Shown here: piece by piece, positions 1-40,801 of the stretch | How positions within the stretch are numbered: position 1 is the first letter of the stretch | How the letters are laid out: the number at the start of each line of letters is the position of its first letter | NCBI RefSeq assembly: GCF_009758175.1 | Contig: NZ_WRPM01000064.1 | Coordinates: 1-40,801 of the forward strand | Reading direction: 5' to 3' | Length of the DNA: 40,801 nt | DNA from: Nesterenkonia alkaliphila | GTDB taxonomy: Bacteria > Actinomycetota > Actinomycetes > Actinomycetales > Micrococcaceae | Position numbers and translations under genes: made by a program | Notes under the pieces: model-generated | Databases searched by the model: none | What the model saw: the letters and a program-made list of their open reading frames with translations, nothing else | What the model was told of the DNA's origin: nothing

Positions 1-357
1 GGGGCACTTACATCCCGATCAGCCTACCCGGTCCCGTTGGCACTCAAATGGATACCCCTTTTCCTATAAGCGGAAGATACCTCCCTGTTTTATGAAGACT
101 CTTGCTCCGTACCTGACGGCGCTCACATAGATACTCTCGGCGTACGCGATACCTTCTTTAGATTCCGCAGAGAGTTGTTTTCCCCAGTGATGTACCGGCC
201 GCGGCCTTGGCGATGAGCTCGGAAGGGCTGAGTCTTGAATTCTTCAAGCGTCACGGTGCTCTTAGTGCTTGTTCTGCTGCGCCAGACGCTGGCAAGCCGG
301 TCTCCTTCACCGGTGCTGTGCCAAACTGAGGGCGTGCCCTCAAATAGCGACCGCCCT
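1..357. other. Region without a recognised gene
   Basis: No open frame here has recognisable protein content, and I see no tRNA or rRNA signature. The first 230 bases look less GC-rich than the rest. A small palindrome, AGGGC-GT-GCCCT, lies at 329-340 just before the first gene. The frame of that gene stays open upstream to a TTG at 235 and would add a short hydrophobic stretch, but the recognisable fold begins only after 358. Confidence 0.4.
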
Positions 358-804
358 ATGGACGAGCCGGAAGAGATTGCTGACCGATTCGTCCAGGCGT
401 GGAACCGGACCGATGCCGCCGCTCTGGCGGGACTGTTCGCGCAGGATGCGGACTTCGTCAACGTCGTCGGGCTCTGGTGGGAGGACCGCGAGCGTATCCG
501 CCAGGCCCATGACTACGGGTTCCGCCGGATCTTCGGCGACTCAGAGATGAAGGTGCAGCGCACCAAGCTGCGCCGTCTGGGTGATTCCGCCGCCGTGGTG
601 CATCTCGAGTGGACTCTGTCCGGTCAGAGTCCGCAGAACGGCGGCGAACCGGGGGAGCGGCGGGGTATCTTCAGCTTCGTTCTGCATAAGAACGACGACG
701 CCTGGTTGGCCGTTTCTGCCCACAACACCGACAGGGTGCCCGGTTCCGAGACTCACATCGCAGGAGATAGCGGCATAGCACCGACCAGCTATCAGCAGAG
801 CTGA
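358..804 (+). CDS. SnoaL-like / DUF4440 (SgcJ/EcaC-type) protein
   Basis: This 148-residue protein looks like a small cone-shaped alpha+beta barrel of the SnoaL/NTF2-like superfamily, SgcJ/EcaC branch. The opening helix (AdRFVQAWNRTDAAALAGLF) followed by AQDADFVNVVG and a Trp-Trp-Glu segment is typical, as is the strand pair ending in a V.HLEWTL-like sequence near the middle. Family members include small enzymes, isomerases and proteins of unknown substrate, so no reaction is assigned. The ATG at 358 starts the recognisable fold; a GTG at 334 with a GAGG-like sequence just before it is a possible alternative. It converges on the DinB-like gene downstream with 14 bases between stop codons. Confidence 0.75.
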   Translation: MDEPEEIADRFVQAWNRTDAAALAGLFAQDADFVNVVGLWWEDRERIRQAHDYGFRRIFGDSEMKVQRTKLRRLGDSAAVVHLEWTLSGQSPQNGGEPGERRGIFSFVLHKNDDAWLAVSAHNTDRVPGSETHIAGDSGIAPTSYQQS

Positions 805-818
805 GGGACGATAGTCCT

Positions 819-1325
819 CTAGTGGCCGCCGAGGCAGTCGCGGGTGATCTCGGCCTGACCCAGGTGCTGGGCGATCTCCTCCAGTACGTGGAAGAGCACG
901 CCACGGCAGCTGGCTGTCCAGAAGTGATCCCGTCCCGGCGGCACGTGCACCGGGGCGGCGTCGAAATCTGTCTGTGTCACATCCTTCAGGAACAGCTCCC
1001 GTGTGCGTGCGGCCAGTTCTAAGGCCTCCGCAGCAGGCATTACTGCCTGGAACTCGGCCCTGCGGTCACGCGGCACCTCCATGCCCAGGTTTACTGTCGA
1101 AGACCACCGCCGCATCATCCCGCAGCAGTGCGTCACCAGCTGCACCACGGAGTTGCTGCCGTCAGCTGGAAGGGTGGCGTTCGCTTGCTCATCATCGAGC
1201 TGCCGGAGGACACCGAGCAGCTCATCAAATTTCTGCAGAATGAACTCCACGAGAATCTGGTCATCGGCAGTGAGCGCTGCGTCTGCCACGTCATGATCAG
1301 GTGCGTGTTCTCCATCAGGGGACAT
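819..1325 (-). CDS. DinB-like / DUF664 family protein
   Basis: A 168-residue protein of the DinB/YfiT four-helix superfamily, closest by eye to DUF664. An N-terminal helix with FDELLGVLRQLDDEQAN is followed by a conserved His segment (VVQLVTHCCGMMRRW), and the C-terminal helix reads VLEEIAQHLGQAEITRD. The three His positions of these segments usually make a divalent-metal site. Many actinobacterial members are thought to act as thiol-dependent transferases or hydrolases, but the substrate here is unknown. The ATG at 1325 has no strong ribosome-binding site. It runs in the same direction as the GyrI-like gene whose stop lies 42 bases upstream, so the two could share a transcript. Confidence 0.75.
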   Translation of the reverse strand: MSPDGEHAPDHDVADAALTADDQILVEFILQKFDELLGVLRQLDDEQANATLPADGSNSVVQLVTHCCGMMRRWSSTVNLGMEVPRDRRAEFQAVMPAAEALELAARTRELFLKDVTQTDFDAAPVHVPPGRDHFWTASCRGVLFHVLEEIAQHLGQAEITRDCLGGH

Positions 1326-1367
1326 AGCTCAAGAGTAGCGGAGCCCGTGTCGCTGCTCCCGAAGCCC

Positions 1368-2036
1368 TCAACTGGCGGCGGAGACTGGTTGCCTCAGCAG
1401 GGTGCGCAGTTTTGCGGGAGAGGTTCTGCGGGGATCGCTGAAATAGACCTCGTGGTGTTCGCCAGTCATACGCAGACCCTGGGCAGGGATGAACTCCTCA
1501 TGCATTCTGGCCAGGACGGGCCCCTCGTCGTCGAAGGCGCCGATATGCAGGGTCTGCACGCACCGGCCCTCCGCCAAGGTCTCCAGCCGAAGGTCTCCCA
1601 ATCTTGTGGGCCTACGTTTAGTGCCGACGCTCTGCACTGCGGCCTGGACCATAGTTGTCTCGACCCATTCAGGCACCATAAGCATCATCGTCCAGTTCCA
1701 CTGGGACTTATCGCGTGCGACGGTGAAAACATCCATATTCTCAGCCCACCACAGCCCCTCCAAGGGCGGGACCACATAGTCCCGGCCGAGTTCCTGCTGG
1801 CTGGCGAACTTCACCGAATATGCCACCGGGTAGAGCGCCTCGCGAGCCTGCGCGTAAGAAGTCGAGGTGTTCGGGTCGCCATGCCCATCCACCATGAGAT
1901 AGCGCATAGGCGGCACATCCACTACGCGGAACGCGCCCGGCTTGGCGCGGTAGCTGTCCAGGGACCGTTTGAAATCAACCTTTGGGCGCGGAGGCGAGCC
2001 GCCCGCGTCGTCGTGCCCACAACCGCTGCGCCCCAT
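1368..2036 (-). CDS. GyrI-like small-molecule-binding protein
   Basis: A 222-residue stand-alone GyrI-like (SOUL/AraC effector-binding) domain protein of the COG4832 type. Recognisable segments are the start of the fold (VDFKRSLDSYRAKPG), PPMRYLMVDGHGDPN, the YPVAYSVKFASQ helix and PLEGLWWAENMD with its conserved Trp pair. Proteins of this group bind small, often cationic, molecules; some hydrolyse cyclopropanoid or similar compounds, and no regulatory DNA-binding domain is present here. The first 18 residues are Gly/Pro-rich and may not be structured. The ATG at 2036 has AGGA eight bases upstream. The neighbouring gene at 2921-3787 fuses a related domain to an AraC head, so two versions of the same sensor fold sit within 2 kb. 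Confidence 0.8.
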   Translation of the reverse strand: MGRSGCGHDDAGGSPPRPKVDFKRSLDSYRAKPGAFRVVDVPPMRYLMVDGHGDPNTSTSYAQAREALYPVAYSVKFASQQELGRDYVVPPLEGLWWAENMDVFTVARDKSQWNWTMMLMVPEWVETTMVQAAVQSVGTKRRPTRLGDLRLETLAEGRCVQTLHIGAFDDEGPVLARMHEEFIPAQGLRMTGEHHEVYFSDPRRTSPAKLRTLLRQPVSAAS

Positions 2037-2110
2037 GGGGTGATCCTACCTACCGAGGAACAGCCGGTCTGTCCCTGCTGACCAGCCGTTGGGCGTGGCA
2101 GGATGGGATC

Positions 2111-2824
2111 ATGACTCACTCTGCCGCGATCTTTGACCTCGATGGGACACTGGTGGACCCAGCAGGTGCCATCACCGGCGGCATCGCCGCAGCACTGCGG
2201 GATCACGGGATCAGTGTGCCGGATGAGCAGATGCTGAAGAGCTTCATCGGCCCCCCGCTGGCGACCAGCCTGAAAGCACTGCCCGGGGTGACCGAGGAGC
2301 TGATTCCCAAGCTCATCGAGAACTACCGCGCCGGCTATATCCGCGAAGGCATGGCTGCCAGCAAGGTGTACCCGGGCATCGGCGAACTCCTCGGGAGGCT
2401 GCGGGACCAGGGGGTGGCGCTCGCAGTGGCCACCTCCAAGCCTGGGCCTCAGGCCAACCGGTTACTGCAGATTCAGGGGCTGAGCGGATTCTTTGACGCC
2501 GTTGCCGGATCCGACCCCGATGAGGTGATCCCGCATACCAGCAAGGGCCCCATCATCGCTGAGGCCCTGGGACAACTCGGTCTGAGCGCCGAGGACGGTG
2601 GCCGGTTGCCAGTGGTAATGATCGGTGACCGAAAATTCGACGTCGAAGGTGCTGCCCGCCACGGCATCTCCTGCATCGGCGTGGCTTGGGGATACGCCCC
2701 CGAGGGTGAACTTCAGGAAGCCGGTGCGGAGACAGTGGTGGCCTCCGCTGAGCAGCTCGACCAGGAGATCTCCCGCCTGCTGCCGCGCCTTTCCGCACGT
2801 CCCGCCGGGGCAGGGGCCCACTGA
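2111..2824 (+). CDS. HAD-superfamily phosphatase (Gph-like)
   Basis: A 237-residue haloacid dehalogenase-type hydrolase resembling phosphoglycolate phosphatase. Motif I is AIFDLDGTLVDP (nucleophile and acid/base Asp), motif II is the Thr-Ser of VATSKPG, Lys follows in motif III, and motif IV is VMIGDRKFDVEGA with the Mg-binding aspartates. A helical C1 cap lies between motif I and motif II (roughly residues 20-85). Such enzymes remove phosphate from small metabolites in the cytoplasm; the exact substrate cannot be read from sequence. The ATG at 2111 is preceded by an AGGATGGGAT-like ribosome-binding site and begins directly at the domain, so longer upstream extensions are rejected. The tail after residue 220 is Ala/Gly-rich. 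Confidence 0.85.
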   Translation: MTHSAAIFDLDGTLVDPAGAITGGIAAALRDHGISVPDEQMLKSFIGPPLATSLKALPGVTEELIPKLIENYRAGYIREGMAASKVYPGIGELLGRLRDQGVALAVATSKPGPQANRLLQIQGLSGFFDAVAGSDPDEVIPHTSKGPIIAEALGQLGLSAEDGGRLPVVMIGDRKFDVEGAARHGISCIGVAWGYAPEGELQEAGAETVVASAEQLDQEISRLLPRLSARPAGAGAH

Positions 2825-2920
2825 CCTAGTGTTCGCCGGCGCTACCCGATCAGATCGGACCGGAGAAGTCGGGCGCACCGGGTTGGCCGCGCGGGAGAGT
2901 TGATGGCGAAGGGAGCAGCC

Positions 2921-3787
2921 ATGATTGAGATCCTCAACCGCCTGGCCGATGAGATCGAGCATCATCTCAGGGATGAGATCGACCTCGAGGCCTTCGCCCG
3001 TACCTCTGGGACCACGGCCTACCACCTGCGCCGGATGTTCTCATCCCTGGCCGGTATGCCGGTCTCGGAGTACCTGCGGCGGCGCCGGATGACGGTAGCC
3101 GCAGCCGATGTCATCGGCAGCGAAGACCTGCTGACCATCGCAGTCCGCTATGGGTACGGGTCCACTGAAGCCTTCGGGCGTGCTCTCCGCGCAGTGCACG
3201 GCGTCAGTCACGGTGAGGTCCGCCGTCATGGTGGCCCCCTTCGCAGTCAACCACAACTCAGGTTTCGCCTGACCGTCGAAGGGAGCGCCCACATGGATGC
3301 CCGAATCACCGAACGCCCAGCCTTCCGCCTCATCGGCCACGCTGCTCGTGTGCCGCTGATCTACGAAGGCATCAACCCACATATTGCCGAACACGTAGCC
3401 TCCATCCCGAAGACCGAATACGCCCGACTCCACGAGATCAGCAACACCGAGCCCAATGGGCTGCTGCAAGTCAGCGACGACGTGGACCCTGACTACACCG
3501 AGGGCAGCCAACTGACCCATATGCAGGGTGTTGCGGTCACTGCGGACACTGCAGTACCAGAGGGACTTGACGCCATCGAGGTCGAGGCTGGTGCCTGGGC
3601 CGTGTTCCGGACCGCCGGAGAACACCCGGAAGTTCTGCAGGAGACAATGGCCGCCACGGCCACAGAATGGTTCCCCTCGAACCCCTGGCGGCTCCGGCCC
3701 GGCCCCTCCCTGGTGGCTTACCTCGAGTACTCGGAGGAAGCAGGCACCGCCACCTGCGATTACTGGCTGCCGGTGGAGCGAGTTTAG
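2921..3787 (+). CDS. AraC-type regulator with GyrI-like effector domain
   Basis: A 288-residue transcription factor. An AraC/XylS double helix-turn-helix occupies about residues 1-105 (FARTSGTTAYHLRRMFSSLA, then ITIAVRYGYGS-like second helix and EAFGRALRAVHG). A GyrI-like ligand-binding domain follows from about residue 120 (MDARITERPAFRLIGHAARV ... ending in a YLEYSEEA-like strand and Cys-Asp-Tyr). This is the Rob/BmrR-like arrangement that senses small, often toxic, molecules and activates resistance or efflux genes. The ATG at 2921 has AAGGGAG five bases upstream and is preferred over the TTG-ATG pair at 2900-2903. The target is unknown; the GyrI-like gene at 1368-2036 and the aldo/keto reductase at 3797-4732 are the nearest candidates. 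Confidence 0.85.
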   Translation: MIEILNRLADEIEHHLRDEIDLEAFARTSGTTAYHLRRMFSSLAGMPVSEYLRRRRMTVAAADVIGSEDLLTIAVRYGYGSTEAFGRALRAVHGVSHGEVRRHGGPLRSQPQLRFRLTVEGSAHMDARITERPAFRLIGHAARVPLIYEGINPHIAEHVASIPKTEYARLHEISNTEPNGLLQVSDDVDPDYTEGSQLTHMQGVAVTADTAVPEGLDAIEVEAGAWAVFRTAGEHPEVLQETMAATATEWFPSNPWRLRPGPSLVAYLEYSEEAGTATCDYWLPVERV

Positions 3788-3796
3788 GAGGCTCTG

Positions 3797-4732
3797 TTAG
3801 GGCACCGGGTGGCCGGCAGCCCGCAGCAGCTGGAACCACTCGGCCCGGCTGAGCCGAATATCAGCACCCTCGGCCGCCTCGCGGACCCGGGCGGGCTGGG
3901 TAGTGCCCAGCACCACCTGGATATCCGCGGGGTGGCGGGTGATCCAGGCTGTGGCAATACCGGTTGGGGTTACTCCGTGGGTCTCAGCCAGCGACTCCAG
4001 CACTGCATTGAGCTCCGGGTATTCCGGGTTCCCGATGAAGACCCCGGTGGGGGACTGGTAGGGCGACCATGCCTGCAGGGCGATCCCGTTCATCCGGCAA
4101 TATTCCACCACTCCTGCCCCGTCCGGGGAGATATGCGGTGCCGCGCCCAGCGTATTGGCCAGCAGCCCCTCAGTGAGGATGGCAGCATGCGGCAGCGAGA
4201 GCTGCACCTGGTTAACCGTCAGCGGCTGGTCCAGGTTCCGGTGCAGCAGCTCCATCTGGGCCGGTGTGTGATTGGAGACCCCAAAATGCCGCACCTTCCC
4301 CGCTGAATGCAGCTGGTTGAAAGCCCGGGCCACTTCCTCCGGCTCCACCAGCGGGTCCGGACGGTGCAGCAGCAGGACATCCACGTAGTCGGTGCCCAGC
4401 GCTCGCAGGGAACCTTCCACCGAGGAGATGATGTGCTCGTAGGAGAAGTCGTAGCGGGGGCCATCCTTGACGATGCCGACCTTGGTCTGAATAGTCAGCT
4501 GCTCCCGTTCGGCTGGGCTGAGCTGCATGGCCTGGGCGAACCGGCGCTCGCATTCGTGCACGCTCAGACCCGGGGAGTAGATATCGGCGTGGTCCACATA
4601 GTTCACCCCAGCCTCCAGCGCGGCACCGACCAGGGCACGGATCTCATCATCGGTCCGCTCGGCAATCCGCATCATCCCCAGGATCACCTGCGGGGCGCTC
4701 AACCCGGCTGCGGGCATCTGAATATGTCGCAC
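3797..4732 (-). CDS. Aldo/keto reductase (YdhF-like)
   Basis: A 311-residue NADP(H)-dependent oxidoreductase with a TIM-barrel fold. The catalytic tetrad is visible: Asp47 and Tyr52 in DHADIY, Lys84 in IQTKVGI and His123 in LLLHRPDP. The late segment VVLGTTQPARVREAAEG is the cofactor-phosphate loop region. By overall pattern it resembles the YdhF branch, whose physiological carbonyl substrates are unclear. It starts with GTG at 4732 by my reading; an ATG at 4717 is the alternative and would drop the first five residues. No strong ribosome-binding site precedes either. Its 3' end converges on the AraC-type gene with nine bases between stop codons. Confidence 0.88.
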   Translation of the reverse strand: MRHIQMPAAGLSAPQVILGMMRIAERTDDEIRALVGAALEAGVNYVDHADIYSPGLSVHECERRFAQAMQLSPAEREQLTIQTKVGIVKDGPRYDFSYEHIISSVEGSLRALGTDYVDVLLLHRPDPLVEPEEVARAFNQLHSAGKVRHFGVSNHTPAQMELLHRNLDQPLTVNQVQLSLPHAAILTEGLLANTLGAAPHISPDGAGVVEYCRMNGIALQAWSPYQSPTGVFIGNPEYPELNAVLESLAETHGVTPTGIATAWITRHPADIQVVLGTTQPARVREAAEGADIRLSRAEWFQLLRAAGHPVP

Positions 4733-4785
4733 TTGTTCACTCTACTGCGGCAGCAGACGCAGGCTGGCTTCCGGCTTGGGTTCCA

Positions 4786-4827
4786 TGGGACTCCTGGTCA
4801 TACAGAGAGATGCCCCCTGGAGTCCCA
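4786..4827. repeat. Nine-base inverted repeat upstream of the aldo/keto reductase gene
   Basis: TGGGACTCC at 4786-4794 and GGAGTCCCA at 4819-4827 form a perfect inverted repeat with a 24-base loop. It lies 54-95 bases upstream of the reductase start, after the YwaF-type gene. It could be a terminator for the upstream gene or an operator; there is no T-run. Confidence 0.3.
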
Positions 4828-4884
4828 GCCAAAGTTGCAGCACGGCGCTCCTCAGCGCTGAATCTGCAACATTCGTTGGGAGTA

Positions 4885-5694
4885 CTATGCGGCGGGTTCG
4901 GCAGATCCTGATGAATGTTGCGCGGGAGCACGGTGGGGCCCGGTGGTCGGTGTCTCGCCGCCGGATCGAGCCTGGATGCGGCGAGTGAAACCGAAGCGAT
5001 CCGCCCGTGCAGTGTTCTCACGCTGGCGTGGGGTTTCCCAGGGCCAGGTCATCAACCCCCAGCCCAGAACCATCAGGCCAGCCACCGAGACCAAGTACAG
5101 GGGCCAGGGACCGAGAACATCGAGCAGCGAGGAGCCCTCAGGTCCGCCGCTGACATAGCTGTAGGTGGTACCCAGCCGACTGTTGACCACCATGGCGACG
5201 CCGCCCCACAGCCCAGTTGCTGCCAGGGTCAGGGCATAACCGCGCCAGGTGGGCCGGTACCCCAGGCCCCAGACCAGCACCGCAGGGACAATCAGTGCTG
5301 CCCCGTGGAGGAGCCAGTACATCAGGTACTCCAGGTGCTCCACCTGCCGGTAATTCAAATCCGGGGTGAGCACCGACTGCAGGTTCAGCGTGAACCCCCA
5401 GTAGTAGAGCACCGCCACGGCCCAGCCGGGACGTGCAATGAGCGAGATGGCGGTCAGGAGGCGGATGGCGTCGGAGAAGTGGAACGGCAGGGACTCATGG
5501 AGCAGAAAGTTCATCGGCAGCAGACCCCAGAGAGTCCAGGCCACTGAGACTGTCAGCAGCACCCAGCCGCAGCGCCGCAGCCACCGCTCAGCAGCATGGA
5601 CATCCTCGCAGCGGCGTACCAGGATCACACTGGCTACCAGCACTGCAGCAATCACTGCCGCTGCAGCACCGTGTTCCAGTCCGTACTGAGGCAT
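4885..5694 (-). CDS. TIGR02206 / YwaF-type integral membrane protein
   Basis: A protein of about 269 residues with six or seven predicted membrane helices. The family signature is visible in LPFHFSDAIRLLTAISLIAR and in the YYWGFTLNLQSVLTPDLNY segment, followed by a membrane helix near LMYWLLHGAALIVPAVLVW. The function of this family is unknown. I prefer the ATG at 5694, which has GGTGAGG eight bases upstream; an in-frame ATG at 5730 would add twelve residues. The last 55 residues (after PWETPRQRE) are hydrophilic, rich in Arg, Thr and Ser, and look like an unstructured cytoplasmic tail longer than usual for the family. Confidence 0.8.
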   Translation of the reverse strand: MPQYGLEHGAAAAVIAAVLVASVILVRRCEDVHAAERWLRRCGWVLLTVSVAWTLWGLLPMNFLLHESLPFHFSDAIRLLTAISLIARPGWAVAVLYYWGFTLNLQSVLTPDLNYRQVEHLEYLMYWLLHGAALIVPAVLVWGLGYRPTWRGYALTLAATGLWGGVAMVVNSRLGTTYSYVSGGPEGSSLLDVLGPWPLYLVSVAGLMVLGWGLMTWPWETPRQRENTARADRFGFTRRIQARSGGETPTTGPHRAPAQHSSGSAEPAA

Positions 5695-5770
5695 CCGCCA
5701 GGCCTCACCCTGCTCCACGAGCTGAAGCATACCGGCATCGGCTCACCTGCTGCGGTAGGCGCAGCAGTGA

Positions 5771-6448
5771 TCAGTCAAGGTAGAAGTATTTGTCCGAGGG
5801 CGGCGGCACGAACTCGCGCAGCCCGGCGCTGACCTTGCCGCCGATCGCCTTACTCCAGCTGCCGTAGTGGTTGCGCACCGCAGGTCCTGAGGGCAGATTG
5901 GTCCGGCCCTTGCTGAGGTGGTACTTCCGCCACTCCAGATAGTTGTCGTATTTGGTGGCGAATCCGGCCTCTTTGGCGTCGCGCTTATAGTCCTCAATAG
6001 CGATGTCGAACTGTTCTGGAGTGAAAGTCGCCACCCCGAATCCTTTGGGCCGCTGCCGGGCGCTGGTGGCCAGCCCGGCCGAGTTCAGCGCCTCATTCCA
6101 GGAGCCGCCTGCCCGCTTCAACAGGGTGATAGTGCCCACCGGCCAGACCCGCCTGCCCTTGCTGGAGACGATGCCGTGATCAGCGATGAACTTCTTACGC
6201 AGCTCGGTGTACACATTAGCCGAGATCGTCGCAGACGGGTCCTGCTCCAGCCTCTGCTGCCCGGCCCGGACGCCGGCCAGCACCTGCGGAACCAACTCCG
6301 GGGTACCTTGATCCTCCAGCAGGCCGGTCACCTGCTCAACCATCTCTGCCGGCAATTCCGAGCCGCCGGAATCGGGGTCACGGCCATGCCCCAGGGCATA
6401 GAGCAGACTGGCAGTCAGAGCAGACTCAGGAAACAGCGGTGCGGCCAT
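5771..6448 (-). CDS. Homing-endonuclease-associated-repeat-like protein
   Basis: A 225-residue hypothetical protein. Two segments resemble the homing endonuclease associated repeat: one ends in TITLLKRAGGSWNEALNSAG (about residues 110-130), the second ends in AVRNHYGSWSKAIGG (about residues 195-210). In that family the Gly-Ser-Trp turn follows a short DNA-binding helical unit and is usually linked to an HNH or LAGLIDADG nuclease or to a regulator. No nuclease motif is visible here, and the N-terminal 70 residues are an unassigned helical region. A TAGAAT-like -10 element seven bases before the ATG at 6448 suggests a leaderless transcript, but the gene also follows the GNAT gene by only five bases. 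Function unknown; family assignment is by eye. Confidence 0.55.
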   Translation of the reverse strand: MAAPLFPESALTASLLYALGHGRDPDSGGSELPAEMVEQVTGLLEDQGTPELVPQVLAGVRAGQQRLEQDPSATISANVYTELRKKFIADHGIVSSKGRRVWPVGTITLLKRAGGSWNEALNSAGLATSARQRPKGFGVATFTPEQFDIAIEDYKRDAKEAGFATKYDNYLEWRKYHLSKGRTNLPSGPAVRNHYGSWSKAIGGKVSAGLREFVPPPSDKYFYLD

Positions 6449-6453
6449 GTGAT

Positions 6454-6984
6454 CTATTCTACCTTGGAGAGGGGAAGTGGGTGGGTCTGCGGCAGCGGAT
6501 CTGTGGCCAGCCTGCCGTAGGTCAGCACATCCACGCGCTCGCCGCCGACAAGAAACTTCTTCCGCTCGGTGCCCTCATGGCGGAACCCTGCCGCCTGCGC
6601 CACTGCACCGGATGCCGGATTGTTCACCCGGTGGCCCAGCTCCAGGCGTTCGAATCCGCCTGAGCTCAGTGCCCAGTTGGCCACCGTGGCAGCAGCACGG
6701 GCCGTCAGCCCATACCCGCGGAACTGCGGGTGCATCCAATAGAAGAACCAGCCCAGCCGGTGCGCCGAGGCGCCGTTGATTCCAACGACGCCGCCGCACT
6801 GGGAGTCCAACTCCACGGCAAACCCGTGATTGCCCTCGTTAGGGTCGGTGATGAAGTCGATGTAGTTCTGGGCCGAGTCCAGGTCCGTGACATCGCCTTG
6901 CCGGAGCATTTCTGGATCAGCGGTGAACCCGGCCAGCACATCCGCGGCATCTTTGCGGCTCAACCGCTTCACCACTGCATGCAT
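6454..6984 (-). CDS. GNAT family N-acetyltransferase (RimJ/RimL-like)
   Basis: A 176-residue acetyltransferase of the GNAT fold. Family features are the substrate-side segment FTADPEMLRQGDVTDLDSA, the central strand around GVVGINGAS, and the acetyl-CoA pyrophosphate loop reading PQFRGYGLTARAAATVANWA, followed by ERLELGHRVNNPASGAVAQA. Together these place it near the RimJ/RimL group that acetylates protein N-termini or small amines, but the acceptor is unknown. I chose the ATG at 6984, where the domain begins; ATG 7014 is an in-frame alternative. Neither has a clear ribosome-binding site, so coupling to the serine deaminase gene (stop at 7040) is possible. Confidence 0.82.
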   Translation of the reverse strand: MHAVVKRLSRKDAADVLAGFTADPEMLRQGDVTDLDSAQNYIDFITDPNEGNHGFAVELDSQCGGVVGINGASAHRLGWFFYWMHPQFRGYGLTARAAATVANWALSSGGFERLELGHRVNNPASGAVAQAAGFRHEGTERKKFLVGGERVDVLTYGRLATDPLPQTHPLPLSKVE

Positions 6985-7039
6985 ACGTTCAGCGTACTTG
7001 GGTGAGGCGCGCATGAAACGATGTGCAGACTTCAAAAAC

Positions 7040-8500
7040 TCAGCATTCCACCACATTGACTGCCAGGCCGCCCAGGGCAGTCTCCTTGTACTTATGGGAC
7101 ATGTCCTTGCCGGTCTCGCGCATGGTGGCAATGACCTCGTCCAGGGTGACCCGATGCTCGCCGTCGCCCATCAGCGCCATCCGCGCGGCATTGACCGCTT
7201 TGGTGGCTGCGATCGCATTGCGCTCAATACAGGGCACCTGCACCAATCCGGAAATCGGGTCACAGGTCAGCCCCAGATTGTGCTCCATGGCGATCTCCGC
7301 GGCATTCTCCACCTGGGCCGGAGTCCCGCCGAGGACCTCACAGAGACCCGCTGCGGCCATCGAGGAAGCCGAGCCGACCTCCCCCTGACAGCCCACCTCC
7401 GCCCCAGAGATCGAGGCCTGCTCCTTATACAGCACCCCGATGGCCGCGGAAGTGAGCAAATAGGAGGTCACGATCCGGCGCAGATCAGTCTTCTGGGCGA
7501 AGCTGGAACCGGGGCCGTAGTGCGTGGCGTAGAAACCCACCGCCGGGATGATTCCGGCTGCCCCATTGGTAGGTGCAGTCACTACCCGGCCCCCGGAGGC
7601 ATTCTCCTCATTGACCGCCAGCGCCACCAGGTTCACCCACTCCTGCCAATAGGCATGAGAGCGGTCGGGGTCATCGGCCCACATCTTGGCATGCCAGGCA
7701 GGGGCACGACGCCGCACCTTCAGCCCGCCCGGCAACGGCCCCTCCCGCTTCAGGGCAGAGTCCTTACACGCTTCCATCACTTCCCAGAGGTGCCAGATGC
7801 CGGCCAACACCTCAGACTCGGGCCGGCGGGCCGTCTCATTGGCCAGCATGATCTCCGAGACCGGCAGACCGGTGGCCGCACAATGGTCCATCAGTTCCGC
7901 CGAGGTGCGGAACGGGTAGGGGATCTGCGCATCAGCAGCATTGAGCTCAGCCTCTGGGTCGTCGCTGTCTGCCACCACGAACCCACCGCCCACCGAATAG
8001 TAGGTTTCCTCGGCCAAGAGCTCATTAGCAGCATCCACTGCGCGCAGAACCATTGCATTGGAATGCCGTTCCAGATGGGTCAGTGGCCGCTGGATGAAAT
8101 CAGCTACCCGCAGGGTTATATCCCGGCGGCGCCCCAGTTGGGCTGCAACCTGTACCGTGCCGGAGGCCTCAATGGCTGCTTTGCGCTCATCGACATCCTC
8201 AGGCTGGATCTCTTCAGGAGCCCAGCCCTCCAGCCCCAATAGAATCGCGTCAAAGGTGCCATGCCCGGCGCCGGTGGCGGAGAGTGAGCCGAACAGCTCC
8301 ACTTGAATCCCGGCTAGCCGGTCGATTGGTGCTGAGCGGGCAACTGCGGAGCCGCCAGTGCCAGCGGTGCCTGGGGCGGCGTCGTCATCTGCCACCAGGT
8401 GTTCGGCAACGAACCGCCGTGCGGCACGCATCGGCCCTACAGTGTGCGAGGAGGAGGGCCCCACGCCCACGCTGAACAGGTCAAACACGCTGATAGCCAT
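7040..8500 (-). CDS. sdaA: L-serine ammonia-lyase, iron-sulfur type, single chain
   Basis: A 486-residue cytoplasmic enzyme that deaminates L-serine to pyruvate and ammonia. The beta domain opens the protein ([20 protein letters not shown], the substrate Ser-Ser-Ser-His loop). The alpha domain carries the three cysteines expected to hold the [4Fe-4S] cluster, Cys371, Cys413 and Cys424; their spacing of 42 and 11 matches the known single-chain bacterial enzymes. The C-terminal region is complete. The ATG at 8500 gives the standard N-terminus; upstream in-frame ATGs lack family similarity. A leader of about 200 bases with two perfect hairpins separates it from the M20 gene, suggesting leader control. 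It feeds pyruvate metabolism. Confidence 0.95.
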
Positions 8501-8513
8501 CGGCTTCAGCTTA

Positions 8514-8554
8514 CGCGGCCCTTCAGCACTGGGAAGAACTGTATGCGGGCCGCG
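8514..8554 (-). promoter_or_regulatory. Leader hairpin next to the sdaA start
   Basis: CGCGGCCC (8514-8521) and GGGCCGCG (8547-8554) form a perfect eight-base GC stem with a 25-base loop. Its base is 13 bases from the sdaA start codon, so in the mRNA it would border or cover the ribosome-binding region. No known riboswitch consensus was recognised. Confidence 0.4.
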
Positions 8555-8619
8555 GTGAACAACGAGTGCCGCCATGTTCTGCAGCAGGTGAAAACTCGGA
8601 GGAGGGACCGTTAACGGGA

Positions 8620-8659
8620 GACGCGTGCAGAAACAGTGAGGAGGGTCTCTGCACGCGTC
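8620..8659 (-). terminator. Twelve-base-pair hairpin between the M20 gene and sdaA
   Basis: GACGCGTGCAGA (8620-8631) and TCTGCACGCGTC (8648-8659) are perfect inverted copies with a 16-base loop, 40 bases downstream of the M20 stop and 120 bases upstream of sdaA. A ten-base palindrome, CCGTTAACGG, follows at 8608-8617. There is no U-run, so this may be a terminator, an attenuator or part of a folded sdaA leader. Confidence 0.45.
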
Positions 8660-8698
8660 AGCGCTTCCCATCGCGCAGTCCTTATTAGAACACGTATT

Positions 8699-9931
8699 CT
8701 AACCGTGCGCAATGCTTGGTGTGCTCAGCCAGTGCAGAGCGGCTGCAGCCATCGTCCGAGCTCCAGTGCTCAGCGTGGGCTCCAGCGGAGGTGCAAAGAA
8801 CGGGGAATGGTTTCCTGGCGGATCAACCGCACCGGCCTCGGCACCGCCGAAGAACCAGAGCACCGAAGGCACGCCGGCCTCCTTGCCGAGCAGTCCAAAG
8901 TCCTCCGAGCCCATACGCGGCCGCTCCACACTGACCAGCTCTGCTCCAAGCGCCTGCTCAATGGCCTGATACGTCTGCTTGGCGGCATCGACATTGTTGA
9001 TGGTGGGCGGAAGCTGGGAGTAGTGCTCGATCTCCGGTACTGGGGCACCGGCAACCTCTGCTTCACCTCGGACAATTCGTTTCACCGCGGCCAGCACCTG
9101 GTCCCGCACCGGTTCGGTGAGGGTGCGAATATTGACGGTGAACTCGGCCCGTTCGGGGATGATGTTCTCCTTCAGACCCCCGCGGAACACGCCCACAGTC
9201 ACCACCGCCGGTTCATGGGCATCGACCTCCCGGGAAACAATGGTCTGCAGCCGGGAGATCATTGCCGCACCCAGTACGATCGGATCAATCCCCAGATGCG
9301 GCCTGGAGCCGTGAGCCTGCTTGCCGTGGACGGTCACCCGCAACGAATCTGTCCCCGCCATTGCCGGGCCGATCGCCATGGTCACCGTGCCCGAAGGCTG
9401 GTTGGAGACATGCTGGCCCAACACCACGTCAGGGCGCGGCACCCGCTCCCACAGTCCGTCCGCCACCATGGCGCGGGCACCCTGGCCGACTTCCTCACCC
9501 GGTTGGAACACGGCCACCAGAGTTCCGCTCCAATCCGTGCGCCGGCGCAGCAGCATGCGCAGCGCGGTGGTGAGACAGGCGATATGCGTGTCATGGCCGC
9601 AGCCATGCATCACCGGTACCTCAGTTCCATCGGAGGCGGTGCCGCGGTCCTGCGAGGCATAGTCCACACCGGTACGCTCCAGCATCGGCAGCCCGTCGGT
9701 ATCGGCGCGCAGCGCAACCACTGGGCCCTCGCCGTTGCGTACCACAGCGACCACCCCAGTTCCGGCGCAGCGGAAGCTCTCCACCCCCATCGACTCCAGC
9801 TCCGCCTCGATCCGCTCGGCCGTACGGTACTCCTGCATGCTCAGCTCCGGGTGGGTGTGCAGCACCTTGTAGAACTGGTGCAGGTGCTGGCGTTCCTCAG
9901 GAGTGAGATCTGGAACAGGTGGTGTGGTCAT
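8699..9931 (-). CDS. M20 family amidohydrolase (hippurate hydrolase-like)
   Basis: A 410-residue zinc-dependent amidohydrolase of peptidase family M20D. Metal and catalytic residues are visible in ALRADTDGLPM (Asp), HGCGHDTHIACL (Cys and two His), VFQPGEEVGQGA (catalytic Glu-Glu) and the late His of a NHSPFF-like segment. A lid/dimerisation domain occupies roughly residues 180-290, with THGK/HGSRPHLGIDPIVLGA containing the His that reaches the partner active site. Such enzymes remove N-acyl groups from amino acids or cleave hippurate; the substrate is not predictable. The start is ATG 9931. It follows the UvrA-like gene by ten bases and is probably cotranscribed, a pairing without obvious functional logic. 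Confidence 0.88.
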   Translation of the reverse strand: MTTPPVPDLTPEERQHLHQFYKVLHTHPELSMQEYRTAERIEAELESMGVESFRCAGTGVVAVVRNGEGPVVALRADTDGLPMLERTGVDYASQDRGTASDGTEVPVMHGCGHDTHIACLTTALRMLLRRRTDWSGTLVAVFQPGEEVGQGARAMVADGLWERVPRPDVVLGQHVSNQPSGTVTMAIGPAMAGTDSLRVTVHGKQAHGSRPHLGIDPIVLGAAMISRLQTIVSREVDAHEPAVVTVGVFRGGLKENIIPERAEFTVNIRTLTEPVRDQVLAAVKRIVRGEAEVAGAPVPEIEHYSQLPPTINNVDAAKQTYQAIEQALGAELVSVERPRMGSEDFGLLGKEAGVPSVLWFFGGAEAGAVDPPGNHSPFFAPPLEPTLSTGARTMAAAALHWLSTPSIAHG

Positions 9932-9941
9932 GATCTGTCAG

Positions 9942-12359
9942 TTATTCAGCGGCGGCAGCGGGGTGACTGTGCCGGCGGCTGAGATGCAGTCCGGTCAGCG
10001 AACGGGGCACTGACATCAGGTCACCGGGGGCGCCGGAGAAGATCACTTCGCCACCGTCATGACCAGCGCCGGGGCCGATATCGATGATCCAGTCAGCCCG
10101 GGAGATCACCTCCAGGTTGTGCTCAATGACGATCACGGTCCGTCCGGAGTCCACGATCTTCTCCAGCATGCCGATCAGACGGTCAGTGTCTGCCATATGC
10201 AGGCCTGCACTCGGCTCATCCAGCACAATCACCTCAGCCGCGGCGCCGATCTCGATGGCGAGTTTCACCCGTTGGCGCTCACCGCCGGAGAGCGTGCTCA
10301 GCGGCTGCCCCAGGGTGAGGTAGCCCAGTCCCACATCGCAGAGCCGGGTGAGGATCTTCTGGGCCGCGGGCAGTTTAGCGGCCCCAGCGTGACTATTTCC
10401 GCTGAAGAAGTCCAGGGCCTCCTCCGCAGGCATGGCGAGCACCTCAGCGATGTTCTTCCCGCCCAGGGTGTACTCCAGGACCGAGGCTTGGAAACGTCTG
10501 CCCTGGCACTCCTCGCACACGGTGGAGATCCCTGCGATGATGCCCAGATCCTGGTAGATCACCCCGGCTCCACTGCAGGTGGGGCAGGCGCCCTCCGAGT
10601 TGGCGCTGAACAGGGCCGGTTTGACGCCGTTGGCCTTGGCAAATGCCTTGCGGATGGGTTCCAGCAGTCCGGTATAGGTGGCCGGGTTGGAGCGCCGGGA
10701 ACCACGGATCGGTGCCTGGTCAACCGCCACCAGGCCTTCCCGACCGCCAAGCGAGCCGTGGATCAGGGAACTCTTGCCTGATCCGGCCACACCGGTGACT
10801 GCCACCAGCACCCCGGTGGGGACATCTACATCGATGTTCCTTAGATTGTGCGTAGCGGCACCACGGATCTCCAGGGAACCGGCAGCAGTGCGCGGCTGCT
10901 GCTTCAGCGGCTGTCTGGAGTCCAGATGCTCCCCGGTGAGCGTCCCTGAAGTGCGCAGTCCGGCGAAATCGCCGGTGTAAACCACCTGACCGCCGTGGCT
11001 GCCCGCTCCGGGGCCCATATCCACAATGTGATCGGCCACGGCCATCACCTCAGGATTGTGCTCCACCACCAGGACAGTATTTCCCTTATCCCGGAGCTTG
11101 ATCAGCAGCTCGTTCATTCGGTCCACATCATGAGGATGCAGACCCACCGTGGGCTCGTCGAAGACATAGGTGACATCGGTCAGCGAGGAGCCCAGATGCC
11201 GGATCATCTTCACCCGCTGCGCCTCACCGCCGGAGAGGGTGCCCGATGAGCGTTCCAGCGACAGGTACCCCAGGCCGATATGCACAAAGTTCTGCAGAGT
11301 CTCAGCGACGGCGGACAGCAGCGGAGCGGATCCCCGGAGCTTCTCGGTGGAGGTGTCCAGCTGCCCGATCCACTCCAGGAGGTCACTGATCTGCATGGCG
11401 CACAGTTCGGCGATGTTCTTGTCTGCGATCTTCGAAGACAGGGTGAGCTGGGAAAGACGTGTGCCGGCGCAGTCCGGGCAGCTGGTGAAGGTCACCGCCC
11501 GGTCCACGAAGGCCCGGATATGTGGCTGCATCGCATCGCGGTCCTTGGCCAGGAAGGACTTCTGCACCGAGGGGACCAGCCCCTGGAAGGTCATATTGAC
11601 CCCGCCAATCTTCACCTTGCCCGGCTCACGGTGGAAGAGGTCCTGGCGCTCCTGCTCGGTGTAGTCCTTCACCGGCTTATCGGGGTCGAAGAACCCGGAT
11701 TCGCTGTAGAACCGCACCGACCAGCCGCCTACTTTGAACCCGGGGACGGTGATGGCGCCCTCATTTAGTGACTTGGACTCGTCCACCAGTTGACCCAGGT
11801 CGATGCTGTTGACCTGGCCGCGGCCCTCACAGCGGATGCACATACCGCCGGTGACGCTGAAGCCGGCGGTTTCCTCGGTACCGTCTGCCTTGGTCATTGT
11901 TCCGGACCCGGAGGCCGATGCCACATTGAAGGAGTATGCCTGCGGGGAGCCGATCTGCGGCTGGGCGAAGCGGCTGAAGAGGATGCGCAGCATGGCGTTG
12001 ACATCGGTGACGGTGCCTACAGTGGAGCGCGGGTTCGGTGTCATCCGCTCCTGGTCGATGATGATAGCGGCGGTCAACCCGTCCAGCACCTCGACCGCGG
12101 GCCGGGCCATAGCAGGCATGAACCCCTGGATGAAGGCATCATAAGTCTCGTCGATCAGCCGCCGGGACTCAGCGGCGACAGTGCCGAAGACCAGGGAGGA
12201 CTTCCCGGAACCGGAGACCCCGGTAAAGACGGTCAGTTTGCGCTTGGGGATGTCCACATCAATCCCGCGCAGGTTGTTCTCTTGGGCACCGCGGACGGTG
12301 ATGAATTCGTGGGATGCAGTGGAGGAGGCGGAGGCAGGGCTGGAGATTGTGCTGCGCAT
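9942..12359 (-). CDS. UvrA-like ABC-class excinuclease paralogue (short form)
   Basis: An 805-residue protein built like excinuclease subunit UvrA but shorter than housekeeping UvrA (about 950 residues). It has two ABC ATPase halves. The first Walker A is FTGVSGSGKSSL (about residues 45-57), with a zinc module (CIRC ... CPDC) and an ABC signature TLSGGEAQRVKM. The second has VTGVAGSGKSSL, a zinc module (CPTC ... CEEC) and STLSGGERQRVKLA. The short length points to a reduced UvrB-interaction insertion. Short UvrA paralogues occur in drug-resistance and producer loci and may protect DNA or remove bound drugs; its role here is unproven. The ATG at 12359 is preferred over the upstream start. A CGTAC-AAC-GTACG inverted repeat lies 14 bases upstream. 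Confidence 0.88.
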   Translation of the reverse strand: MRSTISSPASASSTASHEFITVRGAQENNLRGIDVDIPKRKLTVFTGVSGSGKSSLVFGTVAAESRRLIDETYDAFIQGFMPAMARPAVEVLDGLTAAIIIDQERMTPNPRSTVGTVTDVNAMLRILFSRFAQPQIGSPQAYSFNVASASGSGTMTKADGTEETAGFSVTGGMCIRCEGRGQVNSIDLGQLVDESKSLNEGAITVPGFKVGGWSVRFYSESGFFDPDKPVKDYTEQERQDLFHREPGKVKIGGVNMTFQGLVPSVQKSFLAKDRDAMQPHIRAFVDRAVTFTSCPDCAGTRLSQLTLSSKIADKNIAELCAMQISDLLEWIGQLDTSTEKLRGSAPLLSAVAETLQNFVHIGLGYLSLERSSGTLSGGEAQRVKMIRHLGSSLTDVTYVFDEPTVGLHPHDVDRMNELLIKLRDKGNTVLVVEHNPEVMAVADHIVDMGPGAGSHGGQVVYTGDFAGLRTSGTLTGEHLDSRQPLKQQPRTAAGSLEIRGAATHNLRNIDVDVPTGVLVAVTGVAGSGKSSLIHGSLGGREGLVAVDQAPIRGSRRSNPATYTGLLEPIRKAFAKANGVKPALFSANSEGACPTCSGAGVIYQDLGIIAGISTVCEECQGRRFQASVLEYTLGGKNIAEVLAMPAEEALDFFSGNSHAGAAKLPAAQKILTRLCDVGLGYLTLGQPLSTLSGGERQRVKLAIEIGAAAEVIVLDEPSAGLHMADTDRLIGMLEKIVDSGRTVIVIEHNLEVISRADWIIDIGPGAGHDGGEVIFSGAPGDLMSVPRSLTGLHLSRRHSHPAAAAE

Positions 12360-12373
12360 AGTCACCAGAACAT

Positions 12374-12386
12374 CGTACAACGTACG
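12374..12386. promoter_or_regulatory. Inverted repeat upstream of the UvrA-like gene
   Basis: CGTAC (12374-12378), spacer AAC, GTACG (12382-12386): a perfect five-base dyad centred about 20 bases upstream of the start. Its size and position fit an operator for a TetR-like dimer, but no regulator gene is adjacent. Confidence 0.3.
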
Positions 12387-12399
12387 CCGTGGCAGCTGG

Positions 12400-13201
12400 T
12401 CATGCTGATGCGATCTTCCAGACGCCACCGCCGGGATCGGTGAAGTATCCCATATAGCCGCCCCACTCCTGCGCTGCTGGGGGAGCGGTGATGGCCGCCC
12501 CTACCGCTTCGGCTCTGTGCACCAGATCATCGACGTCCTGGGCAGAGGCGGCGTCGTGGCTGAGGACCAGCTGTTGGAAGCCTGAACCTGCTGCGGCGAG
12601 GCCCACGTCCTTGGCGAGGTCCTGGCGCTGCATCAGTCCCAGGCGCAGAGCCCCGCCGGTGACGGTGAAGTCGACGTACTTGGCTCCATAGTCCCGGTCA
12701 ACGGCCATACCTAGAGCGGCGTAGAACCTCTTGGAGGCTTTTGGATCGGCCACACCGAGCAGGATTCCGGTTTCAGTCGGCTTCGGGGGGGGGGCTCTGC
12801 GGTGCGGCGGTGTCCTTTTTCTTATCGGAGGAGACTTTCCAGACTGCACCGTCCGGTGCTCGGAAGACTCCGGAGAAAGAGCCGAAGAGAGCTTTCTTTG
12901 CGGGTTTGAGGATCTCCGCGCCGGCTGCGGCGGCGGCCTCGATCACCGCTGAGACCTCACTGGGCTGTTCCAGCACGTAGGAGAAGATATAGCCGCGGAA
13001 GACTGTGCCCTCTGCAGAGACTCCTGTCTCAGCGGCCAGATCAGCGGAGCCGGTTACCCCTATGTCACCGGAGCCGTGCAGCGCCATCCTGGCGAAGCCG
13101 CCGTAGTCCTGCACCCCGGGGGAGAGTACCTGGGAGTAGAAGTCCCGGGCGGCTGGGACGTCAGGAGTCCCGAGTATTGCGATATTCAGAGGGAGCGTCA
13201 T
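12400..13201 (-). pseudogene. Two-domain VOC (glyoxalase-like) protein, frameshifted in a C10 tract
   Basis: Two consecutive VOC domains are encoded in different frames. The first half, from ATG 13201, runs from LNIAILGTPDVPAARDFYSQ to GVFRAPDGAVWKVSSDKKKD and then stops after SPPPEAD. The second half, from TETGILLGVADPKASKRFYA to DPGGGVWKIAS, ends at 12400. The break lies in a run of ten G on the plus strand (12785-12794, C on the coding strand). With nine bases the frame reads through as SPPPKPTETG and gives one protein of about 266 residues, the usual form of this two-domain family. Either the gene is inactive, the run is a phase-variable switch, or the run length is a sequence error. It follows a single-domain VOC gene by 24 bases in the same direction. 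Confidence 0.85.
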
Positions 13202-13225
13202 GGATGATTGAGTCCTTTCTGGGGC

Positions 13226-13636
13226 TCAGACTCGCTGGTTGATGCGCAGTAGGTTTCCGGCCGGATCGCGGAAGGCGCAGTCGCGGACTCCGTAGTCCTG
13301 GTCGATGGGCTCCTGCAGGACGTCTGCACCGGCAGCCACCAGTTTCTCGAAGAGGGCGTCGAGATCATCCACGGCGAGGGTCAGGGCGGTGAATGCGCCC
13401 TTGGCGATGAGGGTGAGAATGACGTCACGCTCCTCCTCGGTGATTCCGGGATCCACCGCCGGAGGGTGCAGCACAATGGAGGTCTCCGGCTGATTGGGCG
13501 GGCCCACGGTGATCCAGCGCATATCCTCGTAGCCGACGTCCTGACGGACTTCGAATCCCAGAGTGTCGCGGTAGAAGCCGAGTGCGGCCTCTGCATCGGT
13601 ATGGGGCAGGAATGTGTAATGAATGGTGATATTCAT
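13226..13636 (-). CDS. VOC family protein (glyoxalase/bleomycin-resistance-like)
   Basis: A 136-residue single VOC domain made of two beta-alpha-beta-beta-beta modules. The first is HYTFLPHTDAEAALGFYRDT with the expected His at the start and an Arg/Trp strand; the second includes LTLAVDDLDALFEKLVAAGA and ends in CAFRDPAGNLLRINQ, with the Glu position taken by another residue, so metal catalysis is uncertain. Proteins of this size often bind or modify small toxic molecules. It follows the AraC-type regulator gene by ten bases and precedes the broken two-domain VOC gene, so the three look like one operon under that regulator. Confidence 0.85.
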   Translation of the reverse strand: MNITIHYTFLPHTDAEAALGFYRDTLGFEVRQDVGYEDMRWITVGPPNQPETSIVLHPPAVDPGITEEERDVILTLIAKGAFTALTLAVDDLDALFEKLVAAGADVLQEPIDQDYGVRDCAFRDPAGNLLRINQRV

Positions 13637-13646
13637 GGGATCGAAT

Positions 13647-14099
13647 CTACGCCTGCTCCGCGGGGCGCGCTTCTTGATTCCTGACCGGTCTGGACGCCTG
13701 CTTCGCTAGGCAGGGGGGAATGCCGCTCAGGGCGTGTGGCTGGGTCTGCTGGTATACGCTGGGCGGAACCCCCACTAACTCGGTGAATCGGGTGCTGAAC
13801 GTGCCTAAGGAAGAGAACCCCACTGCAAAACAGATTTCAGTGACGCTCATATCACTATGCCGCAGCATAGCCATGGCACGCTCCACCCGTCTGGTCATCA
13901 GATAGGAGTAAGGAGACTCCCCATAGGCGAGTTTGAACTGGCGGCTGAGATGCCCTGCGGAGACGAAAATGCCGCGGGCCAGCTCTTCTACGTTCAGCGG
14001 TTGGGCGTACTCACAGTCTATCCGATCCCGCACCTTCCGCATCAGGCGCAGGGTCTCCAGCCAGTTCTGCGATCCCGGGCGAGCTGAGTGGACGGACAT
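13647..14099 (-). CDS. AraC family transcriptional regulator (short)
   Basis: A 150-residue regulator consisting essentially of the AraC/XylS DNA-binding domain. The first helix-turn-helix is around LARGIFVSAGHLSRQFKLAY and the second around SVTEICFAVGFSSLGTFSTR, followed by the conserved FTELVGVPPSVYQQ. There is no room for an N-terminal ligand domain. The ATG at 14099 has AAAGGTC about six bases upstream and is preferred over the start at 14177, which would add a basic stretch of no known fold. It leads the VOC gene pair and probably controls it; this regulator plus VOC pairing is common in actinomycetes. Confidence 0.85.
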   Translation of the reverse strand: MSVHSARPGSQNWLETLRLMRKVRDRIDCEYAQPLNVEELARGIFVSAGHLSRQFKLAYGESPYSYLMTRRVERAMAMLRHSDMSVTEICFAVGFSSLGTFSTRFTELVGVPPSVYQQTQPHALSGIPPCLAKQASRPVRNQEARPAEQA

Positions 14100-14230
14100 A
14101 GCGGACCTTTGAGGTCTATCCCTGCGCGAGGACCTGCTGCAGCAGAGCCGCACCCGAATAGCCGTAGGGACAGCCAATGTCGCTGCACATATTGATCCTC
14201 ATGCCTTCATTCTTCCACCTGCCGCGTAGC

Positions 14231-15316
14231 TCAGGAGCGACTCAGCCGCCTGGTGAGGACTCGGACAGCGTTGCGCCCAGCCCGGTTGGCACCTACGGTG
14301 GACTGGGAGGGCCCGAACCCGATCAGATGAATGCGCGGATCGGCCCGCACCTCTGTGCCGGCCACCGCAACCCCACCCTGCTCGTTGACCAGGTTCAGCG
14401 GAGCCAGGTGGTCTAATGCGGGCCGGAACCCGGTAGCCCAGAGGATGGTATCCACAGTGGTAAGACTGCCATCAGCCTCACGCAGACCGTGGGGTTCAAT
14501 CGCGGTGAACATCGGCCGCCGGTCCAGAACCCCGCGACGATGCGCGTCCCTTGCATAAGGGGTCCAGACCAAGCCGGTGTAGGAGACGATGCTGCGGGCT
14601 GGCAGGCCTGCCTCGGCAGCTGCGGTGACCTTTTCAATAGTGCGCCGGCCCTCGATCTCCGGGCGGAAGCCCTCCTCCTGGAACACTGGCTCCCGGCGGG
14701 TGTACCAGAAGGTCTTTGCAGTGCGGGATATTTCGGCCAGCAGTTGGACTGCAGAGATACCGCCTCCAACTACGGCTACTCGACGGCCGGCCAGATCCTC
14801 GGCCGAGACATAGTCCCGGGTGTGCAGGTGGCGCCCCCGGAAGCTGTCACCGCCCGGATACCGGGGCAGCACCGGGTTGTCCCAGGTGCCGGTGGCATTG
14901 ATCACCGCCCGTGCTGTCCAGTTACCGCTGTCGCTGCGGACGCTGAGCTCACCGGAAGCTTTGCGGGCATACGCATTCTCGGCCTCCTCCACGGCGTGTA
15001 CCCGTACCGGCCGGAGGATCGGCAGCTCCATGGCGCGCTCAAAGTCCGCGAAGTACCGGGGAATGGCGGTGCGGCTCGGCTCGGAATCATCGATGGGGGG
15101 TTTGGGGAATCCGGGCAGGTCGAAGATCCCGTTGATGGTCGCCATGCGCAGCGACTCCCATCGGTGCTGCCAGGCTCCGCCAGGGGAGTGCTCGGCGTCG
15201 AGCATTACAAACTTCAGCCCGGCGCGTCTGAGGTGGTACCCCGCTGAGAGTCCTGCCTGACCGGCACCGATGACCAAGACATCGGCCCGCGGGATGTCCT
15301 CATTCTGACTGCTCAT
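14231..15316 (-). CDS. Flavin-dependent monooxygenase / NAD(P)-binding oxidoreductase
   Basis: A 361-residue flavoprotein. The FAD-binding Rossmann motif is DVLVIGAGQAGLSAGYHL near the N-terminus, the NADPH-binding one is VAVVGGGISAVQLL (about residues 183-196). Between them lies FRGRHLHTRDY, which fits the FxGxxxHxxxY fingerprint of class B flavin monooxygenases, and a late ATGFRP closes the fold. These enzymes oxygenate sulfur, nitrogen or carbonyl carbon in small molecules; the substrate is unknown. The start is ATG 15316, without a clear ribosome-binding site. An inverted repeat (TCTGAC-GTCAG-GTCAGA) lies just upstream. It is transcribed in the same direction as umuC, whose 3' end is 63 bases upstream. 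Confidence 0.85.
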   Translation of the reverse strand: MSSQNEDIPRADVLVIGAGQAGLSAGYHLRRAGLKFVMLDAEHSPGGAWQHRWESLRMATINGIFDLPGFPKPPIDDSEPSRTAIPRYFADFERAMELPILRPVRVHAVEEAENAYARKASGELSVRSDSGNWTARAVINATGTWDNPVLPRYPGGDSFRGRHLHTRDYVSAEDLAGRRVAVVGGGISAVQLLAEISRTAKTFWYTRREPVFQEEGFRPEIEGRRTIEKVTAAAEAGLPARSIVSYTGLVWTPYARDAHRRGVLDRRPMFTAIEPHGLREADGSLTTVDTILWATGFRPALDHLAPLNLVNEQGGVAVAGTEVRADPRIHLIGFGPSQSTVGANRAGRNAVRVLTRRLSRS

Positions 15317-15346
15317 GGGTCCATCATTTCAGCACCGAGCAGGGAA

Positions 15347-15363
15347 TCTGACGTCAGGTCAGA
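15347..15363. repeat. Inverted repeat between umuC and the monooxygenase gene
   Basis: TCTGAC (15347-15352), GTCAG loop, GTCAGA (15358-15363). It lies 17 bases after the umuC stop on the coding strand and about 30 bases before the monooxygenase start, so it could be a terminator stem or an operator. Confidence 0.3.
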
Positions 15364-15379
15364 CCTTGAGAAGGGTCGC

Positions 15380-16465
15380 TCACCGGGCGTGGACGGTGAG
15401 CATCTCCTCCCAGCGAGTGGTGTAGCGCGGGCTCATCATCTCCCGGCGCATCTCCCATTCTGCCGGTGCCCTGAGTCCGCCGCGGCCCAGCCCGATGGAA
15501 TCCGTTCCGGCTCTTTGGCGCACCTGCTGCAGAAGTGGGCCCAGGCTGCGTTCCTGCTGAGGCTCAGTCAGAATGTCCAGCATGGGCTGGGCGCCGGCTG
15601 GGGAGAGGTCGGTCAGGGTGATTCCGGCTTTGGTGTAGCGGGTGCCCTCAGTGATCTTCGGCAGCAGCGCCTTTGCGGCCTGCGAGAGCGTCACTGGATC
15701 ATTGGTCGGACTCGGCAGGGTGAGGGTTACGGAGGGCGATTCGAGCTCCTTGCTGCCGTACCAGGAGGTCATTGCCCAGGCGGTGAGAGTGCGGGCCTGG
15801 CTGTCCCGTGTGTTCAACCGGGTGCAGGCCCGCTGGGCATAGCTGGTCAGCACCTGCTCCATCACCTCTGGAGTGGTCACCGGCGAGGAGAATGACCGGC
15901 TGAACACCAGAGAATCGTGGAAATCCCGTGAGTCCTCCAGTTCAATGCATGCCTGCCCCCGCAGCTCCAGCACAGTGCGCATCACTGGTAATCCGAACTG
16001 CCGCCGGATCATCGGCGGGTCGGCTTCACGGAGCTGCTCGGCGGTGGTGATTCCCAGGGCGGCCAGCTTTTTGGAGGTCCGGGGGCCGATGCCCCAGATC
16101 TGCTGCACCGGAAGCTGTGTGAGCAGCTGTTCGCGGTAGCTGCCCTCTAGGGCCTCCCAGATGCAGACCCCCTTCATTCCGGAGAGTTTTTTGGCAGCAA
16201 GGTTGGCCAGTTTGGCCAGGGTTTTGGTCCTGCCTGCGCCGATGCCCACCGGAAGCCCCAGTCGCTCGGCGATCGCCTGCCGCAGCCCGTGGGCCCATTG
16301 CGCGGCGTGCTGCGTGGTTCCGCTGACCAGGGCGAACGCCTCATCAATGCTGTACTTTTCCACCTCGGCGGAATGCTCCCCGATGACCTGGAGGAACCGG
16401 TGGCTCATATCTCCATAGAGCTCGTAGTTGCTGGAGCGGGCCACCAAACCTGTTTCCCCGCGGTA
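15380..16465 (-). pseudogene. umuC: umuC 3' part (DNA polymerase V catalytic subunit), split by insertion
   Basis: This part encodes residues 69-429 of a Y-family translesion polymerase. It holds the second catalytic acid pair (YSIDEAFALVSG, Asp109-Glu110 in the rebuilt protein), the thumb with LPVGIGAGRTKTLAKLAN and IWGIGPRTSK, the little-finger domain and the C-terminal tail. The first catalytic Asp (residue 10) is on the other fragment at 25362-25565. In the present arrangement an ATG inside the end of the inserted element (16469-16471) opens a 363-codon frame over this part, but the product would lack the palm's first metal ligand and cannot be a complete polymerase. Joining base 25362 to base 16465 restores the reading frame exactly. 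Confidence 0.93.
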
Positions 16466-16507
16466 TTGCATCAGATGCGAGATCCGAACGGGCGTCTGCG
16501 TCAGAAA

Positions 16508-16530
16508 GGCTATCGGTCGTTTCGATAGCC
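16508..16530. repeat. Left-end stem-loop of the element
   Basis: GGCTATCG (16508-16515), seven-base loop, CGATAGCC (16523-16530): a perfect eight-base dyad 43 bases inside the left end. A smaller dyad, GCATC-A-GATGC, lies at the very end (16468-16478). Such dyads at a recombinase-borne end could be recombinase or regulator binding sites. Confidence 0.5.
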
Positions 16531-16577
16531 CCGCGATTTTCCGCGCGACGAGGTCTGACGGGCTGATAGATTCGCAT

Positions 16578-16600
16578 CTAATGCACGATTAGCGCGTTAT
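16578..16600. repeat. Dyad plus GCGCGTTAT motif upstream of the recombinase genes
   Basis: CTAAT-GCACG-ATTAG (16578-16592) is immediately followed by GCGCGTTAT (16592-16600), which recurs inverted near the right end (25343-25351). It lies 20-43 bases before the first recombinase gene, so it may serve both recombination and autoregulation. Confidence 0.4.
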
Positions 16601-16620
16601 GTGGATGGATTGGGTGGTTG

Positions 16621-17739
16621 ATGGGACGAGTTCCACACGGTGCGTCGTCACTGTATCTTGCGGGCGGGGTGTCGTTCCTCAACGCTCATGAGGCCGTGTT
16701 TGAGGCGATGATCGAGGGCTGGCGGATGCAGCAGATCGGTGGCCGACATCTCAAGGAGGATTCGGTGTCGCGCGCTTTGGGCGTGGTCCGGAGGTTCGAG
16801 TCGTACGCGGGCAAGAAGCCGTGGGAGTGGTCCGCGGGCGACTTTGACGAGTGGATGGCGCTGCTGGTGTCGCAACGGAAGGTCGAAGCGTCGACGATCC
16901 GGTCGTACCAGGGGGCGGTGCGCGCGTTCTGCGATTACATCTGCTCGCCGCACTACGGCTGGGTTGACGAGTGCATGGAGCGTTTCGGGACGCACCCGGT
17001 TCAGGTCTGCCATGAATGGAACACGCTCGCGCACCTGCAGGATTACGAGGGCAAGCCGGGGCGACGCCCGTTGACGCGGTCGGAGCTGCAGCGCTTGCTG
17101 GATCATGCTGACGCCGAGGTGACGCGGTTGCTGGACGAGCGCCGCAAGGGTGCTCTGCCTGCGTTCCGGGACGCGACGCTGTTCAAGGTCGTCTACGCAT
17201 GGGGGATGCGGGCGAGCGAGGCGGTTGGGCTTGATGTGACCGACTTCTACAGGAATTCGAAGGCTCCACAGTTCGGGGAGTTCGGTGTGATGCAGATCCG
17301 GCACGGGAAGTCGTCGCGGGGCGGGCCGCCGAAACGGCGGGCGGTCGTGTCGTTGTTCGGCTGGGCGGTTGAGGCTCTTCAGGAGTATGTCGAGCAGGTG
17401 CGTCCGTTGATGGTCCGGGACGGGTCGCCGGCGCTCTGGGTCTCGGAACGCGGGACGAGGCTGCGCACGCGGGAGCTGGCGTCGAGGTTCGCCGTCTACC
17501 GGACGGCGCTGGGGCTGGATGAGGTGTTGACGCCGCACGCGCTGCGTCATTCCTACGTGACCCACCTGATCGAGTCCGGGGTCGATCCCGCGTTCGTGCA
17601 ACGTCAGGTCGGGCACCTGCACCAGTCGACGACGGCGATCTATACGGGCGTGAGCGCGGACTACATGAACACGATGATGAGTCAGGCGATCGAGAAGACG
17701 CGGCACAGGCCGCGCGATGAGGAAGAGAGCGGGCGATGA
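16621..17739 (+). CDS. Tyrosine recombinase of the element (TnpA-like)
   Basis: A 372-residue site-specific recombinase. A SAM-like core-binding domain (about residues 20-110) is followed by the catalytic domain (about 150-350). All catalytic residues are visible: Arg197 in WGMRASEAVGL, probably Lys230 in the beta-hairpin, His306 and Arg309 in PHALRHSYVTHL, His332 in VGHLHQST and the nucleophile Tyr341 in AIYTGVS. It should cut and rejoin the element ends. The ATG at 16621 is taken as start; a TTG sits directly before it. Its stop overlaps the next start (ATGA at 17736-17739), so the two genes are translationally coupled. It corresponds in role to TnpA of Tn554, also a tyrosine recombinase of about 360 residues. 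Confidence 0.92.
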   Translation: MGRVPHGASSLYLAGGVSFLNAHEAVFEAMIEGWRMQQIGGRHLKEDSVSRALGVVRRFESYAGKKPWEWSAGDFDEWMALLVSQRKVEASTIRSYQGAVRAFCDYICSPHYGWVDECMERFGTHPVQVCHEWNTLAHLQDYEGKPGRRPLTRSELQRLLDHADAEVTRLLDERRKGALPAFRDATLFKVVYAWGMRASEAVGLDVTDFYRNSKAPQFGEFGVMQIRHGKSSRGGPPKRRAVVSLFGWAVEALQEYVEQVRPLMVRDGSPALWVSERGTRLRTRELASRFAVYRTALGLDEVLTPHALRHSYVTHLIESGVDPAFVQRQVGHLHQSTTAIYTGVSADYMNTMMSQAIEKTRHRPRDEEESGR

Positions 17740-18092
17740 GACTGATCGGGTTTGAGTGGCGGCTTCGGGAGGTGATGGCGGCGGCGGGAATGTTCTCCAC
17801 GACGAAGCTGGTCCCGCTGCTGGAAGAGCGGGGCGTCTACTTGTCGACGAGCCAGGTATATCGGCTCGCCGCGGAGAAGCCGGAGCGGATGAACATGCAG
17901 GCGCTGGTCGCGCTGCTGGACATCTTCGATTGCACGTTCGAGGAGCTCGCGCCGCGGGTGGTCCTCGGCAGCGCGGTCGCAGCGACCGGGACGACCGATC
18001 CTGGGCCGGAGCGGGGCGATTCGGCGACGAACCGACTCCGGGAGTCGGGCCTGAAGCCGCGTAGGGCGCAGATTCTCCCGCCGGATGCTTGA
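17736..18092 (+). CDS. Small helix-turn-helix protein of the recombination module
   Basis: A 118-residue protein whose first 80 residues look like a Cro/C1-type (XRE, YozG-like) helix-turn-helix domain: VYLSTSQVYRLAAEKPERMN spans the recognition region and ALVALLDIFDCTFEELAPRV is the closing helix typical of this group. The last 35 residues are hydrophilic. It sits between the two recombinase genes, overlapping the first by four bases and the third by eight (ATGCTTGA at 18085-18092), so all three are probably made together. It may direct the recombinases to the ends, like the small TnpC of Tn554, or repress the module. The role is inferred from position and fold only. Confidence 0.8.
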   Translation: MRLIGFEWRLREVMAAAGMFSTTKLVPLLEERGVYLSTSQVYRLAAEKPERMNMQALVALLDIFDCTFEELAPRVVLGSAVAATGTTDPGPERGDSATNRLRESGLKPRRAQILPPDA

Positions 18093-20673
18093 CCCGGTCT
18101 TCGCCGCGCTGACCACGCAGATCGCCGCCGTCGAGCAGGCTCTTCCGCGTGAGCGGATCGCCGAGATCGTGAACGGCTCGTTCCGGCAGCTGCCGGTTGC
18201 CCGCCGGACGCTCGACCTGGTCACGCAGGCACCCGGGCTGCTCACCGCGGCGGATCCGCAGACCACGCCGGCTCTGGCAAGTCTGTTGCTTCGCCTCCAC
18301 GAGGCTGGAGCGCGGACTGTCCGACCGCCGCGTTGCGCACACTGCGGCGGGCTGCGGAAGCTGCTGCAGCGCACGCCGACCGGGCGGATCTGCGCTCCAT
18401 GCGGTCGCCGTCTCGCTTCCAGGAGCGGACTCTGTGATCGTTGCGGGCACACCCGCCGCGTGCAGACAGGGCCCGGTGAGAGCGCGTACTGCAAACGATG
18501 CTGGGTCGACATGAAACCCGAAGCGGCCGAGCGCATCGTCGAGCAAGTCCGCCGCCATCGCCGTGTCGCGACCGCGACCATCCTTCGAGCGGTGGAGCAG
18601 ATGGCGGCGGACGGGAGGGACCGCCGAGTGCGGCTGATGCTCGAGCTGCAGGCCCACGGCGCGGAGTGGTTCTCCGACCCGGCCGCGGGCTCTGTGCTGT
18701 TCGGCACGTTCTACGACCTTCTCCACGCGGACGGCGCGCGTCTGCCCGAACGACGCTGCGGAGGCTGCGGCACCACGCGCACGCTCACCGAACGCGTCGA
18801 GGGACGAGTGAGCTGCCGACGCTGCTACCGGATCGCGCACCATGCCCCCTGCGATGGCTGCGACGACGTCACCAACCTGGAGCGGGTGCTCTCCGACGGG
18901 CGGCGACTCTGCCAACGCTGCACGAACAAGCTCCCCGACGAGAACGCCGTCTGCGTGAGCTGCGGCAACCATCGACTGATCGCCTACCGCAGCCCGGAGG
19001 GCCCGCTGTGTTCAACGTGTCGGAGCTCCTCCCGGCTGGACACCTGCACGGACTGCGGGGAGCTTGCGCCCTGTTTGTTCCACGGCAGCGAGAAAGCGAT
19101 CTGCAAACCCTGCTCCGACAAGGCCAGCGTCGACACCTGCACGATCTGCGGGAACGAGCGGCAATGCCGCTGGCCGGGAACCGCGCGCGCCGCCTGCGAG
19201 CAGTGCTCCAACCCTCGCCAGCCCTGCGTGAGCTGCGGGGAGGTCCGGCTGCGCCACAAGCGCACCGAAGACGGCTCCGGCTATCTCTGCTGGGCCTGCG
19301 TTCCGCCGATCATCGAGACCTGCACAAGCTGCGGAGACGCTCGGATAGTGAACGGCCGGATCGAGGGCCGGCCGTTCTGCCCGCTCTGCTATCCCCGCCA
19401 ACCGGAGTCGTTCCGCCCCTGCACCAGCTGCGGGACCATCACACGGCTGATCGCGAAGCTCTGCCCCCGTTGCCGAGCCGATCAGATGATCCGGGAGATG
19501 GTGCCCGACGAGCTCGCCGCCTCCGATGCACGCATCGCGCATCTGCGAGAGCGGTGGTTCCAGGGTGCTCCGTCGAAGATCGTCTACGCCTTCGAACGCG
19601 GCACCGTCGCCTGCACGCTGATCACCCGAGTGCTCACCGCCCCATCCCTGCGCACTCACGCCTACCTCGACCAGGCCGGCTCGGAGTATCAGACCCGAGC
19701 GGTTCGGTCCGTGCTCATCGACCACGGGCTGCTCCCACCGCGGGACGAGCTGCTCGCCCGGTTCGAGCTCTGGCTCGACAGCGCACTTGCCGAGATCCCC
19801 GACCCGGGTGAACAGCGCACCGTCACCCAATACGCGCGATGGCGACACCTGCGCGCACTGCGCCGCAACACGATGCCGTCCCGATCAGGCCAGCTGTCCT
19901 GGCGGCGGCTCGAGATCGCGGGGATCATCGAACTGCTGGAATGGATCCATACCCGCGGAGGTTCTCTCGTGTCCCTCACCCAGGCGGATGTCGATGAATG
20001 GCTCACCGGCGGCCGACGCCCGTTCCTGCACCACTTCCTGACCTGGACCGCACGGGCCGGCGCATCCCGACCGCTCACCGCTCCACGCCCGCCATCAGGA
20101 GCCTTGAGCCCGCAAGCCATGAGCGACGAGGAACGCTGGCGGCTGCTCGCCGATGTCACCTCCGACCCGTCCATCAACCCGCACACGAAGCTCGCCGCGG
20201 GGCTGATGCTCATGTTCGGCGTCCGGGCGGCGAAGATCGTCCAGTTGCGCGCGGAAGACGTCACCGTCACGGACCAGGCCGTGGTCGTCCGCCTCGGCCA
20301 GGAACCTCTCGTGCTCCCCGCCGAGCTCGCGCCGGCGGCCGCGGGAGCCGCCAGCAACCGCACCGCGCCTCGCATGTTCGTGGAGAGCATCGAACAGGAG
20401 TGGGTCTATCCCGGAACCCGGGCCGGGCATCACATGGCCCCCGACACGCTGAATACCCGGCTCCGCGCTGCCGGCATCCCGCCGCGACTTGCCCGCACCG
20501 GCGCGCTGATAGCGCTCGCGCAGGAACTCCCACCCGTCGTTCTCAGCCGGCTGACTGGCCTGGACATCTCCTCCGCGATCGCCTGGTCCAACGCGATCGG
20601 CGCGAACAGCACCGCCTACGCCGCCGCGGTCGTCGAGCGCGTCGGCATGCCCCTCCCAGTCGTCCTGCACTGA
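18085..20673 (+). CDS. Ten-zinc-ribbon protein fused to a degenerate tyrosine-recombinase domain
   Basis: An 862-residue protein. Residues 1-80 are helical. Two zinc ribbons (CAHC..CAPC, CDRC..CKRC, residues 84-139) are separated by a helical stretch from eight more (residues 225-463) that recur about every 31 residues, giving twenty CxxC motifs. A core-binding-like domain (about 480-660) and an integrase-like domain (about 680-862) follow. Box I keeps an Arg (FGVRAAKIVQL, Arg714). The HxxR box reads RLAR (801-804), the usual GH is missing, and Trp834 seems to replace the nucleophile Tyr; Tyr845 is the only nearby Tyr. By eye it is catalytically dead and likely an architectural DNA- or RNA-binding partner of the first recombinase. 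In place it matches TnpB of Tn554, but that protein is shorter (about 630 residues). Confidence 0.85.
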   Translation: MLDPVFAALTTQIAAVEQALPRERIAEIVNGSFRQLPVARRTLDLVTQAPGLLTAADPQTTPALASLLLRLHEAGARTVRPPRCAHCGGLRKLLQRTPTGRICAPCGRRLASRSGLCDRCGHTRRVQTGPGESAYCKRCWVDMKPEAAERIVEQVRRHRRVATATILRAVEQMAADGRDRRVRLMLELQAHGAEWFSDPAAGSVLFGTFYDLLHADGARLPERRCGGCGTTRTLTERVEGRVSCRRCYRIAHHAPCDGCDDVTNLERVLSDGRRLCQRCTNKLPDENAVCVSCGNHRLIAYRSPEGPLCSTCRSSSRLDTCTDCGELAPCLFHGSEKAICKPCSDKASVDTCTICGNERQCRWPGTARAACEQCSNPRQPCVSCGEVRLRHKRTEDGSGYLCWACVPPIIETCTSCGDARIVNGRIEGRPFCPLCYPRQPESFRPCTSCGTITRLIAKLCPRCRADQMIREMVPDELAASDARIAHLRERWFQGAPSKIVYAFERGTVACTLITRVLTAPSLRTHAYLDQAGSEYQTRAVRSVLIDHGLLPPRDELLARFELWLDSALAEIPDPGEQRTVTQYARWRHLRALRRNTMPSRSGQLSWRRLEIAGIIELLEWIHTRGGSLVSLTQADVDEWLTGGRRPFLHHFLTWTARAGASRPLTAPRPPSGALSPQAMSDEERWRLLADVTSDPSINPHTKLAAGLMLMFGVRAAKIVQLRAEDVTVTDQAVVVRLGQEPLVLPAELAPAAAGAASNRTAPRMFVESIEQEWVYPGTRAGHHMAPDTLNTRLRAAGIPPRLARTGALIALAQELPPVVLSRLTGLDISSAIAWSNAIGANSTAYAAAVVERVGMPLPVVLH

Positions 20674-20710
20674 AATCTGACGATGACGTTTCCAGGGATG
20701 TCACGTCGTG

Positions 20711-20732
20711 AGAATCGGGCGGCACCGATTCT
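20711..20732. terminator. Hairpin between the converging recombinase and mer operons
   Basis: AGAATCGG (20711-20718), six-base loop, CCGATTCT (20725-20732) form a perfect stem between the 3' ends of two converging transcription units. No T-run follows. A bidirectional terminator is the simplest reading. Confidence 0.5.
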
Positions 20733-20898
20733 GCTCGGCGGTCAACTCGTCCTGATCGTGGCCGCGCTCTCCTTCGACATAGGCCACGAACAACACCCAC
20801 GCCGTGTCCGATGATCGGCGTCGGGTGGGAGGGCGTCTGGTGTCCGAGTTCGTCGTTCCGGTCAACCACGTCGTATGACCTTGACGTGCAGGAGCCGC

Positions 20899-21819
20899 TC
20901 AATGCCGCTCGGTCGGCACGCTCGGCCGGTCCCCGGGAGAGTGCGTCGACTGAGGGTCGCAGCAGTCCTCCTCGGTCCTCCGTCCGGAGTTCCGACGGCG
21001 TTGATGAAGGAATCCGCTTAGTAGCACGATGAGCACCACGGTGGTAGACAGGCCGGCGATGACGCCGGTGTTGCTTTGGAGCCAGTTCGATATCGTCGCC
21101 GAGACAGCGGCGACGTCGGTGCGCCCTGCGGAAGGGGCATCGCCGACGACAACTGGAAACCAGTACCAAGCCAGGTAGACGCCGGTGAGGATCAGGACGG
21201 CGGCGGTGACCTTGGGAACGAATCGTGTCAGGGCGGCGATCCGCCTGGACAGCACAGAACCGGCTACGGCGGCGACCACGGCGACAAGCAGCAGGACGGT
21301 GGCGGAGCCGGCAGCATAGATGGCGAAGACGAGGAGCAGCCCGACGAAACTGGCTGTCGCCTGGGCCTGGGCGATGACCGCGAGGAGTACGCCGAAGGTG
21401 CACGACAGCGAGGCCGCGGCGTAGCCGACGCCGAAGACGACCATGCGCACGGCGCTGGGCAGCCGTTCGATTGCGCGGCCGGGTATGCCGGGAAGCCGGA
21501 GGGACATAGAGCGTCCGGCTAGCATCGCCCCGCCGAGCAGCACCAACAGGATCCCGACGGCGAGGCCGAGGGCTGGGGCGGCCTGGATCAGGCCCCGTGC
21601 GCCGGCGCTTACCGCGACGCCAGCCAAGGCGAGCGTGCCCGCAAACCCGATCGTCAGCGCGAGGCCAGCCCGTAGGGCGCGCAGCAGGCGCACCGGGGCT
21701 GAGGAAGAGGCGGCGTCGCCCAGCGCATGGGTGATCCAGGCCGGGAGCAGCGCGAAGCCGCAGGGATTGACGGGGGCGATCATCCCGGCGGCGAAGGCAA
21801 GGGCGAGGAGTCCGCCCAT
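20899..21819 (-). CDS. CcdA/DsbD-type membrane protein in the mer operon
   Basis: A 306-residue protein with about seven membrane helices and the marks of CcdA, which carries electrons across the membrane to extracytoplasmic thiol proteins. Cys20 in MIAPVNPCGFALLP and Cys140 in AASLSCTFGVLL are the redox pair expected in helices 1 and 4. A cytoplasmic tail after residue 272 carries an extra vicinal pair (EEDCCDP, Cys286-287) not typical of CcdA. It is last in the mer operon, three bases after the thioredoxin-like lipoprotein gene, so the two should act together: CcdA would keep the lipoprotein's CxxC reduced, or the pair may move Hg(II) inward in place of MerP/MerT. The second idea is inference. 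Confidence 0.82.
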   Translation of the reverse strand: MGGLLALAFAAGMIAPVNPCGFALLPAWITHALGDAASSSAPVRLLRALRAGLALTIGFAGTLALAGVAVSAGARGLIQAAPALGLAVGILLVLLGGAMLAGRSMSLRLPGIPGRAIERLPSAVRMVVFGVGYAAASLSCTFGVLLAVIAQAQATASFVGLLLVFAIYAAGSATVLLLVAVVAAVAGSVLSRRIAALTRFVPKVTAAVLILTGVYLAWYWFPVVVGDAPSAGRTDVAAVSATISNWLQSNTGVIAGLSTTVVLIVLLSGFLHQRRRNSGRRTEEDCCDPQSTHSPGDRPSVPTERH

Positions 21820-21822
21820 CGC

Positions 21823-22341
21823 TCAGGCCCCGGCCTTGTGGAGCGCGGAGACGATCGTATCGGCGTCGGGGTCGGTGGCGCGGAAGGTCACCTGTCCGTC
21901 ACTGTCGACGATGATCAGTGTAGACAGCGCGGCGACCCCGAAGCGCTGGGACAGCGCCGCGCCCTCGTCGATGGCGGCGGGGACATGCACGGCGTCGACG
22001 TACTCCATGAACCTCTGAATGGTCTCGGTAGGTTCGCGCGGATCCATGTCGACGGCGAGGAACTGGGCATCGATGCCGGCCTCCTCGGCCGCGGCTGCCG
22101 CCTGACCGAGGGATCGGACTCCGCCGACGCATTCGCCGCAGCCGACGGAGAAGAAGAACACCGCGGTGGGCTTCCCGGCGGCGGGCAGGCTGATCCGCTG
22201 AGCGTCGATGCTGGTCACCGTCGCGGCGGTGGCAGTCTCGGCAGAGACGGGATCCTTATCAACGGTGCCGCAGGCGGTCAGGATGAGCGAGCCTGCGAGC
22301 AGGAGGGTGGCGAGCGAACGACGGGCGCGGGAGCTGATCAT
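21823..22341 (-). CDS. Thioredoxin-fold (TlpA-like) lipoprotein in the mer operon
   Basis: A 172-residue extracytoplasmic protein. A basic start, hydrophobic stretch and lipobox LILTAC give lipidation at Cys24. The thioredoxin-like fold begins near residue 55; FFFSVGCGECVGG contains the CxxC pair Cys68-Cys71, and the cis-Pro region is replaced by AALSTLIIVDSDG, so it is a divergent member. It should sit on the outer face of the membrane. Its ATG overlaps the stop of the MerF-like gene (ATGA at 22338-22341) and it precedes the CcdA-like gene. Gram-negative mer operons use periplasmic MerP to catch Hg(II); this lipoprotein could fill that role in a single-membrane cell or reduce oxidised thiols. 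Confidence 0.83.
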   Translation of the reverse strand: MISSRARRSLATLLLAGSLILTACGTVDKDPVSAETATAATVTSIDAQRISLPAAGKPTAVFFFSVGCGECVGGVRSLGQAAAAAEEAGIDAQFLAVDMDPREPTETIQRFMEYVDAVHVPAAIDEGAALSQRFGVAALSTLIIVDSDGQVTFRATDPDADTIVSALHKAGA

Positions 22342-22637
22342 TGGTTCTGTTCGCCCTTCGGGTCGGTGCGGTGAGCGGATTCGGTGGGCGGGCAGCAGTC
22401 AGGTTCGACACGGCCGCGGCGGGTTCGGCGGCGGACGACGACGAGCAGCACGATCGCGAGGAGCGCAATGCCCACGCCGATCACCCACGGGTTGCCGAGA
22501 AGGAGCCCGCCGATGCCAGTAAGCATTCCGCCGGCGATGAGCACGGGCAGCGCGCAGCAGATCGTCATGAGGAGCACGGCACCGGCTCCCAGGAGTAGGC
22601 CACCGCCTCGCGTTCGGTCGTCGTGTTTGGAGGTCAT
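22338..22637 (-). CDS. MerF/MerT-like mercuric ion transport protein
   Basis: A 99-residue protein with two membrane helices (about residues 12-45 and 50-70). A vicinal pair, Cys27-Cys28, lies in the first helix (VLLMTICCALPVLIAGG), and a second pair, Cys81-Cys82, lies in the cytoplasmic tail (EPDCCPP). This two-helix, two-pair plan is that of MerF, in which Hg(II) passes from the membrane pair to the cytoplasmic pair and on to MerA; MerT has three helices. I start it at ATG 22637; a TTG overlapping the merB stop at 22670 is possible. It lies directly downstream of merB. Sequence identity to named MerF proteins was not measured, so the family name rests on architecture. Confidence 0.78.
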   Translation of the reverse strand: MTSKHDDRTRGGGLLLGAGAVLLMTICCALPVLIAGGMLTGIGGLLLGNPWVIGVGIALLAIVLLVVVRRRTRRGRVEPDCCPPTESAHRTDPKGEQNQ

Positions 22638-22666
22638 AGCGTTCTCGAATCCTTCTGTGTCGCGGG

Positions 22667-23317
22667 TCAACAGCAGCGGGGACAGTCGTCGGCCACCGGG
22701 GTGTCGTCCTGAAGCAGGTCGAGCAGGCTCGTTGTGAGCTCGTTGCCGATCCGGTAGGCCTCGGCCACCGACACCACCTCGGCACCGGGATGCTCAGAGA
22801 GCCACCCGGTGGCGTCGTCGACGGAGGCGAAATAGTGCACCTGGTTGCAGAAGGCCGAGCGGATCGAGGTGATCTGCTCCAGGTTCACCAGCGACACCAC
22901 GGCGCTCGGGGGTGTGACGCCGGTGACACCGGCAACCGGATCGATGGTGACGCGGATCGTCTCTCCGCTGGCCGGGGAGACGGACTCCACGCGCGCTGGG
23001 CGATCGAGGAGGGCCGGGAAGATGAGGGTGTCCAGGGCGCACCAGGTGTAGAGCTCCTCACCGTCGACGGTGAACCGGTGCGGTGTAGGGCGCAGCGTGA
23101 GGCCCTGGCCGACGATTCGGCCCTGGTCGTCGTACTCGGTGTCCTGCATCGCGGCCAGTCCGAGCCGTACCTCGTCGATCGTGCGGCCCGCAGCCACGGA
23201 CAGCTGTTGGACGGTGACGGGGTCACCGTCGGCGAGCAGCCGCAGCAGCGGGATGAGCAGGCCGGTCTCTCCCAGTCGGCTGAGCCGCTCGGGCAGTTGC
23301 ATGCTGAGGTCAGACAT
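22667..23317 (-). CDS. merB: Organomercurial lyase (alkylmercury lyase)
   Basis: A 216-residue enzyme that breaks the carbon-mercury bond of organomercurials, releasing Hg(II) for MerA. The catalytic trio is in place: Cys93 and Asp96 in YTWCALDTLIF and Cys157 in SAFCNQVHYFAS, matching Cys96, Asp99 and Cys159 of the plasmid R831b enzyme. An N-terminal winged-helix-like domain (about residues 8-60) precedes the catalytic core. The C-terminus ends CPRCC, adding three cysteines that might pass mercury onward. The ATG at 23317 has GGAGGA eight bases upstream, which rules out the longer frame. It follows merA by 20 bases. Its presence means the operon covers organic as well as inorganic mercury. 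Confidence 0.94.
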   Translation of the reverse strand: MSDLSMQLPERLSRLGETGLLIPLLRLLADGDPVTVQQLSVAAGRTIDEVRLGLAAMQDTEYDDQGRIVGQGLTLRPTPHRFTVDGEELYTWCALDTLIFPALLDRPARVESVSPASGETIRVTIDPVAGVTGVTPPSAVVSLVNLEQITSIRSAFCNQVHYFASVDDATGWLSEHPGAEVVSVAEAYRIGNELTTSLLDLLQDDTPVADDCPRCC

Positions 23318-23337
23318 CGTGGGTTCCTCCAGTTCGT

Positions 23338-24762
23338 TCACGCGCAGCACGACAGGAGCGACGGGTCGGTGGTGAAGGCCTTGGCGGCGATCCGGATGCC
23401 CTCGGCCATGGTCAGGTAGGGGGCCCAGGCGTCGGCGACCTCGGCGACCGTCTTGCCGAGCACGTGGACCCCGGCGGCGGCGAGCTCGCCGGCGTCCTTG
23501 GCGACGGCGGTGATGCCGAGGATCTTCCCGGTGTCGGCGTCCACGACGATCTTGACGAAGCCGCGGGTGTCGCGGTTGACCAGTGCGCGGGGCACGTGGT
23601 GCAGGGGCAGGACGCGGCAGTCGCAGCGGATCCCGGCGGCGACGACGTCCTTCTCGGTCATCCCGACCGCGCCGATCGCCGGGCCGGTGAACGTCACCCT
23701 CGGCAGTCGGGCGTAGTCCACGGCCCGATCGGCGTCGGCGAACGCGTTCTCGGCGACGAGGGTGCCGTGGTGGGCGGCGACGTAGACGAACTCGGGGTGG
23801 CCGGTCACGTCGCCCGCGGCCCAGATCCGCGGGTGGGAGGACTGCATCCGGTCGGAGACGACCACCTCGCCGAGGTCCCCGGTCTTGACCCCGACCCTGT
23901 CGAGGCCGAGCCCATCGGTGGCCGGTCGTCGTCCGAGGGCGACGAGCACCTGGTCGGCGCGGAACTCCTCCCGGCCGCCGGCGACGTCCGCGGTGACGAC
24001 GGCCTGCCCGGTCGCGGCGTCGCGGGACACCCGCGTCGGGAGCGCGCGGCGGACCACCCGGATGCCCTCGTCGGCGAACACCTCCTGCAGCGTCCTGGAC
24101 ACCTCCGGCTCCTCCTTCGACGCGAGCCGGGACCGGACCAGCACGGTGACCTGGGAGCCGAGCCGGGCGAACAGCTGCGCCTGCTCCAGGGCGACGTAGC
24201 CGCCGCCGAGCACGAGCAGGGACTCAGGGAGTTCGGTCAGCTCCATCGCCGTGGTCGAGGTCAGGTACCCGGTCTGGTCCAGGCCGTCGATCGGCGGGGC
24301 CCACGGCCGAGAGCCGGTCGCGACCAGGTAGTGCCCGGCCTCGATCGTCTCGGTGCTCCCGTCGTCCCCGGCGACCTGGAGGACCGGTGCGTCGGGGGTG
24401 CCGGCGAACGCGGCGTCGCCGCGGCGGACGGCCCAACCGTAGGAGTCGGCGACGTCGGCGTACTTCTCGCCCCGCAGCGACTCGACCAGCGCCTGCTTCC
24501 CGGCGATCAGGGCGGGCATGTCCACTGGCCCCGCCGTCGTCGCGATCCCCGGGAACCGGTCGGCGGCGTCGGCCGCGGAGTGCCGTGCGTCGGCCGCGGC
24601 GATCAGGGCCTTCGACGGCACGCAGCCGGTGTTCACGCAGGTGCCACCGAGCGTCCCGCGCTCGATCATCACCACCGACTTGCCGAGCGTGGTCGCGCGG
24701 ATCGCGGCGGCGAACGCACCACCGCCCGATCCGATGATGGCGAGGTCGTACTTCGTGGGCAT
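23338..24762 (-). CDS. merA: Mercuric reductase
   Basis: A 474-residue flavoprotein disulfide reductase that reduces Hg(II) to volatile Hg(0) with NADPH. FAD motif LAIIGSGGGAFAAAIRA opens the protein, the redox pair is Cys42-Cys47 in GGTCVNTGCVPSK, the NADPH domain has LLVLGGGYVALEQAQL, and a second FAD segment reads RIWAAGDVTGHPEF. The C-terminus LLSCCA carries the vicinal pair Cys472-Cys473 that hands Hg(II) to the active site of the partner subunit, which separates it from lipoamide dehydrogenase. There is no N-terminal NmerA (HMA) domain. The ATG at 24762 has GGGAG five bases upstream. It is the first gene of the operon, next to the MerR-type promoter. Confidence 0.96.
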   Translation of the reverse strand: MPTKYDLAIIGSGGGAFAAAIRATTLGKSVVMIERGTLGGTCVNTGCVPSKALIAAADARHSAADAADRFPGIATTAGPVDMPALIAGKQALVESLRGEKYADVADSYGWAVRRGDAAFAGTPDAPVLQVAGDDGSTETIEAGHYLVATGSRPWAPPIDGLDQTGYLTSTTAMELTELPESLLVLGGGYVALEQAQLFARLGSQVTVLVRSRLASKEEPEVSRTLQEVFADEGIRVVRRALPTRVSRDAATGQAVVTADVAGGREEFRADQVLVALGRRPATDGLGLDRVGVKTGDLGEVVVSDRMQSSHPRIWAAGDVTGHPEFVYVAAHHGTLVAENAFADADRAVDYARLPRVTFTGPAIGAVGMTEKDVVAAGIRCDCRVLPLHHVPRALVNRDTRGFVKIVVDADTGKILGITAVAKDAGELAAAGVHVLGKTVAEVADAWAPYLTMAEGIRIAAKAFTTDPSLLSCCA

Positions 24763-24801
24763 CGCAGCTCCCGTCACTTGGGTTTCTCTTCTTTCTCGGC
24801 C

Positions 24802-24833
24802 ATACTGGACCTTCCAGTGCAGGGGAAGGTCAA
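24802..24833 (-). promoter_or_regulatory. MerR-type promoter and operator of the mer operon
   Basis: On the minus strand a -35 TTGACC (24828-24833) and a -10 CAGTAT (24802-24807) are separated by 20 bases, the long spacing typical of MerR-activated promoters. A perfect dyad ACCTTCC-N8-GGAAGGT (24809-24830) fills the spacer. The merA start is 40 bases downstream. Confidence 0.85.
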
Positions 24834-24866
24834 GAAGGCTTCTGCCGAAAGAAAAGGGGGCCTGCG

Positions 24867-25256
24867 ATGCGCATCGGGGAACTCGCCGAGCGGGCGGGAA
24901 CGACGGCGAAGACGCTGCGGTTCTACGAGGAGCAGGGCCTGCTGCCCCCGGCCGAGCGCACGCCGTCCGGATACCGCGACTACGCGCCCGAGACGGCCGC
25001 CCGGATCGACTTCGTCCACCGCGGCCAGGCCGCGGGCCTCACCCTCGCCCAGATCCGCCAGATCCTCGACATCCGCGACGGCGGCGCTGCTCCCTGCGAG
25101 CACGTGCGCGATCTCCTCGACGCGCGCCTCGCCGAGATCGAGCAGCAGATCGCCCAGCTCACAGCGCTCCGAGACACCATCGCCGAGCTCAGGCACGACG
25201 CCGCGCAGCCCGACCCCGACTCGTGCAGCGCGGACCAGGTCTGCCGGTACCTGTAG
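24867..25256 (+). CDS. merR: MerR-type mercury-responsive regulator
   Basis: A 129-residue dimeric regulator. The winged helix-turn-helix is at residues 1-70 (MRIGELAERAGTTAKTLRFY, then RTPSGYRDY), followed by the dimerisation coiled coil (about 80-110). Three cysteines, Cys77, Cys120 and Cys126, stand close to the positions of the Hg(II) ligands Cys82, Cys117 and Cys126 of Tn501 MerR, supporting mercury sensing. Without metal it should hold the divergent mer promoter silent; with Hg(II) it should untwist the 20-base spacer. The ATG at 24867 has AAGGGGG upstream. It is the last gene before the right end of the element and is transcribed towards that end. Confidence 0.88.
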   Translation: MRIGELAERAGTTAKTLRFYEEQGLLPPAERTPSGYRDYAPETAARIDFVHRGQAAGLTLAQIRQILDIRDGGAAPCEHVRDLLDARLAEIEQQIAQLTALRDTIAELRHDAAQPDPDSCSADQVCRYL

Positions 25257-25321
25257 CTCACGGAAAATCCTCTCGGCTCTCCCAAGCGACGAGAACGGAA
25301 AGTCGTGCAGAATCCCCCGTC

Positions 25322-25351
25322 CGCCAAATAGCGCCAAATCAAATAACGCGC
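25322..25351. repeat. Right-end direct repeats and inverted GCGCGTTAT copy
   Basis: CGCCAAAT occurs at 25322-25329 and 25332-25339 (period ten bases, one helical turn), followed by ATAACGCGC (25343-25351), the inverted copy of the left-end GCGCGTTAT. This is a plausible arm-type binding array for a tyrosine recombinase within 40 bases of the junction. Confidence 0.5.
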
Positions 25352-25361
25352 ACTACCAATA

Positions 25362-25565
25362 CCGGGGGGCGGTCGGAGCCAGTTTGAACCAGGGCTCGCC
25401 CACGGTGATGCCGAGCCGCTTGGCCTCCGGGCTCATGGCTACTGCGCAGCCGTCATTATTGGACAGCACCACCACCGGTTTCCCGGTCAGGGCCGGGTCG
25501 AAGATGCGCTCGCAGCTGGCGTAGAAGCTGTTGACATCGACCAGCGCCACCAAGTGCTGAGTCAT
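25362..25565 (-). pseudogene. umuC: umuC 5' part, split by insertion
   Basis: Encodes residues 1-68 of the Y-family polymerase. VALVDVNSFYASCERIFDP holds the first catalytic Asp (residue 10) and the steric-gate Tyr region; VVVLSNNDGCAVA and LGITVGEPWFKL are further finger and palm segments. Reading continues two codons into the element and stops (Tyr-Trp-stop), giving a 70-residue fragment. The ATG overlaps the umuD stop (ATGA at 25562-25565), the normal umuDC coupling. The rest of the gene is at 15380-16465. Confidence 0.93.
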
Positions 25566-25993
25566 CGCAGGCTGTGCAGACACATATAGGCCACACCCCA
25601 GACCGCGAGCTCGGAGAGCTCCGGCACCTGGATGTCCGGGTACTCAGGATTCGCGGCCTCCAGCAGCACCCCGTCCGCGGTGAGCCGCAGCCGCTTCACG
25701 GTGAACTGGCCGTCCAGGACAGCAACCACCACATCGCCGTCACGCGGCCGGGTTCCCTTGCGGATCAGCAGGTGGTCACCATCGCTGATCCCAGCACCGG
25801 TCATCGAATCCCCGCTGACTCTTGCGATGAAGGTAGCCGGAGGGTCGTGAATCAGGTGCTCCTGGAGATTGATGCTTTCGTGCACAAAGTCCAGGGCCGG
25901 AGAGGGGAAGCCTGCCGGCACAGCAGTAGGCATCATCGGCAGCTCCGCTGCAGCTGCCGATGATGCCACCGCTCTCAGCTCAGATACTCTCAC
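25562..25993 (-). CDS. umuD: UmuD-type LexA-like autoprotease (S24)
   Basis: A 143-residue SOS mutagenesis protein. Self-cleavage would fall in the Ala27-Gly28 bond of PAGFPSP; the catalytic dyad is Ser63 (SGDSMTG) and Lys100 (FTVKRL). The Ser-Lys spacing of 37 and the 35 residues from cleavage site to Ser equal those of E. coli UmuD. RecA filaments trigger cleavage to UmuD', which then partners UmuC. Here umuC directly downstream is interrupted, so UmuD has no intact local partner. I take the GTG at 25993 as start because an ATG at 26008 would lie within the apparent -10 element and LexA-like box; the ATG pair at 25933-25936 would lose the cleavage arm. Confidence 0.88.
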   Translation of the reverse strand: MRVSELRAVASSAAAAELPMMPTAVPAGFPSPALDFVHESINLQEHLIHDPPATFIARVSGDSMTGAGISDGDHLLIRKGTRPRDGDVVVAVLDGQFTVKRLRLTADGVLLEAANPEYPDIQVPELSELAVWGVAYMCLHSLR

Positions 25994-26007
25994 CCGCCCA
26001 GTATGCA

Positions 26008-26023
26008 TCGAACATAGTTACGA
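26008..26023 (-). promoter_or_regulatory. LexA-box-like sequence in the umuD promoter
   Basis: TCGAAC-ATAG-TTACGA has one perfect half of the actinobacterial SOS box (TCGAAC-N4-GTTCGA) and four of six bases in the other half. On the coding strand it lies between a TTGTAT -35 and a CATACT -10 separated by 18 bases, where LexA binding would block transcription. Confidence 0.5.
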
Positions 26024-26063
26024 ATACAAGGGGTGGGCGGCGTCGTCGTACCTTCCTTATTGC

Positions 26064-27869
26064 TCAGTGCTGTGCGGGCAGCTGTACGGCGCGGGAGTCG
26101 CCGCGGCGGACCGCCCAGTAGCCCAGGGCCACCAGCCCGGCAATCAGCAGGATCAGGGTGCCGGTGCCGAAGTTCAGGCCGAAGCCGTTGACTGCCAGGA
26201 AGGCCACTGAGCCCACCGCCATGCAGTAGTAGAGCGTGATCCACACGGTCTTACGGATGATGTCGCCCTCGCGGTTGAACAGACCCACTGTGGCCGAGGC
26301 CGCCACAATATTGTGGATGGCGATCGGGTTGCCGCCGGCACCGCCTGCGGCACCGGCCGCGGCTACGGTCTCAGGGCTGGCCCCGATGGTATTGGCCGTG
26401 GACCACTGGAACTGGGTGAACGTGAGGTTGGCCAGCGTGTTGGAACCGGCCACAAAGGCCCCCAGGGCCCCGATGAACGGAGCAAAGAACGGCCAAGTGT
26501 CACCGGCCACATTTGCCACACCCTGGGCCAGTACCACCGGCATGGACTCCAGACCGGACTCATTGGCTCCGGACTGGATAAGCACCCGGACCATCGGCAC
26601 CGCAAAGAGCAGGGCCACTGCGGTGGCGGCGAGCTGCTTGGCGGAGACCTTCCAGGTGGTGGCGATCTGCCCGCCGTTCATCCGGTAGATCAGGTAGGCA
26701 ATCAACGAGACCAGAATCAGGATGAACCCGGGGGAGTAGAACAGATCGACACTCGCATTGATCCCCTCAACCCCGAGAATATTGGTGAAGGCCAACTGGG
26801 TGCGGCCCGGGGTGGTGAGGAACTCATTGAGCGGTTCGATCAGCCGGGTCATCACCAGGATGGCGGCCAGCAGCACGTAGGGGGACCAAGCGCGCACCAG
26901 AGTCATCTTGGGAGCCTCACCGGTCTCCTTGACCTCGCCCGGGGCGATCCGGCCCATCCAACGCTCCTCCCAGGCGGCGCGGGGGCCGAAGTCGAAGGTC
27001 TCCTTGGGCATCAGGAAGCCCTTGGAGGAAGTGAACATCACCAGGGCCAGGCCCACCAAGCCGCCGATCAGCGAGGGGAATTCGGGGCCCAGCAAGTAGG
27101 CCACGGTGACTGAGGGGATGGTCATAGCCAGCGAGGCGTAGATCGCGAAGGGCCAGACCTTCAGGCCCAGGGCGAAGTTGCGCTTCTCGCCGAAGAATCC
27201 GGTGAGCAGGCAGACCAGGATCAGCGGAATCAGAATGCCTACCGCCATATGCAGCAGCGCGGTCTGGAAGCCGATCTGGGCCACGTATTCGGTATAGCTC
27301 AGCCCCAAGCCCTCGATATGCTCGGTCACCCCGGGGGAGGTCTCGCCCAGTCCGTTGCCCACGCCGACCACCATGGGGGTGCCCACCGCGCCGAAGCTCA
27401 CTGGCGTGGATTGAATGATCAGGCCCACCGCGACTGCAGCCATGGCGGGGAACCCCATGGCCAGCAGCAGGGGGGCGACCACTGCTGCCGGAGTGCCGAA
27501 GCCGGAGGCACCCTCGATGAAGCTGCCGAAGAGCCAGCCGATGATGATCGCCTGGATGCGCCGGTCAGGGGAGATGTGGTTGAACCCAGCTTTGATGCGG
27601 TCCATGGCACCGGAGACGGTCACCGTGGAAAGCAGCAGCAGGGCCCCGAACACGATGTAGAGGAGGGTGCCGGCCACGATCAGGCCTTCCAAAGAGGCAG
27701 CGGCCAGCGCAGTGGGCTGCATCTCCCAGGCTCCCCAAGCGATAACCAGCGCCGCCACATAGCTGATCGGCATCGCGAACTTCGCCGGCCAGCGGAATCC
27801 GGCCAGCAGGATTCCGGCAATAAGTATCGGCGCAATGGCCAGAAGGCTCAGAACTGCCAAGTTATCCAC
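26064..27869 (-). CDS. lctP: L-lactate permease family transporter (LctP)
   Basis: A 601-residue membrane transporter of the lactate/glycolate permease family with about twelve to fourteen helices. Family features include [20 protein letters not shown] and the [16 protein letters not shown] segment in the first half, and [14 protein letters not shown] and [20 protein letters not shown] in the second. It should import lactate or related 2-hydroxy acids with protons. It starts with GTG at 27869, with AAAGGCGG about ten bases upstream. It is the last gene of a minus-strand cluster with the GlcD-like dehydrogenase, EtfBA and cytochrome b; a 138-base gap with a hairpin and a dyad (TGTGA-N4-TCACA) suggests it also has its own promoter. 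Confidence 0.92.
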
Positions 27870-27947
27870 GCTGATAACCGCCTTTCACGGTGCAAGCCCG
27901 CCATCGAGCTCACCAGGAAGAAATGACTCACCTCACGACATGTGGAG

Positions 27948-27961
27948 TGTGACACATCACA
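27948..27961. promoter_or_regulatory. TGTGA-N4-TCACA dyad upstream of the lactate permease gene
   Basis: TGTGA (27948-27952), CACA, TCACA (27957-27961), centred about 85 bases upstream of the start. The half-sites are those of CRP/GlxR-type regulators, but their usual spacer is six bases, so a GntR-like regulator is equally possible. Confidence 0.35.
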
Positions 27962-27981
27962 GTCCCGGTGCGGTAGGGCGA

Positions 27982-27996
27982 GTCCGCCATGCGGAC
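27982..27996 (-). terminator. Hairpin after the cytochrome b gene
   Basis: GTCCGC-CAT-GCGGAC forms a perfect six-base stem with a three-base loop 11 bases after the cytochrome b stop. It lacks a U-run, so it is at most a weak or factor-dependent terminator that could reduce read-through into the permease gene. Confidence 0.4.
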
Positions 27997-28007
27997 CCGA
28001 GCCGTTG

Positions 28008-29711
28008 TTATCGGCCTACCCGCCCGAACAGCGAGGCGATGGGCGCTACCACCAGTGCTCGGGTGGCCAATGCCGCTGCGATGATCACTGCTAGGGAGAG
28101 TGCGAAGAGCCAGAAGCCGGCCCAGTTGGTGGCGTCCTGACCGGTGTAGATCAGGTTGAGGTTGCGCAGGGCTCCGGTGGCGAAGACTAGGATCACATGG
28201 ACCAGGATGAAGGCGGTGAAGTAGATCATCACCGGGAAGTGCACCGCCCGGGCCGCCTCCACGGGGAAGGCCTTGTTCAGGGCCTGGTTATTGGCAGGCC
28301 ACAGCCCGGACATCCGAACTCCGGTGAGGATCGCCAGAGGTGCGGCGATGAAGATAGTGGTGAAGTAGGCCAACTCCTGCAGGGAGTTGTAGTGGGCCCA
28401 TTCGCCATGGGTGGGCCAGTCCAGGGAGGCGTACTGCAGCCCGGCGGAGAGCGCATTGGGGAAGACATCCCAGCTGGTGGGCACCACCCGCTCCCAGTAG
28501 CCGGTGGCGAAGAGCAGGATCACAAAGATGACCCCGTTGAGCACCCAGAGCAGGTCCAGGCACTGGTGGAGCCAGATGGTCAGGCTGATCTTGCGCTTCT
28601 TATTCCATTTAGGGGTCCAATACGCCTGGGGCCGGGCTTCGGTGCGGATCTGGATGCCGGTCTTGATGATCAGAATCATCAGGAACGCATTGAAGAAATG
28701 GGCCCAGTTCAGCCACCACGGATACCCCCGTGGCGCATCAGGCTGGGAATACTGACCCGGATAGGACTCCAGGAAACTGGTACCGGCGGAGGTGCCTAGG
28801 AACCACCGGGCGCTGAGCACCAGTATCACGGCCAGTACGACGACGCCGCCGGCTCCAGCAGCTGCCAGCACACCCCATTGGCGCAGGGTCCTGCCCGCAA
28901 GGGTCCGCGCCGGTGCGCGCTGGGGTTTTGGGGCGACAGAGACTCCACCACCGCCACCGGCACCGGCACTAGCCTTGGCTTCGGCCGGGGTAGGGGTAGG
29001 GGTGCCCGAGGCCAGAGCGCCGGCCGCCTCGGAAACCTTCCCAGCGGGCTTGCCGGTGAGAAGGTCCTGGGACTGTTCCGCCGCGGGCGCCGGGACAGGG
29101 GTGGCGCCCAGGCCGCGGCGCCGAGCTGGTGTTGGTGTCGGTGCAGGCGTTGATGCAGGTGCAGGTGCTTCGGCCCCGGGAGTCTCGGGCTCCGGTGCAG
29201 ATCTCTGCGCCTCTGCCTTGCGGGCTTCAGCTTCTGCTTCGGACCTGGGCAGGCCCCGGCGGCGGCCGGGCCGGTGTGGGGGCAGGCCCACGGCTGTGAA
29301 CGGCTGGGGCTCTGGAGTGGCCGGGGACTGCTGAGCAGAGGCCGGCCGGGCCGAGGCTGGCTGGGCAGCCTCGGCTGGCGCTGGTGCTGCTGCGACTGGT
29401 GTTGGTGCTGCAGTCTCCGGCTCCGCGGCACGTGCCGCTGCCTCGGCCTCAGTCCGGGGCAGGCCCTGGCGGCGGCGCGGAGCTGCCCCTGCTGCGCTGT
29501 GCTGGCTCGCTGCAGTGGTACTGGGCTTGGGTTCCGAAGACTGACTCACCGCAGCTTCGGCTTCGGCAGCCGGTGCGGAATTCGAATCCGCGGGATCCGG
29601 GGCTGCAGAATTCGAGGCTGGGGGAGCCGGTGCTGGTTGTGCTGCGCGGGCCTGGGCTTCGGCCTCGGTGCGGGGCAGGCCTCGGCGGCGGTGATGCGGA
29701 TTGGGGGTCAC
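28008..29711 (-). CDS. Cytochrome b/b6-domain membrane protein with a long Pro/Ala-rich N-terminus
   Basis: A 567-residue protein. Residues 1-270 are low complexity (Pro, Ala, Glu) and hold three copies of a basic-acidic motif [15 protein letters not shown] (about residues 8-22, 79-95, 150-166) plus a partial fourth near 197. Residues 275-567 form a membrane cytochrome b domain with about five helices. Possible haem ligands are in [20 protein letters not shown] and the His pair of [16 protein letters not shown], 14 residues apart as in b-type cytochromes. It starts with GTG overlapping the EtfA stop (29708-29711), so it is coupled to etfA. The likely role is to take electrons from EtfAB or the dehydrogenase to menaquinone; this is inferred from context. 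Confidence 0.8.
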
Positions 29712-30685
29712 TGTGCCTTGGCCTTGATGGTTTCGATCAGTTGGGGCACCACCTCGAAGGCATCGCCGACGATCCCGAAGTCCGCGATGTCAAAGATCGG
29801 AGCCTCCGGGTCCTTATTGATCGCGACAATGGTCTTGGCCGTCTGCATTCCAGCCTGGTGCTGGACTGCACCGGAGATCCCCAGGGCGATATAGAGATCC
29901 GGGGCCACACTGACTCCGGTTTGGCCCACCTGCAGCGAATACGGGGCATAGCCGGCATCCACGGCAGCCCGGGATGCGCCCAGGCCGGCACCCAGGGCAT
30001 CGGCCAACTGTTCAGCCAGCCCGAACCCTTCCTTAGAGCCCAGTCCGCGCCCACCAGAGACCACAATCTTGGCGCTGCGCAGATCCGGCCGGGACGAGGC
30101 CTCCACGTTCTCAGCAAAGCCGGTGATCACAGCTGCTGCAGACTTTGGCTGCGCAGCATCCAGGGTGATTACCTCAGGCTGGGCAGCCTCAGCACGGGCC
30201 TCCACGGCGCCTTCGCGCAGCGTGATGATCAGCGCACCGTGAGTGGGAGCCGATTCCGTGGTGAACGCTGAGCCGTAGACAGAATGCTCAGCCACCACCC
30301 CCTCGGCATCGCGGTGAACGCCTACCGCATCGGCAGCCACAGCAGATGAGGTGCGCACCGCCAGCCGGGCAGCGATATCGCGGCCGTCAATGTCATTGGG
30401 CACAAGCACTGCCTCCGGGTCAGTGGCCTCCCAGGCGGCGGCCACTGCCTCCAGTGCTGGGGCAGTCAAGGTGGTGGGGGCGTCGTCGTTCTCGGTGAGA
30501 TAGACCTTCGCGGCCCCGAGCTCGCCGGCGGCCTGGGCAGCGGCCTGACCCTGACCAGCACCGGCCACCAGTACACCGACTGGGGTGCCCAGCTGCGCGG
30601 CGGCTCCTAAGAGCCCGGCGGCACTGCCCACCAGTTCGCCGGAGGGCAGCACCGGAAGGAATACCAGAACATTCTGCTCAGCCAT
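29708..30685 (-). CDS. etfA: Electron transfer flavoprotein, alpha subunit
   Basis: A 325-residue FAD-binding subunit of ETF. The C-terminal FAD domain shows [20 protein letters not shown], the segment [20 protein letters not shown] and GAVQHQAGM, all diagnostic of EtfA; the N-terminal half is the Rossmann-like domain that pairs with EtfB. ETF accepts electrons from flavin dehydrogenases in the cytoplasm. Here the natural donor is the GlcD-like enzyme in the same operon and the acceptor may be the coupled cytochrome b protein. The ATG at 30685 lies five bases after the etfB stop with AAGGTGGT upstream. Confidence 0.95.
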
Positions 30686-30690
30686 CGGTC

Positions 30691-31464
30691 TCAGACCACC
30701 TTCTTCTCGATCAGATACTCAGCCAACCGCTTACCGGCATCACCCTCATCTGTGATCTTCTCCCCAGCCGTGCGGGCCGGAGTCTGGGAGACCGAGAGCA
30801 TAATCGAGCGCGGCACATCAGCTGAAGCGTCCACCCCTAGGTCCGCCAGGGAATAGGTCTCAAGCGGCTTCTTCTTAGCCTGCATGATTCCTTTGAAACC
30901 CGGGAACCGGGGGTCAGGCAGCCGCTCGGTCACTGAGACCACCGCAGGCAGCTGAGCCTGCACACTCACCGTACCCCCATAACCAGCACGCTCACCGGTG
31001 ACCGCCTCAGCGCTGATCTGCAGGGAATCCAGACTGGTGGCATGAGCCACCCCCAGCTGCTCCGCGACCATCGCCGGGAGCAGCCCGCCAGCACCATCGG
31101 AGGAGGCATCCCCGGCGATGACCAGATCGAAGCCGATCTTCTGCACCGCAGCAGCCAGCACCTGCGCGGTCAGGGTCAGATCAGCACCCAAGAGGGCCTC
31201 ATCCACTACGTGATGCGCCGAATCCCCGCCCATCGCCAGAGTCTTGCGCAGAGTGGACTCCGCTGATTCCGGACCCATGCTCAGCAGGGCGATCTCCACC
31301 TCATCAGCAGACTCTGCATAGGACACCGCTGCCTCTACAGCCCGGCCGGTGATCTCATCGAGGACCTTCTCGCTTGCCTCACGATCCGCCAGACCTGTGG
31401 TCAGATTCAGCTTCCGCTCCCCGTAGGAGTCAGGTACCTCCTTGACCAGCACCACAATCTTCAT
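30691..31464 (-). CDS. etfB: Electron transfer flavoprotein, beta subunit
   Basis: A 257-residue ETF beta subunit opening with the typical [19 protein letters not shown]. The AMP/nucleotide-binding region is around [20 protein letters not shown], followed by the recognition loop region ([16 protein letters not shown]). I start it at ATG 31464, with AGGAG eight bases upstream; the TTG before it is not needed. It follows the HbpS-like gene by three bases and precedes etfA by five, so the three are one transcript. Whether this ETF belongs to the ordinary or the bifurcating class cannot be settled from sequence by eye. Confidence 0.94.
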
Positions 31465-31467
31465 CAA

Positions 31468-31893
31468 TCAGTCTCCTAGCGTGTCCGCGCCCAGCGCCTC
31501 CAGCACTGCCGCAGCGACTTTAGCATCCTGCGCCGGCGGGCCCCCGGCCACACCGAGGCCGCCTACCAGCACACCATCGAATACTATCGGCACCCCGCCC
31601 GGAATGCGGGTCAGCACTCCGCCGGTCCCGTTCTCCATGGCGGTGGCCAGCTCAGGGTTGACAGCTGCTGAGGGTTTTCGGGTGGAGGCCGCAGTATTGG
31701 CCTTCCGGCGGGAGGTCTCCACACTGTGCGGGGTCATCCCGTCTGCGCGGCCGTAGGCCACCAGGCCCAGGGCGGGGTCGACCACAGTGGCGCAGAGCTT
31801 CAGGCCCCGCTCGGCACCGATCTCGATGCTGTGCTGCACAGCCTCGGCGGCCTTGGTGTAGGTGATGGCGGGAATATTGGTGTAAACGGACAC
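31468..31893 (-). CDS. GlcG/HbpS family protein
   Basis: A 141-residue protein of the GlcG/HbpS fold. Family pieces are TYTKAAEAVQHSIEIGAERG, the strand LKLCATVVDPALGLVAYGRA, ASRRKANTAA-like helix and GGVLTRIPGGVPIVFDGVLV followed by GGLGVAGG. Members bind haem or small molecules and often lie beside glycolate or lactate oxidase genes, with no settled function. The GTG at 31893 is preferred because AAGGAG sits five bases upstream; the GTG at 31899 is too close to it. No signal peptide is seen. It lies between the dehydrogenase gene and etfB in the same direction. Confidence 0.85.
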   Translation of the reverse strand: MSVYTNIPAITYTKAAEAVQHSIEIGAERGLKLCATVVDPALGLVAYGRADGMTPHSVETSRRKANTAASTRKPSAAVNPELATAMENGTGGVLTRIPGGVPIVFDGVLVGGLGVAGGPPAQDAKVAAAVLEALGADTLGD

Positions 31894-31917
31894 AGTCACT
31901 CCTTCAGGATGTCAGGG

Positions 31918-34533
<2,616 letters not shown>

Positions 34534-34536
34534 GGC

Positions 34537-37074
34537 ATGCGTATCCCATTGTCATGGATCCGGGAGTACACCCAGTTCCCGGCCACCGGCACCGCCGAGG
34601 ACCTGATGGCCGATCTGGTCAAGGTCGGCCTGGAGGAGGAGGGCGTCCACGCCGCCGAGCTCAGCGGCCCGATCGTGGTCGGTGAGGTGCTGGAGAAGAC
34701 CCCTGAGCCGCAGTCCAACGGTAAAACCATCAATTGGTGCCAGGTCCGGGTGGTCCCGCAGGGCCAGCAGCAGAGTCTCACCGGGGACGGGATCGACCCT
34801 GAAGGGGTGCAGGGCATCGTCTGCGGTGCGCACAATTTCGAGGTCGGTGACAAGGTGGTGGTGACCCTGCCCGGGGCCGTGCTGCCGGGGGACTTCCGGA
34901 TCAGCGCTCGCAAGACCTATGGTCACCTCTCGGCAGGGATGATCGCCTCGGTTAAGGAGCTGGGCATCGGCGAGGACCACGACGGCATCCTGGTGCTCTC
35001 CACCCTGGGGCTGGATCCCGAGCCCGGCACTGACGCCATGGAGCTGCTGGGCCTCTATGACACTGCTGCTGAGATCAATGTGACCCCTGACCGCGGCTAC
35101 GCCTTCAGCATCCGCGGGGTGGCCCGGGAGTACAGCCACGCCACCGGGACCGAGTTCACTGACCCGGCATCGCTGGTCACCCTGCCCGAGAGCACTGAGC
35201 CCGGCTACCCGGTGGAGATCGACGACGCCGCCCCCATCTACTCGGTGCCAGGCTGCAGCAGTTTCGTAGCCCGCACTGTCACCGGGGTCAACGCCGCAGC
35301 ACCGACCCCGGCCTGGATGGCATCCCGGCTGCGGCTGGCCGGAATGCGCCCGATCAGCCTGGCGGTGGACATCTCCAACTACGTGATGCTGGAACTGGGC
35401 CAGCCGCTGCACTTCTACGACGCCGATAAGCTCACCGGCCCCATCCGGGTTCGCCGGGCCGCAGCGGGGGAGAAGCTGACCACCCTTGATGACAAGGAGC
35501 GCCAGCTGCACCCCGAGGACCTGCTGATCACCGATGACTCCGGGCCCATCGGCATCGCAGGGGTGATGGGCGGGGCCTCCACCGAGGTCAGTGATTCCAC
35601 CACGAGCATTGTGATTGAGGCCGCGCATTTCGACCCGATCACGGTGGCCCGCTCCAAGCGGCGCCATAAGCTGCCCTCCGAGGCCTCCAAGCGTTTTGAG
35701 CGCGGGGTGGACACCCAGCTGCAGGCAGTGGCCGCCCAGCGCGCCGCGGACCTGTTGGTGGAACTCGCCGGGGGCACCGACACCGGTGCGGCCACCCAGG
35801 TGGGTGAGCCGGCTCTGCCCGAGCCCATCGTCCTGGACCCGCAGCTGCCGGAGCGGATCACCGGGGTGCCCTATGGGCTCCAGCAGATCACCCAGACCCT
35901 GACTGATATCGGTGCCGAGGTTCGTGAGCAGGATGGTGCCCTGCTGGTCACCCCACCCAGCTGGCGCCCGGACATCACCATCCCCGAGGCGCTGGTGGAG
36001 GAGATCGCCCGCCTGGTCGGCTATGACCAGATCCCCTCCCGGCTGCCGGTGGCACCTGCCGGGCGTGGGCTGACTGCACAGCAGCGGCGGCGTCGTACCG
36101 TTTCTGCCGGTCTGGCCGGTGCTGGGTTTACCGAGGTGCTGAACTACCCGTTCTACTCCGTTGAGGCCAATGAGCTGTTCGGCCGAGCTGATGTTGAACA
36201 GCCGCTGCCGCTGGTCACCCTGGCGAATCCGATTGCTGCCCAGTACCCCACACTGCGCACTACTTTGCTGCCCGGGCTCCTAGACGCACTGCGTCGGAAT
36301 ACCTCTCGCGGCTTCAAGGATCTCGCCCTGTTCGAGACCGGGGCAGTGTTCCTGCCCGGTGATCGGCAGGGTTCCGCGGAGCTCCCGGGACTGGGCGCGC
36401 ATCCGGGCGAGGCGGTGATTCAGAGCCTGAAGTCTGGAATTCCGGAGCAGCCGCTGCATATTGCAGTGGCGCTGACCGGCTCGGAACCAGCTGCGGAACT
36501 TGGTGCAGCTGGCCGGCCCCGGGACTGGGCGGATGCCTTGGAGGCTGCACATCAGGTGGCGCAGGTGCTGAATGTAGAGCTCGAGGTGGCCCAGGGTGCC
36601 CATCAGGCCTTCCACCCCGGGCGCACCGCCGAGCTGAAACTGAATGGAAGCTCTGTTGGCTATGCCGGAGAACTGCATCCCAAGGTGATTGAGGCGGAGG
36701 ATCTTCCCGAGCGCACTAGCGTTATGGAACTGAATCTGCAGGAGCTGTTGTCTGCTGCAGCAGATCAGGTGACCGCTGAGCCGATCAGCACCTTCCCGCT
36801 CACCACCCAGGATGTGGCACTGGTGGTTGACCAGAGGGTGACCGCAGGAGAGCTTGAGGTCACCCTGGCTGAGGGCGCCGGTGAGCTGCTGGAGGGTATC
36901 GAACTCTTCGACGTCTACGCCGGTGAGGGCATTGGCGAGGGCAAGAAGTCCCTGGCCTTTGCCCTGCGCTTCCGCGCCGCGGACCGTACGCTCACCGCTG
37001 AGGAAGCCTCCGAGGCCCGAGCCGCTGCCGTAGCCCTGGCCGCCGAACGCCACGGAGCCGTGCAGCGCGGCTGA
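34537..37074 (+). CDS. pheT: Phenylalanine--tRNA ligase, beta subunit
   Basis: An 845-residue full-length PheT. Order of domains: start MRIPLSWIREYTQFP, an EMAP-like tRNA-binding domain (about residues 40-160, with GAHNFEVGDKVVVTLPGAVL), the B3/4 editing domain (about 220-400, with PISLAVDISNYVMLELGQPL), B5, the catalytic-like core with LVGYDQIPSRLP, and the C-terminal anticodon-binding FDX-ACB domain (about 750-845, with TFPLTTQDVALVVDQRVTAG). It edits mischarged Tyr-tRNA-Phe and binds tRNA. GGAGGT overlapping the end of pheS is its ribosome-binding site. Its core similarity is uninterrupted. Confidence 0.97.
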   Translation: MRIPLSWIREYTQFPATGTAEDLMADLVKVGLEEEGVHAAELSGPIVVGEVLEKTPEPQSNGKTINWCQVRVVPQGQQQSLTGDGIDPEGVQGIVCGAHNFEVGDKVVVTLPGAVLPGDFRISARKTYGHLSAGMIASVKELGIGEDHDGILVLSTLGLDPEPGTDAMELLGLYDTAAEINVTPDRGYAFSIRGVAREYSHATGTEFTDPASLVTLPESTEPGYPVEIDDAAPIYSVPGCSSFVARTVTGVNAAAPTPAWMASRLRLAGMRPISLAVDISNYVMLELGQPLHFYDADKLTGPIRVRRAAAGEKLTTLDDKERQLHPEDLLITDDSGPIGIAGVMGGASTEVSDSTTSIVIEAAHFDPITVARSKRRHKLPSEASKRFERGVDTQLQAVAAQRAADLLVELAGGTDTGAATQVGEPALPEPIVLDPQLPERITGVPYGLQQITQTLTDIGAEVREQDGALLVTPPSWRPDITIPEALVEEIARLVGYDQIPSRLPVAPAGRGLTAQQRRRRTVSAGLAGAGFTEVLNYPFYSVEANELFGRADVEQPLPLVTLANPIAAQYPTLRTTLLPGLLDALRRNTSRGFKDLALFETGAVFLPGDRQGSAELPGLGAHPGEAVIQSLKSGIPEQPLHIAVALTGSEPAAELGAAGRPRDWADALEAAHQVAQVLNVELEVAQGAHQAFHPGRTAELKLNGSSVGYAGELHPKVIEAEDLPERTSVMELNLQELLSAAADQVTAEPISTFPLTTQDVALVVDQRVTAGELEVTLAEGAGELLEGIELFDVYAGEGIGEGKKSLAFALRFRAADRTLTAEEASEARAAAVALAAERHGAVQRG

Positions 37075-37108
37075 AATCCCGCGAATGCATTGACGAACCA
37101 GTAGTTCT

Positions 37109-37121
37109 GGGGAGACTCCCC
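37109..37121. terminator. Stem between pheT and the TetR gene
   Basis: GGGGAG-A-CTCCCC, a compact GC palindrome between two converging genes, 35 bases after the pheT stop. The loop is tight and no U-run follows, so terminator function is only plausible. Confidence 0.35.
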
Positions 37122-37137
37122 GAGCTGCGCCTTCGGT

Positions 37138-37797
37138 TCAGCAGCCGCAGCCGATGAGCAGGTTCTCTACCGACCACCGGATGACGTCCTCAATCTCAGG
37201 AACGGGTACGGCGGCCGCCACAGTGAGTGGATTCGTCTGCGGGTCTGGTGGTGATGGCCATACGGTCCGTGCGTCGTCGGTGACCTCGATGATCGCGTGA
37301 CCGAAGACCAGAGCTGTCAGAGCGTGAGCGATGCGTGCCGCAACGGGGACACTCGGCCCGCACGCATGGATCGAGCCGATTAGCGCCTCATTCAGCCGGT
37401 AGGCTCCTGGGCCGCCGATCGGGCGGTCGAACAGTACCCGGGCGATGGCTGGATGCGCACGGAGCTCGGCCAGCACGTGGGCGGCGAAATCGACCACACG
37501 CGTACGCGCCGGCACCTCCTCGTCTGAATCACCAGGCCTGGCTACGCCGGTTTCGAGAAGTGTCAGGTCGAGTCGTTGCAACGCCCTATCCGCGATGTTC
37601 TCGAGCAGATCGTCTCGCGATCGCGCGTAGGTGTAGAGCGCGTTTGGCGCGACACCGATCTCACGGGCTACACCCCGAAGGCTGAACGACGCAATCCCCT
37701 CGCGCTCAAGCAGCTCCGTGGCCGCCGCCAGCACGGTCTCGGTCGATAGGTCGCTCCGCGGGCCGGGTCTTCGCCTTCCGCCGTTTGTTCGCGGCAT
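37138..37797 (-). CDS. TetR family transcriptional regulator
   Basis: A 219-residue repressor-type protein. The DNA-binding domain is residues 15-65: TVLAAATELLEREGIASFSL, then RGVAREIGVAPNALYTYARS and DDLLENIADRAL. The C-terminal ligand and dimer domain is helical and ends in a Cys-rich IGCGC. The gene diverges from the CPBP protease gene with 23 bases between starts; the dyad TGTAC-AGT-GTACA at 37829-37841 is the likely operator for both. Regulation of the protease gene and of itself is therefore the best guess; the ligand is unknown. Confidence 0.88.
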   Translation of the reverse strand: MPRTNGGRRRPGPRSDLSTETVLAAATELLEREGIASFSLRGVAREIGVAPNALYTYARSRDDLLENIADRALQRLDLTLLETGVARPGDSDEEVPARTRVVDFAAHVLAELRAHPAIARVLFDRPIGGPGAYRLNEALIGSIHACGPSVPVAARIAHALTALVFGHAIIEVTDDARTVWPSPPDPQTNPLTVAAAVPVPEIEDVIRWSVENLLIGCGC

Positions 37798-37820
37798 GAG
37801 CTCACTCTACTATTAGCACT

Positions 37821-38722
37821 ATGGAATCTGTACAGTGTACAAACTTGTCGCCTGGGCGCCCCAGAGTGGTGCCGTTTATGATTGCATTCGCCGTCATCGT
37901 GATGGCCGCTGTGTGCCTGGCGACCGCGCCTGTCTATGCCGGTGCGGATCCTGCCTACCTCACCGTGCTGACTCCGGTGTTCCAATGGGTGCCGTTCCTG
38001 GCGATCGTGGTTCTGCACCTGATCTACCGCTCCAGGAGACCGCGCGCGGCCGCCGGCGCGGCGGACGAGCCCGGATGGGCACTGTGGGCCGCGTCCGGGG
38101 TTCGCCTTCGGGGCCGGACCCGCAGGATCGCGGCGATGTCGCTGGTGGCACTCGGTGCCCTGGCCATTACGGCGTTGGTTCCGCTGCTGGTCTCGGGCGC
38201 GGCGGGAGTCATCGAACTGCGCTGGGCACAGGGCGCTGCCCTGGCAGCGATTCTCACCCTTCCGGTCGTCATGGTGTTCATGCTCCCGGTGGCTGGAGAG
38301 AGGAGCTAGCCTGGCGGGGATACCTCACCACTCTGCTGGCACCACGCGGCTTCGCTGCGACAACCGCACTTATCGGTGGACTGTGGGCGCTATGGCACCT
38401 TCCCCTGATCCTCGCGCTCGCCTCCGCCGGGGAGCTCGACGGACGCGACGTCATGGCCAAGACCGTAGACCTGCTGCTCGCGGCTGTCCTGGTCAGCGCT
38501 CTGCGCTACCTCTCCGGCAGCGTCTGGCCTGCGGTCTTTGCCCACGCGCTGTTCAACAACCTTTTCCAGATGGTCCAGTACAACTTCATGGAACCCCTGC
38601 GTGAGATGCCGGCGGGCGGGTATTGGGGATACATGGCGATCTCCTGGACGATCTGGCTAATTGTCGACGCCGTGCTCGTCACCTGGGTCTATCGCACCAC
38701 GGGTGGCCGTCTGCCTAAGTGA
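37821..38722 (+). pseudogene. CPBP family intramembrane metalloprotease, frameshifted
   Basis: The 5' part (37821-38309) encodes four membrane helices and ends after MLPVAGERS. The 3' part, in another frame, continues with EELAWRGYLTTLL, the conserved Glu-Glu-x3-Arg motif of CPBP (Abi) proteases, then LWALWHLPLIL and FAHALFNNLF, the second and third catalytic motifs, and ends at 38722. Removing one AG unit from the AGAGAG run near 38296-38302 gives VAGEELAWRGYL and a protein of about 299 residues. As it stands the product would lack the whole active site. Family members process prenylated or bacteriocin-related proteins or take part in self-immunity. The first codons overlap a TetR-like operator, so the ATG at 37878 may be the real start. 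Confidence 0.83.
37829..37841. promoter_or_regulatory. Palindromic operator between the TetR and CPBP genes
   Basis: TGTAC-AGT-GTACA is a perfect dyad 31 bases from the TetR start and inside the first codons of the annotated CPBP frame. Position and symmetry fit TetR autoregulation. Confidence 0.5.
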
Positions 38723-38835
38723 CCGGGATGCCAGGGTGCTCAGCACAACAGCGGCGTAGGCTCAGTTCACGGAGCCTCCCACCCCGTGACGAATACCGTG
38801 GAATTCTACGTGCGCGCAGTGGCCGTGCTGCATGC

Positions 38836-39474
38836 TCACACTAAACCGGCGCGATGAGCCATGATGGCCAGTTCAGTTCTGTCTCGGGCATCGAGCTTGG
38901 TAAGGATCCGGCTGACATAGGTGCGGGCCGTGGCGGTGCTGAGGTACATCTCGGCGGCGATCTCTGCGTTGTTCCGGCCTTGGGCGATTGCGGTCAGCAC
39001 CTCGAGCTCGCGCTCGGTCAGAGCAGAGAAGCTCTGGGCAGCCGGTTGAGGTTTCTCCTCAGCAACCCGGTCCATCAGCTTGCGCATGATCTGCGGCGAG
39101 AGCTGACTCTCTCCTGCGGCCACGGCATGAACGGCCTCCCGCAACCGGCTCCCCGGGGTGTCCTTCAGGAGATAGCCGGCAGCGCCGGCTCTCAGGGCAC
39201 CGGTCACCTCCTCGTCGTCGTCGAAAGTAGTCAGAATCAGAACCGGCGGGGCGGCGTCGTCCTCCCTGATCCGGCGCGTGGCCGCCAGCCCGTCCATCCC
39301 CGGCATACGGATATCCATCAGCACCACATCCGGGTCAAGCGTCTGGACCAATTCCAGCGCCTGTTGGCCATCGGAGGCCTCGCCGACCACCTCTATCTCG
39401 GGGTCATTCTCCAACAGGGCGCATAGCCCGGCGCGGACTAGGTGCTGGTCATCTGTCAGCAGTACACGGATCAT
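38836..39474 (-). CDS. NarL/LuxR-type response regulator
   Basis: A 212-residue response regulator. The receiver domain (residues 1-120) has the acidic pair in LLTDDQHLVRAG, the phospho-acceptor Asp54 in DVVLMDIRMPG, Thr82 in LILTTFDDD and Lys104 in YLLKDTPG. The output domain is a LuxR helix-turn-helix (about 145-205) with LTERELEVLTAIAQGRNNAE and VSRILTKLDARDRTELAI. The ATG at 39474 overlaps the kinase stop (ATGA at 39471-39474), so kinase and regulator are coupled. A longer start at 39498 lies inside the kinase gene and has no domain support. No target genes can be named. Confidence 0.93.
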   Translation of the reverse strand: MIRVLLTDDQHLVRAGLCALLENDPEIEVVGEASDGQQALELVQTLDPDVVLMDIRMPGMDGLAATRRIREDDAAPPVLILTTFDDDEEVTGALRAGAAGYLLKDTPGSRLREAVHAVAAGESQLSPQIMRKLMDRVAEEKPQPAAQSFSALTERELEVLTAIAQGRNNAEIAAEMYLSTATARTYVSRILTKLDARDRTELAIMAHRAGLV

Positions 39475-40700
39475 GCCGGGGCGGCCTCCTTCTGCCACGA
39501 TTCTGCGCTGACCGGCAGCAGAGCTCGGACCTGGAACCCGAGGTCCTTAGGCCCGGCCTCGAGGGTTCCGCCCAGAGCAGCGACGCGTTCCTTCATCCCC
39601 AGAATACCCATGCCTGAGCTGATGCTGCCGAGCTGCCCGCGCGGGGGACCCGGGTCGCAAACCTTCACCTCGAGGCTGCTGCCCTGCGGCCGGATCTGCA
39701 CCTGGACAGTGCCCGCAGTTGAATGTTTGGCCGTGTTGGTCAGGGCCTCCTGGACAATCCGGTAGGCGGCGGCCTCCACATTGTGCTGGTACTGGTGGGG
39801 AACAGCGATATCAGCATCGATCTCCAGCGGGGAGTTGGCAAAGACTGTGGTCTCCAGGGCGCGGATGGACAGCAGAGGTGGGCGCACCTCGTGCTCACGC
39901 AGGGTCTGCACCGTGTCTCTGAGCTGGCTCATCATCTGCCGACTGGTATCCGCTATCACGCTCAGCGCGCGCTGGGCAGCTTCAGGCTTGTGGGGGAGGG
40001 CCTCAGCGGCAACGTCGGTGTGCATGGAGATCACTGTGGTCTGGTGGCCCAGAGTGTCGTGAAGTTCCCGGGCGATGTCCGCGCGCTCAGTGGCTGCCAC
40101 GGCCTGGGCCAGGGCACGCTCCTGCTGGGCAGTGGCCTCGATGACACGGGCTGAGCGTTCTGCCAGTTCCCGCCGCGAACGGAGGCTGTCGCCCAGGGCG
40201 ATCACTGCTGCCATCAACGCGATCTCCGGGGCCAATGTGTAGATGAATAGTGAGAGCAGATGCGTGTCAGTCTCGCGCACATACGCTGCTGCCAGGCCTG
40301 CGGCGAAAATGAGGAACAGCAGCAGTCCGACGATGGTCACCGGCCAGCGCAGTCGATGCCGCTCTGCCGCGGAGTAGAGAGCAGGGGCCAATGGGATCCC
40401 CAGGCCGATATTGGGATAGCCCAGACTGCTGTAGGCCAGCAGGATGACCAAGCTCAGGAACAGCACCAGCAGCGGAAAGCTGCGCCGAAGCATCAGCAGC
40501 GCACCCAGGGCGAAAGCGCAGACATAGGCCAGAGTGTCGGGCACTCGGAACCCGCCCTGCTCAGCCTGAATCATCCACCCCAGCACCACCATCAGAGCCA
40601 CAGACAGTGCGGCGTCGGCCATCCTGGGACGCTCAGTGAACCAGGTCCGCACGCGTTCCACGGCGCCAGGGGGAGCTACTGAGGTCAGTGTGATGGCCAT
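39471..40700 (-). CDS. NarL-family sensor histidine kinase
   Basis: A 409-residue membrane kinase. Five or six membrane helices (about residues 28-170) form the sensor with little external sequence, so the signal is probably sensed in or at the membrane. A short linker leads to the HisKA_3 dimerisation domain with the phospho-acceptor His214 in ADIARELHDTLGHQ, and an HATPase domain with the N box (IVQEALTNTAKHS) and G box (SGMGILGMKERVAALGG). It should phosphorylate the regulator encoded next to it. I start it at ATG 40700; a TACACT -10-like hexamer ends six bases upstream, which would give a leaderless message. The start at 40727 is the alternative. Confidence 0.92.
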   Translation of the reverse strand: MAITLTSVAPPGAVERVRTWFTERPRMADAALSVALMVVLGWMIQAEQGGFRVPDTLAYVCAFALGALLMLRRSFPLLVLFLSLVILLAYSSLGYPNIGLGIPLAPALYSAAERHRLRWPVTIVGLLLFLIFAAGLAAAYVRETDTHLLSLFIYTLAPEIALMAAVIALGDSLRSRRELAERSARVIEATAQQERALAQAVAATERADIARELHDTLGHQTTVISMHTDVAAEALPHKPEAAQRALSVIADTSRQMMSQLRDTVQTLREHEVRPPLLSIRALETTVFANSPLEIDADIAVPHQYQHNVEAAAYRIVQEALTNTAKHSTAGTVQVQIRPQGSSLEVKVCDPGPPRGQLGSISSGMGILGMKERVAALGGTLEAGPKDLGFQVRALLPVSAESWQKEAAPA

Positions 40701-40801
40701 AGCAGAAGTGTAGGGAGCCGGGGCCATAGGGGCACAGTTGTCGGTGGACGTGCGTTATTGAGGGCAGGTTTTATTCGGCGCGTTGAGCGATGTAGCCGGA
40801 C

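Follow-up and report, generated by a model that had tools for sequence, protein, structure and literature searches.

The locus and its element

The window, a stretch of 40,801 bp from a contig of Nesterenkonia alkaliphila, holds a mobile element that interrupts a host umuC gene (Table 1). Three genes on one strand form a trio in its left part: tnpA, predicted to encode a tyrosine recombinase; a gene for an XRE-type helix-turn-helix protein, which overlaps both neighbours; and the gene for a protein that we call ZRC. The remainder of the element is mercury-resistance cargo. After removal of near-identical copies, an alignment of TnpA from 29 loci has all six active-site residues (R198, K231, H307, R310, H333 and Y342) in 31/31 rows, which agrees with an earlier sequence-only reading that placed an active recombinase two genes upstream of ZRC. 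The XRE protein has a Cro/C1-type helix-turn-helix by Pfam and no NCBIfam match. TnpA was found in 11 of 396 genomes of a phylum sample at E ≤ 1e-30, and the 13 loci detected, among them the window and another copy from its genome, all have a gene for the XRE protein and a ZRC frame rich in CxxC next to tnpA; no TnpA lacking either partner was seen at these loci. Conversely, ZRC matches occurred in 23 genomes, 12 of which had no TnpA at E ≤ 1e-30.

Table 1. Features of the element and its flanks, in window coordinates
Feature	Position	Strand	Basis or remark
Interrupted host umuC, C-terminal part	15380..16453	-	IMS profile from position 62, IMS_C, DUF4113
Whole element (trio and mercury-resistance cargo), 8,908 bp	16454..25361	.	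Right border uncertain by 3 bases
Left end TTCCCCGCGGTATTG	16454..16468	+	Pattern YTCYCSGCGGTATTG
TnpA, predicted tyrosine recombinase with complete active site	16618..17739	+	PF00589, E=2.6e-24
XRE-type helix-turn-helix protein, 118 aa	17736..18092	+	PF13443, E=6.8e-11
ZRC (zinc-ribbon, catalytically incomplete recombinase-like protein)	18085..20673	+	862 aa
ZRC probable ribbons 1 and 2, residues 84-139	18334..18501	+	CxxC positions
ZRC probable ribbons 3 to 10, regular array, residues 225-463	18757..19473	+	CxxC positions
ZRC core-binding-like helical domain, residues ~573-660	19801..20064	+	Structure matches
ZRC catalytic-domain-like region without catalytic set, residues ~676-862	20110..20670	+
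ZRC W834 codon	20584-20586	+
ZRC Y845 codon	20617-20619	+
Cargo: gene without family match at thresholds used	20899-21819	-
Cargo: thioredoxin-like protein	21823-22341	-	Redoxin PF08534
Cargo: gene without family match at thresholds used	22338-22670	-
Cargo: organomercurial lyase MerB	22667..23350	-	NF009710, 294.8 bits, cut-off 193
Cargo: mercuric reductase MerA	23338..24777	-	TIGR02053, 549.8 bits, cut-off 454.45
Cargo: MerR-family regulator	24867..25256	+	PF09278, PF13411
Right end, inward TATTGGTAGTGCGCG	25347..25361	-	TATTGGTA in 10 copies
Interrupted host umuC, N-terminal part	25362..25565	-	IMS profile 1-55
Host umuD	25562..26008	-	NF007621, E=1.4e-40

Near-identical copies of the element occur in other genera. 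Microbacterium nanhaiense (L048), Kocuria soli (L052) and Enemella evansiae (L053) carry the block from 16454 to 25364 at 99.9% identity, and Microbacterium sp. VKM Ac-2870 (L050) carries that from 16454 to 25361, also at 99.9%; the ZRC protein of the window is 99.9% identical to its counterpart in Microbacterium sp. C7 (L049) and 99.7% identical to that of Nesterenkonia massiliensis (L051). Both ends, the left matching YTCYCSGCGGTATTG and the right, read inward, matching TATTGGTA, were found in 10 of the 11 close copies examined, the left end of L049 being the one not found, and the ten elements measure 7,197 to 10,176 bp. Most right borders have CGG on the outer side of TATT, which leaves the position of this border uncertain by 3 bases. 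Motifs related to TATT recur inside the right end, at inward position 29 in all five copies examined and at position 14 in three of the five.

Insertion sites

The ten copies with both ends sit in three kinds of gene: umuC, dprA and a DUF7882 gene. Removal of the element in silico leaves a frame that continues through the junction in 10/10 cases; a second open frame is also present in 7/10 of the joined pieces of this GC-rich DNA, where an open frame alone is weak evidence, and insertion is better judged from profile matches to the two flanks. Such matches were obtained for umuC in the window, L003 and L051, with IMS positions 1-54 or 1-55 before the element and from 62 or 63 after it; in L055, whose upstream frame has 21 residues, only the downstream half of umuC matched. 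The dprA insertions (L048, L052, L053, L054 and L056) gave strong downstream matches, with weak, sub-threshold upstream matches in L048 (E 0.031), L054 (0.0042) and L056 (0.0042) and no upstream dprA match in L052 and L053. In L050 the upstream half matched DUF7882 positions 1-54 (E=2.1e-18) and the downstream half had no family match.

Allowing for the 3-base doubt about the right border, the ten junction pairs show no target duplication. All ten sites have T at +8 and G at +13 from the insertion point, and C at -3 and G at -2 each occur at 9/10; since the ten sites fall in just three gene contexts, a long target motif stays only a lead. More distant copies show related neighbourhoods: dprA lies to the left of the trio in L059 and L004, its piece starting near profile position 39, compared with 42-44 in close copies, a Peptidase_S24 gene of UmuD/LexA type in L057 and L058, an annotated umuD in L006 and a DNA ligase fragment in L005. 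The left flanks of L060 and L061 had no family match, no umuC- or dprA-type gene is annotated on the left in the other plasmid loci, and the end motif did not locate element ends in the distant L004, L005, L006, L057 and L059.

The ribbon array of ZRC

The CxxC motif occurs 20 times in ZRC, at residues 84, 103, 117, 136, 225, 244, 256, 276, 290, 309, 321, 340, 352, 371, 381, 402, 413, 432, 446 and 460; 2000 shuffles of the protein averaged 2.1 occurrences and reached 10 at most. These positions bear out the earlier proposal that the motifs pair into ten ribbons, eight of them in a regular array: the array has first motifs at 225, 256, 290, 321, 352, 381, 413 and 446, in steps of 29-34 residues, and two separate ribbons lie outside it at 84 and 117. 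Across 24 long members of the family, 32 of the 40 ribbon cysteines are invariant or at least 90% kept, and the array region is modelled as short strands in the full-length structure. The DZR and DZR_2 double zinc ribbons were matched in the window protein only below Pfam cut-offs. The ten modules are probably zinc binders. A duplication of the helical units that precede ribbons 1-2 and 3-10 was also considered and discarded, as its local score of 39 was reached by 12 of 500 shuffles.

The sequence-only reading had called for a survey of ribbon number across homologues, and the number proved to vary. In a first set, 33 homologues no shorter than 480 aa have from 6 to 20 CxxC motifs; shorter pieces, the near-identical L048-L053 and rows that did not differ in their last 300 residues were left out. 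A second set comprised the 54 of 56 loci with a full C-terminus, read as stop-to-stop frames in loci reaching only ~1.5 kb beyond the match in either direction, and its counts (frames in brackets) were 0 (2), 1 (1), 2 (1), 5 (3), 6 (28), 7 (4), 12 (3), 14 (2), 15 (4), 16 (2), 18 (3) and 21 (1). Because the frames were delimited in this way, low counts may reflect cut frames and single extra motifs may be extragenic. The commonest ribbon number is three, and the ten of the window are near the top.

That the length of the array varies and the C-terminal part stays would fit an array serving as a scaffold for protein or RNA, such as a host factor or a transcript, with the C-terminal domain alone contacting DNA; zinc ribbons commonly mediate contacts of both kinds. 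However, the ribbon regions are basic, with 51 Lys/Arg against 29 Asp/Glu and a net charge of +22 over 309 residues, which is suggestive only, and we regard the scaffold as quite unlikely.

A recombinase-like domain without its catalytic residues

The structure prediction proposed as a check gave a divided answer: models match XerD, Cre and topoisomerase IB over residues ~571-775, but confidence in the full-length model is low after residue ~760. A Phage_integrase stretch at residues 690-797 falls below Pfam cut-offs, and a PHROG integrase matches residues 575-797 (E=2.8e-5). A profile search of the PDB with a 31-row ZRC alignment found XerD (E=2.5e-5), whereas the same search with 64 rows found no recombinase. 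A recombinase fold is likely for the C-terminus. The models also match MrpR of phage SPbeta, a phage regulator of recombinase-like fold, which to our knowledge has neither a ribbon array nor a trio.

In the window, the residues read as the sequence-only reading had stated, with RLAR (R801-L-A-R804) in place of HxxR and W834 where the nucleophilic tyrosine would be looked for. We surveyed five canonical positions in 85 distinct ZRC C-termini (87 rows), and the outcome extends that reading to the homologues: 65 keep one canonical residue, 18 keep two and two keep none, so that 0/85 retain more than two. Position 801 is H in two and K in one of the 85 distinct sequences, position 825 is G in 76/85, and R804 is present in 80/85. 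Arg714, described earlier as kept, is indeed present in the window but is not conserved across the family, where position 714 is R in 17/85 and P in 45/85. At position 834, 53 of the 85 have W, 23 have H and one has Y, and Tyr never occurs at position 835 (0/85). A weak profile alignment of ZRC with TnpA (E 0.093) sets R804 opposite R310 and Ser835 opposite Tyr342, with Trp834 one residue earlier; as 835 is never Tyr and 834 is Tyr once, the nucleophile is missing in either register. Judged by these aligned positions, there is a family-wide loss of catalytic residues.

Tyr845, which the earlier reading did not mention, is conserved in 84/85, and it raises the alternative that ZRC is a working, rearranged recombinase in which R804 is retained, residue 834 acts as box III and Tyr845 is a displaced nucleophile. 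The box III residue is Trp in Cre and His in XerD, and position 834 is one of these two in 76/85. Against such an enzyme, the Arg I position is R in just 17/85, the 804-834-845 spacing of 30 and 11 residues (82/87 rows) departs from the 23 and 9 of TnpA 310-333-342, and the weak profile alignment places Tyr342 opposite residue 835 rather than 845. We consider a rearranged enzyme highly unlikely.

Distribution and selection

ZRC relatives were found in 234 of 72,556 plasmid records (tblastn, E limit 1e-5). Fragments included, matches occurred in 23/396 phylum genomes (E ≤ 1e-10) and, with a C-terminal profile at E ≤ 1e-20, in 65/394 class genomes and 37/297 order genomes. A phage origin is rejected, as 50,697 phage records gave no match; the viral_contigs collection held one relative, and two further scans with other ZRC members as query gave no match.

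Values of dN/dS for the whole ZRC gene are 0.19 and 0.22 against L056 and L054, and for residues 573-862 they are 0.14 and 0.24, respectively. Comparison with the distant L059 gives 0.28 and 0.33, with dS above 2 and near saturation, and TnpA gives 0.10 and 0.11. The inactive domain is therefore kept by purifying selection, less strictly than TnpA. Broken copies of ZRC also occur; they include those of L053, L055 and L060 and the other copy from the window's genome. These copies are what a decaying remnant or an annotation artefact would lead one to expect, but such an origin is rejected by the low dN/dS, the conservation of the ribbon cysteines and the matches in 65/394 class genomes, and we give it a negligible probability.

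Relation to known systems

Trios beside umuCD on Antarctic Arthrobacter plasmids have been described as 'XER modules', operons of a tyrosine recombinase, an XRE regulator and a second recombinase-like protein, the last named site-specific recombinase XerC, with insertion at umuCD and variable cargo (Romaniuk et al. 2018, PMC6305408). The trio of the window has this operon layout, its umuC is split at IMS positions 55/62, and it carries mer cargo; additionally, the plasmid pA8H1 of that study is our L006, with a third gene 35% identical to the ZRC of the window. Thus, the trio and its umuC habit were already known from XER modules. A term search of the main text of PMC6305408 found no mention of ribbons or missing catalytic residues. 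Within the searches made, what is new is a ribbon array of variable length, the family-wide catalytic loss and the exact ends, and also the dprA and DUF7882 targets and near-identical copies across genera. The earlier reading knew of no described transposition protein of this build, and searches of open-licence PMC found no report of a transposon protein that joins a ribbon array to an inactive recombinase.

Strand-biased circularizing integrative elements (SEs) of Gammaproteobacteria carry IntA, Tfp, IntB and Srap, form circles with strand bias and leave no empty site after movement (PMC10214605). Tfp is reported there to have a recombinase fold without RHRY and to be one of the core recombination proteins; no tfp deletion mutant was recovered, and the entire operon was judged essential. 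SEs resemble our element in having an RHRY-less core protein beside recombinase genes, target specificity and resistance cargo. They differ in combining two RHRY recombinases with Tfp and Srap, whereas the present element has a helix-turn-helix protein, a zinc-ribbon array and, among the element genes tested, one complete recombinase, two cargo genes being without a family match. The words 'zinc' and 'ribbon' are absent from the main text of PMC10214605.

GInts and the integron-like elements of Pseudomonas, which insert in rulB, a umuC relative (PMC5385486, PMC4542609), are likewise multi-recombinase modules with an incomplete member, GinC. This protein is described as having a recombinase fold without RHRY and as part of the core, all four GInt genes being reported essential (PMC10214605). 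However, GInts have four genes, ginABCD, with two complete recombinases, and are proteobacterial in the cases shown, in contrast to the three genes and one complete recombinase found here; 'zinc' is absent from the main text of PMC5385486 and PMC4542609. The three adjacent complete recombinases that define RITs are not found in this element either.

Tn554 inserts in one specific target, radC. Specific insertion without target duplication is shared by our element at the ten junction pairs, within the 3-base uncertainty of the border. Tn554 and the Tn554-like elements of actinobacteria also have a short and a long recombinase gene, but catalytic motifs are reported in both proteins (Van Houdt et al. 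2012, PMC3414803), in contrast to a complete TnpA and a ZRC with at most two of five residues in 85 relatives. The Tn554 family further has a small third protein of TnpC type; the small protein of our trio is the one with the Cro/C1-type helix-turn-helix. Identity of ZRC with the long recombinases of that study is not supported by five plasmids of its table: pBD2, FB24 plasmid 1 and pRHL3 had no match to the ZRC family, pRHL2 had a weak fragment (1.1e-10) and pREL1 had one match (5.3e-50). A single complete recombinase sets the element apart from Tn554, SEs, GInts and RITs.

Proposed roles of the trio

ZRC is best read, by analogy, as comparable with the Tfp and GinC proteins of proteobacterial elements. 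It could instead be a regulator outside the strand-exchange complex, a DNA binder of recombinase fold that controls expression or the timing of excision. Yet the operon already includes a helix-turn-helix protein, ZRC adjoins TnpA in 13/13 loci, and by analogy the comparable GInt protein, reported essential for recombination (PMC10214605), argues for a more direct part; we think a regulator unlikely. The explanation that we favour, and hold to be reasonably probable, is that the trio joins one active recombinase to a non-catalytic, DNA-binding structural subunit with zinc ribbons, and forms the recombination module of a site-specific tyrosine-recombinase transposon of Actinomycetota.

In the transposition process that we infer, TnpA would be the sole catalytic subunit and perform the strand exchanges, and the recombinase-like domain of ZRC would occupy DNA beside TnpA in a joint synaptic complex. 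The ribbon array may contact additional DNA, in the element's subterminal TATT motifs or in the target flank, and the XRE protein would act as a regulator of expression or direction. The basic character of the ribbons and the right-end TATT motifs (inward 1, 14 and 29) suggest that the array may bind the element ends. The idea of the sequence-only reading, that a tandem zinc array could read an extended target and position the recombinase encoded upstream, is on the whole partly supported. A bolder version would make the array a modular, length-variable DNA reader and the element a new transposon class, in which ~3 to 10 ribbons set the reading distance and their gain or loss retargets the element among umuC, dprA and other genes; this is speculative, and we doubt it.

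Recombinase-like partners without an active site occur in several poorly understood transposons, including SEs and GInts. Here such a partner adjoins a single complete recombinase and has a variable-length repeat array, which means that removing ribbons can test what it does. The assay is practical because the element is well delimited and ten insertions are mapped in three kinds of gene. The system is also a metal-resistance element present in near-identical copies across different actinobacterial genera.

Further copies of the trio and its element

The trio of TnpA (a complete tyrosine recombinase), an XRE-type HTH protein and ZRC (a zinc-ribbon, catalytically incomplete recombinase-like protein) also occurs in a second, more distant and broken version in the window's own genome (L002), with a TnpA about 45% identical and a ZRC interrupted by stop codons. 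In the close copy from Microbacterium sp. C7 (L049), ZRC is intact, but left of 9584 the element's left end is missing and so is the greater part of TnpA.

Two other close copies, in Kocuria soli (L052) and Enemella evansiae (L053), have exactly identical left flanks over the 60 bases next to the element, despite the difference in genus; a larger mobile region around dprA may be common to both.

Neighbouring genes and multiple gene sets

Within the mercury-resistance cargo of the window element, a thioredoxin-like gene is flanked by two genes whose proteins have no match in Pfam or NCBIfam. Two plasmids carry more than one trio gene set, and that of Pseudonocardia adjoins a dprA piece. Close to the L010 trio, annotation alone places a different recombinase and a DUF6262 protein, which may be a Tn554-like pair.

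Coordinates of cargo genes and trio relatives
Locus	Position	Strand	Feature
Window	20899-21819	-	family-less cargo gene
Window	21823-22341	-	thioredoxin-like gene
Window	22338-22670	-	family-less cargo gene
L002	G000:C8, about 29223-32106		second trio
L004 (Pseudonocardia plasmid)	428-8544		two recombinase genes, then two tandem XRE-ZRC pairs
L009 (Rhodococcus plasmid)	176-8406	opposite	two trios, divergent
L010	10765-13394		743-aa recombinase, then DUF6262 protein
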